Shown here: one piece after another, positions 1 to 64,000 of the stretch
Layout of the letters: the number at the start of each line of letters is the position of its first letter
Position numbering within the stretch: position 1 is the stretch's first letter
IMG/VR virus record: IMGVR_UViG_3300032240_000412
Coordinates: 1 to 64,000 of that record
Strand: one strand, 5' to 3'
Source: a virus
Length of the DNA: 64,000 bases
Position numbers and translations under genes: made by a program
Notes under the pieces: generated by a model
What the model was told of the DNA's origin: nothing
Database searches by the model: none
What the model saw: the letters and a program-made list of their open reading frames with translations, nothing else

Positions 1-2374
1 CTGAAGCATACCACTCAAAGTAACCTGTGTCATTGGCTCGTCCAAAAAACGCAACCCTGTCGCCACCTTTGTAGTAGTGCAGTTTAATACCAATATCTTT
101 CCCATCGTCGGCAATCAGTGGTGATAAGTCCGACGGTGAATGCAAATTAATAATACTATCATTTACTGTTAGATCCACTGATCCAATGTTTGCACTAATA
201 CCTTGTACTGTCAAGTTTCCTTTGATTAATACGTCTTGATTGATTGTGGCTGAGTTGGCGGTTATGGCATTAGCAGATATATTTCCAGTTGAACCTGAAC
301 CTGTTACCGTCAAGCTGTTAACCGTTAAACTTGTTAGTGTACCTAGGCTGGTAATATTGGGTTGTGCCGCTGTGGTAATAGTACCTGACACTGTGGTTGC
401 AGACAAGTTGCCGGTTATGGTTGTTGCAGATACATTGGTAACACCGATGATATTACCGCCTGTGATATTTGCATTTGCACCCAGTCCTGTCAATGACAAT
501 GGCTGAGCAGTATCTATTAATAAAGCTCCGCCTTGGCTGTTGGCGATGCTAATGTTACTGCCAATTGTGGTAATTGTTGCTCCACCCAGCACGATAGAAC
601 TGCCACTTAGATACAAGTCTTTGAATCTATATGTGTTTGATCCTAGATTGTATGTGACATTGGCACTTGGAATAATATTTCCTGTTATGCCAATGTTGCC
701 AACTACTGTTAAGTTACCAGCTGTACTTAGTGTTGTAAATGCACCTGAGCTTGGAAAAGCGTTACCAACTGGAGTGCTGTTCAATGATGCAAAGGTAAAC
801 TGGTCAACAATTAACTGTCCGCCAACAAACAAGTTACCAGAGATGCCCATGCCACCAGCAACCTGAAAAGCACCAGTTGATGCGCTGGTGCTAGGCGAAG
901 TGTTGCTGACAATAACTCTATTTGAAATTGGAAACTGTTCGCCACCAAACCAGGTTGGTCCAATTGGCCCTGTTGCACCTTTGTTGTAATACCCAGTGAC
1001 CATGGTAGCACCAATGTTTTTTCTCAGATAACTTACTGTAACGTTGCTACTGTCGCCGGTGGCCCAGAGTTGTATGTTTCCAGAATTTATGTTTGAGGTA
1101 AATGTTGCTACATCATATCCTGTATTGGATTGAATACTGTTAAATTCAGTATAACTAGCAGAAGTTCCTGACGCCAAAATTGACAGTTCAGAATTTCTGT
1201 AGCGTGAATTGACGTTGTCAGTCAAAGTCAATGAATACGTGACTGAGGTGTTGCCACTCAACGGCAATTGATCTATCAGCTTGGGAGATGTACCTAAATA
1301 TGTGTACACTCCCTTGTACATTGTGTAATCTTGATTGGTATAAATTGTTCCGGCGCCAGCAGTCTGAGCAAAGTTTCGTATTTCTATAATATCTGTTGAC
1401 AGCGGAACTTCAGCAAATGTAATCACGTTCCCAGTTACTGTATAGGCAACATCTGGCTGTTGTAGTGTACCGTTGATACTTACAATTAATCCGATTGATG
1501 TGCCCGGAGCAGTCAATGTAAATTGATTGTCTATACTATTGGGAGTGATAACTTGACTGAAGATTTCGTTTTTGTATCCAACCCACTCTGTTCCGTCAAA
1601 GTATTCAAAAGAGTGCAGATCTCCGTTGTATCTTGCATATCCTTCTGCTGGTGTTGCCGGTCGTTGAGAAGAAGATCCGGCCGGTAGCTGTACTGCACCT
1701 GTGCTTGTTATGTTTAAAATTCCGTTGCCAGGTGCCAAGGTAATATTTGCATTGCCAAATTGTGTGCCAATGGTAGTATTGTTTAATGTTAAGTTGCCAA
1801 TGTTGGATACAACATAACCAATATCTCTAACACCTTTATACCCTGTATATCTTGCACCAGATACATAGACAACGTTGCCAGCCACACCAGATGGTAAATT
1901 ATTGCCAATGAAGTTCAATACCCCAGCTTGATAGTCAAAGAACCATTCGTCGTTGTTTCCAGATCCAGACGGATATAGCTGTGTTCCTTGCGTTAGTACA
2001 TCAGTTGCATTTGCCGGAGCAACATATAATTTTATTTGGTATGTCGATCCGTAACTTGGCGGAATCCAGTCAGCTTTTCTAACGCCACCTGCATTGGTTA
2101 ACCAAGTTCTATTTAAAGTTGAAGTTACGTCCGCTACACATTTAAACGTACTACTTAGTGCTGGAGTGTATAGGGTAACTTGTGCTGTGTTTGCTGTTGG
2201 TATAACATTGGGAATTAGATCGCTACGTAGCCAAATATCTTCTCCACCAATGATAGGAAAACTTGCATACGGTTCGTTGGTAGCATCTTTTAAATCAGGG
2301 GTATCGGTTTTGGCAACTTCGTAACCAACTTTTTTCCACAAGTAATCAATCTGTTGTGTTGAGCTAATTGCCAT
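1..2374 (-). CDS. Tail fibre-like virion protein (C-terminus cut by window edge)
   Basis: The reading frame opens with ATG at 2374 (MAISSTQQIDYLWKKVGY) and I see no stop down to base 1, so at least 791 residues are present and the C-terminus lies outside. The sequence is rich in Ser, Thr, Asn and Gly and carries phrases typical of T4-like tail fibres, such as STGAFQVAGGMGISGNLFVGG-type and NVTYNLGSNTYRFKDLYLSG-type repeats, plus, near the edge, DDGKDIG and GGDRVAFFGRANDTGYFEW. These are seen in the sequence; the role as a fibre or fibre-associated adhesin follows from the family style. It starts one base after the stop of the upstream PKD protein, so the two are probably translated from one late mRNA. 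Which fibre it corresponds to in T4 cannot be said. Confidence 0.8.
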   Translation of the reverse strand, partial: MAISSTQQIDYLWKKVGYEVAKTDTPDLKDATNEPYASFPIIGGEDIWLRSDLIPNVIPTANTAQVTLYTPALSSTFKCVADVTSTLNRTWLTNAGGVRKADWIPPSYGSTYQIKLYVAPANATDVLTQGTQLYPSGSGNNDEWFFDYQAGVLNFIGNNLPSGVAGNVVYVSGARYTGYKGVRDIGYVVSNIGNLTLNNTTIGTQFGNANITLAPGNGILNITSTGAVQLPAGSSSQRPATPAEGYARYNGDLHSFEYFDGTEWVGYKNEIFSQVITPNSIDNQFTLTAPGTSIGLIVSINGTLQQPDVAYTVTGNVITFAEVPLSTDIIEIRNFAQTAGAGTIYTNQDYTMYKGVYTYLGTSPKLIDQLPLSGNTSVTYSLTLTDNVNSRYRNSELSILASGTSASYTEFNSIQSNTGYDVATFTSNINSGNIQLWATGDSSNVTVSYLRKNIGATMVTGYYNKGATGPIGPTWFGGEQFPISNRVIVSNTSPSTSASTGAFQVAGGMGISGNLFVGGQLIVDQFTFASLNSTPVGNAFPSSGAFTTLSTAGNLTVVGNIGITGNIIPSANVTYNLGSNTYRFKDLYLSGSSIVLGGATITTIGSNISIANSQGGALLIDTAQPLSLTGLGANANITGGNIIGVTNVSATTITGNLSATTVSGTITTAAQPNITSLGTLTSLTVNSLTVTGSGSTGNISANAITANSATINQDVLIKGNLTVQGISANIGSVDLTVNDSIINLHSPSDLSPLIADDGKDIGIKLHYYKGGDRVAFFGRANDTGYFEWYAS

Positions 2375-2375
2375 C

Positions 2376-5300
2376 TTACGGTCCTATACTTAAACTTGTT
2401 AAAGAATCGCCTGCGGCCAATGCAATAGAAATAAACACCTGATTTCCTGTTGCATTACTAGCATTTTCTGATCCCAATGTCATTTGACATACTCTATTTG
2501 TAACTGTAGTTCCTGCAGGAATTACATCGCCTGATGTTTTTGCACAACCGTTTGATCCGTTGCCTCCTAATGCTGTATTTGCGCCTGGAATGCCAGATCC
2601 AAGATACGTACTAGATCCTGTTAGCCATCCATTGAGTGTACTAGTTGAGTCTATTGCAGACCCAGGACTAGCAATCCATAATCCACTTATTTTTCCGCTG
2701 TAGGTAATTTTAAAATTGGCCATTGTTTGTCTGCGGAATGCAATTCTCAGATACTGTGTGCCTGTTGTTCTTGCAATTGGTCCGGTAGGCAAATATTGAG
2801 ACCAATCTGTTGTGTCATTTTTTACTGTGCCCCAACGCACTGTTGCTTCATCTGTTCCACCTACTGCAACAGACTGCGTTCCTGTAAATGGTGTTCCTGT
2901 ATAATAATTTGTTGCTGGGTTATACGCTGGTGTTGCGCCCGATGCACCAGATATAAAAATTCGTTTAGCAGAGTCTGTGTATCCAGACCCTAGTAATGCG
3001 CTACAAGAAATATTGGTTTCATCAAATCCTGTTATTGCTGTTGAATACAAATTGATTTTTGTAGCTAGATATTCTGTTGCACTAGTACCGTTGACGTTAG
3101 TTAATGCGACTCCAATGTTGCCTACTACGGCATTTGTAGCATTGACATTTAAGAAAACGTTACCAAATACATATCTAGTTGCAGATGTTTTTCCTGTTGC
3201 GGCTTTAGGAATTCCTGCACTCAAGAATGTAGTTGGTCCGTCAATTTGGCTATACGACTTACTTTGAGCAGTTAGTAAAGATCCAGAAGTAGACTCAAAT
3301 GTTCCACCAGTGCTGAATGTAATAGGGCTTACTGTGTTGTTGTATGTCTGTCCTATCCAGTTGTAGGCTTCTAGACCATTTACATAAATTGCGGCCCCGG
3401 TATTAAAATAAGGAACACCCGAAATATATCGTAATGTGCCAACTGTTGATGTGCCCATTAGTGCGTTACCAGAATACAGTGTTGGAACAGATGTTAGATC
3501 ATCTTTGACAAATCCTGCACTGACATTACCTGTTGTACTGTGTTGCATTGTTAATGCATTATATCCCACCGGGATAGCAGAATTTTGTTTAGTATGGTAA
3601 CCAGACCAAACTTTGTAAAAATTGGTTGGGTATACTCCCGGAGTAACTGAATGAGCATCAACATCACTTGAGATAACCAAATTACCATATGTACCTGCTT
3701 CGCTTGCTGTGGTAAATGTTACGTTTCCGTCAATTGAGTTGTTGAAAAATGTTCTTAGGTAACCGTGGGCTGAATCGTAGACATTTGACAATATTGCAGT
3801 ATTGACCGTAGTAGCAGTTGTAATTCTATTAACACTTGTTCCAGCAGTTGGAATAGTTGGTGTTCCACCTGCACTATTGTTTGTGGCATTGGCCGCCAAT
3901 GTGGCATTGGTTCCTGTAGCGGCTGAGTTATAATTAAATGATCCTGAATACGAACTTAATCCTGCAGGAGCAGAAGGAGCATTGTATATTGTAATGTATC
4001 CTGTGCGAGTTAGTGTATCGTCTGCGGCAGATGTGCTGTTAGGTCCTACTGCATTTAAGTTTGCAGTAAAAGTTCCGGTTGATCCGTATGTGTGATAGAT
4101 GTATGTTCCAGGTGTACCAGCACCAGAGCCGATATTTGCGCTGGTAGTTGCATCTCCATACCCAAATACATAATTGGTACTATTAATACTACTGTTATAA
4201 AAACCAATATTTGCCCTGTTGGCGCCAGTAAGGTCAGTATACAAATATCCTATTAATTCTGTGTCTCCTGTTTTGTCGCTGTTTACTACAGTATTTGCAG
4301 TAAATTGTGCAGTTGGAGCTGGCTTCACTGTGATTACAGTATTTGTAGTACTAACCGGACTAGTGCTGTGTCCTGTAAATACTTGCAAACTTACGTTAAA
4401 TGTTTCTTGAACTATTGGATTACTTAATTTAAAATTGTGTACCAGTGGGGTTCCCGACGGGATCCCTGAATCGCCGGGTGCACCACTACCAATGCTGACA
4501 TTAGAGTATGTGCCATCTCCCCAATTCCATTTGTACATGTTGTTAGGAAATGTTGCAGTCGGTCCAGGTAGTGTTGATGTTGTATTTGTAAACTGTATTG
4601 GTGCACCACCAATGTTTGCTGATCCATTGGCATAAAACGTATGCTGATTATTGCCCACTGTTGAATTGTTTGTAAATGCAGGAGTTTGTGGTCTATAAAC
4701 ACTTACTATAGTTGGATTTGAGTTTGCCGATATTGGAGACGGTCCAGCAGTCACACTGGTTGCTTTAAGAACAACTGAATATTGAGCGTCTGTTAGATTA
4801 GCATAAAACGTATGGTCTAAGGTAGCACCTAGTGTACCACCTGGCAACGAGTTGTTATTGATTTTAAACTCTGGAGTATTGTCCCCCCAGAATACACTAT
4901 ACGTTTGTGCATACAAACTTGTATTAATCAAGCCAAGTAATTTTGGATGATCGCCTGCTGTTGCACTCAGAGTGAATTGAGGAACCGGTGCTGGTGTGTA
5001 TAAGGTAAAGTAGTCTGTGGCAACTGTTTGTGCGGCAGACCCTTGAGCATTTGCTTGCAGGTTGCCTTGGTGTGTTCCGTTTGTGTTGTAGGCTGTAACA
5101 GTAACAGTATAAATTCCGCCATTGATGTTACTATACGTGTGTGCAACCACATTACCAACATTACTTAATATTGTTCCATCGCCAAAATTCCAATCGTATG
5201 CATTTGCATTGCCAATTGGAGTAGCTGTAAATAATGCCGATGCCGGACTTGGGCCAGATGTAACGTTACTAGTTAATGTTACACTTTGTATAAATGTGCC

Positions 5301-5816
5301 TTTGTATACGTTAAACATAACTTGATTCAAGTTATCTATAGCATCAGTGACTGTTGTATCACCAGTCCAACGTGGGTATGCCGCGTAATCTGTTAGACTT
5401 CCGTCTTTGGGATTACCCAACGGAATAATATCTCCTGCCACACCACCAAACACAGTTGAGATATTAGCAAACCTTAGATTGCCATTACCATCTGTCTGTA
5501 TAACATAACTGTCTGCACCGCCAGCAATTTTAACTCGATCAATTGATGCCAGTTTAATGTTTCCAGATGTTACAAGCTGAATATCTTCGTAGCCGTTTCT
5601 GGCAGATATTGTACCAGCGTCGATGACAAGATTGGCAGTACCAAAATTACCGTTAACGGTTAGTATTTCTGTAGGGGTGCTGGTGTTAACGCCAATACGA
5701 AATTGACTGAAATTTTGATATAAGAGTATGTTACCATCGGTGCTAAATGAAAGATCTTGACCTTGTCGATCAAGATCGCTGAACAGCATTGCACCAGAAA
5801 TTCTACCAATTGCCAT
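2376..5816 (-). CDS. PKD-repeat tail fibre / adhesin, 1146 aa
   Basis: Large virion surface protein. The first 130 residues (MAIGRISGAMLFSDLDRQGQ, then NILLYQNFSQFRIGVNTSTP) look like a tail-fibre attachment region. Four PKD-like beta-sandwich domains follow, each with the hallmark WxFGDG-type loop: YDWNFGDG near residue 210, FWGDN near 308, WNWGDG near 428 and FGYGDA near 549, each followed by an H-T/N-Y/F strand (AHTYSN, DHTFYA, VHNFKL, YHTYGS). The remaining ~550 residues are Thr/Asn/Gly-rich and unassigned, ending in a likely receptor-binding tip. PKD domains commonly mediate protein or carbohydrate contacts; a host-binding role is inferred. An AATAAATA late-promoter variant lies about 18 nt upstream of the start. 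Confidence 0.8.
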   Translation of the reverse strand: MAIGRISGAMLFSDLDRQGQDLSFSTDGNILLYQNFSQFRIGVNTSTPTEILTVNGNFGTANLVIDAGTISARNGYEDIQLVTSGNIKLASIDRVKIAGGADSYVIQTDGNGNLRFANISTVFGGVAGDIIPLGNPKDGSLTDYAAYPRWTGDTTVTDAIDNLNQVMFNVYKGTFIQSVTLTSNVTSGPSPASALFTATPIGNANAYDWNFGDGTILSNVGNVVAHTYSNINGGIYTVTVTAYNTNGTHQGNLQANAQGSAAQTVATDYFTLYTPAPVPQFTLSATAGDHPKLLGLINTSLYAQTYSVFWGDNTPEFKINNNSLPGGTLGATLDHTFYANLTDAQYSVVLKATSVTAGPSPISANSNPTIVSVYRPQTPAFTNNSTVGNNQHTFYANGSANIGGAPIQFTNTTSTLPGPTATFPNNMYKWNWGDGTYSNVSIGSGAPGDSGIPSGTPLVHNFKLSNPIVQETFNVSLQVFTGHSTSPVSTTNTVITVKPAPTAQFTANTVVNSDKTGDTELIGYLYTDLTGANRANIGFYNSSINSTNYVFGYGDATTSANIGSGAGTPGTYIYHTYGSTGTFTANLNAVGPNSTSAADDTLTRTGYITIYNAPSAPAGLSSYSGSFNYNSAATGTNATLAANATNNSAGGTPTIPTAGTSVNRITTATTVNTAILSNVYDSAHGYLRTFFNNSIDGNVTFTTASEAGTYGNLVISSDVDAHSVTPGVYPTNFYKVWSGYHTKQNSAIPVGYNALTMQHSTTGNVSAGFVKDDLTSVPTLYSGNALMGTSTVGTLRYISGVPYFNTGAAIYVNGLEAYNWIGQTYNNTVSPITFSTGGTFESTSGSLLTAQSKSYSQIDGPTTFLSAGIPKAATGKTSATRYVFGNVFLNVNATNAVVGNIGVALTNVNGTSATEYLATKINLYSTAITGFDETNISCSALLGSGYTDSAKRIFISGASGATPAYNPATNYYTGTPFTGTQSVAVGGTDEATVRWGTVKNDTTDWSQYLPTGPIARTTGTQYLRIAFRRQTMANFKITYSGKISGLWIASPGSAIDSTSTLNGWLTGSSTYLGSGIPGANTALGGNGSNGCAKTSGDVIPAGTTVTNRVCQMTLGSENASNATGNQVFISIALAAGDSLTSLSIGP

Positions 5817-5817
5817 A

Positions 5818-5841
5818 TTGACTCCGAGTCAAGTATTTATT
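5818..5841 (-). promoter_or_regulatory. Late promoter variant AATAAATA with 15-bp palindrome
   Basis: On the minus strand AATAAATA (5841-5834) differs by one base from the T4 late octamer and lies at a suitable distance from the ATG at 5816. Directly downstream, TTGACTC-C-GAGTCAA (5818-5832) is a perfect inverted repeat that would cover the expected transcription start and leader. It could be an operator, an RNA hairpin limiting translation, or chance. Confidence 0.45.
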
Positions 5842-5857
5842 GTTTTGGCAAAGGTGC

Positions 5858-6568
5858 TTAGAAAGCTGATCTGGCCGCTCTAATCCATGTGTTGGTTGCG
5901 ACACATATATAGATATAGCTAACATCATATGCAATCGCACCTTTGCTTCCTGCAGAAGCATTTGTTGCAGGAACCGATGATGATATACTTGCTAAACTAC
6001 CTGTGCCAGTAATGGTACCTGTTACTGAAACATTTGAGTTGGCAGTGATATTTCCACTAACCGTTAAATTTCCTCCCATGTCAGCTTTGATTAAACTAGT
6101 CCATGTTCCTGGAATTGACGGGTTGGTATTTCCAAATTTACCAATATCGACCAGTGTACTCAGACCTGAGGTTGATGCATCTCCAACAATTCTAACACTG
6201 TTATTTGATACATCTCTGGCAAATCCCGCATTGTTTCCGTACCCCATCATAAACATAGGATTACCAGCAACAAAAGCATTTTTATCCATGTAGGTTTTGC
6301 CGCTCAATATAATGTTTGCACCAGTAACAGGAGTAAACTGTAAATTAGTTGTTGTAGTTTTCAGTTGTGTGATACCCGATGCTGTTGCAAAAGATGCATC
6401 ACCAAGTGTACTACCACCAGAAAACAATGTGACAGTATTGCCGTTTGGATCACCAATGTACAATGTTTTGTCTGTGGTGTTAACTGCCACTTCCCCGCTT
6501 AGTAATGTTCCATTTGCAGGAGCAACACCGGTGTTGGCGTTGTGTCGCAAAATTACGTTATAAGTCAT
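5858..6568 (-). CDS. Tail fibre-like protein, 236 aa
   Basis: The N-terminus (TGVAPANGTLLSGEVAVNTT then DKTLYIGD) matches the recurring phage fibre motif in which a short segment states that the protein 'has' a displayed property (SGE[LV]AVNxxDxxLYIGD), known from fibre and tropism-determinant N-termini. The C-terminus (GSKGAIAYDVSYIYICVATN, NTWIRAA) is the usual end of small T4-like fibre proteins. The middle is Gly/Asn/Ser-rich. Its start overlaps the stop of the 165-aa upstream gene by a TAATG junction, indicating translational coupling. Likely a fibre or whisker component; receptor specificity unknown. Confidence 0.75.
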   Translation of the reverse strand: MTYNVILRHNANTGVAPANGTLLSGEVAVNTTDKTLYIGDPNGNTVTLFSGGSTLGDASFATASGITQLKTTTTNLQFTPVTGANIILSGKTYMDKNAFVAGNPMFMMGYGNNAGFARDVSNNSVRIVGDASTSGLSTLVDIGKFGNTNPSIPGTWTSLIKADMGGNLTVSGNITANSNVSVTGTITGTGSLASISSSVPATNASAGSKGAIAYDVSYIYICVATNTWIRAARSAF

Positions 6569-7065
6569 TAGTATGTTCCTCCATCAATTACACCGTTGAA
6601 TCCTGTTACAACAGGATTGGTTTGGTCTGCATCGTTACTTGGGAAACCGTGTAAGATCACTATCCTATTAGGATTTGATCCTGGTGCAGGTGGGGCACTG
6701 GTAAATGTTATAGTAGATGTACCATTACAGGTATAGTTAATGTATGGTTCTTGATATACTCCGCCAATAAAAACCATGATGCTGGTTGGATCGGTTACTG
6801 CGTAGCTCATTGACGAAAAAGCTGTTGTTGATCCATTTCCGATGAAATAATCTTTAACAATAGTAACTCTACCTGTGCGAGCCAAATTTTGATACGCAGT
6901 TGAATCGTAAAAAGTTACTTTGTTAGTAGAGGTATTAAAATATATGTCACCAGCCGCCGGAGTGCGAGGAAGTACCGATGACGTACCATTTGGTAATCGT
7001 ACTGTATATGCTGTAGACTTTACTGCACCGCGGTCTAATCTAGTATTTTTAGCAAAACGTCCCAT
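6568..7065 (-). CDS. Fibre-associated virion protein, 165 aa
   Basis: Contains the motif GNGSTTAFSSMSY followed by VFIGGVYQEPYINYTCNG and TFTSAPP, a small beta-domain found repeatedly in tail fibre and neck proteins of T4-like phages (GxGxTTxFxL ... VFVxGVxQxPxxxYTxxGxxIxFTxAPP). The first 60 residues include a second display-type element (PAAGDIYFNTSTNKVTFYD). ATG at 7065 follows directly on the stop of the next upstream gene. Probably a minor fibre or collar component; exact position in the virion is unknown. Confidence 0.7.
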   Translation of the reverse strand: MGRFAKNTRLDRGAVKSTAYTVRLPNGTSSVLPRTPAAGDIYFNTSTNKVTFYDSTAYQNLARTGRVTIVKDYFIGNGSTTAFSSMSYAVTDPTSIMVFIGGVYQEPYINYTCNGTSTITFTSAPPAPGSNPNRIVILHGFPSNDADQTNPVVTGFNGVIDGGTY

Positions 7066-7380
7066 TTAAATTCCTACATAACTAACTGTTACACTTACGT
7101 TAGCAGTTGAAGCAGATTTTAATGCTTGTATGGTGTCACCAGAAGATAAAATTAATTTTTCAGTGTCTATTACATAAGTGTCACCTGCAGTCAAACTAAT
7201 GGAGTTATAGATCATTGTGGTGTTACTTACTGTTCCTCCATACGGAACTGCATGAATAGTAATTTGAATAGTATTTGCAGAGTCTGTGTTGCAAAAATAT
7301 AACGCAGTTAATGCAGTACTACCAGAACTGGTATATACCGGTGCTACGTATGTGTTTAGAGTTGTGTTGGATATTGACAT
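7066..7380 (-). CDS. Small virion protein, 104 aa
   Basis: All-beta, Thr/Ser-rich sequence (STALTALYFCNTDSANTIQI ... LTAGDTYVIDTEKLILSSGD ... STANVSVTVSYVGI). This pattern, in which a value is stabilised between beta strands ending in VSYVG-type strands, is common in small structural proteins next to fibre genes. A good ribosome-binding site (AAGGA) precedes ATG at 7380. Its position between two fibre-like genes on the same strand supports a virion role. I do not recognise a named family. Confidence 0.65.
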   Translation of the reverse strand: MSISNTTLNTYVAPVYTSSGSTALTALYFCNTDSANTIQITIHAVPYGGTVSNTTMIYNSISLTAGDTYVIDTEKLILSSGDTIQALKSASTANVSVTVSYVGI

Positions 7381-7389
7381 TTATTTTCC

Positions 7390-8019
7390 TTAGAATATCA
7401 AAGCATATACAACTGCTTTGGTTTTCGTTATTAATTCTTGATTTGAAGCGTCGCTGTTTGTAACATACAGTCCACTTCCACCACCTGACGGTGTTTGTGC
7501 ATTGAATGCCACAGCATTGTTAATTGTAGGTGGTGCTACTGTTGTGTTTGTTACCACCACGTTTCCATTTTCAATTCGTAAAGGAGATCCTGTAGTACTT
7601 TTAATAGAGAATGTCTGTGTATCTAAATTGGCACCAAGTTGTGGAGTTAAATCTTCAACTATGTGCGTTATAAACGAAGCTGTACTGTTTGTAGCAATAA
7701 TATTCTGATATGAAACTCCATCGTTACTTAATTGCCAGCGACCATTGGCTTCGTGCCATCTAATAGCAACGTTAGCTGATGTACCCCTGTTAACCGCAAT
7801 ACCTGCATCAAATGTAGGTACTACGTTTTGTGGTAAACCTTCGTTTAAAATAATAAAGTTACTAGATACTGCCGCATCTTGAGTAGAAGTATAAGTTGCA
7901 TTACCCAATACTGCCAGATTACCGTAGATATAGAATGTGTCTGTTGTGTAGGTAACACTAGATCCAGGATTAATGGTTTGGACTTGGTAACTGCCCGACA
8001 ATCGTTTTACGGTAGACAT
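7390..8019 (-). CDS. Tail fibre-like virion protein, 209 aa
   Basis: First gene of the fibre transcription unit. It opens MSTVKRLSGSYQVQTINPGS and includes YIYGNLAVLGNATY, a fibre-type repeat, and GIAVNRGTSANVAIRWHEAN followed by GRWQLSNDG, which resembles the wording of fibre proteins that describe displayed signal. The C-terminus (ELITKTKAVVYALIF) is hydrophobic and may trimerise or bind a partner. A GATAAATA late-promoter variant at 8050-8043 and a terminator at 8073-8100 just upstream separate it from the preceding gene, so it likely begins its own late mRNA. Confidence 0.7.
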   Translation of the reverse strand: MSTVKRLSGSYQVQTINPGSSVTYTTDTFYIYGNLAVLGNATYTSTQDAAVSSNFIILNEGLPQNVVPTFDAGIAVNRGTSANVAIRWHEANGRWQLSNDGVSYQNIIATNSTASFITHIVEDLTPQLGANLDTQTFSIKSTTGSPLRIENGNVVVTNTTVAPPTINNAVAFNAQTPSGGGSGLYVTNSDASNQELITKTKAVVYALIF

Positions 8020-8042
8020 TCAGAAATTTCCTTATATCCAAT

Positions 8043-8050
8043 ATTTATCT
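8043..8050 (-). promoter_or_regulatory. Late promoter variant GATAAATA
   Basis: Minus-strand GATAAATA, one base off TATAAATA, 24 nt upstream of the ATG at 8019 and just downstream of the terminator of the preceding unit. Spacing matches the other late promoters in this window. Confidence 0.55.
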
Positions 8051-8072
8051 AACACAAATCAATATCAAAATC

Positions 8073-8100
8073 AAAAAAAAAGCACCCCGGAGGGTGCTTT
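8073..8100 (-). terminator. Rho-independent terminator after the 222-aa gene
   Basis: On the minus strand AAGCACCC (8100-8093), a 4-nt loop and GGGTGCTT (8088-8081) form an 8-bp hairpin followed by a run of T. It lies 44 nt beyond the stop of the 222-aa gene. Confidence 0.85.
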
Positions 8101-8143
8101 CGAGTCGTAACATGCTATATCAGAAATAGCTTTTTGTTTTTAA

Positions 8144-8812
8144 TTACGCACTTGCTACTTGTACAAATGTGTCGTCTGGTGCGGCCAAACGATAACGATA
8201 TTTGTTACCAGCAAAATCGTACACAAACTTGTTGGTAATACGACTAGCATAACCACCAACTTGCATCGTGTAGTTACCACTTGGAGGATCTCCATCTTGT
8301 AGACTAAAGTTAACTGTGACGTTACCATAACCACCAACTGTGGCGTTGATAGCTGTGATAACTACATTACCGTTGATGCTTTGTCCAACGCTGTGTACTT
8401 GGGCGCCAACTTTGATGGCATCTGTACTGCCAACAATGCTGGAAATTTGATAACGCAGGTAGCTAGATGTTTGAGCACCGGCTGTGTCAGCAACGTTGCC
8501 ACTGATTGTGGTAGAGTAAAAAGGAATACTCATTTGACCTGGGCCACCGTCTGGAACACGACTTGGAACTAGTTTGCAAATCTTTCTAGTAGTACCGTCT
8601 GTGCATAGGAACTTGCGAGCACCTTTTTGTGTAATAATGCTACCAGCGGCAGGGCCATTGCCTGTGTCAACTTGTGGTAGAATTTGATAACCAGTTTGAC
8701 TAGTCAACCCGCCTGTGCCACCAAAGTGGTAACCGTTGACAATAGCTGGACTGACATAACGGTCGTGAATTTGACCGCTTGTATCTGTTTGTGTAATTTT
8801 TAATTTTGCCAT
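8144..8812 (-). CDS. Unassigned late protein, probably virion, 222 aa
   Basis: Sequence begins MAKLKITQTDTSGQIHDRYV and has Gly/Thr-rich beta-type composition (PAIVNGYHFGGTGGL, VGGYGNVTVNFSLQDG). No enzyme motif or membrane segment is visible. It is monocistronic: strong AGGAG ribosome-binding site, own terminator, and a candidate late promoter about 90 nt upstream. An independently transcribed, beta-rich gene among capsid and fibre genes suggests an abundant structural protein, possibly head decoration, but I do not recognise the family and this is inference only. Confidence 0.6.
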   Translation of the reverse strand: MAKLKITQTDTSGQIHDRYVSPAIVNGYHFGGTGGLTSQTGYQILPQVDTGNGPAAGSIITQKGARKFLCTDGTTRKICKLVPSRVPDGGPGQMSIPFYSTTISGNVADTAGAQTSSYLRYQISSIVGSTDAIKVGAQVHSVGQSINGNVVITAINATVGGYGNVTVNFSLQDGDPPSGNYTMQVGGYASRITNKFVYDFAGNKYRYRLAAPDDTFVQVASA

Positions 8813-8839
8813 TTTATTTCTCCTTTGCCTCTTAGGGCG

Positions 8840-8909
8840 TTAGCGTTCTAAGCTACCCGGAGTGGTGCTCCGAGAGTTACTCATATTATGAGTGAACATA
8901 CTATTTACC
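8840..8909 (-). promoter_or_regulatory. Possible late promoter and structured leader of the 222-aa gene
   Basis: Minus-strand GGTAAATA at 8909-8902 is a weaker match to TATAAATA. The ~90-nt leader that would follow contains ACTCATA-T-TATGAGT (8879-8893), a perfect inverted repeat, and CGGAG-5 nt-CTCCG (8858-8872), a hairpin, before the AGGAG ribosome-binding site. Leaders of other late genes here are only about 20-30 nt. Confidence 0.35.
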
Positions 8910-8916
8910 GTTTTGT

Positions 8917-8944
8917 TTGACTTTTATTGTTCTAGTGCTATAAT
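8917..8944 (+). promoter_or_regulatory. Sigma70-type promoter of the small plus-strand operon
   Basis: TTGACT (8917-8922), 16-bp spacer, TATAAT (8939-8944), 30 nt upstream of ATG at 8974. This host-type promoter contrasts with the late octamers of the surrounding structural genes and implies early or middle expression. Confidence 0.75.
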
Positions 8945-8973
8945 TACAAATCAGTCACTTTAAAGGATTCAAT

Positions 8974-9216
8974 ATGGACATGGACCAATCGGCAGTATTT
9001 TTGGCCGGAAGCATTTTGACAGCTTTGGGATTTATTGTAGTAATTGCGGCAATAATTGTAGTAAACAACTTGTTAGCCAAATATTGGAAACCTGTACGTA
9101 TATTTACAGCAGACAGTTGGAACATTAATCCGCCTGCACGTTATGCCACACCAGAAGAATTGGAAAGAATTGCACCCACACTAAAAGAAGAAACAAAAAA
9201 TGAGAAGTCTAACTGA
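8974..9216 (+). CDS. Small single-pass membrane protein, 80 aa
   Basis: Residues about 8-35 (VFLAGSILTALGFIVVIAAI then IVVNNLL) form one long hydrophobic helix, followed by KYWKP, a basic flank that would place the C-terminal half in the cytoplasm. The C-terminal tail is charged (TPEELERIAPTLKEETKNEK). A short phage inner-membrane protein could affect host physiology, lysis timing or superinfection, but no family is recognised. It lies under a sigma70-type promoter and overlaps the next gene by 17 nt, so the two are cotranscribed. Confidence 0.65.
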   Translation: MDMDQSAVFLAGSILTALGFIVVIAAIIVVNNLLAKYWKPVRIFTADSWNINPPARYATPEELERIAPTLKEETKNEKSN

Positions 9217-9445
9217 TTATTTTGAACAAAACGCTTATAAACCCAAGTATCACTTAGGAGATAGAGTGTTTGGAGTTTGGAATAAGATACCATTTATTGG
9301 TACCGTTGGCAATGATCGTGTAGTAAGTAATGCTGGACCAGAAGTTGTAGTACATTTGGACTTGCCTATCAAATACGAAGATACTATAAAGAACATCTTG
9401 ATTGTCAAACATAAAGATGTCAAGCAGAAACTAAAAGAATTTTAA
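9200..9445 (+). CDS. Hypothetical protein, 81 aa
   Basis: Begins MRSLTDYFEQNAYKPKYHLG. It contains the segment YHLGDRVFGVWNKIPFIGTV and VVVHLDLPIKYED, compatible with a small SH3-like beta barrel ('gDrV.g.w...p..G.V' followed by a strand with V.V.LD). It ends KQKLKEF. The 17-nt overlap with the membrane-protein gene indicates a shared operon, and a bidirectional terminator follows. Function unknown; a nucleic-acid or protein-binding role would be a guess. Confidence 0.65.
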   Translation: MRSLTDYFEQNAYKPKYHLGDRVFGVWNKIPFIGTVGNDRVVSNAGPEVVVHLDLPIKYEDTIKNILIVKHKDVKQKLKEF

Positions 9446-9451
9446 CTCAAC

Positions 9452-9479
9452 AAAAAGCCCCTTGCGGGGCTTTAGTTTT
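9452..9479. terminator. Bidirectional terminator between convergent genes
   Basis: AAAGCCCC (9454-9461), loop TTGC, GGGGCTTT (9466-9473) is an 8-bp hairpin with T-rich tails on both strands. It serves the plus-strand operon ending at 9445 and the minus-strand gene ending at 9478. Confidence 0.85.
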
Positions 9480-9705
9480 ACGCTTGGTCTACAAACTTTT
9501 TGAGTTCTTCGGCCTTGCTCACAATATCTGTACTAGACGGAAAATCTGGTAAAGTTGGAAAAGAAAGCGTTCCTCGGTTAGCGTCAGTTAACTTAGAGTG
9601 ATACTCATCAGTTAGTGCTTGACGTTTTTGGAAGACTGGCGTCACGAGAATTTCGTTAGCCATTTTGAGAAGTTCGAGACGGATCTCGTAAGGTGTTTTG
9701 CTCAT
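9478..9705 (-). CDS. Conserved T4-like hypothetical protein, 75 aa
   Basis: Starts MSKTPYEIRLELLKMANEIL, a start I associate with a small protein widespread in T4-like phages of unknown function; the rest (DEYHSKLTDANRG, VSKAEELKKFVDQA) is helical and charged. It has an AGGAG ribosome-binding site, its own exact late promoter at 9764-9771 and terminators on both sides, so it is a monocistronic late gene just downstream of the major capsid gene. Family membership is from memory; function is unknown. Confidence 0.7.
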   Translation of the reverse strand: MSKTPYEIRLELLKMANEILVTPVFQKRQALTDEYHSKLTDANRGTLSFPTLPDFPSSTDIVSKAEELKKFVDQA

Positions 9706-9763
9706 ATTTTTCTCCTTTGTGTGTATGTGTGTTAAACACGAGCTATAGCTGTTGCTACATGAA

Positions 9764-9771
9764 TATTTATA
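9764..9771 (-). promoter_or_regulatory. T4-type late promoter TATAAATA
   Basis: Exact TATAAATA on the minus strand, placed between the capsid-gene terminator (9792-9814) and the 75-aa gene starting at 9705. Confidence 0.7.
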
Positions 9772-9791
9772 TTATAGATAACACCGCCAAC

Positions 9792-9814
9792 AAAAAAGGC
9801 TCCGAAGAGCCTTT
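9792..9814 (-). terminator. Terminator after the major capsid gene
   Basis: Minus-strand AAAGGCTC-TTCG-GAGCCTTT followed by more T, an 8-bp stem closed by a stable TTCG tetraloop, 43 nt beyond the gp23 stop. Confidence 0.9.
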
Positions 9815-9856
9815 AATGTAACTTCCCATCCCGAGGGTAAAAAGTTTATTCCAATA

Positions 9857-11050
9857 TTACTGGAATGATAGGTTGTTAACACTGATCTCACCTAGGTAGT
9901 CGCCTGCGTTACCTAGAGAAGAAGCTGTGTTAGTTAACTCTACATAGCCATAACGTGTCATAAAGCCAACTACTGGTTCGAATGTAGTTGGATCTAGAAC
10001 AACACCAGAAGACATTAGAGGAATATATGGGCAATAGAATGCGGCGGCATCAGCCTCGCTTGAACCCTTATAACCAACCAATACTGGTGTGCTGTCGCTA
10101 GCATAGCTATCAACATAAACACGCATTGCGCTGTTTAGTGTACCAACGAACTTGGTGTTTGTTGGAGCTTCAAATGTACCTTCTGTTGTACGAGCAAACG
10201 CAGAAGTAGTTGCAGATTGCAATACTGTCAATGCGGCTGGTGATACAACTGCCCAGTTACCTGCGCCACGACGTGTACGCTGGGCGATCAAGTTAGCTGT
10301 ACGGTTGATTAGAACTGCCAATGCGGCATGCTCATCACCAACGAATGTTGCTGTACCAGAAACTGCGGCTTGGTCGTAACCATATTCGGTTGCGGCTAAA
10401 GCACGTAGTGAACCAAGAATTTCTTGGTCAATTTCAACTGTGATCTCTTGAGCAAGAGCGGCCATGATTTCAGCCTCTACGTCGATGCCATGCATAGCTT
10501 GAGCATCTTGAGCGGCTTCAAATGTCCAACGAGCTGATAGCTTGCGAGTTTTCGCTTCTACAACTTGTTTCAAGATTTGAACGTTGATACGGTTACCTGG
10601 CAAACCTTCTAGTGCGCTTGTTGAAGAAGCACGACCAGTTGCGGCGTTACCAGAGTAAGCTGTAGCGATCTTGAATGGAGACAATGCTTCGTCACCAGCT
10701 GATGCGCTTGTACCTAGTGTGTTATCCTGACTACCAGTATAAGCAACGTTATCAGCGTAGCGAACACGTAGAGTATGGATTTGACTTACAGGACCTGTCA
10801 TTGGTTGAACACCTACGATTTCGTTAGCAATAACGGTAGGCATAACACGACGGATAACTGGAAGAATAACACGGTTTAGTGTTGCAACGTTAGAGGCTTG
10901 TGTGCCGCCTGCAGATGCACTCTCAACCAAGTGTTTGCGAGTGTTTTCTAGAACTACACTCATGCTGGTACGCTTAGAACCTTGTAAGCCTTCTAACAGG
11001 GCTTCTTTGGTTTCGGACCAACGGTTTTCAAGTAATTGTTGGGTTGTCAT
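9857..11050 (-). CDS. 23: Major capsid protein gp23
   Basis: Forms the hexameric lattice of the T4-type head. The diagnostic segment RRVMPTVIANEIVGVQPMTG (about residues 91-110) followed by PVSQIHTLRVRYA is the conserved gp23 core, and VVSPAALTVLQS and GYKGSSEADAAAFYCPYIPL belong to the HK97-fold capsid domain. The protein is 397 residues, shorter than T4 gp23 (521), as in many environmental T4-like phages. The N-terminal ~50 residues should be removed by the prohead protease. It is last in the head operon, behind gp22, with a terminator after it. A ribosome-binding site lies in a purine-rich leader. No full late octamer was seen directly upstream, only CTTAAATA. Confidence 0.97.
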   Translation of the reverse strand: MTTQQLLENRWSETKEALLEGLQGSKRTSMSVVLENTRKHLVESASAGGTQASNVATLNRVILPVIRRVMPTVIANEIVGVQPMTGPVSQIHTLRVRYADNVAYTGSQDNTLGTSASAGDEALSPFKIATAYSGNAATGRASSTSALEGLPGNRINVQILKQVVEAKTRKLSARWTFEAAQDAQAMHGIDVEAEIMAALAQEITVEIDQEILGSLRALAATEYGYDQAAVSGTATFVGDEHAALAVLINRTANLIAQRTRRGAGNWAVVSPAALTVLQSATTSAFARTTEGTFEAPTNTKFVGTLNSAMRVYVDSYASDSTPVLVGYKGSSEADAAAFYCPYIPLMSSGVVLDPTTFEPVVGFMTRYGYVELTNTASSLGNAGDYLGEISVNNLSFQ

Positions 11051-11078
11051 TTTCTTTTTTTCCTTTTTTTAAAAGCTA

Positions 11079-12182
11079 TTATTTAAGCCCTGCTAAACGC
11101 TTTAGTTCAATGACATTAGTGTCAATTGACTCGTGTGCGGTGACCTTAGCAGATTTATCTCCAGTTACCTCTGTACGGCTTTCAGCTAACACAGCTTTTG
11201 GAGCTGATGTTTTAACTGTTCCATTATTAAGTACAGCTGGAAGATACTTCTCAAATGCAGACTGTAGCTTATCTGTCTGCACTGATTCGAGTAGTTCGCT
11301 CATTAAAGCGGCCTTCTCTTTGTTTAAAGGTTTCATCATTTCAGCAAGTTTTGTCTTGCGATCTGCAGATTCCTTAATGATCTTAATTTCTTTCTCTTTA
11401 GACTCAACTAATACAGAAGCTTGTTCAACGGCCTTACGAGATTCAGCAATGATTGCTTCTTTCTGCTGTAGTGCTGTTTGTAGTTTAGCAATTTCTTTGT
11501 TCTCATTTAAGTGAGTAACAGCAAATTCGCTAGCAAAAGCTTCGAATAGACGACGACCAAACATGTTCTCGCGAGCAATTTGTACGTCTTCTTTTAGTTG
11601 TGTCAATTCTGCTTCTAGATTCTTAGTAACAGATTCTTTAACAAGTTCAGAGCTACGAGCAATAAATTGCTGTTGTAGTTCACCTAACTTGGCTTTGGCT
11701 CCAGCAATTAGTCGAACTTTTGTTTCAACAACTGCACGTTTGTCCTTCTCAAATTCTTGGATTTCTTCAGCTAAAGTTTTAATCACAAACTGCTCTAGAC
11801 GGCCAATGCTATTTTCATAGCCTTTGCGGTCTTGACGTAGTTCTTGAATTTCTTCTGCTAATTTACTAACCATAAAATCATTGAATTTCTTAGATCCTTC
11901 AACCATGTGACGTTTAAATTTCACGCGGTCTTCGGCAAGAGCTTTCTTCTCAGCTTGGAACTCTCCGAGTTCTGCTGTTAAAGATTCGGTAACCATTTTG
12001 TCTAGAGCCTCAACCATGACTTGTTTGTCATGCTGATAGCGTTGTGCAAATTCTTCACGAAGCTCTGCACGAACTGTTTCTTTAGCTTCAAGAAGTTTTG
12101 CTTCCCAAGCCTCAGAAATAGCCTGCTGAGTACCTTCGTTAATAATGCCACTATCTAGCAATGGTTTGATAGCATCTAACAT
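11079..12182 (-). CDS. 22: Prohead core scaffolding protein gp22
   Basis: Main internal scaffold on which the gp23 shell assembles, later degraded by gp21. It is 367 residues, almost wholly helical and charged with long coiled-coil stretches (EAKLLEAKETVRAELREEF, LAEEIQELRQDRKGYENSIG). FGRRLFEAFASEFAVTHLNE (about residue 208) is the conserved gp22 signature. The position between gp21 and gp23 is the canonical T4 order. Starts 11 nt after the gp21 stop. Confidence 0.93.
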   Translation of the reverse strand: MLDAIKPLLDSGIINEGTQQAISEAWEAKLLEAKETVRAELREEFAQRYQHDKQVMVEALDKMVTESLTAELGEFQAEKKALAEDRVKFKRHMVEGSKKFNDFMVSKLAEEIQELRQDRKGYENSIGRLEQFVIKTLAEEIQEFEKDKRAVVETKVRLIAGAKAKLGELQQQFIARSSELVKESVTKNLEAELTQLKEDVQIARENMFGRRLFEAFASEFAVTHLNENKEIAKLQTALQQKEAIIAESRKAVEQASVLVESKEKEIKIIKESADRKTKLAEMMKPLNKEKAALMSELLESVQTDKLQSAFEKYLPAVLNNGTVKTSAPKAVLAESRTEVTGDKSAKVTAHESIDTNVIELKRLAGLK

Positions 12183-12192
12183 TGGATATCTC

Positions 12193-12831
12193 CTATAGTT
12201 TTAATTCGTTGATAAGGCGCACCACTGCCTCTTTCATATACTTCTGTACTCTTTGATCGGTGCTTGCATCTCGTGCCATTTCCAATATTTGTGTTCCACC
12301 ACGCATATTCATCAAGCTCTCATAAATTGCTTTTGGATATGCGTTAGGAGCACTTGGTTGTGCCACAACGTCCACAGTAACGATTTCAAAATCGCTAACA
12401 TGTCCTGAACCTTCGTTTACGTTACCTGATCCACGTGAGCTAACACCTAGCTTAACACCACTAGTAAGCATAGCTTTTACAAGCTCGCCCATTGGAGTTG
12501 GTAACACTTTTAATTTGCCGAAACCGCAAGGACCGTCCATCCACATATCAGTAATCATATGCGACACACGATCCAAGTTAATCTTTAAATCATCAGGGTG
12601 ATCTACTTCACCTAAAACTGAATAACCTTCTTTGATTTGTTCATTAATAGTTGAAACGGCTTTTTCAATTTCGTGAACGGGATACACCCTTTGGTTAGCG
12701 TTCTTTACGCCACCTTGGATGAATATCCCTTTCATATAGAGGTCTTTTCCTTTTCCGTCTGCAGACTCTGTAGACTCAACTACAATGTTTGCCCGGTCAA
12801 AAGTCAAATGCTCTTTTAGGTACAAAGCCAT
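12193..12831 (-). CDS. 21: Prohead maturation protease gp21
   Basis: Serine protease (family S77, herpes assemblin-like fold) that cleaves scaffold, capsid and internal proteins during head maturation. Visible catalytic elements are His78 in GEVDHPDDL and the serine of LGVSSRGSG (about 131-132); NANQRVYPV near residue 45 and VVAQPSAPNAYP near 155 are further conserved gp21 blocks. Length 212 aa matches the family. It overlaps none of its neighbours but lies 13 nt after the core-protein stop and 10 nt before gp22, so the head genes form one operon. Confidence 0.95.
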   Translation of the reverse strand: MALYLKEHLTFDRANIVVESTESADGKGKDLYMKGIFIQGGVKNANQRVYPVHEIEKAVSTINEQIKEGYSVLGEVDHPDDLKINLDRVSHMITDMWMDGPCGFGKLKVLPTPMGELVKAMLTSGVKLGVSSRGSGNVNEGSGHVSDFEIVTVDVVAQPSAPNAYPKAIYESLMNMRGGTQILEMARDASTDQRVQKYMKEAVVRLINELKL

Positions 12832-12844
12832 TATCGTGCCCTAA

Positions 12845-13825
12845 TTAACGTACTTTTCCGCCCTGCAATGATCTACCATTGACAGGAACAGATGCGTCTG
12901 TAGTACTACCTTCTTTGGTTTTACCAGACTCTTTAGTTTTGTATGCAGTCTTACCAGCATCTTTACCAGCTACGTTTAGGAATTGACCTGCGCCAGGTAA
13001 TTCACCTTTTTTAGCTGTGCCATAGTTGTTGGCTTGTTTCGGTGCTGTTCCGTCTGGATTCTGTTCTGCTCCACCCTGGTTTAAGTTACCAGCTGTGCCA
13101 CCAAAATCGTTTTTACCAGCAACTGGGTTAGCTGTGTTTACTGTTGGCTCATTGCCACCTGTACCTACTGTGCTACCTTCAGTGTTGTCGCCTTTGTAGA
13201 ACTCTTTGATTTTTTCTACATACTCGCGCATTAATTCTGTTTCACTGCGTGTGCCACGTGATTCTTTAACACTTTCTTCAACGTCTTCTTCAACGTCTTC
13301 TTCTACTTCTTCTTCAACAGCTTCAAATTGAGCTTCTGCTGAGAATTGTTCGTCTGTGCTATCTTGTGTGCCGCCCATGTCCATTGCTGTGTCGCCAGTT
13401 GGTGCACTGTTATCTTGTCCACCATCTGTTTGACTCATTAATTCGTCAAATTTTGCAGTTAGTTGATCAAGTTGACTAGCTAAGTCCATGACGTCGCCTT
13501 TAGTAGCTGGATCAGTGTCGCCACCATCGTCGCCCATAGACATGTCATCACCAGCTGTTGCAGAACTATCTGTGCCGTCTAGATCGCTAACATCGCTAGC
13601 TGGATCTTCGTCACCTTCTGCCATTTCGTCGCCGTTTACTTCGTTAGTAATTTCGTCAACGAATTCGTCAACAGCGTTGCCACCGACTTCTTCTACATTT
13701 TCTTCATCCATAAGGCTTTCGTAGATATCGCGAGATTTTTCTACAACGATCTCATGGAATAATTCTTTAGCTTTCGCTTCGTTATCGTTAATGATGTATT
13801 CAATTAACTTTTCATATTTGTTCAT
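12845..13825 (-). CDS. Acidic prohead core protein (gp68 position), 326 aa
   Basis: The N-terminus MNKYEKLIEYIINDNEAKAK then ELFHEIVVEKSRDIYESL is a helical segment conserved in core proteins located between gp20 and gp21 of T4-like phages. Residues ~45-185 are highly acidic and low in complexity (VEEEVEEDVEEDVEE), and the C-terminal third is Gly/Asn/Thr-rich and probably disordered. T4 has gp67 and gp68 here; this protein is much longer than T4 gp68 (141 aa). Core role is inferred from position and composition. A TGTAAATA late-promoter variant lies at 13865-13858. Confidence 0.75.
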   Translation of the reverse strand: MNKYEKLIEYIINDNEAKAKELFHEIVVEKSRDIYESLMDEENVEEVGGNAVDEFVDEITNEVNGDEMAEGDEDPASDVSDLDGTDSSATAGDDMSMGDDGGDTDPATKGDVMDLASQLDQLTAKFDELMSQTDGGQDNSAPTGDTAMDMGGTQDSTDEQFSAEAQFEAVEEEVEEDVEEDVEESVKESRGTRSETELMREYVEKIKEFYKGDNTEGSTVGTGGNEPTVNTANPVAGKNDFGGTAGNLNQGGAEQNPDGTAPKQANNYGTAKKGELPGAGQFLNVAGKDAGKTAYKTKESGKTKEGSTTDASVPVNGRSLQGGKVR

Positions 13826-13857
13826 AGGAACTCCTTTTAAATAATGGCTTGTAAAGT

Positions 13858-13865
13858 TATTTACA
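13858..13865 (-). promoter_or_regulatory. Late promoter variant TGTAAATA
   Basis: Minus-strand TGTAAATA, one mismatch to TATAAATA, 33 nt upstream of the ATG at 13825, the same spacing as at the tape-measure gene. A perfect 12-bp palindrome AACTACGTAGTT lies just upstream at 13867-13878. Confidence 0.4.
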
Positions 13866-13917
13866 TAACTACGTAGTTTTTGGGGTTAAATAGGTGTTTT
13901 TTGAAGAATTTTATTGA

Positions 13918-14154
13918 CTATACCCCTAGACCCGGGGATTCTCCACCTTCTGGAGCAACTGCATACTGTACTGCAACGTCTTTTGCTTTGGCTTCTTGTT
14001 CAAATTTACGCACATCGTTGGCCATACGTATTGTGTTAAGATGCTCGAGAGATAAGCGAGTTTTACGAACATCGCTCATTTTAAATGTAGAATTATCCTT
14101 CTTAGCATTGAAGTGGCCGGACTCTTCTTTGTCAAATAATTCTAATATAAACAT
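13918..14154 (-). CDS. Small protein at gp67 position, 78 aa
   Basis: Begins MFILELFDKEESGHFNAKKD and continues as a charged, helical protein (DVRKTRLSLEHLNTIRMAND, RKFEQEAKAKDV). Its place directly after gp20 is that of T4 prohead core gene 67 (80 aa), and length agrees, but the sequence is not as acidic as T4 gp67, so the name is positional only. ATG at 14154 is 8 nt past the gp20 stop and only 5 nt past an exact TATAAATA, so there is no room for a ribosome-binding site on an mRNA made from that promoter; a start at Met26 is an alternative. Confidence 0.65.
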   Translation of the reverse strand: MFILELFDKEESGHFNAKKDNSTFKMSDVRKTRLSLEHLNTIRMANDVRKFEQEAKAKDVAVQYAVAPEGGESPGLGV

Positions 14155-14159
14155 AGTCT

Positions 14160-14167
14160 TATTTATA
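14160..14167 (-). promoter_or_regulatory. T4-type late promoter TATAAATA overlapping the gp20 stop
   Basis: Exact TATAAATA on the minus strand, overlapping the last codons of gp20. The expected start point, about 6 nt downstream, coincides with the A of the ATG at 14154. Confidence 0.55.
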
Positions 14168-15878
14168 TCGGCGACGTCTGACTTTGGGCGTTGCCAACTC
14201 CACTTGGGTTAGCCGCCGATCCACTTGGCGGTGTAATGCCTGCTTCTCCTGCACCATCTTCACCAGCATCAGGGGGAGTTAAGTCTTCAATATCTGTTTC
14301 CAAGGCGCCCGGAGTAATACCTACGTTACGCAAGCTACTGCCTTCTGGTGCGGCGCTGTCTGCTTTGCCGCGCTCTTCTTTCCAAAGAATTTCGTTTTCA
14401 CTCATTTCCATTTCACTTAGACCCAAGTAACGCTTCATTAACCAGCGTTTGCTTAGGTAAGGATACTGTTCTAGCTGTGTAAATGTGGCAATTCTAGCAC
14501 TATCGATGTCAGCTTGACGATATTGTGCAAAGTTTTGTGGTTCTTCAAACACTAGATCAAACAACTGTCCATCAATGTTGATACCTCTCCAGCGCATAAA
14601 CATCTTGAATTCTTGATCCAGTTTGTCCACAATCATGCTTTGTAGACGCTTACAGTATTGGTTAAAACGCCATTCTTGAATTAATGCTGTGCCCACACGA
14701 CCATCACCCACTGACTGTGTGCCATCATCAGTTCCAGTAGGCAAGTAACTACTAGGAATACGCAAACCGCGGAACAACTTGTTAGTAAAAAACTTCAAAT
14801 CTGTAATTTCACCTAGATTCTGACCACCCGGCAATACATCAACACTGGATCCGCGTCCATCTGCTGTGGTTGGAAAAAAGTAGTCTTCGTTTACAGATAG
14901 TGGATTGTATGTGGCGTCCATCATGTTCTGACCACCACCACTTTGTGTTGGAATTCTGCGTTGATGTACTTCGTTTTTAATACGGTCAACAAACATCATG
15001 GCCATATGACTTGGCATATTACCTACGTCAATTTTGAATACTCTACGTTCCGGAGCACGTTGTACACGATAGATAATGATTGAATCTTCTAGTAGTTCTT
15101 TTTGTTTGAATACTTTAAAAATGTTCTCTAACACCGAGTTACCAAAAGGCCAGTAAATATCCAAACCTTCAGTGAGACTCAAATGAACAACGTGTTCAGA
15201 ATTAATAGCTTTTTCGTTTTGTGCCATTTGAAAACGACTACCGCCTTGTGCTCCACGACTGGGCATTTGGTATGCACCTGTTGCACCACCTGTTTGTGGA
15301 CTGGTAGTAAATGTATCTTGTGTGGTAACCTGTGTTGCTGTCAAGTTCTCAAAGTTGATGTTTAGGTCTTTAATAACATACTGTTCTGGCTTTTTACCTT
15401 CGGCTTCGTTGACAATAATCTTAACGATTTTGGCCATTTCTGTCCAGTGTAACTTGAAATTTTCTGGATCTCTAATAAACACTTGATCGCCATATTTGAT
15501 AGTATTACGAACAATTTTAAAGATACGTTTGTTTAAGTCGTTTAGGCTAACCCATTGATTTAATTGCTCTTTGATAATTTTTACTTCGTTGTCAGTGGGT
15601 TTATCTTTAAAATGAATGTCAAATGCTGTCAGGTTCTCTTGATTCTTTTGTGTGCAGAACTCTGCTAAAATATCCAGAGCCGCGTTAATTTCGCTGTCCA
15701 TGTCCATTTGTTCGTATTGATTATAGCGATCAACACGATTTGGATGGCCAATATATACGTCTGGCAGATTAGTCTGATAGTTCCTGTAGGTGATGTCGGA
15801 CCCTGTTCTACTAGGGCTTCCTACAGGACTTAGCGATGATGGTACATTGCTAGTTTTAAAATATTTTTTCCAACTCAT
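14163..15878 (-). CDS. 20: Portal vertex protein gp20
   Basis: Dodecameric portal through which DNA enters and leaves the head and on which the prohead core nucleates. The 571-residue length fits T4 gp20 (524). Conserved portal blocks visible include MDMDSEINAALDILAEFCTQ (residues ~58-77), GDQVFIRDPENFKLHW, WPFGNSVLENIFKVFKQKEL then LEDSIIIYRVQRAPERRVF, VDRIKNEVHQRR, and LRIPSSYLPTGTDDGTQSV. The C-terminal ~70 residues are Gly/Ser/Pro-rich. It is upstream of the core and capsid genes and immediately downstream of the tape-measure gene, instead of following tail tube gp19 as in T4. Confidence 0.96.
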   Translation of the reverse strand: MSWKKYFKTSNVPSSLSPVGSPSRTGSDITYRNYQTNLPDVYIGHPNRVDRYNQYEQMDMDSEINAALDILAEFCTQKNQENLTAFDIHFKDKPTDNEVKIIKEQLNQWVSLNDLNKRIFKIVRNTIKYGDQVFIRDPENFKLHWTEMAKIVKIIVNEAEGKKPEQYVIKDLNINFENLTATQVTTQDTFTTSPQTGGATGAYQMPSRGAQGGSRFQMAQNEKAINSEHVVHLSLTEGLDIYWPFGNSVLENIFKVFKQKELLEDSIIIYRVQRAPERRVFKIDVGNMPSHMAMMFVDRIKNEVHQRRIPTQSGGGQNMMDATYNPLSVNEDYFFPTTADGRGSSVDVLPGGQNLGEITDLKFFTNKLFRGLRIPSSYLPTGTDDGTQSVGDGRVGTALIQEWRFNQYCKRLQSMIVDKLDQEFKMFMRWRGINIDGQLFDLVFEEPQNFAQYRQADIDSARIATFTQLEQYPYLSKRWLMKRYLGLSEMEMSENEILWKEERGKADSAAPEGSSLRNVGITPGALETDIEDLTPPDAGEDGAGEAGITPPSGSAANPSGVGNAQSQTSPI

Positions 15879-15914
15879 ATATAATGGTCTCTCAGTTAAC
15901 TATATTTAACTAAA

Positions 15915-18872
15915 TTAAAAGCTGTTGTTTACTAATTGTTGTGTCAGATCTTTGTGTCCGTCCAAGATGTTTACCATATCGTCCGTTTTGTCAAAACTCT
16001 TACGCATTAGTTCTTTTTGGTCATTCATCACACTGATTAACTGATCTACCTTGGCAATAAGTTCTGCGGTACCAGCTTTTTCAGATGACCCTATATCAGT
16101 TTTTTTGGCAGTTTGATTGTCATTACCAGTTAACTGCATGATTTTACTCATGCCTTGCTCAATGGCTTTTTGCATTTCAACTGGGTCAAACTGTTTACCA
16201 GCTTCAAAACCTGATGTGATTGCTTTCAGTGCAGGAAATGCATTTTCAAACGGTAAATTTGTTATGCCTTGAATTGCTTGATTCTTTATTGTATTAAACG
16301 TGTCTGTCAGTAACTCTACATTTTGTGATTGTGCTTTTTTGTCTTCAACAGACAAATCAGTGAATATTGATTTTATTCCAAGTGCTGTATTGTCAAACGC
16401 CGCACTATAGGCCGCAAACCCATTTTTAATAAAATCAATTGATCCTTTGGCTCCTGCACCTGCCGAACCAGGCTGTGTCACATTACCAACTACACGCTCA
16501 ATGCTGTTAGTTAGGTCGCTAAAGTAACTGCCCATGCCAGACATCAGCTGTCCTGGCATTTCACTTGCTAGTTTAATTCCGCCCTTGATGTCTACTGGAA
16601 TAGCCCTACCACCTGGTAGCGGCACAACTGCTTCTGTTCCGTGCAGTTCAACATTGTTGAATCCTTTTTCAGGACCTTCAATAACCCCACCAGTCTTCAT
16701 TTTGACTTTGCCGCCATTTTTTTCTTTTTCAGCAATAGCTTCACGTTCAGACTTTAGTCTTTCTTCCTGTGCTTTGACTACCAAATCACCAAGGAAGCTA
16801 AATCCTGTCAAGGATGCCGCAAAACCACCAACAGCTTCAACACCTCTAGCCAATCCATCTGCTAGTTTCTCAGTGGTAGTAGCAGTCTTATCAAATTTTT
16901 CTTCCACTTTGGCCGCGTCTTTGCTACGGTCTTTGCGATTTAAGTATTCTGTTTCAGACTTCTGACGTTCTACTTGTGCTTTATCTCCTAGGCCTGATAC
17001 TGCTTTACCAGTATCTGTCATGCCTATTGCACTTAATGCTTTGCCAATACCCTGTGGAATTGACTCTAGTGCTCCAGCAAAATACGACTGTGCCTTTTCC
17101 ATCATGGTCATATTGGCACGATTAGCGTCATCTGTTTTGGCTAAGTTTGCACTCACTGTGTCAGCGGCCAAGCCTAGTGCAACCATTTGATCGTGTACAC
17201 CTTTTAATACAGCATTTGCAATGCTAGCAAAATTAGTAATTACACCTGTAAGTTCTTTTTCTATTGCAATTTTTAATGCTTGTCCAGACTGTACTGCTTC
17301 AACATAAGACTTTGTTAATTCGTCCTGTGTCATTTTTGCTTCTTGAATTGATTTTTTACCTGCTTCCACTGATTCTTTAGTCTGTGCATTGGCCTGGTTC
17401 AATGAATCCAACATGCCTTTGGCAACATCGCCAAGTACGCCACCTGTAGCCATTGCGGCTTGCCCTAGTGCTTGCTGTGACAAAATACTCTGTTTAATTT
17501 GCTCACCATACTGAGCATTTAGGTTGGCGTTGGATTCAGCAGTTAATGCATTGTTCTGGAACAGGCCCAATGCGGCTTCACCCTTGGCTCTAGCTCCGGC
17601 TACCTGTGCTTCGTATATTGCGCCTTCTTTGTTAATAACTTCACCAAACACCACACGGTCACGGAAGTTTTTCTTTTCTAAGTCTGTCATTGTTGCCATA
17701 GCGGCATCAATTTGAGCACGTTGTTCAGGTGTCTTTTTAGCAAGTTCTTGTTGGAAAGCCAAAATTTGATTTTCGTTGCGAACTTGCTCTACTTTCTTTT
17801 TGGCATCTTCGCCTGTTAGTGAAGCAATCAAACGCAGGTTCTCTGCATACTTCTGTGTTTGTTCTGCCACTGCTTTATCGCTAACTGTTCCACCTGCACT
17901 TCTACGCATGTTAGCAATAACTTCTGCTGACATTGCGGCTTGTTCTTCAAAGCTGTAGCCTAGTTTAATCAATTGATTCTGTACGCCAGATGCCTTAAGC
18001 TCTTTACCAACTCGCCCAATCTGTTTAGCACCTTCAACAACGCCTATACCTGATTGAGCCAAATTGGTACTTGATGTTTTAAGTACTTCAGCGAATTGTG
18101 TAACTGTTAAGTTTGCATCATGTGCAGTATTACGTAGTCCTGTTAAACCATCAGCAAACATGGCACCTGCATTGGCAGATTCATTATAGGCTTTGGTTGT
18201 TTTTTCTAGTTCTTTGACTGCTACTTCAATACCAAACTTGGCAAGTTCGGTCATCTTTTCAGACACAAATCCTGCTATGCCTGCTAGTGCAGTCAATCCA
18301 ACACCAACTAAACGTGCCGGACCAGGAATCATAGTCAAAGCTGATCCTACTCCGCCAACAACCTTGCTTACACCTTGTACTGTATTGTTTGTCTGGTCTA
18401 AACTGGCAGTAGCAATATCCCCAGCCATCTGAAATCCACTGGCATCACTTTGAACCGCGTTTATTAATGCTTTGGCGCGAGCAATATTGTAATTTACTAG
18501 GCCTTTAACTAGTTCTGCTCCAGCGTCCATTGCTAGTTTTCTATACTGTTCGTTGGCCGCACGTCTCGACATTATGTCAAGCTGTGTTTGTAATCTCTGT
18601 CTGTGTACCGAATCTTCACCAGTTTCGCTAACTTCGTCAATGGTTTCTTGAAGTCTATTTAAATCCCCAATGACATTGCTAAAACTGCCACCAGAGCGTT
18701 TGATCTGCTTGTCTAAATTCTTAAGTTGACGGTCAGCATCTTCGACTGCCTGCCCAGAATCGTCAAATCCGTCTACCAGACGCTTGGTAGCTTTTATCAT
18801 GTCCTCCGTAGAAGTGTTGTATCGTTTGATAAACTCTTCTAATTTCCGGATATCATCATTCTCTAATGCCAT
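15915..18872 (-). CDS. Tail tape measure protein (gp29-like role), 985 aa
   Basis: Long helical protein expected to set tail length and travel with the hub into the host envelope. The first ~120 residues are coiled-coil (DADRQLKNLDKQIKRSGG). A hydrophobic, Gly/Ala-rich stretch at ~165-215 (VGGVGSALTMIPGPARLVGV then GLTALAGIAGFVSEKMTEL) and further Ala-rich helices are typical of tape measures. Near residue 735 a KMKTGGVIEGPEKGFN...LHGTEAVVPLPGGRAIPV segment is the classic tape-measure motif (GG...G...ExVVPL..G). If the usual ~1.5 Å per residue rule applied to the whole chain, tail length would be near 150 nm. Exact late promoter TATAAATA lies upstream. Confidence 0.88.
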   Translation of the reverse strand: MALENDDIRKLEEFIKRYNTSTEDMIKATKRLVDGFDDSGQAVEDADRQLKNLDKQIKRSGGSFSNVIGDLNRLQETIDEVSETGEDSVHRQRLQTQLDIMSRRAANEQYRKLAMDAGAELVKGLVNYNIARAKALINAVQSDASGFQMAGDIATASLDQTNNTVQGVSKVVGGVGSALTMIPGPARLVGVGLTALAGIAGFVSEKMTELAKFGIEVAVKELEKTTKAYNESANAGAMFADGLTGLRNTAHDANLTVTQFAEVLKTSSTNLAQSGIGVVEGAKQIGRVGKELKASGVQNQLIKLGYSFEEQAAMSAEVIANMRRSAGGTVSDKAVAEQTQKYAENLRLIASLTGEDAKKKVEQVRNENQILAFQQELAKKTPEQRAQIDAAMATMTDLEKKNFRDRVVFGEVINKEGAIYEAQVAGARAKGEAALGLFQNNALTAESNANLNAQYGEQIKQSILSQQALGQAAMATGGVLGDVAKGMLDSLNQANAQTKESVEAGKKSIQEAKMTQDELTKSYVEAVQSGQALKIAIEKELTGVITNFASIANAVLKGVHDQMVALGLAADTVSANLAKTDDANRANMTMMEKAQSYFAGALESIPQGIGKALSAIGMTDTGKAVSGLGDKAQVERQKSETEYLNRKDRSKDAAKVEEKFDKTATTTEKLADGLARGVEAVGGFAASLTGFSFLGDLVVKAQEERLKSEREAIAEKEKNGGKVKMKTGGVIEGPEKGFNNVELHGTEAVVPLPGGRAIPVDIKGGIKLASEMPGQLMSGMGSYFSDLTNSIERVVGNVTQPGSAGAGAKGSIDFIKNGFAAYSAAFDNTALGIKSIFTDLSVEDKKAQSQNVELLTDTFNTIKNQAIQGITNLPFENAFPALKAITSGFEAGKQFDPVEMQKAIEQGMSKIMQLTGNDNQTAKKTDIGSSEKAGTAELIAKVDQLISVMNDQKELMRKSFDKTDDMVNILDGHKDLTQQLVNNSF

Positions 18873-18883
18873 GGTTTTTTACC

Positions 18884-18891
18884 TATAAATA
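18884..18891 (+). promoter_or_regulatory. T4-type late promoter TATAAATA for gp26
   Basis: Exact TATAAATA on the plus strand, 35 nt upstream of ATG 18927. It is interleaved with the minus-strand late promoter at 18908-18915, so the two divergent late transcripts would start at almost the same base pair. Confidence 0.75.
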
Positions 18892-18907
18892 AACTAGTAC
18901 TCAATTA

Positions 18908-18915
18908 TATTTATA
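18908..18915 (-). promoter_or_regulatory. T4-type late promoter TATAAATA for the tape measure gene
   Basis: Exact TATAAATA on the minus strand (TATTTATA on plus), 35 nt upstream of the tape-measure ATG at 18872. Confidence 0.75.
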
Positions 18916-18926
18916 GGAATCAAAAT

Positions 18927-19769
18927 ATGGAAAATAAAGCCATGAACCCACTTGCCAAGCATTTTAGACAGCCCAAGCTGTATTTGCCGTTGCCCAGCAA
19001 AGGTGAATTCTGGGAAGCAGGATCAATTGATTTACCCGAATCAGGTGAAATACCAATTTACCCCATGACTGCTAAAGATGAAATTACGCTACGCACACCC
19101 GATGCTGTGTTGAACGGATTAGGCACAGTTAGTGTCATACATAGTTGCTGTCCAAACATTCAAGACGCATGGAAAATGCCCAGCATTGATCTAGATGCTG
19201 TACTGATTGCAATTCGTATTGCCAGTTATGGCGAGTATATGTCTTTTGCTACCAAGTGTCCAAAATGCAGTACTGAACACGATTACGATGCTGATATGCG
19301 TATTGTGCTAGACAGTATTAAAAAGCCCGACTATGCTACTCCGTTAGTAGTAGAAAACATGCAGATCAAAATTCGTCCGCAAAGTTACTTCAGTGCCAAT
19401 GCCACAAGTCAAATTCAATTTGAAGAACAGCGTATTATTCGTGCCATGAACGAAGATACACCGGATGATATCAAAAGCAAAAAATTCCAGTCACACCTGA
19501 ATGCATTGGTTGATTTGAATATCAAGACATTGGCAGACAGTACTGAGTCAATTACCATTGGTGCAGAAGTTGTAACTGACAAAGCATTTTTAACTGAGTT
19601 CTATCAAAACTGCGACACCAGTGTAATCAAACTAGTTCAAGCACGGTTGGCAGACATTGCCAAACAGGCCTCAATTCCAGCCATTGATGTCAGATGTGAC
19701 AACTGCGAAAATGAATTCAAAGTAGACATTACATTTGAGTACGCAAGTTTTTTCGCCAACGGCTCTTGA
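18927..19769 (+). CDS. 26: Baseplate hub assembly protein gp26-like
   Basis: 280-residue protein of the T4 gp26 type. The N-terminal block (YLPLPSKGEFWEAG, then SGEIPIYPMTAKDEITLRTP, residues ~19-59) is the family signature. Two CxxC pairs, Cys111/Cys114 (TKCPKCSTEH) and Cys257/Cys260 (VRCDNCENEF), should bind one zinc. gp26 family proteins are involved in baseplate hub formation. It is transcribed divergently from the tape measure gene, which fits a hub-tail module. AGGA ribosome-binding site precedes ATG 18927; Met6 is a possible alternative start. Confidence 0.85.
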   Translation: MENKAMNPLAKHFRQPKLYLPLPSKGEFWEAGSIDLPESGEIPIYPMTAKDEITLRTPDAVLNGLGTVSVIHSCCPNIQDAWKMPSIDLDAVLIAIRIASYGEYMSFATKCPKCSTEHDYDADMRIVLDSIKKPDYATPLVVENMQIKIRPQSYFSANATSQIQFEEQRIIRAMNEDTPDDIKSKKFQSHLNALVDLNIKTLADSTESITIGAEVVTDKAFLTEFYQNCDTSVIKLVQARLADIAKQASIPAIDVRCDNCENEFKVDITFEYASFFANGS

Positions 19770-19984
19770 GTCTAGATAACGATCAAATCGTTAGCTTACT
19801 TGAACAATACGAAAATGAGTCAAGAGCCATAAGAGAAGAAGCAATGAGAAACTCGTGGTACATGCGTGGCGGACTTTCTTATGAAACAGCACTAGAACTC
19901 AGCCCAGACGAACGCAAGATAGTAGCCAAGATTATCAAAGAAAATCTTGAAACTACCAAAAAAGCCAATCTACCATTCTTTTAA
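19766..19984 (+). CDS. Small gp26 partner protein, 72 aa (TTG start)
   Basis: Conserved-looking helical protein with RNSWYMRGGLSYETALELSP then DERKIVAKIIKENLETTKKA, a pattern I associate with the small gene that follows gp26 in T4-like phages. It might correspond functionally to a hub assembly factor such as gp51, but I cannot confirm that name. The start is TTG at 19766-19768, interlocked with the gp26 stop TGA (TTGA), which indicates translational coupling like the usual ATGA. No ATG exists before residue 27. Confidence 0.7.
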   Translation: MSLDNDQIVSLLEQYENESRAIREEAMRNSWYMRGGLSYETALELSPDERKIVAKIIKENLETTKKANLPFF

Positions 19985-19987
19985 ATT

Positions 19988-20377
19988 ATGTCACAGACAG
20001 TATACGCACCGGTCAGCATAGGAGAGTTGATTGATAAAATCACAATCCTGGAAATTAAATCTAAAAATGCAGAGCAACGCAATGACTACAGCAAACTTGC
20101 TAATATTACTACAGAGCTGTTGTTATTGAACAATATTTTAAGTAACTTGGATATTCCTGAGCAAGTGACACAGCTAAGACAGCATCTGCTTGATGTCAAT
20201 GGTGAACTTTGGAATATTGAAGATGCCAAACGTCAATGCGAAGTAGCACAGACATTTGATGAAAAGTTTATTCAATTGGCTAGATCTGTTTATCTTAAAA
20301 ACGATCTACGTGCAACACTTAAAAAACAAATCAATCATTTAACCAATAGTGCAATAGTAGAAGAAAAGATTTATTAA
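19988..20377 (+). CDS. DUF6165-like protein, 129 aa
   Basis: Residues 6-25 (YAPVSIGELIDKITILEIK) and the later blocks LWNIEDAKRQCE, FDEKFIQLARSVYLKND and LRATLKKQINHLTNSAIVEE then KIY match the pattern I know as DUF6165, a cellular family of unknown function often found near glycosyltransferase or LPS-synthesis genes. It is 3 nt after the gp26 partner and before a terminator, so it appears to be expressed with late baseplate genes although it is not an obvious virion protein. Assignment is from motif memory; function unknown. Confidence 0.75.
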   Translation: MSQTVYAPVSIGELIDKITILEIKSKNAEQRNDYSKLANITTELLLLNNILSNLDIPEQVTQLRQHLLDVNGELWNIEDAKRQCEVAQTFDEKFIQLARSVYLKNDLRATLKKQINHLTNSAIVEEKIY

Positions 20378-20385
20378 CTCTTTTG

Positions 20386-20432
20386 AGACTTACTACGTAA
20401 GTCTATTGATTCGCTTTGCTCATCAATTTTTT
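20386..20432 (+). terminator. Probable terminator of the gp26 operon
   Basis: Two consecutive hairpins follow the stop at 20377: AGACTTAC-TAC-GTAAGTCT (20386-20404, perfect 8 bp) and ATTGAT-11 nt-ATCAAT (20405-20427) directly followed by six T. The second with its T run is a plausible intrinsic terminator. Confidence 0.6.
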
Positions 20433-20787
20433 CTTCTTTAAGTATCATCTAGATTAATTGGTCATAATTCACCCTCTACGGGTGAATTAACTTTGCATCA
20501 TCTGAGTAGCACAGTCATCTATTCTAAAGAGATTTATACTTACGTATAACGGAGGCGGTTGACCGGTACCCCCTACTCTAGCTTCACATGTCAACGGAAC
20601 CCTAGTAATCCGGAATAGACCCAAATCCTATAAGCTGAGGTTGTATCTTTTTCACATTGCCTCGACCTTTTCAGCCTGAAGTTAGCTTTTTTCTTGCAAC
20701 GCACTAGTCTAACGGCACAGCCCTACCTGTACAATCTCAAAGTGAGTCGAGGTACCCCGACCAAACAAAGTTGCTATGTGATGTAAA
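20433..20787. ncRNA. Gene-free stretch, candidate structured RNA (strand unknown)
   Basis: The 410-nt gap 20378-20787 between convergent operons has no convincing open frame. After the terminator, 20551-20760 has about 49% GC, well above its surroundings, and several complementary pairs: CCTCGAC 20660-20666 with GTCGAGG 20746-20752, GTTGAC 20558-20563 with GTCAAC 20590-20595, GTTAG 20681-20685 with CTAAC 20709-20713, TTATAC-TTAC-GTATAA hairpin at 20534-20549, and TTCACCC/GGGTGAA around 20468-20488. I looked for tmRNA, RNase P, tRNA and group I intron signatures and recognised none. It may encode a structured RNA or simply be a spacer with a remnant element. Confidence 0.3.
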
Positions 20788-21573
20788 TTAGTTTAAACGG
20801 AGAAACAGATTGCCTGAGAGTGCTAGTAGACAGTAACGTTCGATGCGATCTAAAGTTGTGTCTTGGTAATTGTAATTTTGAGTTGTGACGTAGTGTCTAA
20901 AGTTTGCCGATGGTATGTATTCGGTATTACGTTCTAGCCATGTGGTGTAGTAAGTTTTGCAATCGTTGGAGATGAGGAAGCCTAGATGTTCTAAATTAGA
21001 TTTTAAGTGATGCCAATTTGATAGTATTGTGTCTGTGAGTAAAAATTTTGTAGTTTTAAAGTTCCGAAGGTTTTCGATATTTTTCACTGCTACGTTGTAA
21101 GTTTCGTAATCTAGTGCTTCCTGTGAGTACTTATCATTTGACCTCAGTGCCAAATGTAATTTGTTATTACTATCTAGCTCGTTGCGCCAAACTCTTTTTG
21201 CCATGTGTGATTTAACTATAAATGCAAAATACGGCCAACTGGGCTGTATATCAATTATGTTAAATTCGTTGAAGTCATTTAAAAAGCCATGAAATCGAAA
21301 AATATAGTGTTGTTGTTCTGCGTTTAGTTGTCTTAGTGTGTTTAAAATTTTATCTCTTACTGTAACATCTTCGTAGTCAGTCATTCTACCTGTTAGGGCA
21401 ACAAGCTCAGGATACTGCTCTGCAAGCTCGTTAAATCCTGTGACAGTACGCCCAGTTTCTGCAAATTCTTTAAAAGCTATACAGGATTTTAGTGTTGGGT
21501 CAGAATCCAGTATTATTTTTAATACAGTATCCCCGCCGCCACCACCGGGCCAGCGCAGTAATGTTACAGCCAT
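20788..21573 (-). CDS. Putative sulfotransferase-like protein, 261 aa
   Basis: Last gene of the gp55-gp47-gp46 operon. The N-terminus LLRWPGGGGGDTVLKIILDS has a Gly-rich loop after a beta strand, resembling a nucleotide (PAPS)-binding loop, and the C-terminal half (KFLLTDTILSNWHHLKSNLE then HLGFLISNDCKTYYTTWLE) resembles the region of sulfotransferases where the chain reads 'y.dll.d....l..l..fLg'. No classical PxSGT motif is present, so this is weak similarity. Its ATG overlaps the nuclease stop (TAATG). Could be another P-loop family or an unrelated protein. Confidence 0.6.
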   Translation of the reverse strand: MAVTLLRWPGGGGGDTVLKIILDSDPTLKSCIAFKEFAETGRTVTGFNELAEQYPELVALTGRMTDYEDVTVRDKILNTLRQLNAEQQHYIFRFHGFLNDFNEFNIIDIQPSWPYFAFIVKSHMAKRVWRNELDSNNKLHLALRSNDKYSQEALDYETYNVAVKNIENLRNFKTTKFLLTDTILSNWHHLKSNLEHLGFLISNDCKTYYTTWLERNTEYIPSANFRHYVTTQNYNYQDTTLDRIERYCLLALSGNLFLRLN

Positions 21574-22079
21574 TATTTACAGCGATCCTTTACAGCGTCA
21601 CTGTTATATTTCCAAAATTCATCGTAATCTTGTAACCACCAAGTGCCGTGCTTGATACTGTTATAGATACTGTAGTTCTGCTCTGGGGCAATTACAGGAT
21701 CTTGTGTGGCAATAAACTTGCCTTTACGGTTGAATTTCATGATTAAAATACTAAAATCGCCAGGATCTGCTACCTCTAGCAGTTGACCTAGCCACGACTC
21801 TAGTATCTTAACTTCTCCTGAATACAGTTGATGAAACGGAAAATCAGCATAGCTCTTGCACTCGGCATTGAACTTTGGAAAACTTTGTCCAGGAACAATG
21901 TCGCCTTTGAAGTTTCGAATTTGGCCTTCGTGTAAAAACTCCTTACGAAAATTATTTTTACCCCCAACATACGCACCAGAACCTGGTACACGGATAAACT
22001 TTTCTCCGTATAGTGCTGTTAAGTGATCTGCAACTTGGCGTTCCCAAGCATTGCCTTTGGCCTTTTGTGGACTTGTCAT
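21573..22079 (-). CDS. PD-(D/E)XK nuclease, resolvase-like, 168 aa
   Basis: Small nuclease of the PD-(D/E)XK fold. The N-terminal helix KGNAWERQVADHLTALYG is typical of Holliday-junction-resolvase-like and MRR-like proteins, and the catalytic core is KGDIVPG (Asp60) followed by FNAECKSY (Glu73, Lys75). Residues GSGAYVGGKNNFRKEF between them could bind DNA. It may act in recombination-linked DNA repair or packaging junction resolution together with gp46/gp47 made from the same operon. It has ATGA-type overlap with the upstream radical SAM gene. Confidence 0.75.
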   Translation of the reverse strand: MTSPQKAKGNAWERQVADHLTALYGEKFIRVPGSGAYVGGKNNFRKEFLHEGQIRNFKGDIVPGQSFPKFNAECKSYADFPFHQLYSGEVKILESWLGQLLEVADPGDFSILIMKFNRKGKFIATQDPVIAPEQNYSIYNSIKHGTWWLQDYDEFWKYNSDAVKDRCK

Positions 22080-22957
22080 ATACTGTAATTAGCTAATTCA
22101 ATTTCACGTTGCCATTGATTTGAAAAACTGGTTTTGCCTGCTCGAGTACCACAAGTTGATTGACATACTGGATCAGGGTTAGTAGTCCAACTGGATTTTA
22201 ATTGATCAAACCATTGTACCAAATTGGGATTGTGGTTGTCTATGCCTTGCCAACAGCAAGGATGCCAACGACCACGTGCATCAACATATAAACTTTGTTC
22301 TTTTAATGCATGACATGCTATATCAACGGATTCCACAACAGGATCTTGCCAGCCCTTTGGCGGCTTGATCCACTCAACTGGTATGCTATTATGTCGCTTA
22401 CTCACTTTGGCTCTAAACCATTTAAAGCCCAACTGTTTGGCAAGTTGGGCACAAGCATCAACTTGATGTTCGTTGTGTTCAAAAACCAACATGTCCCAAT
22501 GGGCTGATCCGCCTTTGTTAATAAATGTCTTGGCATTGTTCATTAGCTTGGGCCAAAGCACACGGCGTCGATAAATCTCGTTGGTATCTTCTAGGCCATC
22601 TATGCTAAAAACCACATAGTCGTTGGGTCGATTAAACACTGTGGCCAATTCTTCCCACCAGAACATATCTCGCAATGCACCGTTGCTGTTCATGCCCAGG
22701 GTAATGTTGGGATTAAGTTTTCTAAAATATCGACATATTTCAATGGTGTCACGTGCGGCGGCCGGATCTCCGTAGTTGCCACACATAAACATCTTGTCTA
22801 ACTGTTTAATAAATTCCGCAGGAAACATCTGCTTGACTGCGTCTATACTTAACTCGCTGGGAATAAACTTGCCGTAGGTTCTTGGACATTGTGGGCATTC
22901 GGCCTGACACAACGTAGTTGGTTCTAAATGTAAAACTCTAATGTTGCTCATAATCAT
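22076..22957 (-). CDS. Radical SAM enzyme with C-terminal Cys cluster, 293 aa
   Basis: Cys17, Cys21 and Cys24 (LCQAECPQCPR) form the CxxxCxxC site for the 4Fe-4S cluster that cleaves S-adenosylmethionine. A substrate-loop segment FMCGNYGDPAAARDTIEICR replaces the usual GGEP, as in SPASM-type enzymes, and MNSNGALR and FSIDGLEDTNEIYRR are TIM-barrel strands. The last ~75 residues contain CHALKEQS, HPCCWQG, CQSTCGTR, matching a SPASM-type auxiliary cluster region. Such proteins modify peptides or small molecules; the substrate here is unknown. ATGA overlaps on both sides place it in the gp46 operon. Confidence 0.88.
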   Translation of the reverse strand: MIMSNIRVLHLEPTTLCQAECPQCPRTYGKFIPSELSIDAVKQMFPAEFIKQLDKMFMCGNYGDPAAARDTIEICRYFRKLNPNITLGMNSNGALRDMFWWEELATVFNRPNDYVVFSIDGLEDTNEIYRRRVLWPKLMNNAKTFINKGGSAHWDMLVFEHNEHQVDACAQLAKQLGFKWFRAKVSKRHNSIPVEWIKPPKGWQDPVVESVDIACHALKEQSLYVDARGRWHPCCWQGIDNHNPNLVQWFDQLKSSWTTNPDPVCQSTCGTRAGKTSFSNQWQREIELANYSI

Positions 22958-24000
22958 TTAATAAACTTTGGTATACGCAAATCTGTATGATGTGTGCATC
23001 GCTCTTGCTCACATACAACAGGCGCAGTTGGCCATACTATGGTATCGTTGTGCAAATTACCAAGATAACTTTGATTGCACAATGCAATAGTTGTTTCGCC
23101 ATCGGGTCTAATATGTAAACTGTTAACACCAGCATAACAGGTCCAGCCCTTGGACTTGGTCACAGCACTGTTGATCAACTCTGTTGAATGAGCATATTCA
23201 ACAGTACCGTCGTTCCAAATACCAATAACATCTTTGTCATCAGTTTGGAAATTAACATTATCTCTAATAAACTCCAATTCTTCTTTGGAATAGTACTGTT
23301 CCATGTAATAATCAAAGTTGGTCAACAAGATCTTCTTGCTATCGTAAAGTCCATGTATGTTGGCTTTTTCGCCAGGACGAACAACATGAACAATATTGGG
23401 TTTGATCTGCGGATTAATCACTTTGTAGATAACGTTGGCTTCAGCCAACTTTAATACGTTACCGGCCTGTTGTACAATATCCAGCTGTCCTGCTTCCAGC
23501 ATCAAAATAGCTTTAACTCGTCCTGGACCATATTCTCTGGTCAGCGAAATTATTTTTTCAACTTTTTCAGCAACAGAGCTGTGTAAGTTTTCAAAGTGTA
23601 TGCTTAGGTTCAAATCATGTACATAATTGCTGGACATAACCCTGTGATATATTTTTAACGGAGCACTGGTGTTGGATGCAATACTGCATTGTGCAGTAGA
23701 ACTTAGAGATTTTAAATGTTTCAAAAACTCAGGCAAGTCTTTGACAATAAATGGTTCGCCACCGGTAAAGTCATAGTATATTTGTTTGTTAATACCAGTT
23801 GCATACTGGTGCAACTTATTGGCCTGTTCTATTAGAAACTCTACAGTTGGTATGTCGCTAACATTGTCATGATAGGCCGCAGAACAATAACTACAATCAT
23901 AATTGCAACGTATTAGCATACGCCACAGTATTTCAATGTAGTGTGTTCTTGGGCGAGTCATGTTAGCCATGCGCCCACTAATAGCCATTAGTTTTTTCAT
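22954..24000 (-). CDS. Radical SAM enzyme, 348 aa
   Basis: Cys32, Cys36 and Cys39 (RCNYDCSYCSA) give the canonical CxxxCxxC motif, and YYDFTGGEPFIVKDLPEFLK (about residues 75-94) is the SAM-binding GGEP strand. SNTSAPLKIY and LNLSIHFENLHSSVAEKVEK follow as barrel strands. C-terminal cysteines (GWTCYAG, ALCNQSYLGN, CEQERCTHH) could ligate an auxiliary cluster, as in twitch or SPASM domains. The gene overlaps gp46 by ATGA and the next radical SAM gene likewise. Substrate unknown. Confidence 0.9.
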   Translation of the reverse strand: MKKLMAISGRMANMTRPRTHYIEILWRMLIRCNYDCSYCSAAYHDNVSDIPTVEFLIEQANKLHQYATGINKQIYYDFTGGEPFIVKDLPEFLKHLKSLSSTAQCSIASNTSAPLKIYHRVMSSNYVHDLNLSIHFENLHSSVAEKVEKIISLTREYGPGRVKAILMLEAGQLDIVQQAGNVLKLAEANVIYKVINPQIKPNIVHVVRPGEKANIHGLYDSKKILLTNFDYYMEQYYSKEELEFIRDNVNFQTDDKDVIGIWNDGTVEYAHSTELINSAVTKSKGWTCYAGVNSLHIRPDGETTIALCNQSYLGNLHNDTIVWPTAPVVCEQERCTHHTDLRIPKFIK

Positions 24001-25766
24001 TTTATATCTACATCGGTGTTGTAGCTGGTGTAACCATTTTCTTTGACCACATGCAGGGTATTGTTGACACGACCTGCCAGTTCATCTTTGTGCGATACTA
24101 GCCAAATACTCTTGTTGGCTTCTCTACTCATCTTCTTGAGAATAGCCAAACTGTTTTCAACTCCGGAACTATCCATGCCGCTGTCAACCAACTCATCAAT
24201 AAACAACAAGTTGATGGGTTGATACAGACTTTCCCAAACATCGCGGAATGCCCAACTCAACGACAGGATCAAGCGATTGCGTTCACCTCGACTCAAGTTG
24301 TCAAAGTCCAAATCTCTGCCCAGTTCTGTGATAGCCACAGTCAAGTCGTTGTTGAACTTGACCGTATGCGGCAAGCCGATGCGATCCAGATACTGCCCCA
24401 ATCTGGCATTCAAGTAACTCAAGTTTTGATCAATGATACGTTTACGGATAAAACTATCTTTGTTGGTCAACAGTTTTAACAAAAACTCTTGATGGTCTTT
24501 AAGATTGACCAACTCGTTCATTACAGCGTAGTCAATTTCTTCTACACCTTGCTCTTGCATTTCTTTAATTTGTTCTGTGTATGGATCGTGTTCGTTTTGT
24601 TTAGCAGATAATTGTGCTAAAATACTGCCCATACTTGATCGATGTTCAAATGCATCGCTTTCTCGATCATAGAACACCTGCGGCTGTGCTCCTAGTTTGC
24701 CCAGTGCTTTGAGTGCTTCAGTGTGTTCTAACCACTGTGTGTTGGTTGCCAGTGCTTGTAAAGATGTTTCTTGTAGTTGTTTTTGTTTTTCTTCCAGTAG
24801 CTTTTCTTGTTTGTCATCGTGAAAAGACTGTCCGCAACTGTGACAGGTATGATTTTCTAAACTAGCAATATCTGATTTTAGTTTTTCAATTTCTTTGAGT
24901 TCTCGAGCTTCGTCGAGCTCGCAACGTTTGACCCAATTTGTTAAGTCTTTAATTTGTTTTGCTTTGTCGTTATACACTGTCAGTGCCTGGTGTGCCAACA
25001 GCTCTGACTCAATATCCAAAGCATTGAGCTCATCAAATGCACTTTGTAATTTAGCAATATCTTCGTTGTGTTTGTTTTGCCAAAGAGTTTGTCTGCGAAT
25101 TAAAGCATCAATTTGATCTTGAATGCGTTTGTTAGCGTCAGTGACAGCCTTGATACGATATTCTTCTGATGTGATGGCTTCCTTGGTTGCCTTGCTTAGT
25201 TCTTTAAGATTGTCGGCCTTTTCGCTGAGTAAAGTAATACCCAGCAACTGTTCAATGATTGTGCGTTGATCATTGGCCTTTAAGCTAAGAAAAGGTTCAG
25301 TGTAAGTATTCAGCGCCACAATGTGTTTGAACATGTCATGGCTCATGCCCAACATGCGTTCAATTTCTTGCTGTGTTTCTCTTGAATCGCCCTGGGCATC
25401 GTCAGTGATTTCTTTTTCAACTTCACCAACAAAAAACTTCATGATACCAGGCTTGCGCCCTCGTTCGATGCGATAACTAATACCGTCTTTTTCAAAATCA
25501 ATACAAACCAACATGCCTTTGGCATTGGTCTTGTTGATCAAGTTGTCTTTTTTAATGTTGGTTAAGGCGTTGCCGTAAAGGGCATAGCTCAGAGCATTGA
25601 TAATGGTTGTTTTACCTGTGCCGTTACGTGCTCCGCTGTCGTCACCTCCTAGGTCCAAGTTTTCGCCTAGTACCAGGGTCAAGTCGTTACGGTCAAAGTT
25701 AACAGCTTGAGTAGCATTACCTACGCTCATGAAGTTTTTAACAGTTAGATCTTTTATTTTAAACAT
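23997..25766 (-). CDS. 46: Recombination endonuclease subunit gp46 (SbcC/Rad50-like)
   Basis: ATPase subunit of the gp46/gp47 complex that resects DNA ends for recombination-dependent replication and host DNA degradation. Walker A is GARNGTGKTT (residues 45-54), the zinc-hook CxxC is HTCHSCGQSF near residue 307, the ABC signature is LSRGERNRLILSLSWAF near 494, and Walker B is LLFIDELVDSGMD near 523. The two coiled-coil arms flank the hook. Length 589 aa matches T4 gp46 (560). Unusually, a SGNH hydrolase-like gene separates it from gp47. Confidence 0.96.
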   Translation of the reverse strand: MFKIKDLTVKNFMSVGNATQAVNFDRNDLTLVLGENLDLGGDDSGARNGTGKTTIINALSYALYGNALTNIKKDNLINKTNAKGMLVCIDFEKDGISYRIERGRKPGIMKFFVGEVEKEITDDAQGDSRETQQEIERMLGMSHDMFKHIVALNTYTEPFLSLKANDQRTIIEQLLGITLLSEKADNLKELSKATKEAITSEEYRIKAVTDANKRIQDQIDALIRRQTLWQNKHNEDIAKLQSAFDELNALDIESELLAHQALTVYNDKAKQIKDLTNWVKRCELDEARELKEIEKLKSDIASLENHTCHSCGQSFHDDKQEKLLEEKQKQLQETSLQALATNTQWLEHTEALKALGKLGAQPQVFYDRESDAFEHRSSMGSILAQLSAKQNEHDPYTEQIKEMQEQGVEEIDYAVMNELVNLKDHQEFLLKLLTNKDSFIRKRIIDQNLSYLNARLGQYLDRIGLPHTVKFNNDLTVAITELGRDLDFDNLSRGERNRLILSLSWAFRDVWESLYQPINLLFIDELVDSGMDSSGVENSLAILKKMSREANKSIWLVSHKDELAGRVNNTLHVVKENGYTSYNTDVDIK

Positions 25767-26458
25767 AGATGCTCGTAAATTAAGTTGGCTACATAGCTGT
25801 GGCCTTCTTTTGTTAAATGCCCTGTTGCAGTTACCGGAAACAGATTGTTGACTTTAATAGACGCAATGTAAAAATCGTTCCATTTAACAAAAGAGTCAGT
25901 GTCGATCAGACTTACATAATACTGTATTTCGTTCCACTCGTCAATGATTTGATTATCGTTCATGACTTCTAGATTAATAAGTTTGGAAAAAGATGCCGGT
26001 CCGTTTAACCAAACTGACAAATTGTTTTCTAACGCATTGATCATTACGTATTTTTTACCATGACTTTTTAACAAAGTTTGTAATTGAATAATTTGTTGTA
26101 GCCAAAGTTTAAAAGCATACAACTCGTTGTGCCAATGACTATAAAGTACCTTGCCCCAATTTTGATAGTGGGATTTACTTTCGTAATTGGGGTGTGATAA
26201 ACTTGGATTAAAATTTATTTCGTGGTTATTAGTTGAATCATAAAAAGTATATCTACTAGTACTGGTCCATCCAATTAAGAATAAATCAAAATCTTTTAAG
26301 TTACGAATAGTCTGATATACAGTGCGCGAGTTGGTACCGCCATCAACAGCATGATTCAGTAAGGGCGCACTCAGGCGCTCAGCAATCAGTTGCGGCCAGG
26401 CGTTATTGTTTAAATGCAAGCCCGCGGTCAGACTGCATCCATTTGCATAGATTCTCAC
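25754..26458 (-). CDS. SGNH/GDSL hydrolase-like protein, 234 aa
   Basis: IYANGCSLTAG (Ser9) corresponds to block I of SGNH hydrolases, LLNHAVDGGTNSRTVYQTIR to block II with its Gly, and GHLTKEGHSYVANLIYEHLC to block V with the catalytic His. The Asp usually three residues before the His is not obvious, so activity is uncertain. SGNH enzymes remove acyl groups from glycans or lipids. The gene is inserted between gp47 and gp46 with ATGA-type and 13-nt overlaps, so it is cotranslated with the recombination enzymes. The substrate may be a host glycan or a phage-made modification. Confidence 0.75.
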   Translation of the reverse strand: MRIYANGCSLTAGLHLNNNAWPQLIAERLSAPLLNHAVDGGTNSRTVYQTIRNLKDFDLFLIGWTSTSRYTFYDSTNNHEINFNPSLSHPNYESKSHYQNWGKVLYSHWHNELYAFKLWLQQIIQLQTLLKSHGKKYVMINALENNLSVWLNGPASFSKLINLEVMNDNQIIDEWNEIQYYVSLIDTDSFVKWNDFYIASIKVNNLFPVTATGHLTKEGHSYVANLIYEHLCLK

Positions 26459-27471
26459 AGATTCTTATAGATATCTAAAAGTAGTGTAGGATTGTACTGC
26501 TTACTGTCAATAGTACTCAATTGACTAAACACAATCTGATCTACACTTTCAAATTCGATGTTGCCTTGTATTTCGTATTCTGTAAGCTCTGTGACTTTGG
26601 CCGGAATCAAGGTAATCTCACGTAGCTTGTAGGTATCGATAAAGGTCTCTTTAATAAATGTTGCTTCTTCGTAGCTAATATCAATATCCAAGTTTACACG
26701 AACGTGCATGTTTGGTTTTAACATAACCTCGGTGTGCTTTAATACATCGCTGAGTTGGAATACTCGATACATGGGTTGATTGGGCCATGCATGAAATTCT
26801 GGCTCTTGCCCCCACTCCAAGATCATCAGCCCTCTATCATCGTCACCGGCATCAGCATAGTTATGAGGGAAACAGTTGCCCACATAAGTCACATTCTTTT
26901 TAGTCTGCCTTTTATGAAAGTGACCACTGAACACATGCTCAAATCCTTCTAGCGCATCAACACGAAAATCTCCGTGCTCGGGCATGGCCACCATGGCATT
27001 CATTAGATACCCAGGCAATTCAAAGTGCCCAAACATGTACTTGCCTTTTAGTCTAGGTAATTTTTTATGATCATCTCCCACAAGCCAAGGAGCAATAGTA
27101 ACATCGCCGCTGGTAAACCAATCATTAACAATATGAATGTTTGGTAAATGTTTTGCCCATTCTACACTCTGCACATCACGTTTATCACGATAATATAAAT
27201 CATGATTGCCAGGAATAAAGTACACATTATCAAAATTGTCATTCATGTGCTCTAATGCACGTAGACTGTATCCTAGTGTAAGGATGTTGATGCTTGCACG
27301 ATTATTGTGCCAGTCGCCAAGAAACAAACAGGTTTCACAGCCTTTTTCTTGGGCTTTAGCAGTAGCCCATTTAACAAAGTTCAAGCAGTCTTCGTTGTGC
27401 AATTGGCTGTTTGATTTCAATCCAAAGTGTATGTCCGTGAATACGGCCGCTTTTTTAAATAGATTCGACAT
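26455..27471 (-). CDS. 47: Recombination endonuclease subunit gp47 (SbcD/Mre11-like)
   Basis: Metallophosphoesterase nuclease partner of gp46. The five motifs are present in order: FTDIHFG (residues ~11-17), LFLGDWHNNR, YFIPGNHDLYYRD, FGHFELPG and FSGHFHKRQ, giving the two-metal Mre11 site. The 338-residue length is right for gp47. It overlaps the sulfotransferase-like gene upstream by 17 nt and the SGNH gene downstream by ATGA. Confidence 0.96.
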   Translation of the reverse strand: MSNLFKKAAVFTDIHFGLKSNSQLHNEDCLNFVKWATAKAQEKGCETCLFLGDWHNNRASINILTLGYSLRALEHMNDNFDNVYFIPGNHDLYYRDKRDVQSVEWAKHLPNIHIVNDWFTSGDVTIAPWLVGDDHKKLPRLKGKYMFGHFELPGYLMNAMVAMPEHGDFRVDALEGFEHVFSGHFHKRQTKKNVTYVGNCFPHNYADAGDDDRGLMILEWGQEPEFHAWPNQPMYRVFQLSDVLKHTEVMLKPNMHVRVNLDIDISYEEATFIKETFIDTYKLREITLIPAKVTELTEYEIQGNIEFESVDQIVFSQLSTIDSKQYNPTLLLDIYKNL

Positions 27472-28372
27472 TAACTAACAGTTTCCTTAGGTCATTTGTA
27501 TTCGTAGGAAATACATTTAGATTATAACATTTTATTTCTAACGAATGCAACGATCTCAATGCCCATTGTATAATAGCTTCATCCACAATAGTTAATTCTA
27601 GCTCGGACCAGTCTATTTCTTTATCATTGACTACATAATCAACAACGGTGTTAACAATGTGGTCTTTGGTACTATGGCGTTGCAATGCAATCCATTTACA
27701 GTATATTTCTTCAAAGTTATCACAAACTTTGGGCAAGTTACAATACTCTAATAGAGTTTCAATAGTTCCTCTGAAGTCGGCGATTAAATCTTTAACATTG
27801 ACCTTTAGTAATCCTGGATGATCAAAACTACGTAATTCATCAATACCAGATTCTGACAGATGCTGTGGCCACATATAATACGAAAGGAATTCTCGAAGTT
27901 GCCAAACGTCCATGTCCTTTAAACTATCTACACCCCAATTTGAAAACTTGTGCAATACAGACTTTTCAATATGTGACATGTACCCTTCTTGAAATATCTT
28001 TTCAAATTTGTTATTGATGATCAAAAGGAACAGATCTTCGTTGGTGTATAAAAACACAGCACGATCGACAGCAGACAGTATTTCGTTTAAGTTTTCAGTA
28101 ACTGATTCATGTTCTAGTATTTTTGGATGCAAGCGAGCAACAGGGTAAACATCATCAGAATCCAAATACTTTCGCCACCCGTGAATATCAAACAGTAGAT
28201 TGCCCTTGTACTCGTGGCTGTTGCCGTTAGAACGAAAGGGTAGATAATCCACCTGTCCAGAAAAGTACATCAGGCACCATTCTACAAATGTGCCGTAACT
28301 GCCCCCAGAGTAAACAATAGGAACAGTTGTACGTTTACTCTTCGCTGGTATCGACTGCACCACTTGAAACAT
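27455..28372 (-). CDS. Putative sulfotransferase-like protein, 305 aa
   Basis: N-terminal strand-loop TVPIVYSGGSYGTFVEWCLM resembles a PAPS or nucleotide-binding loop, and LLKVNVKDLIADFRGTIETL then LEYCNLPKVCDNFEEIYCKW resembles the C-terminal helix-loop region of sulfotransferases. The family name is tentative because the canonical PxSGTT loop is altered to YSGGSYGT. It overlaps gp55 by 38 nt and gp47 by 17 nt. Together with the 261-aa gene at the operon end it suggests two transferases with related architecture flanking the recombination genes. Target unknown. Confidence 0.6.
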   Translation of the reverse strand: MFQVVQSIPAKSKRTTVPIVYSGGSYGTFVEWCLMYFSGQVDYLPFRSNGNSHEYKGNLLFDIHGWRKYLDSDDVYPVARLHPKILEHESVTENLNEILSAVDRAVFLYTNEDLFLLIINNKFEKIFQEGYMSHIEKSVLHKFSNWGVDSLKDMDVWQLREFLSYYMWPQHLSESGIDELRSFDHPGLLKVNVKDLIADFRGTIETLLEYCNLPKVCDNFEEIYCKWIALQRHSTKDHIVNTVVDYVVNDKEIDWSELELTIVDEAIIQWALRSLHSLEIKCYNLNVFPTNTNDLRKLLVNVESI

Positions 28373-29228
28373 AATGTCCAGTCATGCCTTGGCGTGTGTA
28401 ACTAGGAGTAAGTCCGTTCATTTCCATAATATCGTCACGCAAGTTTTGATTGCGCTTCTCAATGTTCAACACACGAGTAAAGCTGTTAGTGATAGCGGCA
28501 GTATAATACGCAAAAGGGTTCTGCGATTTTGATTCGTCAAATTGCAATCCAATTTGACTGAGTTGTAACAGGGCTTGGCTTCGCATTTCGTCATTGTAGG
28601 TGTATCCTCTCCAGTTTGATCTTGTGGCATAACGTTCACATAACTTCATGAACATGTGTGCCAACTTGGGAGTCATTTTGCCGTGATCTCTGCTGAATGA
28701 TCCATCTTCAAATGTGCCAACCCAATGGCTTTTCCCTACTAGCACAGGTTCGCTGTTTTCATTGATCATAAAATGTTGGAACGGAGGAAAGTTACACTTA
28801 CTAAATTTAATAGGATTTTCGTCGTCGTATTCGGTAAAAGTAGCATCTTCATCTTCTTCCAGTGCGGCCGCACGTTTGGCCGCACGAGTTGCCGCGGCCT
28901 TTTTTGTTTTAATATCGTCAACAGGAATATGATCAAAAGTCATTACACGTATTACTACTTCAGTTTCGGGTATTTTTGTGTATTTGATTTCAAATTCGTC
29001 TAATTTGCGTTTTTCACCGCGTTGTACAGCTTCTTCGTGTGCTAGCTTGGCCAATCGTTCTGCACGATTTTTACGAGCTTGTAATATGTTCTTTTTGTTG
29101 ATGCTGGCAAAACTAGGCAAGATTATATCGTAGTCGGCGTAGCTAGGGTCCAAGAAAACACAGTAAGAGCTTTTACTTTTGTGAATCTCTTTAAGAATAT
29201 CTTTGTTGTTCAGGTAGTTGTGTTTCAT
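28335..29228 (-). CDS. 55: Late sigma factor gp55
   Basis: Phage sigma factor that directs host RNA polymerase to TATAAATA late promoters, of which several exact copies occur in this window. The C-terminal half carries the conserved gp55 block: MFMKLCERYATRSNWRGYTY (about residue 187), NDEMRSQALLQLSQIGLQF, QNPFAYYTAAITNSFTRVLN and IEKRNQNLRDDIM, which is sigma region 2-like. At 297 aa it is much longer than T4 gp55 (185); the extra N-terminal ~140 residues are Lys/Arg/Glu-rich (RKNRAERLAKLAHEEAVQRG, TRAAKRAAALEEDEDATF). First gene of the nine-gene operon. Confidence 0.9.
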   Translation of the reverse strand: MKHNYLNNKDILKEIHKSKSSYCVFLDPSYADYDIILPSFASINKKNILQARKNRAERLAKLAHEEAVQRGEKRKLDEFEIKYTKIPETEVVIRVMTFDHIPVDDIKTKKAAATRAAKRAAALEEDEDATFTEYDDENPIKFSKCNFPPFQHFMINENSEPVLVGKSHWVGTFEDGSFSRDHGKMTPKLAHMFMKLCERYATRSNWRGYTYNDEMRSQALLQLSQIGLQFDESKSQNPFAYYTAAITNSFTRVLNIEKRNQNLRDDIMEMNGLTPSYTRQGMTGHYVSSGAVDTSEE

Positions 29229-29250
29229 AATGTCCTATTAATATAGTCAT

Positions 29251-29279
29251 ATTTTATGACCTATAAATACAAATAGCAA
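29251..29279 (-). promoter_or_regulatory. Sigma70-like promoter of the gp55-gp47-gp46 operon
   Basis: On the minus strand TTGCTA (29279-29274), 17-bp spacer and TAAAAT (29256-29251) form a moderate sigma70 match about 23 nt upstream of gp55 ATG. It overlaps the plus-strand late octamer at 29262-29269. Confidence 0.5.
29262..29269 (+). promoter_or_regulatory. T4-type late promoter TATAAATA of the baseplate operon
   Basis: Exact TATAAATA on the plus strand, 87 nt upstream of ATG 29357, the first gene of the 29-kb baseplate and fibre block. Confidence 0.7.
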
Positions 29280-29356
29280 GAGAAAAGTGTGGGGTATATG
29301 CAACATATTTAACCAAAATACTTGACCTCTAACTGATTTTTATACTGGAACCGATA

Positions 29357-30454
29357 ATGGCAGTTTTACTACCAAGACCAAAAGCCCCTTTAAGGATAGA
29401 CCCGCCAACAGATGAAGAATTGGCAGGGCTAGCCGCGGAAAATGTTGGCGAAGACACTGCCGGACCAACACCTGCACAAGTTGACCAACAGTCGATTGAT
29501 GAATTTGGCAATCTTGATCAAGCTATTGCAGACCACGGCCCTACTCCTACTCCGTACAGTCTAGGCGAATTTGAAGGACTTGATGAAGCAATTGGTGCCA
29601 ATGCAATCGACGATCAATTGAACGCTGATCGGTTAAATGATGTAGATCAGTCTGAAATAGACTTTGACCCTAGCAGTAGTAGACTTCAAAATGCCGGACT
29701 TGAATTTGGTGGTGAACTTTCTGGAATAGGATTGGATAACGCACCCACTACGGTAGAATTCATTGATTCAAGTTCAGAGTATCAAAAACCGGATATTCCA
29801 GACTGGCGAGTACAGGTGTCACTGGCCAACGCCAGTCCGTACTTTTACAACAGTTCCCATGCTGGTATATTGAGACCGTTGAAAGAGTCAGGCGGAGTTG
29901 TATTTCCTTACTTGCCAACAGTTAACGTTAACTATACAGCACGTTACACAGAACAAAAATTAACACACAGTAACTACAACAGTTATTTCTACGATGGATC
30001 CGAAGTTCAAGCCATTACAATAACAGGCGAATTTACAGTACAAAATCTGTCAGAAGGTCAATATTTAATGGCCGCAATTTACTTTTTCCGCGCCGCAACA
30101 AAAATGTGGTTTGGTGGCGAAGGCTCGCACGTTGGTACACCACCGCCATTGGTATTCCTTGACGGGTACGGAAGTCACTATTTCCCACATGTACCCTGTG
30201 TGCTGACACAGTTCCAACATACTATGCCCCCTGATTGCGATTATGTTTTTATTCCACACAGAGAAAGTTACAATGGCGCACCAATTGGACTGGGAAATCA
30301 AGGTGGACTAGGAACACGCATGCCTACTACCAGCAGTATTTCAATCACACTACAACCAGTTTACAGTAGAGAGTCTATTGCAACTAGATTTAACTTGGAT
30401 AAATTTGCCGCAGGTGAGCTACTACAAGCTGATGGCAAAGGAGGATTCATCTAA
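29357..30454 (+). CDS. 48: Baseplate tail-tube cap / junction protein gp48-like
   Basis: Residues ~148-350 match the gp48/gp54-type baseplate-tube protein: DWRVQVSLANASPYFYNSSH, VVFPYLPTVNVNYTARYTEQ then KLTHSNYNSYFYDGSEVQAI, EFTVQNLSEGQYLMAAIYFF then RAATKMWFGG, PPPLVFLDGYGSHYFPHVPC. In T4 gp48 and gp54 sit on the hub and start tail-tube growth. The first ~130 residues are acidic and low-complexity, with two copies of an EFxxLDxAI motif (29501-29530, 29563-29600). Its stop overlaps gp53 start by one base (TAATG). Confidence 0.82.
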   Translation: MAVLLPRPKAPLRIDPPTDEELAGLAAENVGEDTAGPTPAQVDQQSIDEFGNLDQAIADHGPTPTPYSLGEFEGLDEAIGANAIDDQLNADRLNDVDQSEIDFDPSSSRLQNAGLEFGGELSGIGLDNAPTTVEFIDSSSEYQKPDIPDWRVQVSLANASPYFYNSSHAGILRPLKESGGVVFPYLPTVNVNYTARYTEQKLTHSNYNSYFYDGSEVQAITITGEFTVQNLSEGQYLMAAIYFFRAATKMWFGGEGSHVGTPPPLVFLDGYGSHYFPHVPCVLTQFQHTMPPDCDYVFIPHRESYNGAPIGLGNQGGLGTRMPTTSSISITLQPVYSRESIATRFNLDKFAAGELLQADGKGGFI

Positions 30455-30753
30455 TGGCCGCATACGGAAAATTTAGCCCATATTATCAAACAGGTAATCA
30501 CGGATTTTTCTTAGACGTTATGACAGATCGCAAGATTCCAGCGATTGCAACAGACTCAACATTTATGATTACAAAAGTGTATGAATACAGACCCGACATG
30601 TTGGCATTTGACTTGTACGGATCTGCCAACTTATGGTGGGTATTCATACAGCGCAATCCTAACATTCTCAAAGATCCAATTTTTGATTTTAAAGCTGGAA
30701 CAGAAATTAAGCTACCTAAGAAAGCTACAATTGATACGTCTCTAGGAGTCTAA
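30454..30753 (+). CDS. 53: Baseplate wedge protein gp53
   Basis: 99 aa; the core SANLWWVFIQRNPNILKDPI then FDFKAGTEIKLPKK is the gp53 family signature (LysM-like C-terminus). gp53 clamps wedges to the hub. N-terminal YGKFSPYYQTGNHGFFLDVM also matches the family. It is a half-length version of T4 gp53 (196 aa), common in environmental T4-like phages. TAATG coupling to gp48 and 3-nt gap to the next gene. Confidence 0.85.
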   Translation: MAAYGKFSPYYQTGNHGFFLDVMTDRKIPAIATDSTFMITKVYEYRPDMLAFDLYGSANLWWVFIQRNPNILKDPIFDFKAGTEIKLPKKATIDTSLGV

Positions 30754-30756
30754 TAG

Positions 30757-33700
30757 ATGCCAGACTTTGAATTTGATGATCCATTTAACTCTGCATTTGG
30801 AGATGCAGTTGATCCTATTACAGGCAATCCTTACCCGGCGGCAGGTATCGATGACCCCACAATCGATCAATCGGCAATTGACAAAACAGAATTTGAGCTA
30901 GGTGCATTAGATCCAGAAGATCCTGCACGAGCCGATCTAGAAGAACAACTTGAACAGGAAGAAACGTCGGAAAACACACTGTCCGACGACGAAGAACACG
31001 ATCTACAAGCCGATGAGTTTGCTGGACTAGACGAAGCAGTGGGAGAACAAGAACTCAAGCGTATGCGCGATGAGGAATTGGATAACCCGGCCGATGATGT
31101 AATGGGACAGCCAGCAACTACCATATTGCCTGGACAAGATGCAAAAGTAAAAACCACACCTAACTCATTATCAAGTTATGCTTCTAGTACATATATTTTA
31201 ACTCTGCGAGCACTAACACCGGCTGACTACAATAGACTTGCTGAAGACCCACTTGCGTCAGACTCAACTCAGTCGCACAAACCACTTAGACCAAAAGTTA
31301 TTATTGCCAGTGCTGGCCGTAAAAGCCAAGACTTGCCACGTAACATTCACTTTACTGAAGATTTTTATTTTGAAAACTTAAAGTTTACCACAGTGGTAGG
31401 CATGAATGCCAGAAGTCGAGCGGCCAATGTCATCGAGCTGAGTTTCAGAATTGTTGAACCATATGGTTTTACGTTTCATAATCGCTTAGTTAAATTGGCA
31501 GAAGATACTGGAATACAGAGTATAGTAGAACAACCTTACCTATTGACCATAGACTTCTTTGGCTGGGGCGACGACGGCTCTTGGAGTCAGCAACAAGATC
31601 AAACCAAGAACATACCAATTAAAATTACTGCCATGAAGGCCAAGGTAAGCCAACGTGGCGGAGAGTACGACTGTCAGGCTATTCCTTATAACCATGCGGC
31701 CTTTCAAGATACCAATGTTACGACACCAGTTAACCTGGGAGTTAACGCAGATACAGTTTATAAGTTTTTTGATGATGCTGTTTCGACCAACTTGGCCGCA
31801 GAACAAGATCAACGAGAGTCTGAAGTAAAAGAAGCTGACAAAGCGGCATCAACAGGTGCTTATAGAACACCTGAGGGTAAAGCAGAAGCAGAAAAGAATG
31901 CACAAAACAAAGCGGCCAAGTTGAAGTCTCCTTACTATGTGTCTACTTTTGCCGGAGCAATCAACGACTGGTTTCGAGATTTAGTTAAAAAAGGCAACTG
32001 TCAGCACCCAATGAAAATATCGTTTGATATCGATAAACCCATTGGCGACAGCAAAATTGTTTTTCCTAAAAAGAACAACCCCAAAAATACACCAATGGCC
32101 AATCCGCAAGATCCTGCTCAGGCCAAGGAGTTGGCACGTACCAATGCTGGGCAAAAGGGCTCGGGTCCTGTTAATATCACCGAAGAAACATTTCCTATTC
32201 CGGCTGGAACCAACATCATCGAAGTTATTAACATGGTGGTCAGAAACAGTGACTATATTAGAAGTCAGTTGACAGATCCTAGCCAGGAAAAATACGATCC
32301 ACAGACTATCGCGGACCAGCAGGCCAAACCTTTAAACTGGTTTAGAGTAATACCCACAGTTAAATTAATAAACTTTGACTATAAAACAAACAAGTGGGCA
32401 AAAGCAATTACCTTCCACGTAAAACAATTTACATTTTATAACCAAAGAAACCCGTATGCACCTAAGGGACAACCAGAAGGTTGGGTCAAAGAATACAACT
32501 ATATCTACACTGGCAAAAATAAAGATGTAATTGACTTTGACATTGACTTTGACATGTTGTTCTATACTGCACTAACAGCACAAAAAGCCAAAATGGAATC
32601 ATTGAGTGGTGCGGCTGAAGCTGATGAGTCAAAACTGGCATCTGCCATGCCTACAGCAAATACCAAAACAGGATCTCCAGTGGTTTATAACTTTGTACCT
32701 GGTGATATACACAGTACTTCGTTGGGTGACGGTAACCGAGATAGTCAAACAATTACAGCCACAGACGTAGTTAAAAACATCTATAGTTCTGCACGTGGTG
32801 ATATGATCAACATTAAAATGAAAATCATTGGAGACCCAGAATTAATCAAGCAAGACGATGTATTTTACAATCCAAGCAATGCTGGGTATGACGAAGATCG
32901 CAATCAGTTCACACAAAACCAAAGTATAAAGTTTGATCGAGGCGAAGTACACGCAAAGATTACATTCAACACCCCGGTTGATATTGATGAAGCAACAGGC
33001 GGTATTGCTTACTTTGCTGGCGACAAAGTACAAAGTACATTTAGCGGATTGTACAAATTTACCACTGTGGAAAATGAATTCCAACGCGGCGAGTTTACAC
33101 AAACTCTATCATTGATTCGACTGCCCAATCAACCGGCATTTGACAACGTTGGGCCACTGGCAGGTAGTGCATCGGAAGGTACAAACAGTAAAATCAATAG
33201 ACAAGAGTCCGACACAGGAAGCACACGTGGACTTAAAGGGTCAGGAGATTTAACTGAATTGAGCGGAGAGTTAGACAGCTACCCCGAAGATGATAACACC
33301 GACATAGACACAACAGAGGACGAAGACAATACAGCAGTAACTGACGAAGAAGATACAGAATTAGACGATACCAGTGAAGCCGATCAAGAAGATGAAACTG
33401 GTGATGAATTTGACAACACCGAAGATGCAGAACTGCAGGATGTTGGCGACAACGCCGACACTATGGACATATCTGAAGCCCAAGATGAAGAAGGTAATGA
33501 AACAATTGAATTGTCGTCACCGAGCCCAGCAGTAGAAAACATTGTTGATGAAGCAGAAGCAATGGCACAGAGAGAAGCAGACCTACGTGCTCAGTACCCG
33601 CAACAGGCCGCTTTTGCAGATAAACTGGCCGCCGACCTTGACAGTCCAGACCCTAGAGTTAAAAAGGCCGCGGCCAAAACAATGATCGAAAGTGTAGGCA

Positions 33701-33942
33701 AAGGCGCAGTACAAATAGCAGAAGCCACAGTTACACTAACTGAGGGATTTATTAAGGCAATTAAAAAAGGTCTTGCAAGCAAAGAATTCCAGACCAAAGC
33801 AACTGACCAGGAAAAAGAAACTGCTAAAGCCTTTTTGGCAGAAATGGAAGCTAATCTACCCGGTTACCGGGAAACAGCAAAAAAAGTAAAAGCCGATTAT
33901 GCAAAAGGTTTAGCAGAAGCCAAACGAGACGGATTAATATAA
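30757..33942 (+). CDS. Putative baseplate hub protein (gp27 position), 1061 aa
   Basis: Located between gp53 and gp5, where a hub trimer partner of gp5 is expected. A folded region at residues ~140-300 (SSYASSTYILTLRALTPADY, NARSRAANVIELSFRIVEPY, PYLLTIDFFGWGDDGS) and another up to ~800 have hub-like beta composition, ending EFQRGEFTQTLSLIRLPNQP. Residues ~840-930 are a highly acidic linker (DNTDIDTTEDEDNTAVTDEE), followed by an Ala/Lys-rich helical tail. The N-terminal ~130 residues are also acidic and share an EFAGLDEAVG motif with gp48. The gp27-like identity is inferred from position; sequence alone is not decisive. Confidence 0.65.
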   Translation: MPDFEFDDPFNSAFGDAVDPITGNPYPAAGIDDPTIDQSAIDKTEFELGALDPEDPARADLEEQLEQEETSENTLSDDEEHDLQADEFAGLDEAVGEQELKRMRDEELDNPADDVMGQPATTILPGQDAKVKTTPNSLSSYASSTYILTLRALTPADYNRLAEDPLASDSTQSHKPLRPKVIIASAGRKSQDLPRNIHFTEDFYFENLKFTTVVGMNARSRAANVIELSFRIVEPYGFTFHNRLVKLAEDTGIQSIVEQPYLLTIDFFGWGDDGSWSQQQDQTKNIPIKITAMKAKVSQRGGEYDCQAIPYNHAAFQDTNVTTPVNLGVNADTVYKFFDDAVSTNLAAEQDQRESEVKEADKAASTGAYRTPEGKAEAEKNAQNKAAKLKSPYYVSTFAGAINDWFRDLVKKGNCQHPMKISFDIDKPIGDSKIVFPKKNNPKNTPMANPQDPAQAKELARTNAGQKGSGPVNITEETFPIPAGTNIIEVINMVVRNSDYIRSQLTDPSQEKYDPQTIADQQAKPLNWFRVIPTVKLINFDYKTNKWAKAITFHVKQFTFYNQRNPYAPKGQPEGWVKEYNYIYTGKNKDVIDFDIDFDMLFYTALTAQKAKMESLSGAAEADESKLASAMPTANTKTGSPVVYNFVPGDIHSTSLGDGNRDSQTITATDVVKNIYSSARGDMINIKMKIIGDPELIKQDDVFYNPSNAGYDEDRNQFTQNQSIKFDRGEVHAKITFNTPVDIDEATGGIAYFAGDKVQSTFSGLYKFTTVENEFQRGEFTQTLSLIRLPNQPAFDNVGPLAGSASEGTNSKINRQESDTGSTRGLKGSGDLTELSGELDSYPEDDNTDIDTTEDEDNTAVTDEEDTELDDTSEADQEDETGDEFDNTEDAELQDVGDNADTMDISEAQDEEGNETIELSSPSPAVENIVDEAEAMAQREADLRAQYPQQAAFADKLAADLDSPDPRVKKAAAKTMIESVGKGAVQIAEATVTLTEGFIKAIKKGLASKEFQTKATDQEKETAKAFLAEMEANLPGYRETAKKVKADYAKGLAEAKRDGLI

Positions 33943-33943
33943 C

Positions 33944-36145
33944 ATGACAGACAAATATAGATCAAGAAAAATACCGGAATGGGCAAATACCGCAGGAACC
34001 AACGCGGCCATTTTGAACCCAGGCCCATTTGTTGGTATTGTAAAAAACAATTATGATAATACTCGCAGTGGACGTTTACAGGTATGGATTCCAGATCTAG
34101 GCGGTGACGAAAATAATCCCAGTTACTGGACCACAGTCAGCTATGTTAGCCCTTTCATGGGTGTGACATACGAGCCACAGACTAGTAAAAACAATTCCTA
34201 CAACTATGTGCAACATGCCTACGGCATGTGGTTTGCGGCACCAGACATTGGCAATCAGGTATTATGTATATTTGTCAATGGTGCGGCAGACCGCGGTTAC
34301 TGGTTTGGTGTTACAAATCCCAACCTAAGTCATTACATGATGCCGGCTATTGGATCAAGCCCCAACGTTGACTCGTCTGGCATCAGCAAAGAATTAAAAG
34401 ACAGTCTAATAGAAGGACAAGTATATCCTGTTGCTGAATTTAACGAAAACGACCCTGCACTACAAGTACCGGACTTTGCAGACAATAAAAAACCCATACA
34501 CGAAGCACAATTTGCAACACTACTAACGCAAGGACTGGATAGAGATCCTGTTCGTGGCGCCATCAGTTCCAGTAGTCAGCGCGAAAGTCCTAGTAGGGTT
34601 TTTGGTATCAGTACCCCCGGAAGGCCAATCAAAGATCCAACAACAGATCCGCAGTACGCTAAAAAAGTACAGGACGGATCTGTTACAGAGTCCGACATTG
34701 CAGTTCGAGGCCGTCGAGGCGGTCATACTATTGTCATGGACGATGGTGACATCAACAATGTTGACAACTTAATCAGACTGCGTACAGCAGGTGGGCATCA
34801 ATTGCTAATGAACGATACCGAAGGAGTTATGTACATTGCTAACTCGGCAGGTAGTGTCTGGTTAGAATTGGCTAAAAATGGTTCTGTACATTTGTTTAGC
34901 CACGGTGGAATCAACATTAGAAGCAAAGGCGATTTGAATTTGCACAGCGATAAAAACATCAATATGCATGCCAAAGGCAAATTGCAAATGTTTAGTGACG
35001 GCAGTATAGGATTAGAATCTAAAACAATCAATGTTAAAAGCACTGATGCAACTACCCTCTACGGCGGAACAGTTAATGTAGGATCCGAAGGCGCAATCAA
35101 TCTGGCATCCAGTGGCAGTGGTAGTTGGCAAGCAGGCGGATCATTGAATTTAACTGGCAAACCAATTAATTTAAATTCTGCCGGCGGGCCAAGTGTTGAA
35201 GCACCGGCAGGTATGCACCTGTATGATCATACCGAAGCATCATTTAATAAAACATCAAAAACCTGGCACCAAGACGGAGCCAGCGTTAGCAGTATATCAG
35301 CAATTTTGCCAACACATGAACCATGGGACCGATTAACTGGTAAGCCTAAATCAACACCAGCACAACAGTACGCGGCACCAGTACAAGCCAACAAAGCAGT
35401 CAATGAAGGCGAAGCTCCTGTTGAAACTAGCCAAGCACCTGACTGTATTCCAACAACTTCGCCAGTAACAACCGGAACAGGTGGAACCACAAACTTAGTT
35501 ACACAAAATCAACTAGATCCTGGAATACAGGCCGCCAAAGGTCGCCCAGTGTCCAAGCCCTGTCCTAAGAATTGGTTGGACCTGGGTGTCGCACCCAATC
35601 CATCGGGCGGTATTGGCCCGTTGGATCAATTTGCAGTCAAATGCTTGATGGGGCAGATTGGTTATACCGAGAGTGGCTGGAAATACGACATCAAAAATCA
35701 GTTAAACTACATTGGCAGATACCAATTTGGTGCCGCGGCCTGTACCGATGCAGGTTATATTAAACTTAACTACTTTAAACAATACGGTAACAGAGCCTTT
35801 AACTATCCTGATGCATGGACAGCCAAAGACGGAATTTGCAGTATCGACAACTGGTACAGTGCTCGTGCCGTACAAGAAAAAGCCATGTATAACCTTATTG
35901 CATCAAACTACAAAACTCTAGTTAAAATTGGTGGTATCAAGAGTAGTGATTCAATATGCGAAGTTGGCGGTATGCTGGCAGTGGCACAGCTATTGGGTGC
36001 AGGCGGTGCAAAAACCTGGCGCAATACAGGTGGCGGTGCTGATGCCAATGGAACCACTGGAGAAACATACTTTAACCGCGGCAAGTACGCAATTGATGTG
36101 CTGGCCAAAGGTGGTGGTAACGATGCTCCACCACCAAAAATCTAA
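33944..36145 (+). CDS. 5: Baseplate central spike gp5-like with C-terminal lysozyme-type domain
   Basis: Residues ~22-140 form the OB-fold domain (PGPFVGIVKNNYDNTRSGRL then QVWIPDLGGDENNPSYWTTV, YGMWFAAPDIGNQVLCIFVN). Residues ~250-430 are a triple beta-helix needle with repeating strands (GHTIVMDDGD, INIRSKGDLNLHSDKNINMH, GSIGLESKTINVKS). The last ~180 residues are a muralytic-type domain: CLMGQIGYTESGWKYD with a likely catalytic Glu near 575, NYIGRYQFGAAACTDAGYI. In T4 the lysozyme lies between the OB fold and the helix; here it is at the C-terminus. Needed for local peptidoglycan penetration. Confidence 0.88.
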   Translation: MTDKYRSRKIPEWANTAGTNAAILNPGPFVGIVKNNYDNTRSGRLQVWIPDLGGDENNPSYWTTVSYVSPFMGVTYEPQTSKNNSYNYVQHAYGMWFAAPDIGNQVLCIFVNGAADRGYWFGVTNPNLSHYMMPAIGSSPNVDSSGISKELKDSLIEGQVYPVAEFNENDPALQVPDFADNKKPIHEAQFATLLTQGLDRDPVRGAISSSSQRESPSRVFGISTPGRPIKDPTTDPQYAKKVQDGSVTESDIAVRGRRGGHTIVMDDGDINNVDNLIRLRTAGGHQLLMNDTEGVMYIANSAGSVWLELAKNGSVHLFSHGGINIRSKGDLNLHSDKNINMHAKGKLQMFSDGSIGLESKTINVKSTDATTLYGGTVNVGSEGAINLASSGSGSWQAGGSLNLTGKPINLNSAGGPSVEAPAGMHLYDHTEASFNKTSKTWHQDGASVSSISAILPTHEPWDRLTGKPKSTPAQQYAAPVQANKAVNEGEAPVETSQAPDCIPTTSPVTTGTGGTTNLVTQNQLDPGIQAAKGRPVSKPCPKNWLDLGVAPNPSGGIGPLDQFAVKCLMGQIGYTESGWKYDIKNQLNYIGRYQFGAAACTDAGYIKLNYFKQYGNRAFNYPDAWTAKDGICSIDNWYSARAVQEKAMYNLIASNYKTLVKIGGIKSSDSICEVGGMLAVAQLLGAGGAKTWRNTGGGADANGTTGETYFNRGKYAIDVLAKGGGNDAPPPKI

Positions 36146-36160
36146 GGTAAATACTAGACT

Positions 36161-36541
36161 ATGGCAACAATGTACCGCGGATTTAGCACCTATAACAGGT
36201 TAAAGAAGTTTCGTCTAACAGACGCAGACTTAGTCAAGCAAGACCTTTTTAATCACTTTAATATTAAGAAGGGGGAAAAGCTAATGAACCCAAACTTTGG
36301 CACAATTATTTGGGGTATGTTGTTTGAAAACCTAACTACAGAAGCAAAAAAAGCCATAACAGACGATATTAAAACCATTGTAAACTACGATCCTAGAGTA
36401 AGTGTACAAAACGTAATTGTCAATCAATTTGAACACGGAATACAGGTTGAGCTAGAACTCAAGTATGCCCTGACCAATAAAATTGAAAGTATGAAAATGA
36501 CTTTTGATAGAGGCGCAACCAGCTTAAAGATATCCGCCTAA
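36161..36541 (+). CDS. 25: Baseplate wedge protein gp25
   Basis: 126-residue wedge and sheath-initiator protein. Block YRGFSTYNRLKKFRLTDADL then VKQDLFNHFNIKKGEKLMNP and NFGTIIWGMLFENLTTEAKK is the gp25/TssE family (RKGERLMNPxFGT-type) signature. Gene order gp5-gp25-gp6 is conserved with T4-like phages. Starts 16 nt after gp5. Confidence 0.95.
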   Translation: MATMYRGFSTYNRLKKFRLTDADLVKQDLFNHFNIKKGEKLMNPNFGTIIWGMLFENLTTEAKKAITDDIKTIVNYDPRVSVQNVIVNQFEHGIQVELELKYALTNKIESMKMTFDRGATSLKISA

Positions 36542-36564
36542 TTAAACTAGCTGTTTTTTTACTT

Positions 36565-36572
36565 AATAAATA
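36565..36572 (+). promoter_or_regulatory. Late promoter variant AATAAATA upstream of gp6
   Basis: AATAAATA, one base off the consensus, 21 nt upstream of ATG 36593 in the only sizeable gap (51 nt) between gp25 and gp6. Confidence 0.45.
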
Positions 36573-36592
36573 TAGAATATAGGTAAAAATTC

Positions 36593-39500
36593 ATGGCTAT
36601 TACAACACGTCAAACCGGATTACTAGTACAGCAGGATTGGAAAAAGCTGTATCAGACATTTAAAGATGCTGACTTTCAAAGTTACGACTTTGAAACGTTA
36701 CGCAAATCAATGATCGATTACCTCAGACTATACTACCCTGAGGACTTCAACGACTACATTGAATCATCTGAATTTATTGCGTTACTAGACTTAATTGCCT
36801 TTATGGGACAGAGTTTAGCGTTTCGTACTGATTTAAATGCTCGCGAAAACTTCTTGGATACTGCTGAACGACGTGACAGTATCTTAAAGTTGGCTCGACT
36901 AATCAGCTACAACCCCAAGCGTAATATTGCGGCCAGCGGCCTATTAAAATTTGACAGCGTAACCACAACAGAAAACGTAACAGACAGCAATGGATTGAAT
37001 TTAAGCAATCTAGTTATTAACTGGAACGACACTGCCAATGACAACTGGGCAGAACAGTTTAACACAGTTTTAAATGCTTCCTTGATCAGTAGCCAAACTG
37101 TTGGCGCTCCAAGTAACAGTCAAGTTATTAACTCTGTTACCAACGACGAGTATACAATTAACCTATTGCCAAACGTGATTCCAGTTTACAAGTTTGAATC
37201 GTCAGTTGACGGCAACAACATGCGTTTTGAAGCAGTTAGTGTTAGTTCTGCAGGAAAAACGTATCTATACGAAACAGATCCTAAGCCACGTAGCGCATTC
37301 AACATCTTATACAGAAATGACAATTTAGGAAACAACAGCATCAACACAGGATTCTTTTTCTACTTCAAGCAAGGAGAATTATCTGTCAGCAACTTTACTC
37401 TAGCAGATGCGTTGCCAAATCGTGTGGTCAGTATCAAATCCAACAACATCAATAACTCAGACGTGTGGTTATACAACGTATTAACCAGCGGGCTAGCCGG
37501 CGACAAATGGACTCAAGTTCCTGCTATTTCTGGTGTAAACATTGTTTACAATAATACTGCGGACAAAAACATCTACCAAGTCAACAGCAAGTCTGGAGAT
37601 CAAATTGATTTGGTATTTGGCGACGGATCGTTTGCAACCATTCCACAAGGCAATTACCGTTTATTCAGTCGTGTCAGCAACGGTCTAACATACAAGATTA
37701 CTCCTACAGAAATGCAAAGTATTGTTATTCCTATTAACTATGTAAGTCGTACAGGACGAGTTGAAACGCTGACTATTCGTGCCAGCCTGAACTACACTAT
37801 TGCAAACAGTGCCGCACGTGAGTCAATTGAAGATATTAGAACCAAAGCACCCCAACAGTATTATACACAAAATCGTATGATCACTGGTGAAGACTATAAT
37901 ACCTTACCCTATACAAACTATGCCAATGTACTAAAAGTTAAAGCAGTTAATCGTACCAGCTCAGGCGTAAGTCGTTACCTAGATGTGTTGGATGCCACCG
38001 GCAAATACTCTAGTACAAACATCTTTGCACAAGACGGAATTATTTACAAAAATCAATTTTTAAAATCTGAATATTTTACATTCCAGAGTGCCAACGACAT
38101 TAAAAAAGTTCTATATGATGTTGCTATTCCAATATTGAGTACCAAAGAAGCACAACACTTTTTCTATACTAACTATCCTCGTTTTACTAGCCCAGATATT
38201 GTTTGGGTGTCTGACATCAACGCCGACAGCGGATTGTCGGGCGGATTTAGCCGCGATGGTATCAACTTGGTGACTGTGGGAGCAGGTGTTAGTCCAAATT
38301 TAAGTTACTTGACTGAAGGAGCCATTGTGAAATTTCTAGCTCCAACAGGTTATTTCTTCAATGCTCGAGGTGCATTGGTTGCTGGAACTCCAGTATATGA
38401 TACAGAGTCAACTAGTTTGTATGCCAGCATTATGGTACAAAACAGCTCTGCTGTAACCTTAAACATCAAGGTACCAACAGGTGCCAAATTAGACACCATT
38501 ATTCCTCGTTTTGAAACCAGTATACCTGCTACTTTGGTTAATACAATCATTGGCCTGATTCAGGGTCTTCGTAATTTTGGCATAGGATACGACATTGTTA
38601 ATAATGTTTACTATATTATTGCCAGAGAAGACCTAGATTTATCCAGCCCGTTTAATTTAACTTACGCAAAAGATACTTCCGGAACGGCAAAAGATGCCAG
38701 TTGGATGATGCACTTTTCGTACAGTAACCAGCAATACTCTATTAACTATCGAGGATTAGAATATATTTTTGAAAGTAAACTTGAAACCAAGTTTTATTTT
38801 GATCCATCAAGAAAAGTATTTGACGCTAAAACTGGTTTAACAATCGTTGACCAAATTAAGGTGTTAAAAATGAATTCTTTACCTGACTCGGCATTGCCAC
38901 TGTCATACGATGTACGTTTTAACATTTATGATAATATTGTTGACAGCGATGGATATGTAAACAATAACAAAGTAAAAGTAACATTTACCGATAGCAATAA
39001 TGATGGAGTTCCAGACAATCCAGATATTTTTGATACTGTAGTTGCACCAAATTATAATACTATCAAGAAATATGTATTCTTCAAGCAGTATGTTGACTAC
39101 GGAAGTTTTATTCGTTTACAGCCTCTATCTGCAGACATGGTAGAAACAGATCTAGTGACACAGGGGCAAATTCAAGTCAACGTAAACATTTATAATGTAG
39201 GACAAGTTTTCTATGCTAGCCAAGATGATATGTTTTATCAGATTCAATTGGTTGGAACTAGTAGAGTAGTTGTTCCAGTTGACGGTTATGTGTATTATAT
39301 TGGTCGACAAGACTTGTATTTCCAATATCGTCACAACAGTCCAAACAGTAGTAGAATTGATCCAAGCCCTAATAACATCATGGACCTGTTTTTATTGACC
39401 ACACAATATGCTACAGACTATACAAACTGGATCCAGGATACCACTGGACTGGTATCTCAGCCAACAGCGCCCACCAACGAAGAATTAAAACAACAATTCA

Positions 39501-39952
39501 GTGGACTGGAAAATTATAAACCATTGAGTGACACGCTGATCTATAACAGTGCCAAGTTTAAACCAATTATTGGAAGTCTAAGTGCCAGTGCGTTACAGGC
39601 AACATTTAAGGTTATTAAAAATCCCAATGTGGTAATCAGCAATAATGATGTCAAAGTTGCAGTTATTAGCGCAGTTAATACATATTTTGATCTTACCAAT
39701 TGGGACTTCGGGGAGACCTTCTACTTCAGTGAATTGAGTGCTTATCTACACAAACAACTAGCACCCAATGTGTCATCCATCATCATTGTACCAAAAACAA
39801 GCGATTTAAAATTTGGTTCTTTGTATCAGATCAACGCAGAGCCTAATGAAATTATCGTTAGCTGTGCTACAGTGGCCGACGTTGAGATTATTGATGCTAT
39901 TTCAGCAACACAAATCAACCAGGTTTTATTAGGCTTAAATACTATAGTATAA
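36593..39952 (+). CDS. 6: Baseplate wedge protein gp6
   Basis: Core wedge component forming the ring around the hub. The N-terminal block DFQSYDFETLRKSMIDYLRL then YYPEDFNDYIESSEFIALLD, LIAFMGQSLAFRTDLNAREN and FLDTAERRDSILKLARLISY is diagnostic of gp6. Residues ~400-460 include the J-like motif APQQYYTQNRMITGEDYNTL. The C-terminus (FSELSAYLHKQLAPNVSSII) matches baseplate J-type wedge subunits. At 1119 aa it is much longer than T4 gp6 (660), with insertions in the middle. Confidence 0.95.
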   Translation: MAITTRQTGLLVQQDWKKLYQTFKDADFQSYDFETLRKSMIDYLRLYYPEDFNDYIESSEFIALLDLIAFMGQSLAFRTDLNARENFLDTAERRDSILKLARLISYNPKRNIAASGLLKFDSVTTTENVTDSNGLNLSNLVINWNDTANDNWAEQFNTVLNASLISSQTVGAPSNSQVINSVTNDEYTINLLPNVIPVYKFESSVDGNNMRFEAVSVSSAGKTYLYETDPKPRSAFNILYRNDNLGNNSINTGFFFYFKQGELSVSNFTLADALPNRVVSIKSNNINNSDVWLYNVLTSGLAGDKWTQVPAISGVNIVYNNTADKNIYQVNSKSGDQIDLVFGDGSFATIPQGNYRLFSRVSNGLTYKITPTEMQSIVIPINYVSRTGRVETLTIRASLNYTIANSAARESIEDIRTKAPQQYYTQNRMITGEDYNTLPYTNYANVLKVKAVNRTSSGVSRYLDVLDATGKYSSTNIFAQDGIIYKNQFLKSEYFTFQSANDIKKVLYDVAIPILSTKEAQHFFYTNYPRFTSPDIVWVSDINADSGLSGGFSRDGINLVTVGAGVSPNLSYLTEGAIVKFLAPTGYFFNARGALVAGTPVYDTESTSLYASIMVQNSSAVTLNIKVPTGAKLDTIIPRFETSIPATLVNTIIGLIQGLRNFGIGYDIVNNVYYIIAREDLDLSSPFNLTYAKDTSGTAKDASWMMHFSYSNQQYSINYRGLEYIFESKLETKFYFDPSRKVFDAKTGLTIVDQIKVLKMNSLPDSALPLSYDVRFNIYDNIVDSDGYVNNNKVKVTFTDSNNDGVPDNPDIFDTVVAPNYNTIKKYVFFKQYVDYGSFIRLQPLSADMVETDLVTQGQIQVNVNIYNVGQVFYASQDDMFYQIQLVGTSRVVVPVDGYVYYIGRQDLYFQYRHNSPNSSRIDPSPNNIMDLFLLTTQYATDYTNWIQDTTGLVSQPTAPTNEELKQQFSGLENYKPLSDTLIYNSAKFKPIIGSLSASALQATFKVIKNPNVVISNNDVKVAVISAVNTYFDLTNWDFGETFYFSELSAYLHKQLAPNVSSIIIVPKTSDLKFGSLYQINAEPNEIIVSCATVADVEIIDAISATQINQVLLGLNTIV

Positions 39953-39970
39953 TGTCAACAGGATCATTTA

Positions 39971-42900
39971 ATGGCCGCGGTTAAAACAATTAATTTTTTA
40001 CCAGAAATTTTTCGCAGTAATGCAAATACAAAATTTCTAAATGCAACACTAGATCAACTAGTTTCAGAACCTAGTCTGGATAAAATCAACGGCTACGTTG
40101 GTCGACAGTTTAGTCCCACATACAAAACTTCTGACAACTATATCATTGAACCATCGGCACGCCGACAAGTCTATCAACTTGAACCAACTGTGGTTGTTAA
40201 CGACCCCAATGGAACTCCACAATTCCTGGGCACCTACATTGATTTATTACAAAAACTTGAATACTACGGTGCATATACTGGCAACCAAGACCGATTGTTT
40301 GCACAAGAAAATTACAGTTTTAATCCGTTAATTGACTTTGATAAGTTCATTAACTTTAGCCAATACTATTGGCTACCCTACGGTCCTAACTTAGTTAGTG
40401 TTAGCGCGGCACCAGAAACAGTGCTAGGTGGTGGAACAGTTACAGCCACAGACTTAATGTATTCCCGTACTGAAAAAGGATTTACTGTTTCTTATAATAA
40501 TAGTTCAAGTCAAGAAAATCCTACTCTTTACCTAGAGCGCGGAATTACCTATACATTTAATCCAATGACTACGGGCACAGAGTTTTGGATTCAGACTGAA
40601 CCTGGTTTGTCAGGCACTAAAAAAACACAGCCCGGTGTTTCTACCAGAGATGTACTAGGCGTAAACAACAACGGCGCCACTAACCAAGCAATTACATTCA
40701 CAGTTCCGTTGGCCACAGCACAAGACCAGTATGTAAAAATGGCAGTGGCACAACCACTGCCGGGTAAAAATGTTACTTTTGCATGTGAGCTTGCATTTTC
40801 TCAAATACACAATCAACTGTTAAGTCAAATCAATTTAATTGGTGGCATATCTGGAAATACTACTACAAATAAAAATAATATTGATGGCAAGTTTTTGGTA
40901 TTTTTACCAGTAAACGCAACAACACAAGTGTATTCTCCGGATGGCCTGTTTGATTACGATCCAGAGGGATATGATGGCTTCAAGTTTGATGGCGGACGAG
41001 CAGTACCCCCTGGCGTACTATCGGCGTACCAGGTTTTTGATCCATGGGCCATACCAGGAGCTTTTGACAAATATCGATTTGGAGAAGATAATATTGGTTT
41101 TGACGAAGGGCTACGCCCAGACGTACAGCCCGGTGACGGAGCCGCCGTTGATCCGCAACAACGTTACGGCATATGGAGAATTTCTGCAACACCAACATCA
41201 GACGGATTAGACACACTAATACAGCTATCCTATGCTGGTGATATCAATTTTAATAACAAAGTTTATATCACCAGTGGTCTATACTCTGGTTTTGAGTTTT
41301 ACAAAGATTCATCGGGACTACTGTCAAAAGTTCCTGCAATCACTGCACCGCTAGATACATTTTACTATCAAGACGGTATGAGTGAAATGTTAGCAGGGCA
41401 AATTAAAATAATTGATCCACTATCGATCAGTCTAGACGTAGAAGAAAAAATACTAGGACAAACAGCCTATACTAGCCCCAACGGTATAGAATTTACCAAC
41501 GGCATGTTGATTCAATTTGACAGTACAGTAACTCCTGCCAAATACACCAATGGACTTTTTTATGTTGAGGGTGTTGGTACTGGAATTGTTTTATCTAACT
41601 ACAATGATTTAGCAACACCAGATTCTGGAGTGTTAACTGCCAGTGCGTCGTACGATGCTTCTGCATTTGATGTCACAGGATATGATGCGGCCGCAGGTAC
41701 AGGTGGCGCACTAGACTATATTACAATTAATAGAAGCTCAATTGATGGAAATGCCTGGAGTCGTAGTAATCGCTGGTTCCATATTGATGTTATTAAGAAA
41801 ACAGCCGAATATAATAAAACAGTTCCTCTACTAGATCAAGTTAAACGGGCCAACCGACCAATTATTGAATTTAATCCACATGTTCAATTGTTTAACCACG
41901 GTCGTCAATTCAAAAGCCCGGTACAAATTTTAACAACTACAGTAACAGATGCATTCAACCAAATTGAAAATAAACCAATTGGCACAGAACTGGATGGCAC
42001 ACCTCTAGATGCAGGATTGCGTATTATTTTTGCCAATAATGTAGATAAGATCTATAGAAACAAAATTTTTGTTATTAAACAAAAAGAAATTGCTGGCCTC
42101 AAAACAATCCACCTGGTACAAGATTCAGACAGTGAAATTCTAGAAGGACATCAAGTACTAGTAACTGCCGGCGCAAACATTGGCATGGCCTTTTATTATA
42201 ATGGAACAGATTGGATAGAAAGTCAGAAAAAATACGGCGTCAACCAAGCACCACTGTTTGACATGTTTGACCAAGATGGAAATAGTTTTGCTGACGCCAA
42301 CATCTATTACGGAAGCACCTTTACAGGAACTAAAATATTTTCTTATGGTGTAGGATCTGGCACAGTTGACTATAACTTAGGCTTTCCGTTAAAATATAGA
42401 AACTTTAATCAAATTGGCGATATTGTATTTGACAACAACTACGACATTGACTCATTTACATATCTAGTACAGAACGTGACAGTTCCAGTGAAAATTAATT
42501 CTGGATACGCAAAAATCAACAACGGACTAGATAAATTTGTCTATAGCAACAACTGGTACACCAACACATACCCAAGTCGTCAATATCAAGTTATTACAAA
42601 CTTCTATACAGATACAAGATACTTTGAAGTTGACATTAATCCAATGTCGGCCACAATGATGATGGGCGGCGGCCATACCAAGGTGTTTGTGAATAACAAA
42701 TATATTGGAGCAAATTTTACTGAAACCAATGTCAAGCGAATCAAAACCATTGTTATCAATGACAATGTCACTTTGTCACCCGGTGACAAAATTGATATTT
42801 TAATTCACAGTCTTGATGTATCTAAAATGGGATATTATCAAATACCCGACAACTTGGATTACAATGCCCAGAATCAAAACTTTTCTGAATTGACTTTGGG

Positions 42901-45900
42901 ACAGATGCGAAATCATATCAGTACCAAGGCAACTAATGCATTAACCATTGTTGGGCCAGTTCCTGGTCCAAGCAATTTACGAGATATTGATATTCGTGGT
43001 TCCAGCGGCAGTATTTTACAGCACTCTAGCAGTATGTTATATCAATCGTTGTTTGTTACCAACAACGATACAAACCTGTTTAACAGCTTAGAGTACGCTG
43101 AAAAAGAATACAATAAATTTAAAAACAAATTTTTAGAATTATCAGTAAAAAACAACTACGATACCACAAATGCCGGCAAGACAGTTGACGCAATCTTGAC
43201 AGAAATAAACAAGGTCAAAAACGCTAGCTATCCGTGGTACTACAGCGACATGGTACCATACGGTGACAACTTTAAGGTAGCAAGACCAACCTATACAATC
43301 TACGACAACGGTATTACAGAAATTGAAATTAGCAGTATTTTTAACAATTATGTTTCCAGTAATAAAGCCTTGTTGGTTTATTATACCAGTCAGGCTGTTT
43401 CTGGCAAAGCCGCGTTCCAGGCAGGAAGTAATGTTATCGCAGTTGACATTACTTCGTTGTCAAATTACTCACAATTAGCAATACCTACTTATACTCAACG
43501 TGCATACATTGGTACTGTTATTAGTGGTGATGGTATTCCACCTGGTACAACAATTATAGGTGTTGACGTCAATACTTTTACGATAATATTATCTAATCCG
43601 GTCACTACAACGGGTGTATTTAAAATTACTACTACTCCAACCACAAGGCTGTTGGTATTGGGAAATGATTATATATTTAATCAGACTCGTCCTACTATTG
43701 TGTTGGACCCCAAGTTTTATTCATTGATTGGAGACATGATAGATGTAGTTGAATATACCAGCACAGATGGTAATTACATTCCAGAAACTCCTACTAAATT
43801 AGGATTATACCCTAAATTTACTCCTGGTATTTTCCTAGATGAAACATACCAAACTCCTGTAAAGGTAATTCAAGGTCATGACGGCTCGCTAACTCCAGCA
43901 TTTGGAGATTTCCGTGACGAACTACTGCTAGAATTAGAAACTCGAATCTATAATAATATCAAATTACCATATAGAAGCGACCTATTCAATATTTCAGAAT
44001 TAACGCCAGGTAAATTCAGAGCCACTGACTACACGCTAAAAGAATACAATCAAGTATTGACAAGATCATTTTTGCGTTGGGTAGGCGAACAACAAATTGA
44101 CTTCACTAGCAATAACACATTCGATGGTGGTAATCCGTGGACTTGGAACTATAGCAAGACCACAGACAGTATAAACGGTGAAAGATTGCCTGGATTCTGG
44201 AGGGGTATATTTAAATATTTCTACGACACAGATCGTCCGCATACACATCCTTGGGAAATGTTTGGTTTCAGTGAACAACCAGCTTGGTGGTTATATCGTT
44301 ACGGTGAAGCGCCATACACAGGAAAAAATTCCCAACTGTGGGAAGATGTGGAAACTGGATTTATTGCAGACCCTGCAAATCCTCGCTACGATATAAAGTT
44401 TGCACGTCCGGGCATTTACAAAAGTATTCATAAAAGCATAAATTTTCTACCGGTTGACGAATTTGGTATTCTAAGACCACCTTCTGGTTTTATATCTGCT
44501 GACACAACTGGATTTAATGCCGGCGGCAGTTTTGCAATTGGCGACTGCGGCCCAGTTGAAGCGGCCTGGCGTCGTAGCAGTAGCTATCCGTATGCAGTAC
44601 AACGCACAATGGCACTGTTAAAACCTGCGGCGTATTTTGGTAAATTAATTAACGTCAACAAATACAGTAATAATAATCCAGTTGGCCAGTTCTTGTTAAC
44701 AAACACTAATCAACGTATCAAATCAACAGACGTAGCAATCAACGGAGAAACAGTCAATGGAACTATCTCTCGAACAGCAGGATACATTAATTATATTTCT
44801 GATTATCTAAAAAGTCGCGGCATTGATCCATACAACAATACCGGTGTTGGAGTTAGTTTGCGTAACTATCTAGATAATATCACAATTCAGCTTGGATATA
44901 AAGTTGGTGGATTCACTGACAAGAAACTACTAAAAACATTGGCAGAACACAGCAGTCCGAGCAGTACAAACACAAGTATTATTATACCCGACGACAACTA
45001 TAAGATTATTTTAAACAAATCAACGCCAATTAAAAAGTTTGTTTATAGCGCAGTGATAGTTCAAATATCTGAAACAGGATACACAGTCAGCGGGTACAAC
45101 AGTAAATTTCCGTATTTTACAATCATACCAAGTATCACCAATGGCAATGCATATACAATCACTCAGTTGAATGAGTCGGGCATTATCTATAGAGATTATC
45201 AGAACTTAAAATTAACAGTTCCGTATGGCTACGAGTTTAAGACTCGTCAACAGGTTGTTGACTTTTTAGTAAGCTACGGTAGATACTTGACCAGCCAAGG
45301 TATAAACTTTGATGACTTTGATCCAGAGTTACAACAACGTCCAGACTTTGTTCTAAGCGCAAACGAATTCTTGGCCTGGAGCCAGCAGGGATGGAAAAAA
45401 GACAATCTAATTGTTCTTAGCCCAATTAATAATACTTTGAGTTTAATCACCCGAGATTCTGTTGTTGATGCTATTGATAACTCATTGAACGGTAGTAGAC
45501 TATTAGACCAACAATTTGGAGTTATTCGCACAAGCGACTTGTCGGTGGTCAGAGATGACACTAATTTTAGTGTAACAAGCATAAACAAAACACCAATTTG
45601 TTTGGCAGAACTAGATTTAGTGCAGTACGAACACGTACTGTTATTTGATAATACTACAGTGTTCAACGATGTTATCTATTCTCCAGCATTGGGAAATAGA
45701 CAGTCTCGTCTAAGGCTTGTGGGATCCAAAACTGCCGACTGGACAGGTAAATTGGCACCACCGGGATTTATTTACAGTAGTGATAAATTCCAAACATGGC
45801 AAGTTGGCAGAGACTATCGCAAAGGCGAACTGGTAGAGTACAAAAATAATTACTATGTTGCATTGGATGATGTAACCGCGACTGACAGATTTAAAGCAAC

Positions 45901-48900
45901 TGAATGGAAATCGTTAGACAAAGCGCAAATCAAGTCTGGCTTATTACCTAATTTTGCTACTAATGCTCAACAGTTTGAAAGCTTCTACGATGCCGACGAA
46001 AGACCTGTTAGCAGTAGCCTGAATAAATTTGGTAGCGGACTAGTAGGGTTCCGTGCAAGAAATTATCTAAGTGATCTAAACATTGATGAAGGAACACAAT
46101 TAAAATTCTATCAAGGTTTATTGAAACAAAAAGGTACCAAAAATAGTATTGACGCACTAACAACAGCAACCTTTAGCAATATGCAAGGTGCACTGGATCT
46201 CTACGAAGAATGGGCAATACGGGTTGGCGAATTTGGTGCACTTGACACTAATCAATATTTTGAAGTCAATATAACGCCCGACGTAAGTCAAAAACTTGTT
46301 TGGCTCAACAACGATCCTAATCAAATACAAAAAGATACAGTCATTGTTACAAACGAAACACTGAATAAAAAATCTAATTTGTATCAACCTACATTTTCTA
46401 AAAACAGAGATAGAAGTACCTATTATCAAGACGATATTGCTACTGCTGGCTTTGTGAATCTGGCCGACATTGATGACACTATTTTTAATCTACAAAATTA
46501 TAAAAACCTAGATTCTGTTTTGAGCAAGATGGGATCTGGATATAAAATTTGGACAGCCAAAGACTTTAGTGGAAATTGGAACGTATACCGCGTCAGTGAA
46601 ACAAATAACTATGTTTCGTCACTGAGTTATGCATTAGACAATTTAATGGAATTTGAAACAGTTGCTCCGCATGGACTGACTGTAGGAGAAGTAATTGCTG
46701 TTAAAAATCTTGATACAGCATTTAATGGAGTATACCGAGTAAGTCATGTAACAGACCTAACTCACTTCAATGTATTAACTACAACCGAGCAGGCCAAACA
46801 ACTTTCTCAATCTGCAATTAATGGCAATGGCACATTGTTAAAAATGGAATCAATGAGATTCTCAAACTTGAACGATATCAAAGACTACATCCCAATGAAC
46901 GGTTGGAAAGCCAAAGATAAGATCTGGGTTGAAAATGCAACATCAACAGGCGAGTGGGGAGTGTTTAATAAAACTACTAGTTTCTTGTATAATACCAGTA
47001 TTGCCAAACGTCGAAGCGACTATATCCCACAAGGCAACGAAAACTTTGGTTATGCAGTAGCACTGAATTCTGACAATTCGTTAATGTTTGTTGGTGAACC
47101 GGGTAACGCATCTGGCACTGTTCGTGTTTATTCTAGATCCAAGTCCGGCGACTATGCTTATGCAACAGTATTGTTGCCATCAATTCACGACTTTACTTAC
47201 TCCGCTACACTAACTCCAAGTTTGGCTGAGTCTGAAAAATACGGTGCCGCAGTTGCACTAGGACACCTAGTAGGAGTAGTAGGCATTCCAGCGGCCAGCC
47301 GAGGCGGTATCCCTGGTATTGGTGCAGTTGAGATCTATCAACAGGTAGCGGCCAATGTGCTGGCATTGAAACAGACCATTGTTCCTCCAAACTATCGCGG
47401 GGACACTAACTATGTGGAATTTGGTTGGAGTGTGGCAGTCAGTCAAGACGACCGTTGGATATATGTTGGAGCACCTGGCGACAATGCAGTACACTGCTAT
47501 GGTCTACAGTACGCTGAGGCAAAAACTGACACACTAGATGTTAATCCCAATCAATCAGTATATACTCTACCTTTTACTCCAGCCAACCCTGACAGTATTA
47601 CTATCATTAGCAGTCGTCGAGCATTGGTTATTAACAATGATTATACATTGAGTGGTAATCGAATCACATTCTTGGTTACTACCTATACAGATACGCTGGT
47701 TATTATTCAAAACAGCTACTTTGCTTATGTAGATTCATTGAAATTAGATGATAACAATTACCAATATAGTCCAACTGACAGATTTGGTCATGTTGTAAAA
47801 TGCAATGCAGACGGCACTAAGATTTTAGTTACTGCGCCTGGAAGAAATGTTTTTAAATCAACCGGCGACGGACTACGTCCTGGTCAAATTGAAAACTCCG
47901 ACACAGCAGTTGGAGCAGGGCAAGTCTTTACATTTGATCGTAGTGTTGAAAAATTTGTTGCCAATGGCAAAACAAATGCATTTACACCACGTTATGCAAT
48001 CCCAACAATTTATTCTGTTAAAAAGAACGGAGTTACACAACAGGCCGGATTGCAAAATGATTACTACATTGGCAACGGCACAGTATTCTTTTTGAAAACA
48101 CCCGACAGCGGCGATGTAATTGAAATTGATACCAATAACTTCAATTTGATTGATGCTATTAGTGCTCCCGAGATCACTCCGTACGCAGAGTTTGGATCAA
48201 GTGCAGACATTACAAAAACTGGAGATAGAATTGTAGTTGGCGCACCTTACTACTCTGAAGGTGCATATAGAAGTGGACTAGCACATACCTATTACGACAG
48301 AACAAAAGTTAATGTTATCAATGGAATGGTACCTAACCCAGTTTCCTTAGTTGATAGCTCACTTAAAATCAATGGAGCATTTGTTAACTTTCCAATTGGT
48401 GCAGATGCATCACGCATGACAACATTGATTAATCAAGCACGTATCCCAGGCGTTGTTGCCGCCTTGGTCAATAGAGCTATAACTGTCAACGATTATACTG
48501 TTACCAGCAATCACGTCAAAACATCCCCAAGCGCACAGCTTGTTGGCACCTTTGCTAACTTTATACAAATTACCTCAGTATCAGCGTTGGAAGTGTTGCC
48601 CGACACCGGTGATGCAATGACTTGGATAGGTCTACAGTCACATCAATTTGAAAATACACTACTGAAACCTTATACCAGCCAAGAACAAGAGTTCTTTGGA
48701 ACAGCAGTGGCCATTGCAGAAGAAACAAATCAAATTTTAGTAAGCAGTGAAGGCGCAACCAATTATTTTGTTGGCAAGTATGATACAGGATTCACTGTTG
48801 ATCAAGGATCTACAACATTCTTTGATAGCATAAAAAATAGCGGATCAGTATATTCATACGACTACCTAGAGAATTATAATACCTACTCTGGAGACTATGT

Positions 48901-51900
48901 GTTTGGCCAACAGCTGATTCCAACAGATCTAATGCCAAATGTGGAATTTGGTAAGAGTGTTGTGGCCAACAAAGGCATGATAATTGTTGGCGCACCAAAC
49001 GATAGTACCAACGTTGTCAATGGCGGTATACTGCATAAATTTATTAATTTAGACAACACTAGCAGTTGGCAAAAGATTAGAAGCGAAGAGTCGATAGTCG
49101 ATGTAAGTAATATTGTTAAGTTGTTTACATACAAGAACTCAACACAAAAGATACAGTCGTACCTTGACTATATTGATCCTATTAGCGGAAAAATCTTAGG
49201 TGTAGCAGAACAAGACCTAGACTTTAAAACAGTATTTGACCCAGCGTCTTATAATATTACAACTCGCACAGATGTATCAAATAATGCAGAATACTATTGG
49301 ACTACCAACTACGTTGGCAAGCTATGGTGGAATTTGGATTTAATCAAGTATATTGACTATCGACAAGGTGAGTTATTGTACAGAGCGCAAAACTGGGCAA
49401 GACCGTTTCCTGGTTCAACAATACAAATTAACGAATGGGTACAGTCAGATGTGCTACCAAGCAAATGGGTATCGAGCGGAAAAGACGGTATTCCATTACA
49501 TGCCGATGACAGCGCATACGTACAAGATGTTTATGTAGATCGTACCACAGGAGTAATTACAACCAAATATTATTTCTGGGTATCTAATAGAACCACTGTG
49601 GCAACCGGTAGCAATAAAATTAATAGTGCATCCGCGGTTCAAAGTTTAATTGAATCTCCAAGAACACAAGGCATTAATTATGCGGCGTTCTTACGCAACG
49701 ATGCGTTTAAATTATTTGGTTTAGAAAATACCACAGACACAGACATTATTCTGCACGTTGACTATTCAATTCAGAATACTGAAAATTTAATTCACACTGA
49801 ATATAATTTGGTGCAAGAAGGCAATCCACTGAGTGCTATTCCTCCTAAGATTTATTCCAAGATGGTTGACAGTATCACTGGATTCGATGAGGCAGGCCGA
49901 GTAGTACCAGACCCAACATTGTTGGCGTCAGACAAAATTGGTACAAGTATTCGCCCAAGGCAGACACTAATCAAAGACAATATTGCGGCAACAGAAAACT
50001 TTATTAGATATATTAATTCTGTGTTTATTAAAAATCCAATAGTTGAAAGATTTGATATTGGGCAATTCTTGTCAGAAGAACCTGTGCCAATGGCACCGAT
50101 TACAGACGATCGTGGATTATTGGTTGGTGAATGGCACAAACAAGTTGCAGTATACGAGGATTTGAGTTACCTTGACTTAGCTACAATTCCCTACAGTGGT
50201 AATCAAATACGAGTACTAGTAACAACAGTGACAGCACAAGACAATCTATGGGCAATATATTCATACGATTCGGATACTGCATCTTGGAACTTGTATAGAA
50301 TACAAGCATACAAAACACCATTGACATGGGAGTACGCAGATTGGTACGATTCAACGTACAATCCTACTGTGCAACCCACGCATGTTGTTGCAACATACAA
50401 AGACGTTAAAACAATCAAAGTGTCAGTCAATGATACTATTAAAGTAAACAACGACGGCAAAGGTAAGTTTGTTATCTATCGTGTTAACTCTGACTATCGA
50501 CTTGATCTAGTAGGATACGAAAATGCTACTATACAACTTGGATCTTTGTTTTACGATATTGCTACAGCTAAAACAGGATTTGATGGCGCAAACTTTGATA
50601 CATTACGGTTTGATCACAATACCAGTGTTGAGTTGCGTAATATCATGAAAGGTATTCAAGATAATATATTTGTTGGATATCTAGCAAATGAATTTAGTAA
50701 TTTATTCTTTGTATTGGTCAATTATATTTTAAGCGAACAAAACAGCGTTGACTGGATATTTAAAACCAGCTTTATTAGTGTAGTTCATAAACTAAGAAAA
50801 CTAGCACAATATCCTAGTTATATCAGCGATAATCAAACTTACTACGAAGATTACATTAACGAAGTTAAGCCGTATAGAACAAAAATTAGAGAATATCTGT
50901 TGAACTACAGCGGAACAGACGTAGTACCAAACGATATAACTGACTACGATCCTTTGGTAAAATATAATTTTAACACTGGACATTTTTACAAACCAGAGTT
51001 GCCAACGGGAGTAGCAGAAGCCGCAAAATTCAGTATTGCGGAACTACAAATTGCTAAAGCTGGCACAGGATATTCATCAGAACCAGTGATTACAATATCT
51101 GCTCCAGGCGGACTTGGTAAGCAAGCAAAAGCTCGCGTGGTCATTGACTATGTGACAGGAAAGATTATTGATACCATCATAATAGATGCAGGATCAGGAT
51201 ACACTACCACTCCAGTGGTCACTGTGGATGGTAATGGTTCGGGTGCAATACTGTATGCCCAATTGGGAAATAGCCCAGTTCGTAGTATGCTGACACATAT
51301 CAAGTTTGACAGAATTTCTTATAACAGCCCAGTCAAACGTTGGCCAGGCACAGGAGAGACTACCACATACCATAATGGAGATATTGTAAGTGCAGAAGGA
51401 ACTGCTTATCAAGCATACAGTACTGTTACAGTTAGCAACAAAGTCTTTAATCCGTCGTTGTTTACCAAAGTTGACGCCAGCACGTTTACAAATGCCAATG
51501 ACCGAATAACTTCATACTATTATAGTTCATTGGGACAACCCGATTTGGATCTAAAACGTTTGGTCTCTGGCGTTGACTACCCTGGTAACTATATCACCGG
51601 CTTGAAGTTCTTAGAAAACAAAGGTGAAATTGAAGTCAACCTTAGTGTCAGATCAGACTCTGTATCTGGTTCCAGAAACTTTGAGTGGTGGGCAGGCAAT
51701 GCCACAATTACCAATGTTAGTTTTACAGCAGACGGTACTCAAGCACCAAACTTGCCAACTAAAACATATGGCTCTGGTGACTTGACATTGGTTGCTACAC
51801 CTAATTTAGGGTATAGAAATCAAGTTGTGTGGGCGCCATTGACTGGTTATCTTAAAGACCAAGTAGTACGTTTTGAAGGCAAGTACTATACTGCTCGACC

Positions 51901-52780
51901 TAAATATCCTCCTTATGTTAGTCTCTACACAGATAACACCTGTACTACATTCTCTCAGTGTGCAGACGAATTTGTTGAGATATCTTTGTATCCAAATGCT
52001 GGAAGCTATCTAGTTGACAGCATCAGTAATACTGGTATCACTTTGTTGAACGCCAGCATTAACCAACAGCTAGTTGGTACCAGTCAGACTGATGGTCCTG
52101 GATATTTCTTAAAATTAGTCTACAATATTCCAGCACCGTATCTAGATCAAGAAGATACTTATATTGATGGTGCTAAGTTCACCGATGGAGAACCAGAAGT
52201 AACAGACGTTATTCTAGATGGTGGCAAGTTTTACGATACCTATAGCAGTCATGCACCAGAAGAACTAATTCCGGGAGTCACATACGACTCGTTGGTGATG
52301 AAGGTGTTTACACAAACGCAAAACGAAATTCGTTTAACAACCGGTATTGTGATTCCGGCTGGTACATTGCTGGGCTATGTACAAACAATTGACCATGCTG
52401 GAAACTTTAAGTTTACTAGAATTCGACAATCTAACACTACAACACTAGCGCAAGATTTAAATGCGTTAGATACCAGTATGGTTGTGACTGATGCCACTGT
52501 GTTGCCAAATCCGGATACAGTATCAGGTAGACCGGGCATAGTATGTGTCAATGGCGAAATTATCAAGTATTTGGAATTAGACAGAGAAACCAATACAATA
52601 TCACGTTTAATTCGTGGTGCTAACAAAACAGGCTGGCAAACAACTGTTACAGCTGGTACAGTAATTACTGATATTGGTGATAATAGACTACTGTTAGATG
52701 ATAAAAATCTATTTTGGTCAGCTTTCCAATTGCAGTCTGATCCGGATCCCAGTTATGATCCAGGAACAGCACACATATGA
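39971..52780 (+). CDS. Giant baseplate wedge/peripheral protein (gp7 position), 4269 aa
   Basis: The largest gene here (12.8 kb), directly after gp6. Its N-terminus TINFLPEIFRSNANTKFLNA then FSQYYWLPYGP is a family I know from T4-like environmental phages at the gp7 position. Conserved middle block RPHTHPWEMFGFSEQPAWWL (near 1425). Residues ~2350-3030 form seven FG-GAP-type blades, each starting [EDN]xFG and containing a VGxP/VGAP-like strand (near 2355, 2421, 2481, 2602, 2738, 2906, 2990). Three short W..Y.kGd.V.y....Y.A modules, similar to carbohydrate-binding modules, occur near 1940, 3790 and 3955, and GYSSEPVITI/GYTTTPVVTV repeats near 3700-3740. Structural role from position; binding roles are inferred. 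Confidence 0.85.
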   Translation: MAAVKTINFLPEIFRSNANTKFLNATLDQLVSEPSLDKINGYVGRQFSPTYKTSDNYIIEPSARRQVYQLEPTVVVNDPNGTPQFLGTYIDLLQKLEYYGAYTGNQDRLFAQENYSFNPLIDFDKFINFSQYYWLPYGPNLVSVSAAPETVLGGGTVTATDLMYSRTEKGFTVSYNNSSSQENPTLYLERGITYTFNPMTTGTEFWIQTEPGLSGTKKTQPGVSTRDVLGVNNNGATNQAITFTVPLATAQDQYVKMAVAQPLPGKNVTFACELAFSQIHNQLLSQINLIGGISGNTTTNKNNIDGKFLVFLPVNATTQVYSPDGLFDYDPEGYDGFKFDGGRAVPPGVLSAYQVFDPWAIPGAFDKYRFGEDNIGFDEGLRPDVQPGDGAAVDPQQRYGIWRISATPTSDGLDTLIQLSYAGDINFNNKVYITSGLYSGFEFYKDSSGLLSKVPAITAPLDTFYYQDGMSEMLAGQIKIIDPLSISLDVEEKILGQTAYTSPNGIEFTNGMLIQFDSTVTPAKYTNGLFYVEGVGTGIVLSNYNDLATPDSGVLTASASYDASAFDVTGYDAAAGTGGALDYITINRSSIDGNAWSRSNRWFHIDVIKKTAEYNKTVPLLDQVKRANRPIIEFNPHVQLFNHGRQFKSPVQILTTTVTDAFNQIENKPIGTELDGTPLDAGLRIIFANNVDKIYRNKIFVIKQKEIAGLKTIHLVQDSDSEILEGHQVLVTAGANIGMAFYYNGTDWIESQKKYGVNQAPLFDMFDQDGNSFADANIYYGSTFTGTKIFSYGVGSGTVDYNLGFPLKYRNFNQIGDIVFDNNYDIDSFTYLVQNVTVPVKINSGYAKINNGLDKFVYSNNWYTNTYPSRQYQVITNFYTDTRYFEVDINPMSATMMMGGGHTKVFVNNKYIGANFTETNVKRIKTIVINDNVTLSPGDKIDILIHSLDVSKMGYYQIPDNLDYNAQNQNFSELTLGQMRNHISTKATNALTIVGPVPGPSNLRDIDIRGSSGSILQHSSSMLYQSLFVTNNDTNLFNSLEYAEKEYNKFKNKFLELSVKNNYDTTNAGKTVDAILTEINKVKNASYPWYYSDMVPYGDNFKVARPTYTIYDNGITEIEISSIFNNYVSSNKALLVYYTSQAVSGKAAFQAGSNVIAVDITSLSNYSQLAIPTYTQRAYIGTVISGDGIPPGTTIIGVDVNTFTIILSNPVTTTGVFKITTTPTTRLLVLGNDYIFNQTRPTIVLDPKFYSLIGDMIDVVEYTSTDGNYIPETPTKLGLYPKFTPGIFLDETYQTPVKVIQGHDGSLTPAFGDFRDELLLELETRIYNNIKLPYRSDLFNISELTPGKFRATDYTLKEYNQVLTRSFLRWVGEQQIDFTSNNTFDGGNPWTWNYSKTTDSINGERLPGFWRGIFKYFYDTDRPHTHPWEMFGFSEQPAWWLYRYGEAPYTGKNSQLWEDVETGFIADPANPRYDIKFARPGIYKSIHKSINFLPVDEFGILRPPSGFISADTTGFNAGGSFAIGDCGPVEAAWRRSSSYPYAVQRTMALLKPAAYFGKLINVNKYSNNNPVGQFLLTNTNQRIKSTDVAINGETVNGTISRTAGYINYISDYLKSRGIDPYNNTGVGVSLRNYLDNITIQLGYKVGGFTDKKLLKTLAEHSSPSSTNTSIIIPDDNYKIILNKSTPIKKFVYSAVIVQISETGYTVSGYNSKFPYFTIIPSITNGNAYTITQLNESGIIYRDYQNLKLTVPYGYEFKTRQQVVDFLVSYGRYLTSQGINFDDFDPELQQRPDFVLSANEFLAWSQQGWKKDNLIVLSPINNTLSLITRDSVVDAIDNSLNGSRLLDQQFGVIRTSDLSVVRDDTNFSVTSINKTPICLAELDLVQYEHVLLFDNTTVFNDVIYSPALGNRQSRLRLVGSKTADWTGKLAPPGFIYSSDKFQTWQVGRDYRKGELVEYKNNYYVALDDVTATDRFKATEWKSLDKAQIKSGLLPNFATNAQQFESFYDADERPVSSSLNKFGSGLVGFRARNYLSDLNIDEGTQLKFYQGLLKQKGTKNSIDALTTATFSNMQGALDLYEEWAIRVGEFGALDTNQYFEVNITPDVSQKLVWLNNDPNQIQKDTVIVTNETLNKKSNLYQPTFSKNRDRSTYYQDDIATAGFVNLADIDDTIFNLQNYKNLDSVLSKMGSGYKIWTAKDFSGNWNVYRVSETNNYVSSLSYALDNLMEFETVAPHGLTVGEVIAVKNLDTAFNGVYRVSHVTDLTHFNVLTTTEQAKQLSQSAINGNGTLLKMESMRFSNLNDIKDYIPMNGWKAKDKIWVENATSTGEWGVFNKTTSFLYNTSIAKRRSDYIPQGNENFGYAVALNSDNSLMFVGEPGNASGTVRVYSRSKSGDYAYATVLLPSIHDFTYSATLTPSLAESEKYGAAVALGHLVGVVGIPAASRGGIPGIGAVEIYQQVAANVLALKQTIVPPNYRGDTNYVEFGWSVAVSQDDRWIYVGAPGDNAVHCYGLQYAEAKTDTLDVNPNQSVYTLPFTPANPDSITIISSRRALVINNDYTLSGNRITFLVTTYTDTLVIIQNSYFAYVDSLKLDDNNYQYSPTDRFGHVVKCNADGTKILVTAPGRNVFKSTGDGLRPGQIENSDTAVGAGQVFTFDRSVEKFVANGKTNAFTPRYAIPTIYSVKKNGVTQQAGLQNDYYIGNGTVFFLKTPDSGDVIEIDTNNFNLIDAISAPEITPYAEFGSSADITKTGDRIVVGAPYYSEGAYRSGLAHTYYDRTKVNVINGMVPNPVSLVDSSLKINGAFVNFPIGADASRMTTLINQARIPGVVAALVNRAITVNDYTVTSNHVKTSPSAQLVGTFANFIQITSVSALEVLPDTGDAMTWIGLQSHQFENTLLKPYTSQEQEFFGTAVAIAEETNQILVSSEGATNYFVGKYDTGFTVDQGSTTFFDSIKNSGSVYSYDYLENYNTYSGDYVFGQQLIPTDLMPNVEFGKSVVANKGMIIVGAPNDSTNVVNGGILHKFINLDNTSSWQKIRSEESIVDVSNIVKLFTYKNSTQKIQSYLDYIDPISGKILGVAEQDLDFKTVFDPASYNITTRTDVSNNAEYYWTTNYVGKLWWNLDLIKYIDYRQGELLYRAQNWARPFPGSTIQINEWVQSDVLPSKWVSSGKDGIPLHADDSAYVQDVYVDRTTGVITTKYYFWVSNRTTVATGSNKINSASAVQSLIESPRTQGINYAAFLRNDAFKLFGLENTTDTDIILHVDYSIQNTENLIHTEYNLVQEGNPLSAIPPKIYSKMVDSITGFDEAGRVVPDPTLLASDKIGTSIRPRQTLIKDNIAATENFIRYINSVFIKNPIVERFDIGQFLSEEPVPMAPITDDRGLLVGEWHKQVAVYEDLSYLDLATIPYSGNQIRVLVTTVTAQDNLWAIYSYDSDTASWNLYRIQAYKTPLTWEYADWYDSTYNPTVQPTHVVATYKDVKTIKVSVNDTIKVNNDGKGKFVIYRVNSDYRLDLVGYENATIQLGSLFYDIATAKTGFDGANFDTLRFDHNTSVELRNIMKGIQDNIFVGYLANEFSNLFFVLVNYILSEQNSVDWIFKTSFISVVHKLRKLAQYPSYISDNQTYYEDYINEVKPYRTKIREYLLNYSGTDVVPNDITDYDPLVKYNFNTGHFYKPELPTGVAEAAKFSIAELQIAKAGTGYSSEPVITISAPGGLGKQAKARVVIDYVTGKIIDTIIIDAGSGYTTTPVVTVDGNGSGAILYAQLGNSPVRSMLTHIKFDRISYNSPVKRWPGTGETTTYHNGDIVSAEGTAYQAYSTVTVSNKVFNPSLFTKVDASTFTNANDRITSYYYSSLGQPDLDLKRLVSGVDYPGNYITGLKFLENKGEIEVNLSVRSDSVSGSRNFEWWAGNATITNVSFTADGTQAPNLPTKTYGSGDLTLVATPNLGYRNQVVWAPLTGYLKDQVVRFEGKYYTARPKYPPYVSLYTDNTCTTFSQCADEFVEISLYPNAGSYLVDSISNTGITLLNASINQQLVGTSQTDGPGYFLKLVYNIPAPYLDQEDTYIDGAKFTDGEPEVTDVILDGGKFYDTYSSHAPEELIPGVTYDSLVMKVFTQTQNEIRLTTGIVIPAGTLLGYVQTIDHAGNFKFTRIRQSNTTTLAQDLNALDTSMVVTDATVLPNPDTVSGRPGIVCVNGEIIKYLELDRETNTISRLIRGANKTGWQTTVTAGTVITDIGDNRLLLDDKNLFWSAFQLQSDPDPSYDPGTAHI

Positions 52781-52798
52781 TCCTGAGGGGGTAAATTC

Positions 52799-53515
52799 GT
52801 GATAAATAACCATATAGATAATAAAGAGCTCGAACCCGAAATGACCAACGAAAATACACCTATAAAAAAGAAACCAGACGAAATGCCTGGTATCTATGTA
52901 CGTGGACACATTAAAATATTTGACCCAGAAAACGGCGAAGTATTTGTTGATAAAACTAATGCGATCCACTACGAAAACATTTCAGAAGCTATTGCCCAAA
53001 CTTTGTCAAATAAAGGTACAAACTTTATCGCTGAAATGGTATTTGGCAACGGTGGAACCAACGTTGACCCTACAGGGGTTATTAACTATTTGCCGTCAAA
53101 TACGTCAACACAGAACGCTGACTTGTACAGTCCAGTATTTTTTAAAAACGTAGACGACACTAGTACATTAAACGTTGACCCAGCAAGAAATAAAATGACA
53201 ATTAATCACACTCCTGGTCAGCTATACTCTGACATTGTTGTTAGTTGTCTGTTGGACTACGGTGAACCAAACGTAAATAGCCCTGGTAACCTTTTGGGCG
53301 TTAATCAGTCTGCATTTGACAGCAGTGTTTACAATAACGGCGGCTTTGTATTTGACGAGTTGGGACTCAAAGGATTTAGCGCCGCAGGACAAGGTATGGG
53401 CAAATTGCTAACCCATGTGGTTTTTCACCCGGTGCAAAAATCACTAAATCGACTAATTCAAATTGATTATACTGTAAGAATTCAAACACTAACTAACCTT
53501 AGTGCAATAGGATAA
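52799..53515 (+). CDS. Conserved T4-like baseplate/tail structural protein, 238 aa
   Basis: At the gp8 position. The segments MPGIYVRGHIKIFDPENGEV then FVDKTNAIHYENISEAIAQT, EMVFGNGGTNVDPTGVINYL and LLTHVVFHPVQKSLNRLIQI then DYTVRIQTL match a protein I remember as conserved next to the giant wedge gene of environmental T4-like phages. Function is unknown beyond a presumed virion role. The start is GTG at 52799 with a GAGGGGG ribosome-binding site; but the start region contains GATAAATA (52800-52807), so on an mRNA initiated there translation would begin at ATG 52841. Confidence 0.75.
   Translation: MINNHIDNKELEPEMTNENTPIKKKPDEMPGIYVRGHIKIFDPENGEVFVDKTNAIHYENISEAIAQTLSNKGTNFIAEMVFGNGGTNVDPTGVINYLPSNTSTQNADLYSPVFFKNVDDTSTLNVDPARNKMTINHTPGQLYSDIVVSCLLDYGEPNVNSPGNLLGVNQSAFDSSVYNNGGFVFDELGLKGFSAAGQGMGKLLTHVVFHPVQKSLNRLIQIDYTVRIQTLTNLSAIG
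52800..52807 (+). promoter_or_regulatory. Possible late promoter variant GATAAATA inside a start region
   Basis: GATAAATA overlaps the GTG start codon of the 238-aa gene; a transcript from it would favour the internal ATG at 52841. May be chance. Confidence 0.3.
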
Positions 53516-53519
53516 TAAA

Positions 53520-55478
53520 ATGGCCGTAGTAATTAATAAAACAAACGGTACCCAGCTAACATCAGTTCCTGATGGTACAGTAAACGGCCCTGGCCTAACC
53601 CAGACCAGCTCAAGTTTATTCTTGTTGGGCAGAAACTATACCAATTATGGTGAGTTAGTAAATGAAAACTTTGTTAGGTTACTAGAAAATTTTGCATCAG
53701 ATAACCCACCTGTTGTTCCCACAGCATTACTGACAGGTCAACTTTGGTACGATACTGCTAACTCACAACTAAAACTGTATGGAGGCAATGGGTGGAAAAC
53801 TATTGGTACAGTACAGACTGGTGGCACACAGCCAACATTGCCAGTTCCACAAGATGGAGACATGTGGTATGATACTGTAAATGCACAGTTAAAGATCTAC
53901 GGTCTATTAGCACAAACATCTTCTGGAGTCAAAGGATGGAAAACAGTTGGGCCAGCTTATACATACAGTCAGAGTCAAACTGGGTCTTTTGCAGAAAACA
54001 TTCAAGATACCAATGGTACAGATAGAACCTGTATTGTTTTCAGAGTTAATAATACTCCAATCAGCGTTTTTAGTAAACAAGCATTTACAATATACAATGC
54101 AGTTAGACCTCAATATCCGGGTATTGGTCCTGGTATTGTTCCGGGACTTAATTTTGTACATAACAACACTATTCCAGGATTTACACTAGCGGCTGACGGA
54201 CTTGATGCAGTTTCAATTGGCGGAGTAAGTCTAAACAATTTATTACGCAAAGACCAAAGCGGTACAGTCAACGGCAGTTTGACACTTAATAACAATAACG
54301 GATTGATTATTGGAACTGTTGGTAATGTACAGTTGTCAACTGATGTTCCGGGCGCATTTAATATAAGTAATTCTAACCCCGGTACTTCAATAAATTTGAA
54401 AACAACAGGTACAACAGGGTCCACGATTACGTTACTTGAAGCTTCCGGTCTTACAACCACAGTCAATATCAACGGAAGTTTAAATGTAGCAGGCAATATC
54501 AGTGGCGGCGGCGCAGGTGGTGCTGGACTAGCAGTCGAGTCAGTTAATACTAGTATGGTCAAAGCATTAAATGGACAAACAACAATCATTGATGCAACCG
54601 ACAATAACGATGTAATGTTATACGGTACCTTTGTTGGTAATGTAGTTGGAAACTTGACTAGTGCATTGGCAACTATCAGTGGCAATGTTGAAATTGGCGG
54701 ATTGACCACAATAGCTGGCATGTTATATGCCACGGGCGGTGCTGAAATCAACGGTGGCGTGTTTAATAGCGGTAGATTCGAAGACCCAATCATGCACCAC
54801 GCTAACATAAATGCGTCAACGTTAAACAGTCCAACACTAACAGGGACACCAGTTGCACCGACTCAGGATGTGGGAAATAACAGTACAGCAATAGCAACAA
54901 CGGCATTTGTAAAGACATTTGCACAAAACTTATTACCAACTGGTGCTATTATTATGTGGTCTGGTAGCGTAAGCAGTATTCCAGGCGGTTGGTTGCTGTG
55001 TGACGGCTCTCAAGGAACCCCAAATTTGGTTGATAGATTTGTAATTGGTGCTGGTGGTCTTGGTAAAACTCAACCAGCCTCTACCGGTGGATCAAAAGGC
55101 ATTTCTACAAATACTGGTGCCGCCGGTGCACACTCGCATAATATCACATTAAACCCACATGCTTTAACTGTTGACGAATTACCACCACATACTCATAATG
55201 TGGACCAGCTGTTTGGACAGCTTGATGACGTGGGCGGCGGCGCGGCAATTGATCGTAACGGAGCCAGTTTCCAGTATTATAACAGCTATGGAAACGACGG
55301 TGATAACGATACTGGTGGTCAATTGTATTTTTATACCCGTACTTTGTCCCAAGGTGCTGGACAAGCACACTCGCACACTGGACAAGCAAGCTATGCGCCA
55401 GATCACAGTCATGCACTAAACATAACAGATTCTAGGCCACCGTTTTATGCTTTGTGCTTTATTATGAAGTCAAATTAA
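53520..55478 (+). CDS. Tail fibre with collar domain and HxH tip, 652 aa
   Basis: N-terminal ~170 residues (NYGELVNENFVRLLENFASD, TGQLWYDTANSQLKLYGGNG then GWKTIG, repeated once) are paralogous to the next gene. Residues ~472-520 are a phage tail-collar domain (PTGAIIMWSGSVSSIPGGWL then LCDGSQGTPNLVDRFVIGAG). The C-terminal part has four HxH motifs (AHSHN ~536, PHTHN ~554, AHSHTG ~615, DHSHA ~627), which in T4 gp37 bind iron along the fibre needle. It ends RPPFYALCFIMKSN, the usual collar-type C-terminus. Probable short or distal fibre with receptor-binding tip. Confidence 0.87.
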   Translation: MAVVINKTNGTQLTSVPDGTVNGPGLTQTSSSLFLLGRNYTNYGELVNENFVRLLENFASDNPPVVPTALLTGQLWYDTANSQLKLYGGNGWKTIGTVQTGGTQPTLPVPQDGDMWYDTVNAQLKIYGLLAQTSSGVKGWKTVGPAYTYSQSQTGSFAENIQDTNGTDRTCIVFRVNNTPISVFSKQAFTIYNAVRPQYPGIGPGIVPGLNFVHNNTIPGFTLAADGLDAVSIGGVSLNNLLRKDQSGTVNGSLTLNNNNGLIIGTVGNVQLSTDVPGAFNISNSNPGTSINLKTTGTTGSTITLLEASGLTTTVNINGSLNVAGNISGGGAGGAGLAVESVNTSMVKALNGQTTIIDATDNNDVMLYGTFVGNVVGNLTSALATISGNVEIGGLTTIAGMLYATGGAEINGGVFNSGRFEDPIMHHANINASTLNSPTLTGTPVAPTQDVGNNSTAIATTAFVKTFAQNLLPTGAIIMWSGSVSSIPGGWLLCDGSQGTPNLVDRFVIGAGGLGKTQPASTGGSKGISTNTGAAGAHSHNITLNPHALTVDELPPHTHNVDQLFGQLDDVGGGAAIDRNGASFQYYNSYGNDGDNDTGGQLYFYTRTLSQGAGQAHSHTGQASYAPDHSHALNITDSRPPFYALCFIMKSN

Positions 55479-55511
55479 AGGTGTATAAGGATATAACTAG
55501 TTTTAAACTAT

Positions 55512-55519
55512 GATAAATA
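55512..55519 (+). promoter_or_regulatory. Late promoter variant GATAAATA
   Basis: GATAAATA 21 nt upstream of ATG 55541 in a 62-nt gap after the collar fibre gene; a GGAG ribosome-binding site follows. Confidence 0.5.
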
Positions 55520-55540
55520 AAACATAATGGAGTCAAGAGA

Positions 55541-57061
55541 ATGGCATATAATTTAGTCACAACAGCCGGAACAGCACTAGCTACTATTGCTGACGGTACC
55601 ACAAATACAACCAGCACAAGTATCACCTTAATTGGTAAAAACTTTGCGGGCTACGGTGCATTTTTAAACGAAAACTTCGTTAAATTGCTAGAGAATTTTT
55701 CTAACAGTTCTGCACCAGCCAATCCAATCGAGGGTCAACTTTGGTGGAACAATGCTACTAAAATTTTACAAGTACGCTCTGGTTCAGGAACTGGCGGTAT
55801 TTGGAAAACAGTTTCAAGTAGCTCAACTGGTCCAACAACAAATCCTCCAGCAAATCCGGTTGTAGGCGATTTGTGGTGGGATACTACCCTAAGTCAATTG
55901 AAAGTTTACCCAGGCGGCGTTGGCTCCACATGGGTTACAGTAGGCCCAGCATTTAGCGTTGCAACAGGACAGTCCGGTGCATTGGCTGAAACTATTACAG
56001 ATAGCCAGTCTAGTCCAGTAGATCATACTGTGATTAAGTTTTATATTGCTAACACCCTAGTAGGTATCTTTAGCAAGGACTTGACATTTACTCCAAACCC
56101 TTCAATTCCAGGCTTCAGCACAATTAAGCCAGGTTTGAACTTGTCATCAGCAAACAGCCCAAGTTTAAATTACTGGGGCGATGCCAATAACGCATTGAAC
56201 TTAGGCGGTATTTCTGCATCCAACTACCTACGTGCAGATACCAGCGGCACATTAAACGGTACACTAACAATTAGTCAAAACACAGCATTGGTTGCTGGTG
56301 CATCTGGCCAGATCACACTAGGTGTTGCGGCAGGCGCAGTACAATTTGTTAACACAGCAACTGGTACAAACACCGAAATGTATACTACAGTAAGCGGTGT
56401 CAAAACCAAAGTATTGACATTATCTGGTGCAGATGGTTCAGTGAGCGTTGCGGCCGATCCAACAACCAACTTGGGCGTTGCTACAAAAGCCTATGTTGAT
56501 AACCAATTGAGTGGTTCTATTACTTCTGTTGTTTTACGTCGTGATGGCACCAACAGCGTAACCGGTGACATGTTGCCAGACACAAACAACACACGTTCGT
56601 TCGGTTCTGTGAGCTTGAAATATAAATCAGTATACGCAACAACATTCTACGGAACAGCCGTTACAGCACAATACGCTGACTTGGCAGAACGATTTGAAGC
56701 CGACTCAGTTTACCAACCTGGTACAGTGGTTGAATTGGGTGGCGTAAAAGAAATTACACAAGCCGCAGATGATTTGTCTGAGAATGTATATGGCGTCATA
56801 AGTACTAATGCGGCCTTCTTAATGAACGGCGGCGCAGGCAACGATAAGACACACCCACCAGTAGCAGTCCAAGGTCGTGTACCAGTTCGAGTAATTGGTA
56901 AAATTAAAAAGGGCGATCGTTTGGTAAGTGCCGGTAACGGCATGGCACGTGCGGCGGCCAAGTCAGAAATTACTCCATGGAACGTGATTGGACGAGCTTT
57001 AGCAAGTAAAAATGATTCTGGCATTGGCGAAGTTGAAGCTATCGTTAAGCTAAATTCTTAA
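55541..57061 (+). CDS. Tail fibre-like protein, 506 aa, paralogue of upstream fibre
   Basis: Shares the N-terminal module with the preceding fibre: NENFVKLLENFSNSSAPANP, EGQLWWNNATKILQVRSGSG, VVGDLWWDTTLSQLKVYPGG and LAETITDSQSSPVDHTVIKF. The C-terminal domain is different: residues ~370-500 (YADLAERFEADSVYQPGTVV, GVISTNAAFLMNGG, VQGRVPVRVIGKIKKGDRLV) resemble the fibre C-terminal domain that in some phages is an autoproteolytic chaperone (Peptidase G2-like); whether this one cleaves itself is unknown. Late promoter variant upstream. Confidence 0.82.
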   Translation: MAYNLVTTAGTALATIADGTTNTTSTSITLIGKNFAGYGAFLNENFVKLLENFSNSSAPANPIEGQLWWNNATKILQVRSGSGTGGIWKTVSSSSTGPTTNPPANPVVGDLWWDTTLSQLKVYPGGVGSTWVTVGPAFSVATGQSGALAETITDSQSSPVDHTVIKFYIANTLVGIFSKDLTFTPNPSIPGFSTIKPGLNLSSANSPSLNYWGDANNALNLGGISASNYLRADTSGTLNGTLTISQNTALVAGASGQITLGVAAGAVQFVNTATGTNTEMYTTVSGVKTKVLTLSGADGSVSVAADPTTNLGVATKAYVDNQLSGSITSVVLRRDGTNSVTGDMLPDTNNTRSFGSVSLKYKSVYATTFYGTAVTAQYADLAERFEADSVYQPGTVVELGGVKEITQAADDLSENVYGVISTNAAFLMNGGAGNDKTHPPVAVQGRVPVRVIGKIKKGDRLVSAGNGMARAAAKSEITPWNVIGRALASKNDSGIGEVEAIVKLNS

Positions 57062-57078
57062 TATTGGATTAACAAAAT

Positions 57079-58071
57079 ATGACATACGCACAAAGCTCAG
57101 TAATTGTAGGAACAGACTATAACACTTTTGTACAAGGTGGTGATACAGTTAATCACAACGTTGCAAACATTAACAGTGTTTGGGGTGTTGGCAACGGTAA
57201 CAAAGGTTATGGTCAAAGTACTACACTAGCATCAGTTGCTAGCACAAATACTATTACTGCTACACAGTGGTCAAATTTGATCGCTCGTTTAAACAGTATT
57301 TTAACACACCAAGCCGGTTCTGGATCAGGCATTAGTGCTCCTACTTCTGGTACAACTATTGCATATCTAAGTGCGTTGTCTGGCAGTATCACGACCGGTT
57401 ACAACAATCGTTTAACAGCGGCAACAAACGGTACAGATATTACAAACACCACACTAACAACAGCATGGAATACAGCTACTCCAACTACATTTACAGTTAC
57501 TCGTACTGCGACATTTGCATCAGCTGATGCCGCACGTTATTTCTTTAATGCTGGTGGCAAATTAATCATCAACTTGAGCGGAACAGATAACCTAAGCAAC
57601 AGCAAGGGCACTGACTGGGTCAGCTTGTTGGGTACAAAGTTTGCTAGCTTGACATTTGGTGCAACCACAAACGGACGCAACGGTAGCGGTGGTACAGTAA
57701 GTTCAAGTAATACATCATTGGGCTACTGGAATTTAACCACAAGCGATCAAGCTATTTTAACTCTGACATCTGCGTCAGGAACCGCTGACTACAGTAGCAA
57801 CAACATTGTAGTCAACGTTAAATCAAACGGTGTTCAAGGTTCTAACGGTGACGTTGGTAGCGTTATCACTTTCACTATCACCTTAAACGATCCAGCCGCT
57901 GATACTAACACAGCACCTCCTGGGATTCCAGCTTACACACCAGCTGGTACAGCACCATCACAAGGTAACTTTAACGATGCAATTAACTTAACTGTTAGCT
58001 CTTCGATCACAGTTCGCCCACCTGAATCAACCAACATAACAAACACCTGGGGTACAGTTACTCAAGGTTAA
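57079..58071 (+). CDS. Virion structural protein, 330 aa
   Basis: Begins MTYAQSSVIVGTDYNTFVQG and contains NSVWGVGNGNKGYGQSTTLA, TATQWSNLIARLNSILTHQA, DAARYFFNAGGKLIINLSGT and TDWVSLLG, wording that recurs in tail structural proteins of T4-like environmental phages. Thr/Ser/Asn-rich, no Cys, likely beta-sandwich (ITFTITLNDPAADTNTAPPG, INLTVSSSITVRPP). Last gene of the late plus-strand block; a strong sigma70 promoter follows. Specific virion position unknown. Confidence 0.72.
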   Translation: MTYAQSSVIVGTDYNTFVQGGDTVNHNVANINSVWGVGNGNKGYGQSTTLASVASTNTITATQWSNLIARLNSILTHQAGSGSGISAPTSGTTIAYLSALSGSITTGYNNRLTAATNGTDITNTTLTTAWNTATPTTFTVTRTATFASADAARYFFNAGGKLIINLSGTDNLSNSKGTDWVSLLGTKFASLTFGATTNGRNGSGGTVSSSNTSLGYWNLTTSDQAILTLTSASGTADYSSNNIVVNVKSNGVQGSNGDVGSVITFTITLNDPAADTNTAPPGIPAYTPAGTAPSQGNFNDAINLTVSSSITVRPPESTNITNTWGTVTQG

Positions 58072-58077
58072 TATTTC

Positions 58078-58106
58078 TTGACATTTGGCAGTAGAGCATA
58101 TATAAT
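58078..58106 (+). promoter_or_regulatory. Perfect-consensus sigma70 promoter of the radical SAM/glycosyltransferase operon
   Basis: TTGACA (58078-58083), 17-bp spacer, TATAAT (58101-58106): an exact match in every position to the bacterial consensus. Transcription would start about base 58113, the first base of the ATG, so the mRNA would be leaderless. Confidence 0.9.
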
Positions 58107-58124
58107 GTTTATATGTCTACTGCC
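58087..58124 (+). promoter_or_regulatory. Candidate operator: 15-bp inverted repeat over -10 and start codon
   Basis: GGCAGTAGA-G-CATATA (58087-58102) and TATATG-TCTACTGCC (58110-58124) are complementary except for one unpaired base, with a 7-nt centre. The repeat covers the -10 element, the presumed start site and the first four codons. Only the right arm would be in the RNA, so a DNA-binding dimer is the likelier reader than an RNA hairpin. Confidence 0.65.
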
Positions 58125-58427
58125 AATCAACTTGTCGAGCAAATAAAACTCTCAACCGATTTCCAACTAAACAAAAAACGGTTAAAGGAAAAGATCCTAA
58201 CCGATTTGCACATTCCGTACAATAACGGATTGTTCTTGGTTGATCGATCACTTATAGCCTTCCTTAATTCTTGGGAAGATGAAATAATTTATATTGAAGA
58301 TGTATATCAAAATCCTGTTCAGGTTAATAGGATTGAATTGTTGACATTGGCCAAACAGCATTATCAACTAGTTATGAATCAATGGCATCAAGAATATGAC
58401 CAACTTCGTCGAGTTAGAAAAATCTAA
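58113..58427 (+). CDS. Conserved hypothetical protein, 104 aa
   Basis: Opens the non-structural operon at a consensus promoter. It is acidic to neutral and helical with NNGLFLVDRSLIAFLNSWED then EIIYIEDVYQNPVQVNRIEL and AKQHYQLVMNQWHQEYDQLR, a pattern I associate with a small conserved T4-like protein of unknown function. ATG overlaps the promoter palindrome and has no upstream ribosome-binding site if the transcript begins at 58113. Overlaps the next gene by 32 nt. Confidence 0.7.
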   Translation: MSTANQLVEQIKLSTDFQLNKKRLKEKILTDLHIPYNNGLFLVDRSLIAFLNSWEDEIIYIEDVYQNPVQVNRIELLTLAKQHYQLVMNQWHQEYDQLRRVRKI

Positions 58428-59220
58428 AGGTGTATTGTATTTTGTATTTGATACTAAAGAATTTAAGTATTCTGAGATTGCCAAAACAAATGTACAATTA
58501 ATTAACCATTTTTTAAAACTGCCTGTTACTGTGGTAACGGACAGCGAAACACCAATTGATTTTGCAGTCGATCGAGTGATACGACTAGATACAAGCAACG
58601 AAGTCATAAACACCAGATACTCCAGTACACACAGGACAAGAACACAGTGGCGCAATGGATTTAGACATCAAAGCTATCAGCTGAGTCCTTATACTGAAAC
58701 ATACGTAATTGATGTTGACTACGTGGTGCTCAATGACAACTTGCTAAAACTTCCTGTACAGGACTATTGCCTTTACAAGAGTAATGTTTACTTAAACAAT
58801 AGTGATGCTCATGAAACAATGGGTATATACAGTTTACCATTTCTTTGGGCCACTGTGTTATTTTTTAAAAAATGTCCTAGAACAGAGTTGATGTTTGGGT
58901 TAGTAGAACGCATACAGAGTAACTATAATTATTATCGTGCCCTGTACAACATACCAGACCCAGCATTTAGAAATGACTATGCATTTGCCATAGCCGATAA
59001 CATAGTTGAAGGCTACGCCGATAGCGTAAAGCATATACCTTGGTCGTTGACCACAGTAGATAACACCGTCAGTTCTATAGAAGTTAAAGGCAGTAAAGTT
59101 TATGTCAAGCAACACAACACAGCCCATGTGTTGCCAATGATGGATCTACATATATTAGACAAAGTGTATTTGCAGTCAACTCAGCACAAAGATTTTGTAA
59201 CATCTATTTTAAATGCGTAA
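58396..59220 (+). CDS. GT-A-type glycosyltransferase-like protein, 274 aa
   Basis: N-terminal Rossmann-like half (KGVLYFVFDTKEFKYSEIAK, LPVTVVTDSE) leads to ETYVIDVDYVVLNDN near residue 110, a DxD motif (DVD) in the context 'ttyviDsDyiv.nd' typical of nucleotide-sugar-dependent GT-A enzymes. The TRYSSTHRTRTQWRNGFRHQ segment before it is another common feature. C-terminal half unassigned. The enzyme would transfer a sugar to an unknown acceptor. Overlaps with both neighbours (32 nt and 8 nt). Confidence 0.75.
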   Translation: MTNFVELEKSKGVLYFVFDTKEFKYSEIAKTNVQLINHFLKLPVTVVTDSETPIDFAVDRVIRLDTSNEVINTRYSSTHRTRTQWRNGFRHQSYQLSPYTETYVIDVDYVVLNDNLLKLPVQDYCLYKSNVYLNNSDAHETMGIYSLPFLWATVLFFKKCPRTELMFGLVERIQSNYNYYRALYNIPDPAFRNDYAFAIADNIVEGYADSVKHIPWSLTTVDNTVSSIEVKGSKVYVKQHNTAHVLPMMDLHILDKVYLQSTQHKDFVTSILNA

Positions 59221-60076
59221 ACATCCACATCAAGCACAGCAAGGCTTTTTTACTTTTGCTCAGAACAATACTACAACAGATTATCTAGCAATGGCCTACG
59301 TGCAAGCAATGAGCGTTAAGTTAGCCATGCCCGGATCGTTGTATGCAGTAGCGGTAGATAAAGATACATTGTCGTTGATAACAGATCAACACCGACAAGT
59401 ATTTGATTATGTAATTGAAATTGATGAAGACTATGCCAAGGATGACGAATGGAAGCTGGCCAACGAGTGGCAGGCTTTTTGGCTGACTCCTTTTAAAGAA
59501 ACCATCAAACTAGAAGCAGATTTACTAATACCTGCAGATATATCACATTGGTGGAATGGTTTTAGACTGCGTGATGTAGTATTAAGCACAAACTGCCAAA
59601 CATATATGGGCACTACTGTTACAAGTGACACGCTACATAGAAAAATTTTCATTGACAACAACTTGCCCAATGTCTATAACGGACTAATGTATTTTAGATA
59701 TAGTCAAATATCCAATTACTTTTTTAGTGTGGCGAGAGACATATATCAAGATTGGGACAGCGTTAGAAATACGTTAAAGAATTTACACAATATCAAACCG
59801 TCTACAGATCTAGTATATGCCATCACTGCCATGTTTGTAGGACCAGAGTTTGTTACTCTACCCACCTTGAACTTTATTAACTTTGTTCACATGAAGCCGT
59901 CATTGCAAGGATGGAAGCAAGATGACGATTGGACTGACTCGGTCATGACAGAATTTGATTTACCAATAATACGAATCAACAACAGGAATCAATATCATCC
60001 AATACACTACCATCAGAAAAATTTTATAAAAAAGGAGGTTGTAGATGAATACCAACGAAGACTTGGCATTAGCTGA
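59213..60076 (+). CDS. GT-A-type glycosyltransferase-like protein, 287 aa
   Basis: GFFTFAQNNTTTDYLAMAYV then QAMSVKLAMPGSLYAVAVDK is the start of a recurring phage glycosyltransferase family ('d.yv..Ay.la.slk...'). The metal site is probably ETIKLEADLLIPAD (ExD variant of DxD near residue 100), followed by VLSTNCQTY and NGLMYFRYS, where the acceptor pocket lies. It follows the related 274-aa gene and overlaps it by 8 nt. Donor and acceptor are unknown. Confidence 0.75.
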   Translation: MRKHPHQAQQGFFTFAQNNTTTDYLAMAYVQAMSVKLAMPGSLYAVAVDKDTLSLITDQHRQVFDYVIEIDEDYAKDDEWKLANEWQAFWLTPFKETIKLEADLLIPADISHWWNGFRLRDVVLSTNCQTYMGTTVTSDTLHRKIFIDNNLPNVYNGLMYFRYSQISNYFFSVARDIYQDWDSVRNTLKNLHNIKPSTDLVYAITAMFVGPEFVTLPTLNFINFVHMKPSLQGWKQDDDWTDSVMTEFDLPIIRINNRNQYHPIHYHQKNFIKKEVVDEYQRRLGIS

Positions 60077-60410
60077 AGCATTTGCCAGCATAGTCCCACA
60101 GCCAGAGTACAAAATAGAATATAGACTCTACTATGACAACGCAGGCAAGCCCACTTGCATGAGTTCAAATAATCATCCAGAGGGTCAATATGTCATAATA
60201 GACAAAGCCACATACGATCGAGCAATATATAATAATCTCAAAGTGGTAAACGGAACACTAATTACCATTGACACTAGCTCCCAACATCGTGTACAATTAC
60301 AAAAGGTGGAGTCTGGGCCTTTTCGCACAGCAAAGAATAACGCTGGCATATTACTAACCAAAGACGAACAAGTAGAACAAACAGATTACTATGACCACAG
60401 AAATAATTGA
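60045..60410 (+). CDS. Hypothetical protein, 121 aa
   Basis: Starts at ATG 60045 with a strong AAGGAGG ribosome-binding site inside the end of the glycosyltransferase gene. The sequence YKIEYRLYYDNAGKPTCMSS and PEGQYVIIDKATYDRAIYNN then LKVVNGTLITID reads as a small beta domain. I have seen similar small proteins beside such glycosyltransferases in environmental phages, function unknown. Overlaps both neighbours (32 and 20 nt). Confidence 0.7.
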   Translation: MNTNEDLALAEAFASIVPQPEYKIEYRLYYDNAGKPTCMSSNNHPEGQYVIIDKATYDRAIYNNLKVVNGTLITIDTSSQHRVQLQKVESGPFRTAKNNAGILLTKDEQVEQTDYYDHRNN

Positions 60411-61287
60411 TGTAGCAGACTTAGACTGCATATACTTAACATATGATGAACCTAAGAAAGAAGAGTTTTGGATCAAGATTCAAAACATGGTGCCATGGGC
60501 CAAGCGAGTTGATGGAGTCAAGGGCAGTGATGCCGCACACAAAGCCGCGGCTGATGCTAGTGATACTGATAGATTTGTTCTTATTGATGGCGATAACATT
60601 CCTGATGCTGAATTTTTTAATCTACAACTATCCCTGGATGATCACAATCGTGATTGTGTATTTCGTTGGCGAGCACGTAATGTGGTTAATGGACTAATGT
60701 ATGGCAACGGAGGTATGAGTTGTTGGACCAAGGACTTTGTACACGATATGAAAACTCATGAATCCAGCGACGGATCATCTGCCAATGATGTGGAGTTTTG
60801 TTTCTACCCCAACTACTGGGCAATGAATGACTGCTACAGCACTACATATCCCAATGGTAGCCCACTACATGCTTGGCGTGCCGGCTTCCGCGAAGGAGTT
60901 AAGATGTGTTTGGACAGAGGAGTTAAGCCCACTGTTGCAGAGTTTGAAAGTCGTGTTAACAATCGTAATTACGATAATCTATGTATTTGGCAAACTGTTG
61001 GAGCCGATTCTGATAATGGGTTTTGGTCAATTTATGGAGCACGTCTCGGCACATACCTTACCATGATCGAAGGGTGGGATTATAAAAAAGTACAAGACTT
61101 TGACGAGTTAAAAGCATTGTGGACACAATATGAAAATCATGATGCTGACCACTGCACAGAAATTGGACAAGTATTACGTACAAGACTAGGTTTGCCGATT
61201 GTGGATATGGATCCAGACGAAAGCCGGTTTTTCAAACATCATTATCGTAGCAACTTTAAAAATAAAGGACCAATGATTTGTGAGTAA
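60391..61287 (+). CDS. Probable glycosyltransferase, 298 aa
   Basis: The core CIYLTYDEPKKEEFWIKIQN, MVPWAKRVDGVKGSDAAHKA and ASDTDRFVLIDGDNIPDAEF (DGD near residues 68-70) is a GT-A-like nucleotide-sugar site. FRWRARNVVNGLMYGNGGMS then CWTKDF and HAWRAGFREGVKMC may form the acceptor side. Its order in the cluster (after two GT genes and before radical SAM genes) supports a shared modification pathway. The reaction product is unknown. Confidence 0.72.
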   Translation: MTTEIIDVADLDCIYLTYDEPKKEEFWIKIQNMVPWAKRVDGVKGSDAAHKAAADASDTDRFVLIDGDNIPDAEFFNLQLSLDDHNRDCVFRWRARNVVNGLMYGNGGMSCWTKDFVHDMKTHESSDGSSANDVEFCFYPNYWAMNDCYSTTYPNGSPLHAWRAGFREGVKMCLDRGVKPTVAEFESRVNNRNYDNLCIWQTVGADSDNGFWSIYGARLGTYLTMIEGWDYKKVQDFDELKALWTQYENHDADHCTEIGQVLRTRLGLPIVDMDPDESRFFKHHYRSNFKNKGPMICE

Positions 61288-62665
61288 ATCAGATTTCATG
61301 ACCGATGCTGAAAACATGCGAGACCTATTGGGTCCTGCTCTTTGTTTGGCCAAATGGAAACAACTAAGCCTGCATTTACCAACTGGTTTAAACAATAGCT
61401 GTTACCACCCGCCGTTGCACTCAATAGACCCAGACGAAGTAAAAATCAATCCTGGCGCACTACATAATACAGCACATAAAAAAGAACAGCGTAAGATTAT
61501 GTTACGCAACGAAAAACCCAGCGAATGCAGTTATTGTTGGAACATGGAAGCCAATGGTCAATTAAGTGATCGACACTATCGCAGTGGTGAGCCTTGGGCC
61601 TCTGAAGACTATGAAAAAATTAAAAATTCAACAGGAGATGAAAATGAAGTTGTTCCGTCCTACGTCGAGGTTAACTTTAACCATGCGTGTAATCTCAAAT
61701 GTAGTTATTGCAGTCCTCAGTTTAGTAGCACTTGGGGTCAAGAAGTTGACAAGTTTGGCGGATTCCCAACAACGCCTATTCACAACGATCCTAGCCATTT
61801 TACTGGTCGCAATCGTCCTATACCACATTCCCACGATAATCCTTATGTTGATGCATTCTGGCAATGGTGGCCAAGTCTTTATCCGCATCTAAAACATTTC
61901 CGCATGACCGGTGGTGAGCCACTAATGGATCGGAATACATATAAAGTGTTTGACTATGTACTAGCGTTACCTAAGCCAGACCTGCACTTGAATGTGACCA
62001 GCAACTTCAGCGTAGAGCCGCAATTATGGAACAAGTACTTTGACTATGTAAAAAAATTATGTAATACCAATATTGAGCATTTCATGCAGTATGTTAGTCT
62101 TGACACTGGTATTCCCGAACAGGCCGAGTATGTTCGTAGTGGCATGAACTACCATAGAGTTATGAGTCGTGTCAATCATTACCTAACAGACATTCCTTAT
62201 AGGAATAGTCTGACGTTTATCATTACAATGAATAACCTCAGTGTACTTGGCCTACAAAGATTACTGGATAGAATCTTGGAATTACGTAAAGCACATAGCA
62301 CTACATACCAAAGAGTTTGGTTTGATACACCAGTGCTACGTAAACCAGAATGGCAAAGTCTACAGATACTTCCATCGGTATACAGCGAGCATTTAGAACG
62401 TATTGCAGACTGGATGGAACTAAATTTAGAAACACCAGAACGCCCATTCCAGGGATTTAAGGATTACGAAGTACAACGTCTAAGAAGAGACATTGCCTGG
62501 ATGAAAAAAGGCAGTGAATTGGACCCTGAATATGTTAAACTGCAACGTGCTAACTTTTACAGGTTCTTTAACGAGCACGATAAACGACGTGGAACCAACT
62601 TTGAAAAGACATTCCCACAGATGATTGAATTTTGGAAAGAATGTAGATACTATGCACAGCAATAA
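61280..62665 (+). CDS. Radical SAM protein, N-terminal Cys module, 461 aa
   Basis: Cys137, Cys141 and Cys144 (NHACNLKCSYCSPQFSSTWG) bind the SAM cluster and FRMTGGEPLMDRNTYKVFDY is the GGEP strand. Upstream lies an extra Cys region, CYHPPLH (Cys41) and ECSYCWNME (Cys83, Cys86), which is shared with the next two genes. It resembles what databases call twitch-domain radical SAM proteins of phages, but here the extra Cys pair is N-terminal. GTG start at 61280; Met7 is an alternative. Substrate unknown. Confidence 0.88.
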   Translation: MSKSDFMTDAENMRDLLGPALCLAKWKQLSLHLPTGLNNSCYHPPLHSIDPDEVKINPGALHNTAHKKEQRKIMLRNEKPSECSYCWNMEANGQLSDRHYRSGEPWASEDYEKIKNSTGDENEVVPSYVEVNFNHACNLKCSYCSPQFSSTWGQEVDKFGGFPTTPIHNDPSHFTGRNRPIPHSHDNPYVDAFWQWWPSLYPHLKHFRMTGGEPLMDRNTYKVFDYVLALPKPDLHLNVTSNFSVEPQLWNKYFDYVKKLCNTNIEHFMQYVSLDTGIPEQAEYVRSGMNYHRVMSRVNHYLTDIPYRNSLTFIITMNNLSVLGLQRLLDRILELRKAHSTTYQRVWFDTPVLRKPEWQSLQILPSVYSEHLERIADWMELNLETPERPFQGFKDYEVQRLRRDIAWMKKGSELDPEYVKLQRANFYRFFNEHDKRRGTNFEKTFPQMIEFWKECRYYAQQ

Positions 62666-63812
62666 CTGTCCGTTGTATAGCAAAGGCTTGTATGTTGAAA
62701 AAATAAACAGCACAGAATCACGAGTGAGTATGTGCTGTTATCAATCAATGAGTCCGCAAGTATATACCAACATAGATTTTGATAACAATGACTATCTGAT
62801 TAAGTTACGCAACGATGCAGAGTCTGGAGAGAAAATTCCCGAGTGCCAGGGTTGTTGGACAGCAGAAAAGTTTGGTATTAAAAGCTATAGACAAGGACAG
62901 ATCGAATCTTTTAATTTTCAAAACATCCCCGTTGATAAAACTGTAGAATTAATTAGCTTGTTATACAACTGTGAAAATACCTGTAATTTGAAATGTATCA
63001 CATGCGGTCCACGTTACAGTTCGGCCTGGAGACAAGAGTACCAAAAATTAAATAAACTTGGTGAGTGGGACATTGTATCATCTAAGCAGACTTCTTTAAA
63101 AAATGATATTAGTTGTACATTGGATTTATCTAAAACAAAACTAATACATTTTCAAGGCGGCGAGCCATTACTAACCAAGGATCACGAAGCGGTATTACAG
63201 CAGGCATTAGATCAACACAATCTAACAGAAACTATTGTTAGCTACAACACCAATGGCACAGTATTCCCTAGTGCTAATACACAACAGCTTTGGAAAAATG
63301 CAAAGCTGGTAAAATTATACTTTAGTATTGATGCCATTAAAGATCAATTTGAATATGTTAGATACCCAGGCAACTGGCAAGCAGTTGAGGAAAATTTACT
63401 AAAGATTAAAAACACTATTCCCAATGTTTGGATTGAAATAGGTGTAACAGTGGGACTTGCTAACATATTCTATTTAAAAGATATTTTAGATTGGAGAGAA
63501 GCTAATTTTAATACTACCTTGTCTGGAGATCCAATCGGAATATACTTTAATCTGGTCAGTGATATAGAACCTGGAACAAGCGGACTAATGAAATTAGAAA
63601 ATGCCAGTGGTAAAATCAAGGATCAAGCATTGGAGTATATTGATTCGTTAAGATCATACAGTAATGTCACAGGCATAAACGAAATGAAGAATGCGCTAAT
63701 TGATGCAACAGAAAACAACAAGTGGATTGACTTTTTAAACCAATTGGATAAAATTAGGAACACCAATTGGAATAAATCGTTGAGTAAATTACATAGATGT
63801 GTTACAATATAA
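62652..63812 (+). CDS. Radical SAM protein, N-terminal Cys module, 386 aa
   Basis: Second copy of the tandem radical SAM set. Cys111, Cys115 and Cys118 (NTCNLKCITCGPRYSSAW) and IHFQGGEPLLTKDHEAVLQQ give the radical SAM core; CYQSMSPQ and ECQGCWTAEKFGIKSYRQGQ (Cys65, Cys68) repeat the N-terminal Cys module. I prefer ATG 62652, with GGAAAGA upstream, over the TTG at 62625 because the module starts at Met there. Overlaps the previous gene by 14 nt. Confidence 0.88.
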   Translation: MHSNNCPLYSKGLYVEKINSTESRVSMCCYQSMSPQVYTNIDFDNNDYLIKLRNDAESGEKIPECQGCWTAEKFGIKSYRQGQIESFNFQNIPVDKTVELISLLYNCENTCNLKCITCGPRYSSAWRQEYQKLNKLGEWDIVSSKQTSLKNDISCTLDLSKTKLIHFQGGEPLLTKDHEAVLQQALDQHNLTETIVSYNTNGTVFPSANTQQLWKNAKLVKLYFSIDAIKDQFEYVRYPGNWQAVEENLLKIKNTIPNVWIEIGVTVGLANIFYLKDILDWREANFNTTLSGDPIGIYFNLVSDIEPGTSGLMKLENASGKIKDQALEYIDSLRSYSNVTGINEMKNALIDATENNKWIDFLNQLDKIRNTNWNKSLSKLHRCVTI

Positions 63813-63818
63813 AATATT

Positions 63819-64000
63819 ATGCCCAAATTTAACAACGAAACAGATTTAGAATATAAGCGCAGAGTAATTGACATCAAGTCAAGTAGCTTCTGCGGAGCAA
63901 AATGGTATAACGCTACTATTTGGTTAGGTAGCGGTATGACCACAAGTTGTCATCATCCGTTGCCACACAAGGTTGATGTTGATGACGTAATACGAAACCC
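63819..64000 (+). CDS. Radical SAM protein, third tandem copy (cut by window edge)
   Basis: ATG 63819 begins 6 nt after the stop of the previous gene. The 60 residues in the window (MPKFNNETDLEYKRRVIDIK then SSSFCGAKWYNATIWLGSGM and TTSCHHPLPHKVDVDDVIRN) match the N-terminal Cys module of the two preceding genes (C-[YH]HP.LH.[IV]D.D) and continue out of frame of view. The radical SAM core itself lies beyond 64000, so the call rests on homology to its neighbours. Confidence 0.65.
   Translation, partial: MPKFNNETDLEYKRRVIDIKSSSFCGAKWYNATIWLGSGMTTSCHHPLPHKVDVDDVIRN

Follow-up and report, generated by a model that had tools for sequence, protein, structure and literature searches.

A conserved island of twitch-domain radical SAM enzymes and glycosyltransferase-like proteins behind the tail-fibre genes of a large tailed phage

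Results

Organization of the island

The window, that is, the whole 64,000-nt stretch analysed here (positions 1 to 64,000 of the 96-kb virus record IMGVR_UViG_3300032240_000412), ends inside a gene island that lies directly behind the tail-fibre genes of a large tailed phage. The features at its beginning are the following.

57079-58071: S/T/N/G-rich protein of 330 aa, directly upstream of the operon in 77/77 loci
58078-58106, + strand: sigma-70 promoter TTGACA-N17-TATAAT, 12/12 match, inside the 41-nt gap preceding the operon
58113-58427, + strand: s104, protein of 104 aa, first operon gene
58396-59220, + strand: GT1, putative GT-A-type transferase
59213-60076, + strand: GT2, putative GT8-like transferase
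60045-60410, + strand: s121, protein of 121 aa
60391-61287, + strand: GT3, putative GT-A-type transferase
61280-62665, + strand: rSAM1, N-terminal-twitch radical SAM enzyme, core
62652-63812, + strand: rSAM2, N-terminal-twitch radical SAM enzyme, variable-slot
63819-65168 of the record (cut by the window edge at 64000), + strand: rSAM3, N-terminal-twitch radical SAM enzyme, core

All open reading frames of the initial annotation were confirmed, from s104 to the frame that opens at 63819 and runs to the edge; that of rSAM2 spans 62625-63812, and an ATG at 62652 is a likelier start than the TTG at 62625. Followed past 64000, the three tandem radical SAM genes first noted proved to be the beginning of a tandem array of six (61280-69012), and 58113-64000 to be the first half of one head-to-tail gene run of about 16 kb (58113-74065). 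Its 16 junctions, from s104 to base 74065, comprise 14 overlaps of 1-35 nt and two gaps of 6 and 72 nt. After the six radical SAM genes come, in order, an orphan protein of 378 aa (u378), two SGNH-like proteins, an O-carbamoyltransferase (71488-72987) and a kinase/nucleotidyltransferase, and alongside the run are found a GT3-like repeat protein of 739 aa (GT739, 75184-77403), a DegT aminotransferase and an epimerase.

The overlapping junctions and the promoter bear out the earlier view of a single operon that follows the structural genes and is driven by a host-type promoter of its own. The perfect TTGACA-17-TATAAT sequence occurs once in the 64-kb window, where 0.11 would be expected by chance. 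Of the homologous gaps, 45/88 score at least 10/12 for this promoter, as against 2.3% of shuffles, and the same score is reached before most internal genes in 1-4% of cases and before u378 in 13%. The late T4 promoter TATAAATA showed no enrichment. From the dedicated sigma-70 promoter the host polymerase would transcribe a single long operon.

Six paralogous radical SAM enzymes

All six radical SAM proteins pass the whole-protein cut-off of 170 bits of NF033640 (NCBIfam, twitch domain-containing radical SAM protein), scoring from rSAM1 to rSAM6 308, 216, 303, 405, 359 and 282 bits, the value for rSAM3 being that of the whole gene. The CxxxCxxC motif and the N-terminal four-Cys auxiliary site are invariant across the six paralogues, and in 117-135 homologues per core type these motifs show at most one exception each; in rSAM1 the CxxxCxxC, the 4-Cys twitch and a GGEP motif are kept in 129/129 homologues. 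rSAM1, 3, 4, 5 and 6 form five separate orthologous groups with intact motifs, the rSAM3 clade having a support of 100 in the tree. rSAM2 is not among them, and the loci retrieved with rSAM4 as query contained no orthologue of it. NF033640 is a family without an assigned reaction, within which five stable subfamilies are thus resolved. A 13-sequence alignment of mixed radical SAM types was too divergent for a scan of the collection. Recent tandem duplication was rejected as the source of the array, because identity is mostly 18-32% between paralogues and 57-86% between orthologues (24 full relatives).

The nearest solved relative by the twitch domain is BtrN (2-deoxy-scyllo-inosamine dehydrogenase, PDB 4m7s/4m7t). 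Residues 18-107 of rSAM4 match the C-terminal twitch of BtrN (E 4e-4), a match that covers no catalytic-domain residues. The auxiliary-cluster domains are alike in sequence, but in BtrN (270 aa) the twitch is C-terminal to the radical SAM domain, whereas in the island enzymes (about 390-460 aa) it is N-terminal. In this N-terminal position they depart from BtrN-type alcohol dehydrogenases, and we claim only that the enzymes may work like BtrN.

Proteins of the first half and downstream genes

The initial annotation of three GT-A-like proteins is plausible for GT1, GT2 and GT3 and proven for none, since GT2 has a weak glycogenin/GT8 similarity, GT3 weak fold matches, and GT1 an invariant DxD only. 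In GT1 this motif (D106, D108) was read from a 20-sequence alignment, and a PDB sequence search gave no match. GT2 matches a glycogenin profile (E=0.0015) and belongs to phrog_1903, a family without assigned function. GT3 has an invariant D66-x-D68-N69 in a 21-sequence alignment; the best fold matches of its AF2 model (pLDDT 78) are mostly GT-A or nucleotidyltransferase folds, all weak (E at least 0.02), and it matches GT739, which contains similar units, at 26%. None of the three matched a curated glycosyltransferase family in Pfam or NCBIfam, s104 found no family above cut-off in profile searches, and profile searches found no solved relatives of GT3, GT1 or u378. A fold search with u378 was likewise without match in the PDB and gave uncharacterised phage proteins only, one of them from Agrobacterium phage Atu_ph07.

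Further downstream, the O-carbamoyltransferase is of the Nol/NodU type, with both Carbam_trans domains (PF02543 and PF16861, N and C) far above cut-off, and matches 138 phage records. The kinase/nucleotidyltransferase is kinase/cytidylyltransferase-like. An NMN-adenylyltransferase-like domain was found in the island as well.

Conservation and distribution

Gene order in the island is constant across well over 100 viral loci, with the same fibre genes in front. A radical SAM gene is present in 53/53 GT3 loci. The 77 GT3 loci that include 4 kb of upstream sequence all contain GT1, GT2 and two genes of the fibre region (77/77); s104 has an orthologue in 72 of them and s121 in 48. Loci with u378 carry rSAM3, rSAM4, rSAM6 and GT739 in 63/63 cases, the carbamoyltransferase in 57, the DegT protein in 56 and the epimerase in 50. 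Variable slots hold GT-like, SGNH, B12-radical SAM and other radical SAM genes, and O-antigen loci likewise have variable cassette slots. The statement that this is not a T4 core module is true for T4; in the present lineage, fixed order, intact orthologues and co-occurrence indicate, from comparison of the loci, that the island is a core module with variable cassette slots.

A search of 50,697 phage records found nothing that matched GT3, s104 or u378 and no isolated phage with the module; rSAM1 gave only weak matches there, to Vibrio phages. Twelve large carrier records contained no psbA, and therefore no sign of a cyanobacterial host. Related radical SAM clusters occur on Bdellovibrionota chromosomes, one with all five types. 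These bacterial clusters include few glycosyltransferase genes, so that the radical SAM set may not need them. Among 120 bacterial neighbours tallied there were 13 further radical SAM proteins, 2 carbamoyltransferases, 2 GT2-family proteins and 2 ketosynthases, with no single pathway. The 'MAG' matches L044-L048 were dropped as bacterial evidence: four have the same phage fibre genes upstream, and L048 groups with those in the tree.

Discussion

We consider it somewhat more probable than the contrary that the island encodes a glycan pathway of the phage, with the radical SAM enzymes remodelling a sugar and the glycosyltransferases placing it on the host surface or the virion. The initial annotation had proposed that an unusual sugar or a radical-modified group could be built and installed. 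The context agrees with this (carbamoyltransferase, DegT, epimerase, SGNH and GT-like proteins, and a fixed place behind the fibre genes), and the product itself is inferred, as are the sugar substrate, the chemistry, the acceptor and any gain to the phage. The downstream genes suggest work on glycans but assign it to no known pathway, and the genes, far from being unrelated in phylogenetic distribution, travel together across loci.

In such a pathway, the five core N-terminal-twitch enzymes and the variable-slot extras would act as a set. In each, a [4Fe-4S] cluster bound by CxxxCxxC would cleave SAM, and the auxiliary twitch cluster could guide the substrate radical to an oxidised, epimerised or deoxygenated product. 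By analogy with BtrN, the substrate would most likely be an activated or carrier-bound sugar. The aminotransferase and epimerase would make this sugar, to be decorated by the carbamoyltransferase and the SGNH proteins; its transfer to an acceptor would fall to GT1, GT2, GT3 and GT739. The acceptor may be a glycan of the host envelope, so that superinfection or the loss of progeny is blocked, or else the fibre proteins whose genes lie immediately upstream. The early-type promoter makes us lean slightly to the host surface.

Some observations count against a glycan. Most characterised SPASM/twitch radical SAM enzymes have peptide substrates. GT1-3 belong to no curated family, the BtrN match is to the twitch only, and the bacterial radical SAM neighbours are diverse.

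The strongest alternative, though an unlikely one, is protein modification: as in RiPP maturation, the radical SAM enzymes would introduce crosslinks, epimers or C-methyl groups into a polypeptide of the phage (the 330-aa protein, another fibre, s104 or s121), which the glycosyltransferases would also glycosylate. Besides the usual peptide substrates of such enzymes, the constant place of the 330-aa protein, the two small co-conserved proteins and the scarcity of glycosyltransferases in the bacterial clusters speak for it. However, no RiPP precursor-like family or recognition domain was found, and RiPP maturation as known makes no use of a carbamoyltransferase, a DegT aminotransferase or an epimerase. 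Moreover, relatives of the 330-aa protein (18% T, 12% S, 0% C) diverge down to 32%, while the substrate of several enzymes might be expected to be constrained.

Less probable still is the biosynthesis of a diffusible aminocyclitol- or cofactor-like compound, glycosylated by the GTs and directed at the host or at competing phages. The BtrN-type twitch and the NMN-adenylyltransferase-like domain would fit, as would a bacterial relative (L087) that adjoins carrier-protein- and ketosynthase-like genes, ketoacyl synthases being also in the neighbour tally; but the fixed place behind the fibre genes and the glycan-locus-like variable slots do not, and no exporter or carrier-protein gene was seen.

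Arrays of several radical SAM genes have been known in phages since 2010 and were taken for loose metabolic helpers. Unlinked auxiliary genes boosting host metabolism, as proposed for Campylobacter phages CP220 and CPt10 (Timms et al. 2010, PMC2853527), are very improbable here, because the five orthologues are distinct, keep their motifs, stand in a fixed order and occur together in divergent phages, which argues for one dedicated pathway. The roughly 10-kb swap-in module of those phages has five radical SAM genes, an amidinotransferase and nucleotide-diphospho-sugar-transferase-like proteins (Timms et al. 2010, PMC2853527). Both systems are multi-radical-SAM modules beside sugar-transferase-like proteins in large phages, but theirs is described as interchangeable whereas the present island is fixed, and theirs contains no orthologues of the core five, only rSAM5 finding a weak match (29% over 177 aa).

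Hypermodification of DNA, which the initial annotation had allowed for, is the least credible reading: phage glycosyltransferases do act on modified DNA and the promoter is of early type, but the thyA homologue keeps the residues of a true thymidylate synthase, PF00303 found no match in 5/12 large carrier records, no base-modifying enzyme was among the genes examined, and the island sits with tail rather than replication genes.

In pelagimyophages, a host-recognition cluster has glycosyltransferases and radical SAM cassettes in a variable island adjoining the tail-fibre genes (Zaragoza-Solas et al. 2020, PMC7029224). In Pelagibacter phage Mosig, genes for MoaA-like enzymes lie close to tail genes, grouped with those for an ArnB-like aminotransferase and a carbamoyltransferase. 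The carbamoyltransferase and DegT protein are sequence-homologous to those of the island; the Mosig MoaA-like proteins gave no tblastn match to the six radical SAM enzymes at E 1e-3, and a fixed five-enzyme set is not reported for these phages.

More tentatively, the five non-redundant enzymes might constitute a single obligate pathway of several steps that can pass between phages and Bdellovibrionota chromosomes. Its product would be a group that is not known in glycans or peptides of phages or bacteria, and the pathway would be a core trait of a large-phage lineage that is widespread. With its fixed order, its five separate orthologous enzymes, a promoter of its own and relatives in one bacterial phylum, such an array becomes a testable pathway. 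It would show that radical chemistry is a core and not an auxiliary function of phages, and might bring to light new chemistry of sugars or peptides and a new means by which phages alter surfaces.

The T4-like marine genome TARA_ERS488813_N000010 is reported to carry 12 radical SAM genes and an Fe-S carrier (Nishimura et al. 2017, PMC5332604). Compared by its description only, which in the passages on this genome gives neither gene order nor a dedicated glycan-like operon, this large T4-like phage resembles the present ones in combining many radical SAM genes with an A-type Fe-S carrier. Such A-type carriers are encoded in 9/12 of the large carrier records.

Organization of the operon

The virus record is 96,422 bases long; the window covers its bases 1-64000, and we also read the remainder. 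The open reading frames of the initial annotation are all present, arranged head to tail. The first five genes, s104, GT1, GT2, s121 and GT3 (58113-61287; GT1-GT3 being putative GT-A-type transferases), are followed by tandem N-terminal-twitch radical SAM (rSAM) genes that run on past the window edge, up to rSAM6 (genome base 69012). From s104 to base 74065, 14 of 16 junctions are overlaps of 1-35 nt, and two are gaps (6 and 72 nt).

Genes from rSAM1 onwards (genome coordinates)
61280-62665, rSAM1
62652-63812, rSAM2
63819-65168, rSAM3
65165-66499, rSAM4
66483-67700, rSAM5
67693-69012, rSAM6
69002-70138, u378, 378-aa protein without family
70113-70916, SGNH/DUF6071-like protein 1, Pfam match under cut-off
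70989-71522, SGNH/DUF6071-like protein 2, Pfam match under cut-off
71488-72987, carbamoyltransferase (CarbT)
72984-73844, P-loop kinase/nucleotidyltransferase
after the preceding gene, 73-aa ORF
74046-75185, minus strand, 379-aa protein (GT379), adjoining the operon
75184-77403, 739-aa protein with GT3-like units (GT739)
77467-79516, minus strand, DegT aminotransferase and NAD epimerase
beyond this pair, thyA, then a reductase reading like DHFR

A perfect TTGACA-17-TATAAT promoter at 58078-58106 is the only one within the window (0.11 expected). Homologous gaps score at least 10/12 in 45 of 88 cases, against 2.3% of shuffles; other tested gene starts reach this score in 1-4%, and the u378 start in 13%. 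In the gap before s104, several relatives (L011, L012, L019, L160, L163) have an inverted repeat, AGGTGTAG...CTACACCT, that spans the -10 box of this promoter and is possibly an operator or a 5' RNA hairpin; no such repeat was noted at the window's own promoter.

Conservation and variable slots

Among 30 viral loci from the rSAM4 scan, 24 (L010-L033) share, up to contig ends, the order s104-GT1-GT2-s121-GT3-(slot)-rSAM1-(slot)-rSAM3-rSAM4-rSAM5-(slot)-rSAM6-u378-SGNH-CarbT-kinase, where a slot is a variable cassette position. Upstream lie a 330-aa protein (57079 homologue) and, wherever the contig extends there, a fibre gene (55541 homologue). The GT3 and u378 scans gave at least 599 and at least 528 confirmed relatives, of which the top 80 from each scan were examined; the following counts cover loci with enough flank among these, and are partly non-independent because some contigs recur across scans. 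rSAM genes are present in 53/53 GT3 loci, and 77/77 have GT1 and GT2 as well as the genes for the 330-aa protein and the fibre; u378 loci carry rSAM3, rSAM4, rSAM6 and GT739 in 63/63, CarbT in 57/63, DegT in 56/63 and the epimerase in 50/63.

rSAM2, which occupies a slot, has no orthologue among the compared loci. Slots elsewhere hold other rSAMs, SGNH, B12-rSAM, a DUF2061 membrane protein or GT379-like genes. In some loci the slot before rSAM6 holds a member of one orphan protein family, 262-263 aa long (L010 12508-13296, L011 15139-15927, L019 13587-14375, L026 13382-14173), N-terminally reminiscent of u378; these orphans frequently adjoin an extra rSAM and are possible rSAM partner proteins. 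One slot protein (L014 4166-5206), with no Pfam match, reads like an amidinotransferase, recalling that of the Campylobacter-phage modules.

Enzyme families and their history

All six rSAMs pass the cut-off of NF033640, the NCBIfam twitch domain-containing radical SAM family. The six paralogues share three invariant features, CxxxCxxC, GGEP and a four-Cys site near the N-terminus; 117-135 homologues per core type (all but rSAM2) keep them too, with no more than a single deviation in each type. Residues 18-107 of rSAM4 match the twitch of BtrN in a profile search (E 4e-4); this twitch is C-terminal in BtrN but N-terminal in rSAM4, so that the domain order is swapped. GT2 is similar to glycogenin (E 0.0015), GT1 and GT3 both have an invariant DxD, and the GT3 model (pLDDT 78) finds weak fold matches, the best mostly GT-A or nucleotidyltransferase.

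Paralogous rSAMs are mostly 18-32% identical, and orthologues 57-86% (24 full relatives). In a 129-row tree, a quick build with long branches from which transfer direction is not readable, rSAM3, rSAM5 and rSAM6 form well-supported groups; rSAM4 (support 81) and rSAM1 (support 31, where the divergent L034 row disturbs the grouping) have lower support, and one origin each suffices for them. An 84-kb Bacteriovoracaceae contig (L055) has all five core types within one cluster, flanked by genes reading as rplU/obgE and lgt. A search with its rSAM6 hit 40 of 369 Bdellovibrionota genomes (E 1e-30 or better), and the weaker hits may belong to other types within NF033640; several of ten loci read have rSAM6 with rSAM5 and/or rSAM3. 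The phage module, accompanied by fibre genes, also occurs on L044-L047, which had been assigned to genome bins of Verrucomicrobia, Rickettsiales, Betaproteobacteria and Pelagibacter; these contigs are probably contaminants of phage origin.

Proposed pathway and acceptor

The aminotransferase, epimerase, carbamoyltransferase, SGNH and GT-like genes, together with the cassette slots, suggest a sugar substrate, on which the rSAMs would act one after another before neighbouring enzymes decorate and transfer it. The operon, the enzyme families and their motifs, orthology, synteny, the promoter and the slots are direct observations; this route is an inference drawn from them. Action of the rSAM set on a peptide, towards which the habit of the family and bacterial clusters with few GTs point, seems to us the less likely reading. 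A bacterial rSAM6 homologue (L155 8664-9911) with genes reading as glmU and glmS on either side offers a lead towards amino sugars rather than proof. The early-type promoter points to the host surface as target and the fixed position behind fibre genes to the virion; the genes favour neither decisively.

Campylobacter phages have interchangeable modules of five rSAM genes (Timms et al. 2010, PMC2853527), and pelagimyophage host-recognition islands combine GTs with rSAM cassettes, for which a host O-chain change was proposed (Zaragoza-Solas et al. 2020, PMC7029224). Nishimura et al. (2017, PMC5332604) reported a T4-like genome that encodes 12 rSAM proteins together with an Fe-S carrier. We found no description of the present fixed five-enzyme rSAM island in the literature searched, of which coverage was partial.

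Genome scale and other loci

Twelve large carrier records (221-354 kb) each have 6-17 NF033640 genes over the cut-off, and nine have one or two A-type Fe-S carriers. No such carrier was found within the 96-kb record, which is probably a fragment. Two further rSAM genes (22076-22957 and 22954-24000, minus strand), below the NF033640 cut-off, overlap in a minus-strand cluster adjoining recombination-type AAA/metallophosphatase genes, beside an SGNH/DUF6071 protein (25754-26458). One ORF of 4269 aa (39971-52780) lies amid baseplate and fibre genes; at that position some relatives have ORFs of about 1400-1500 aa that match it in part.
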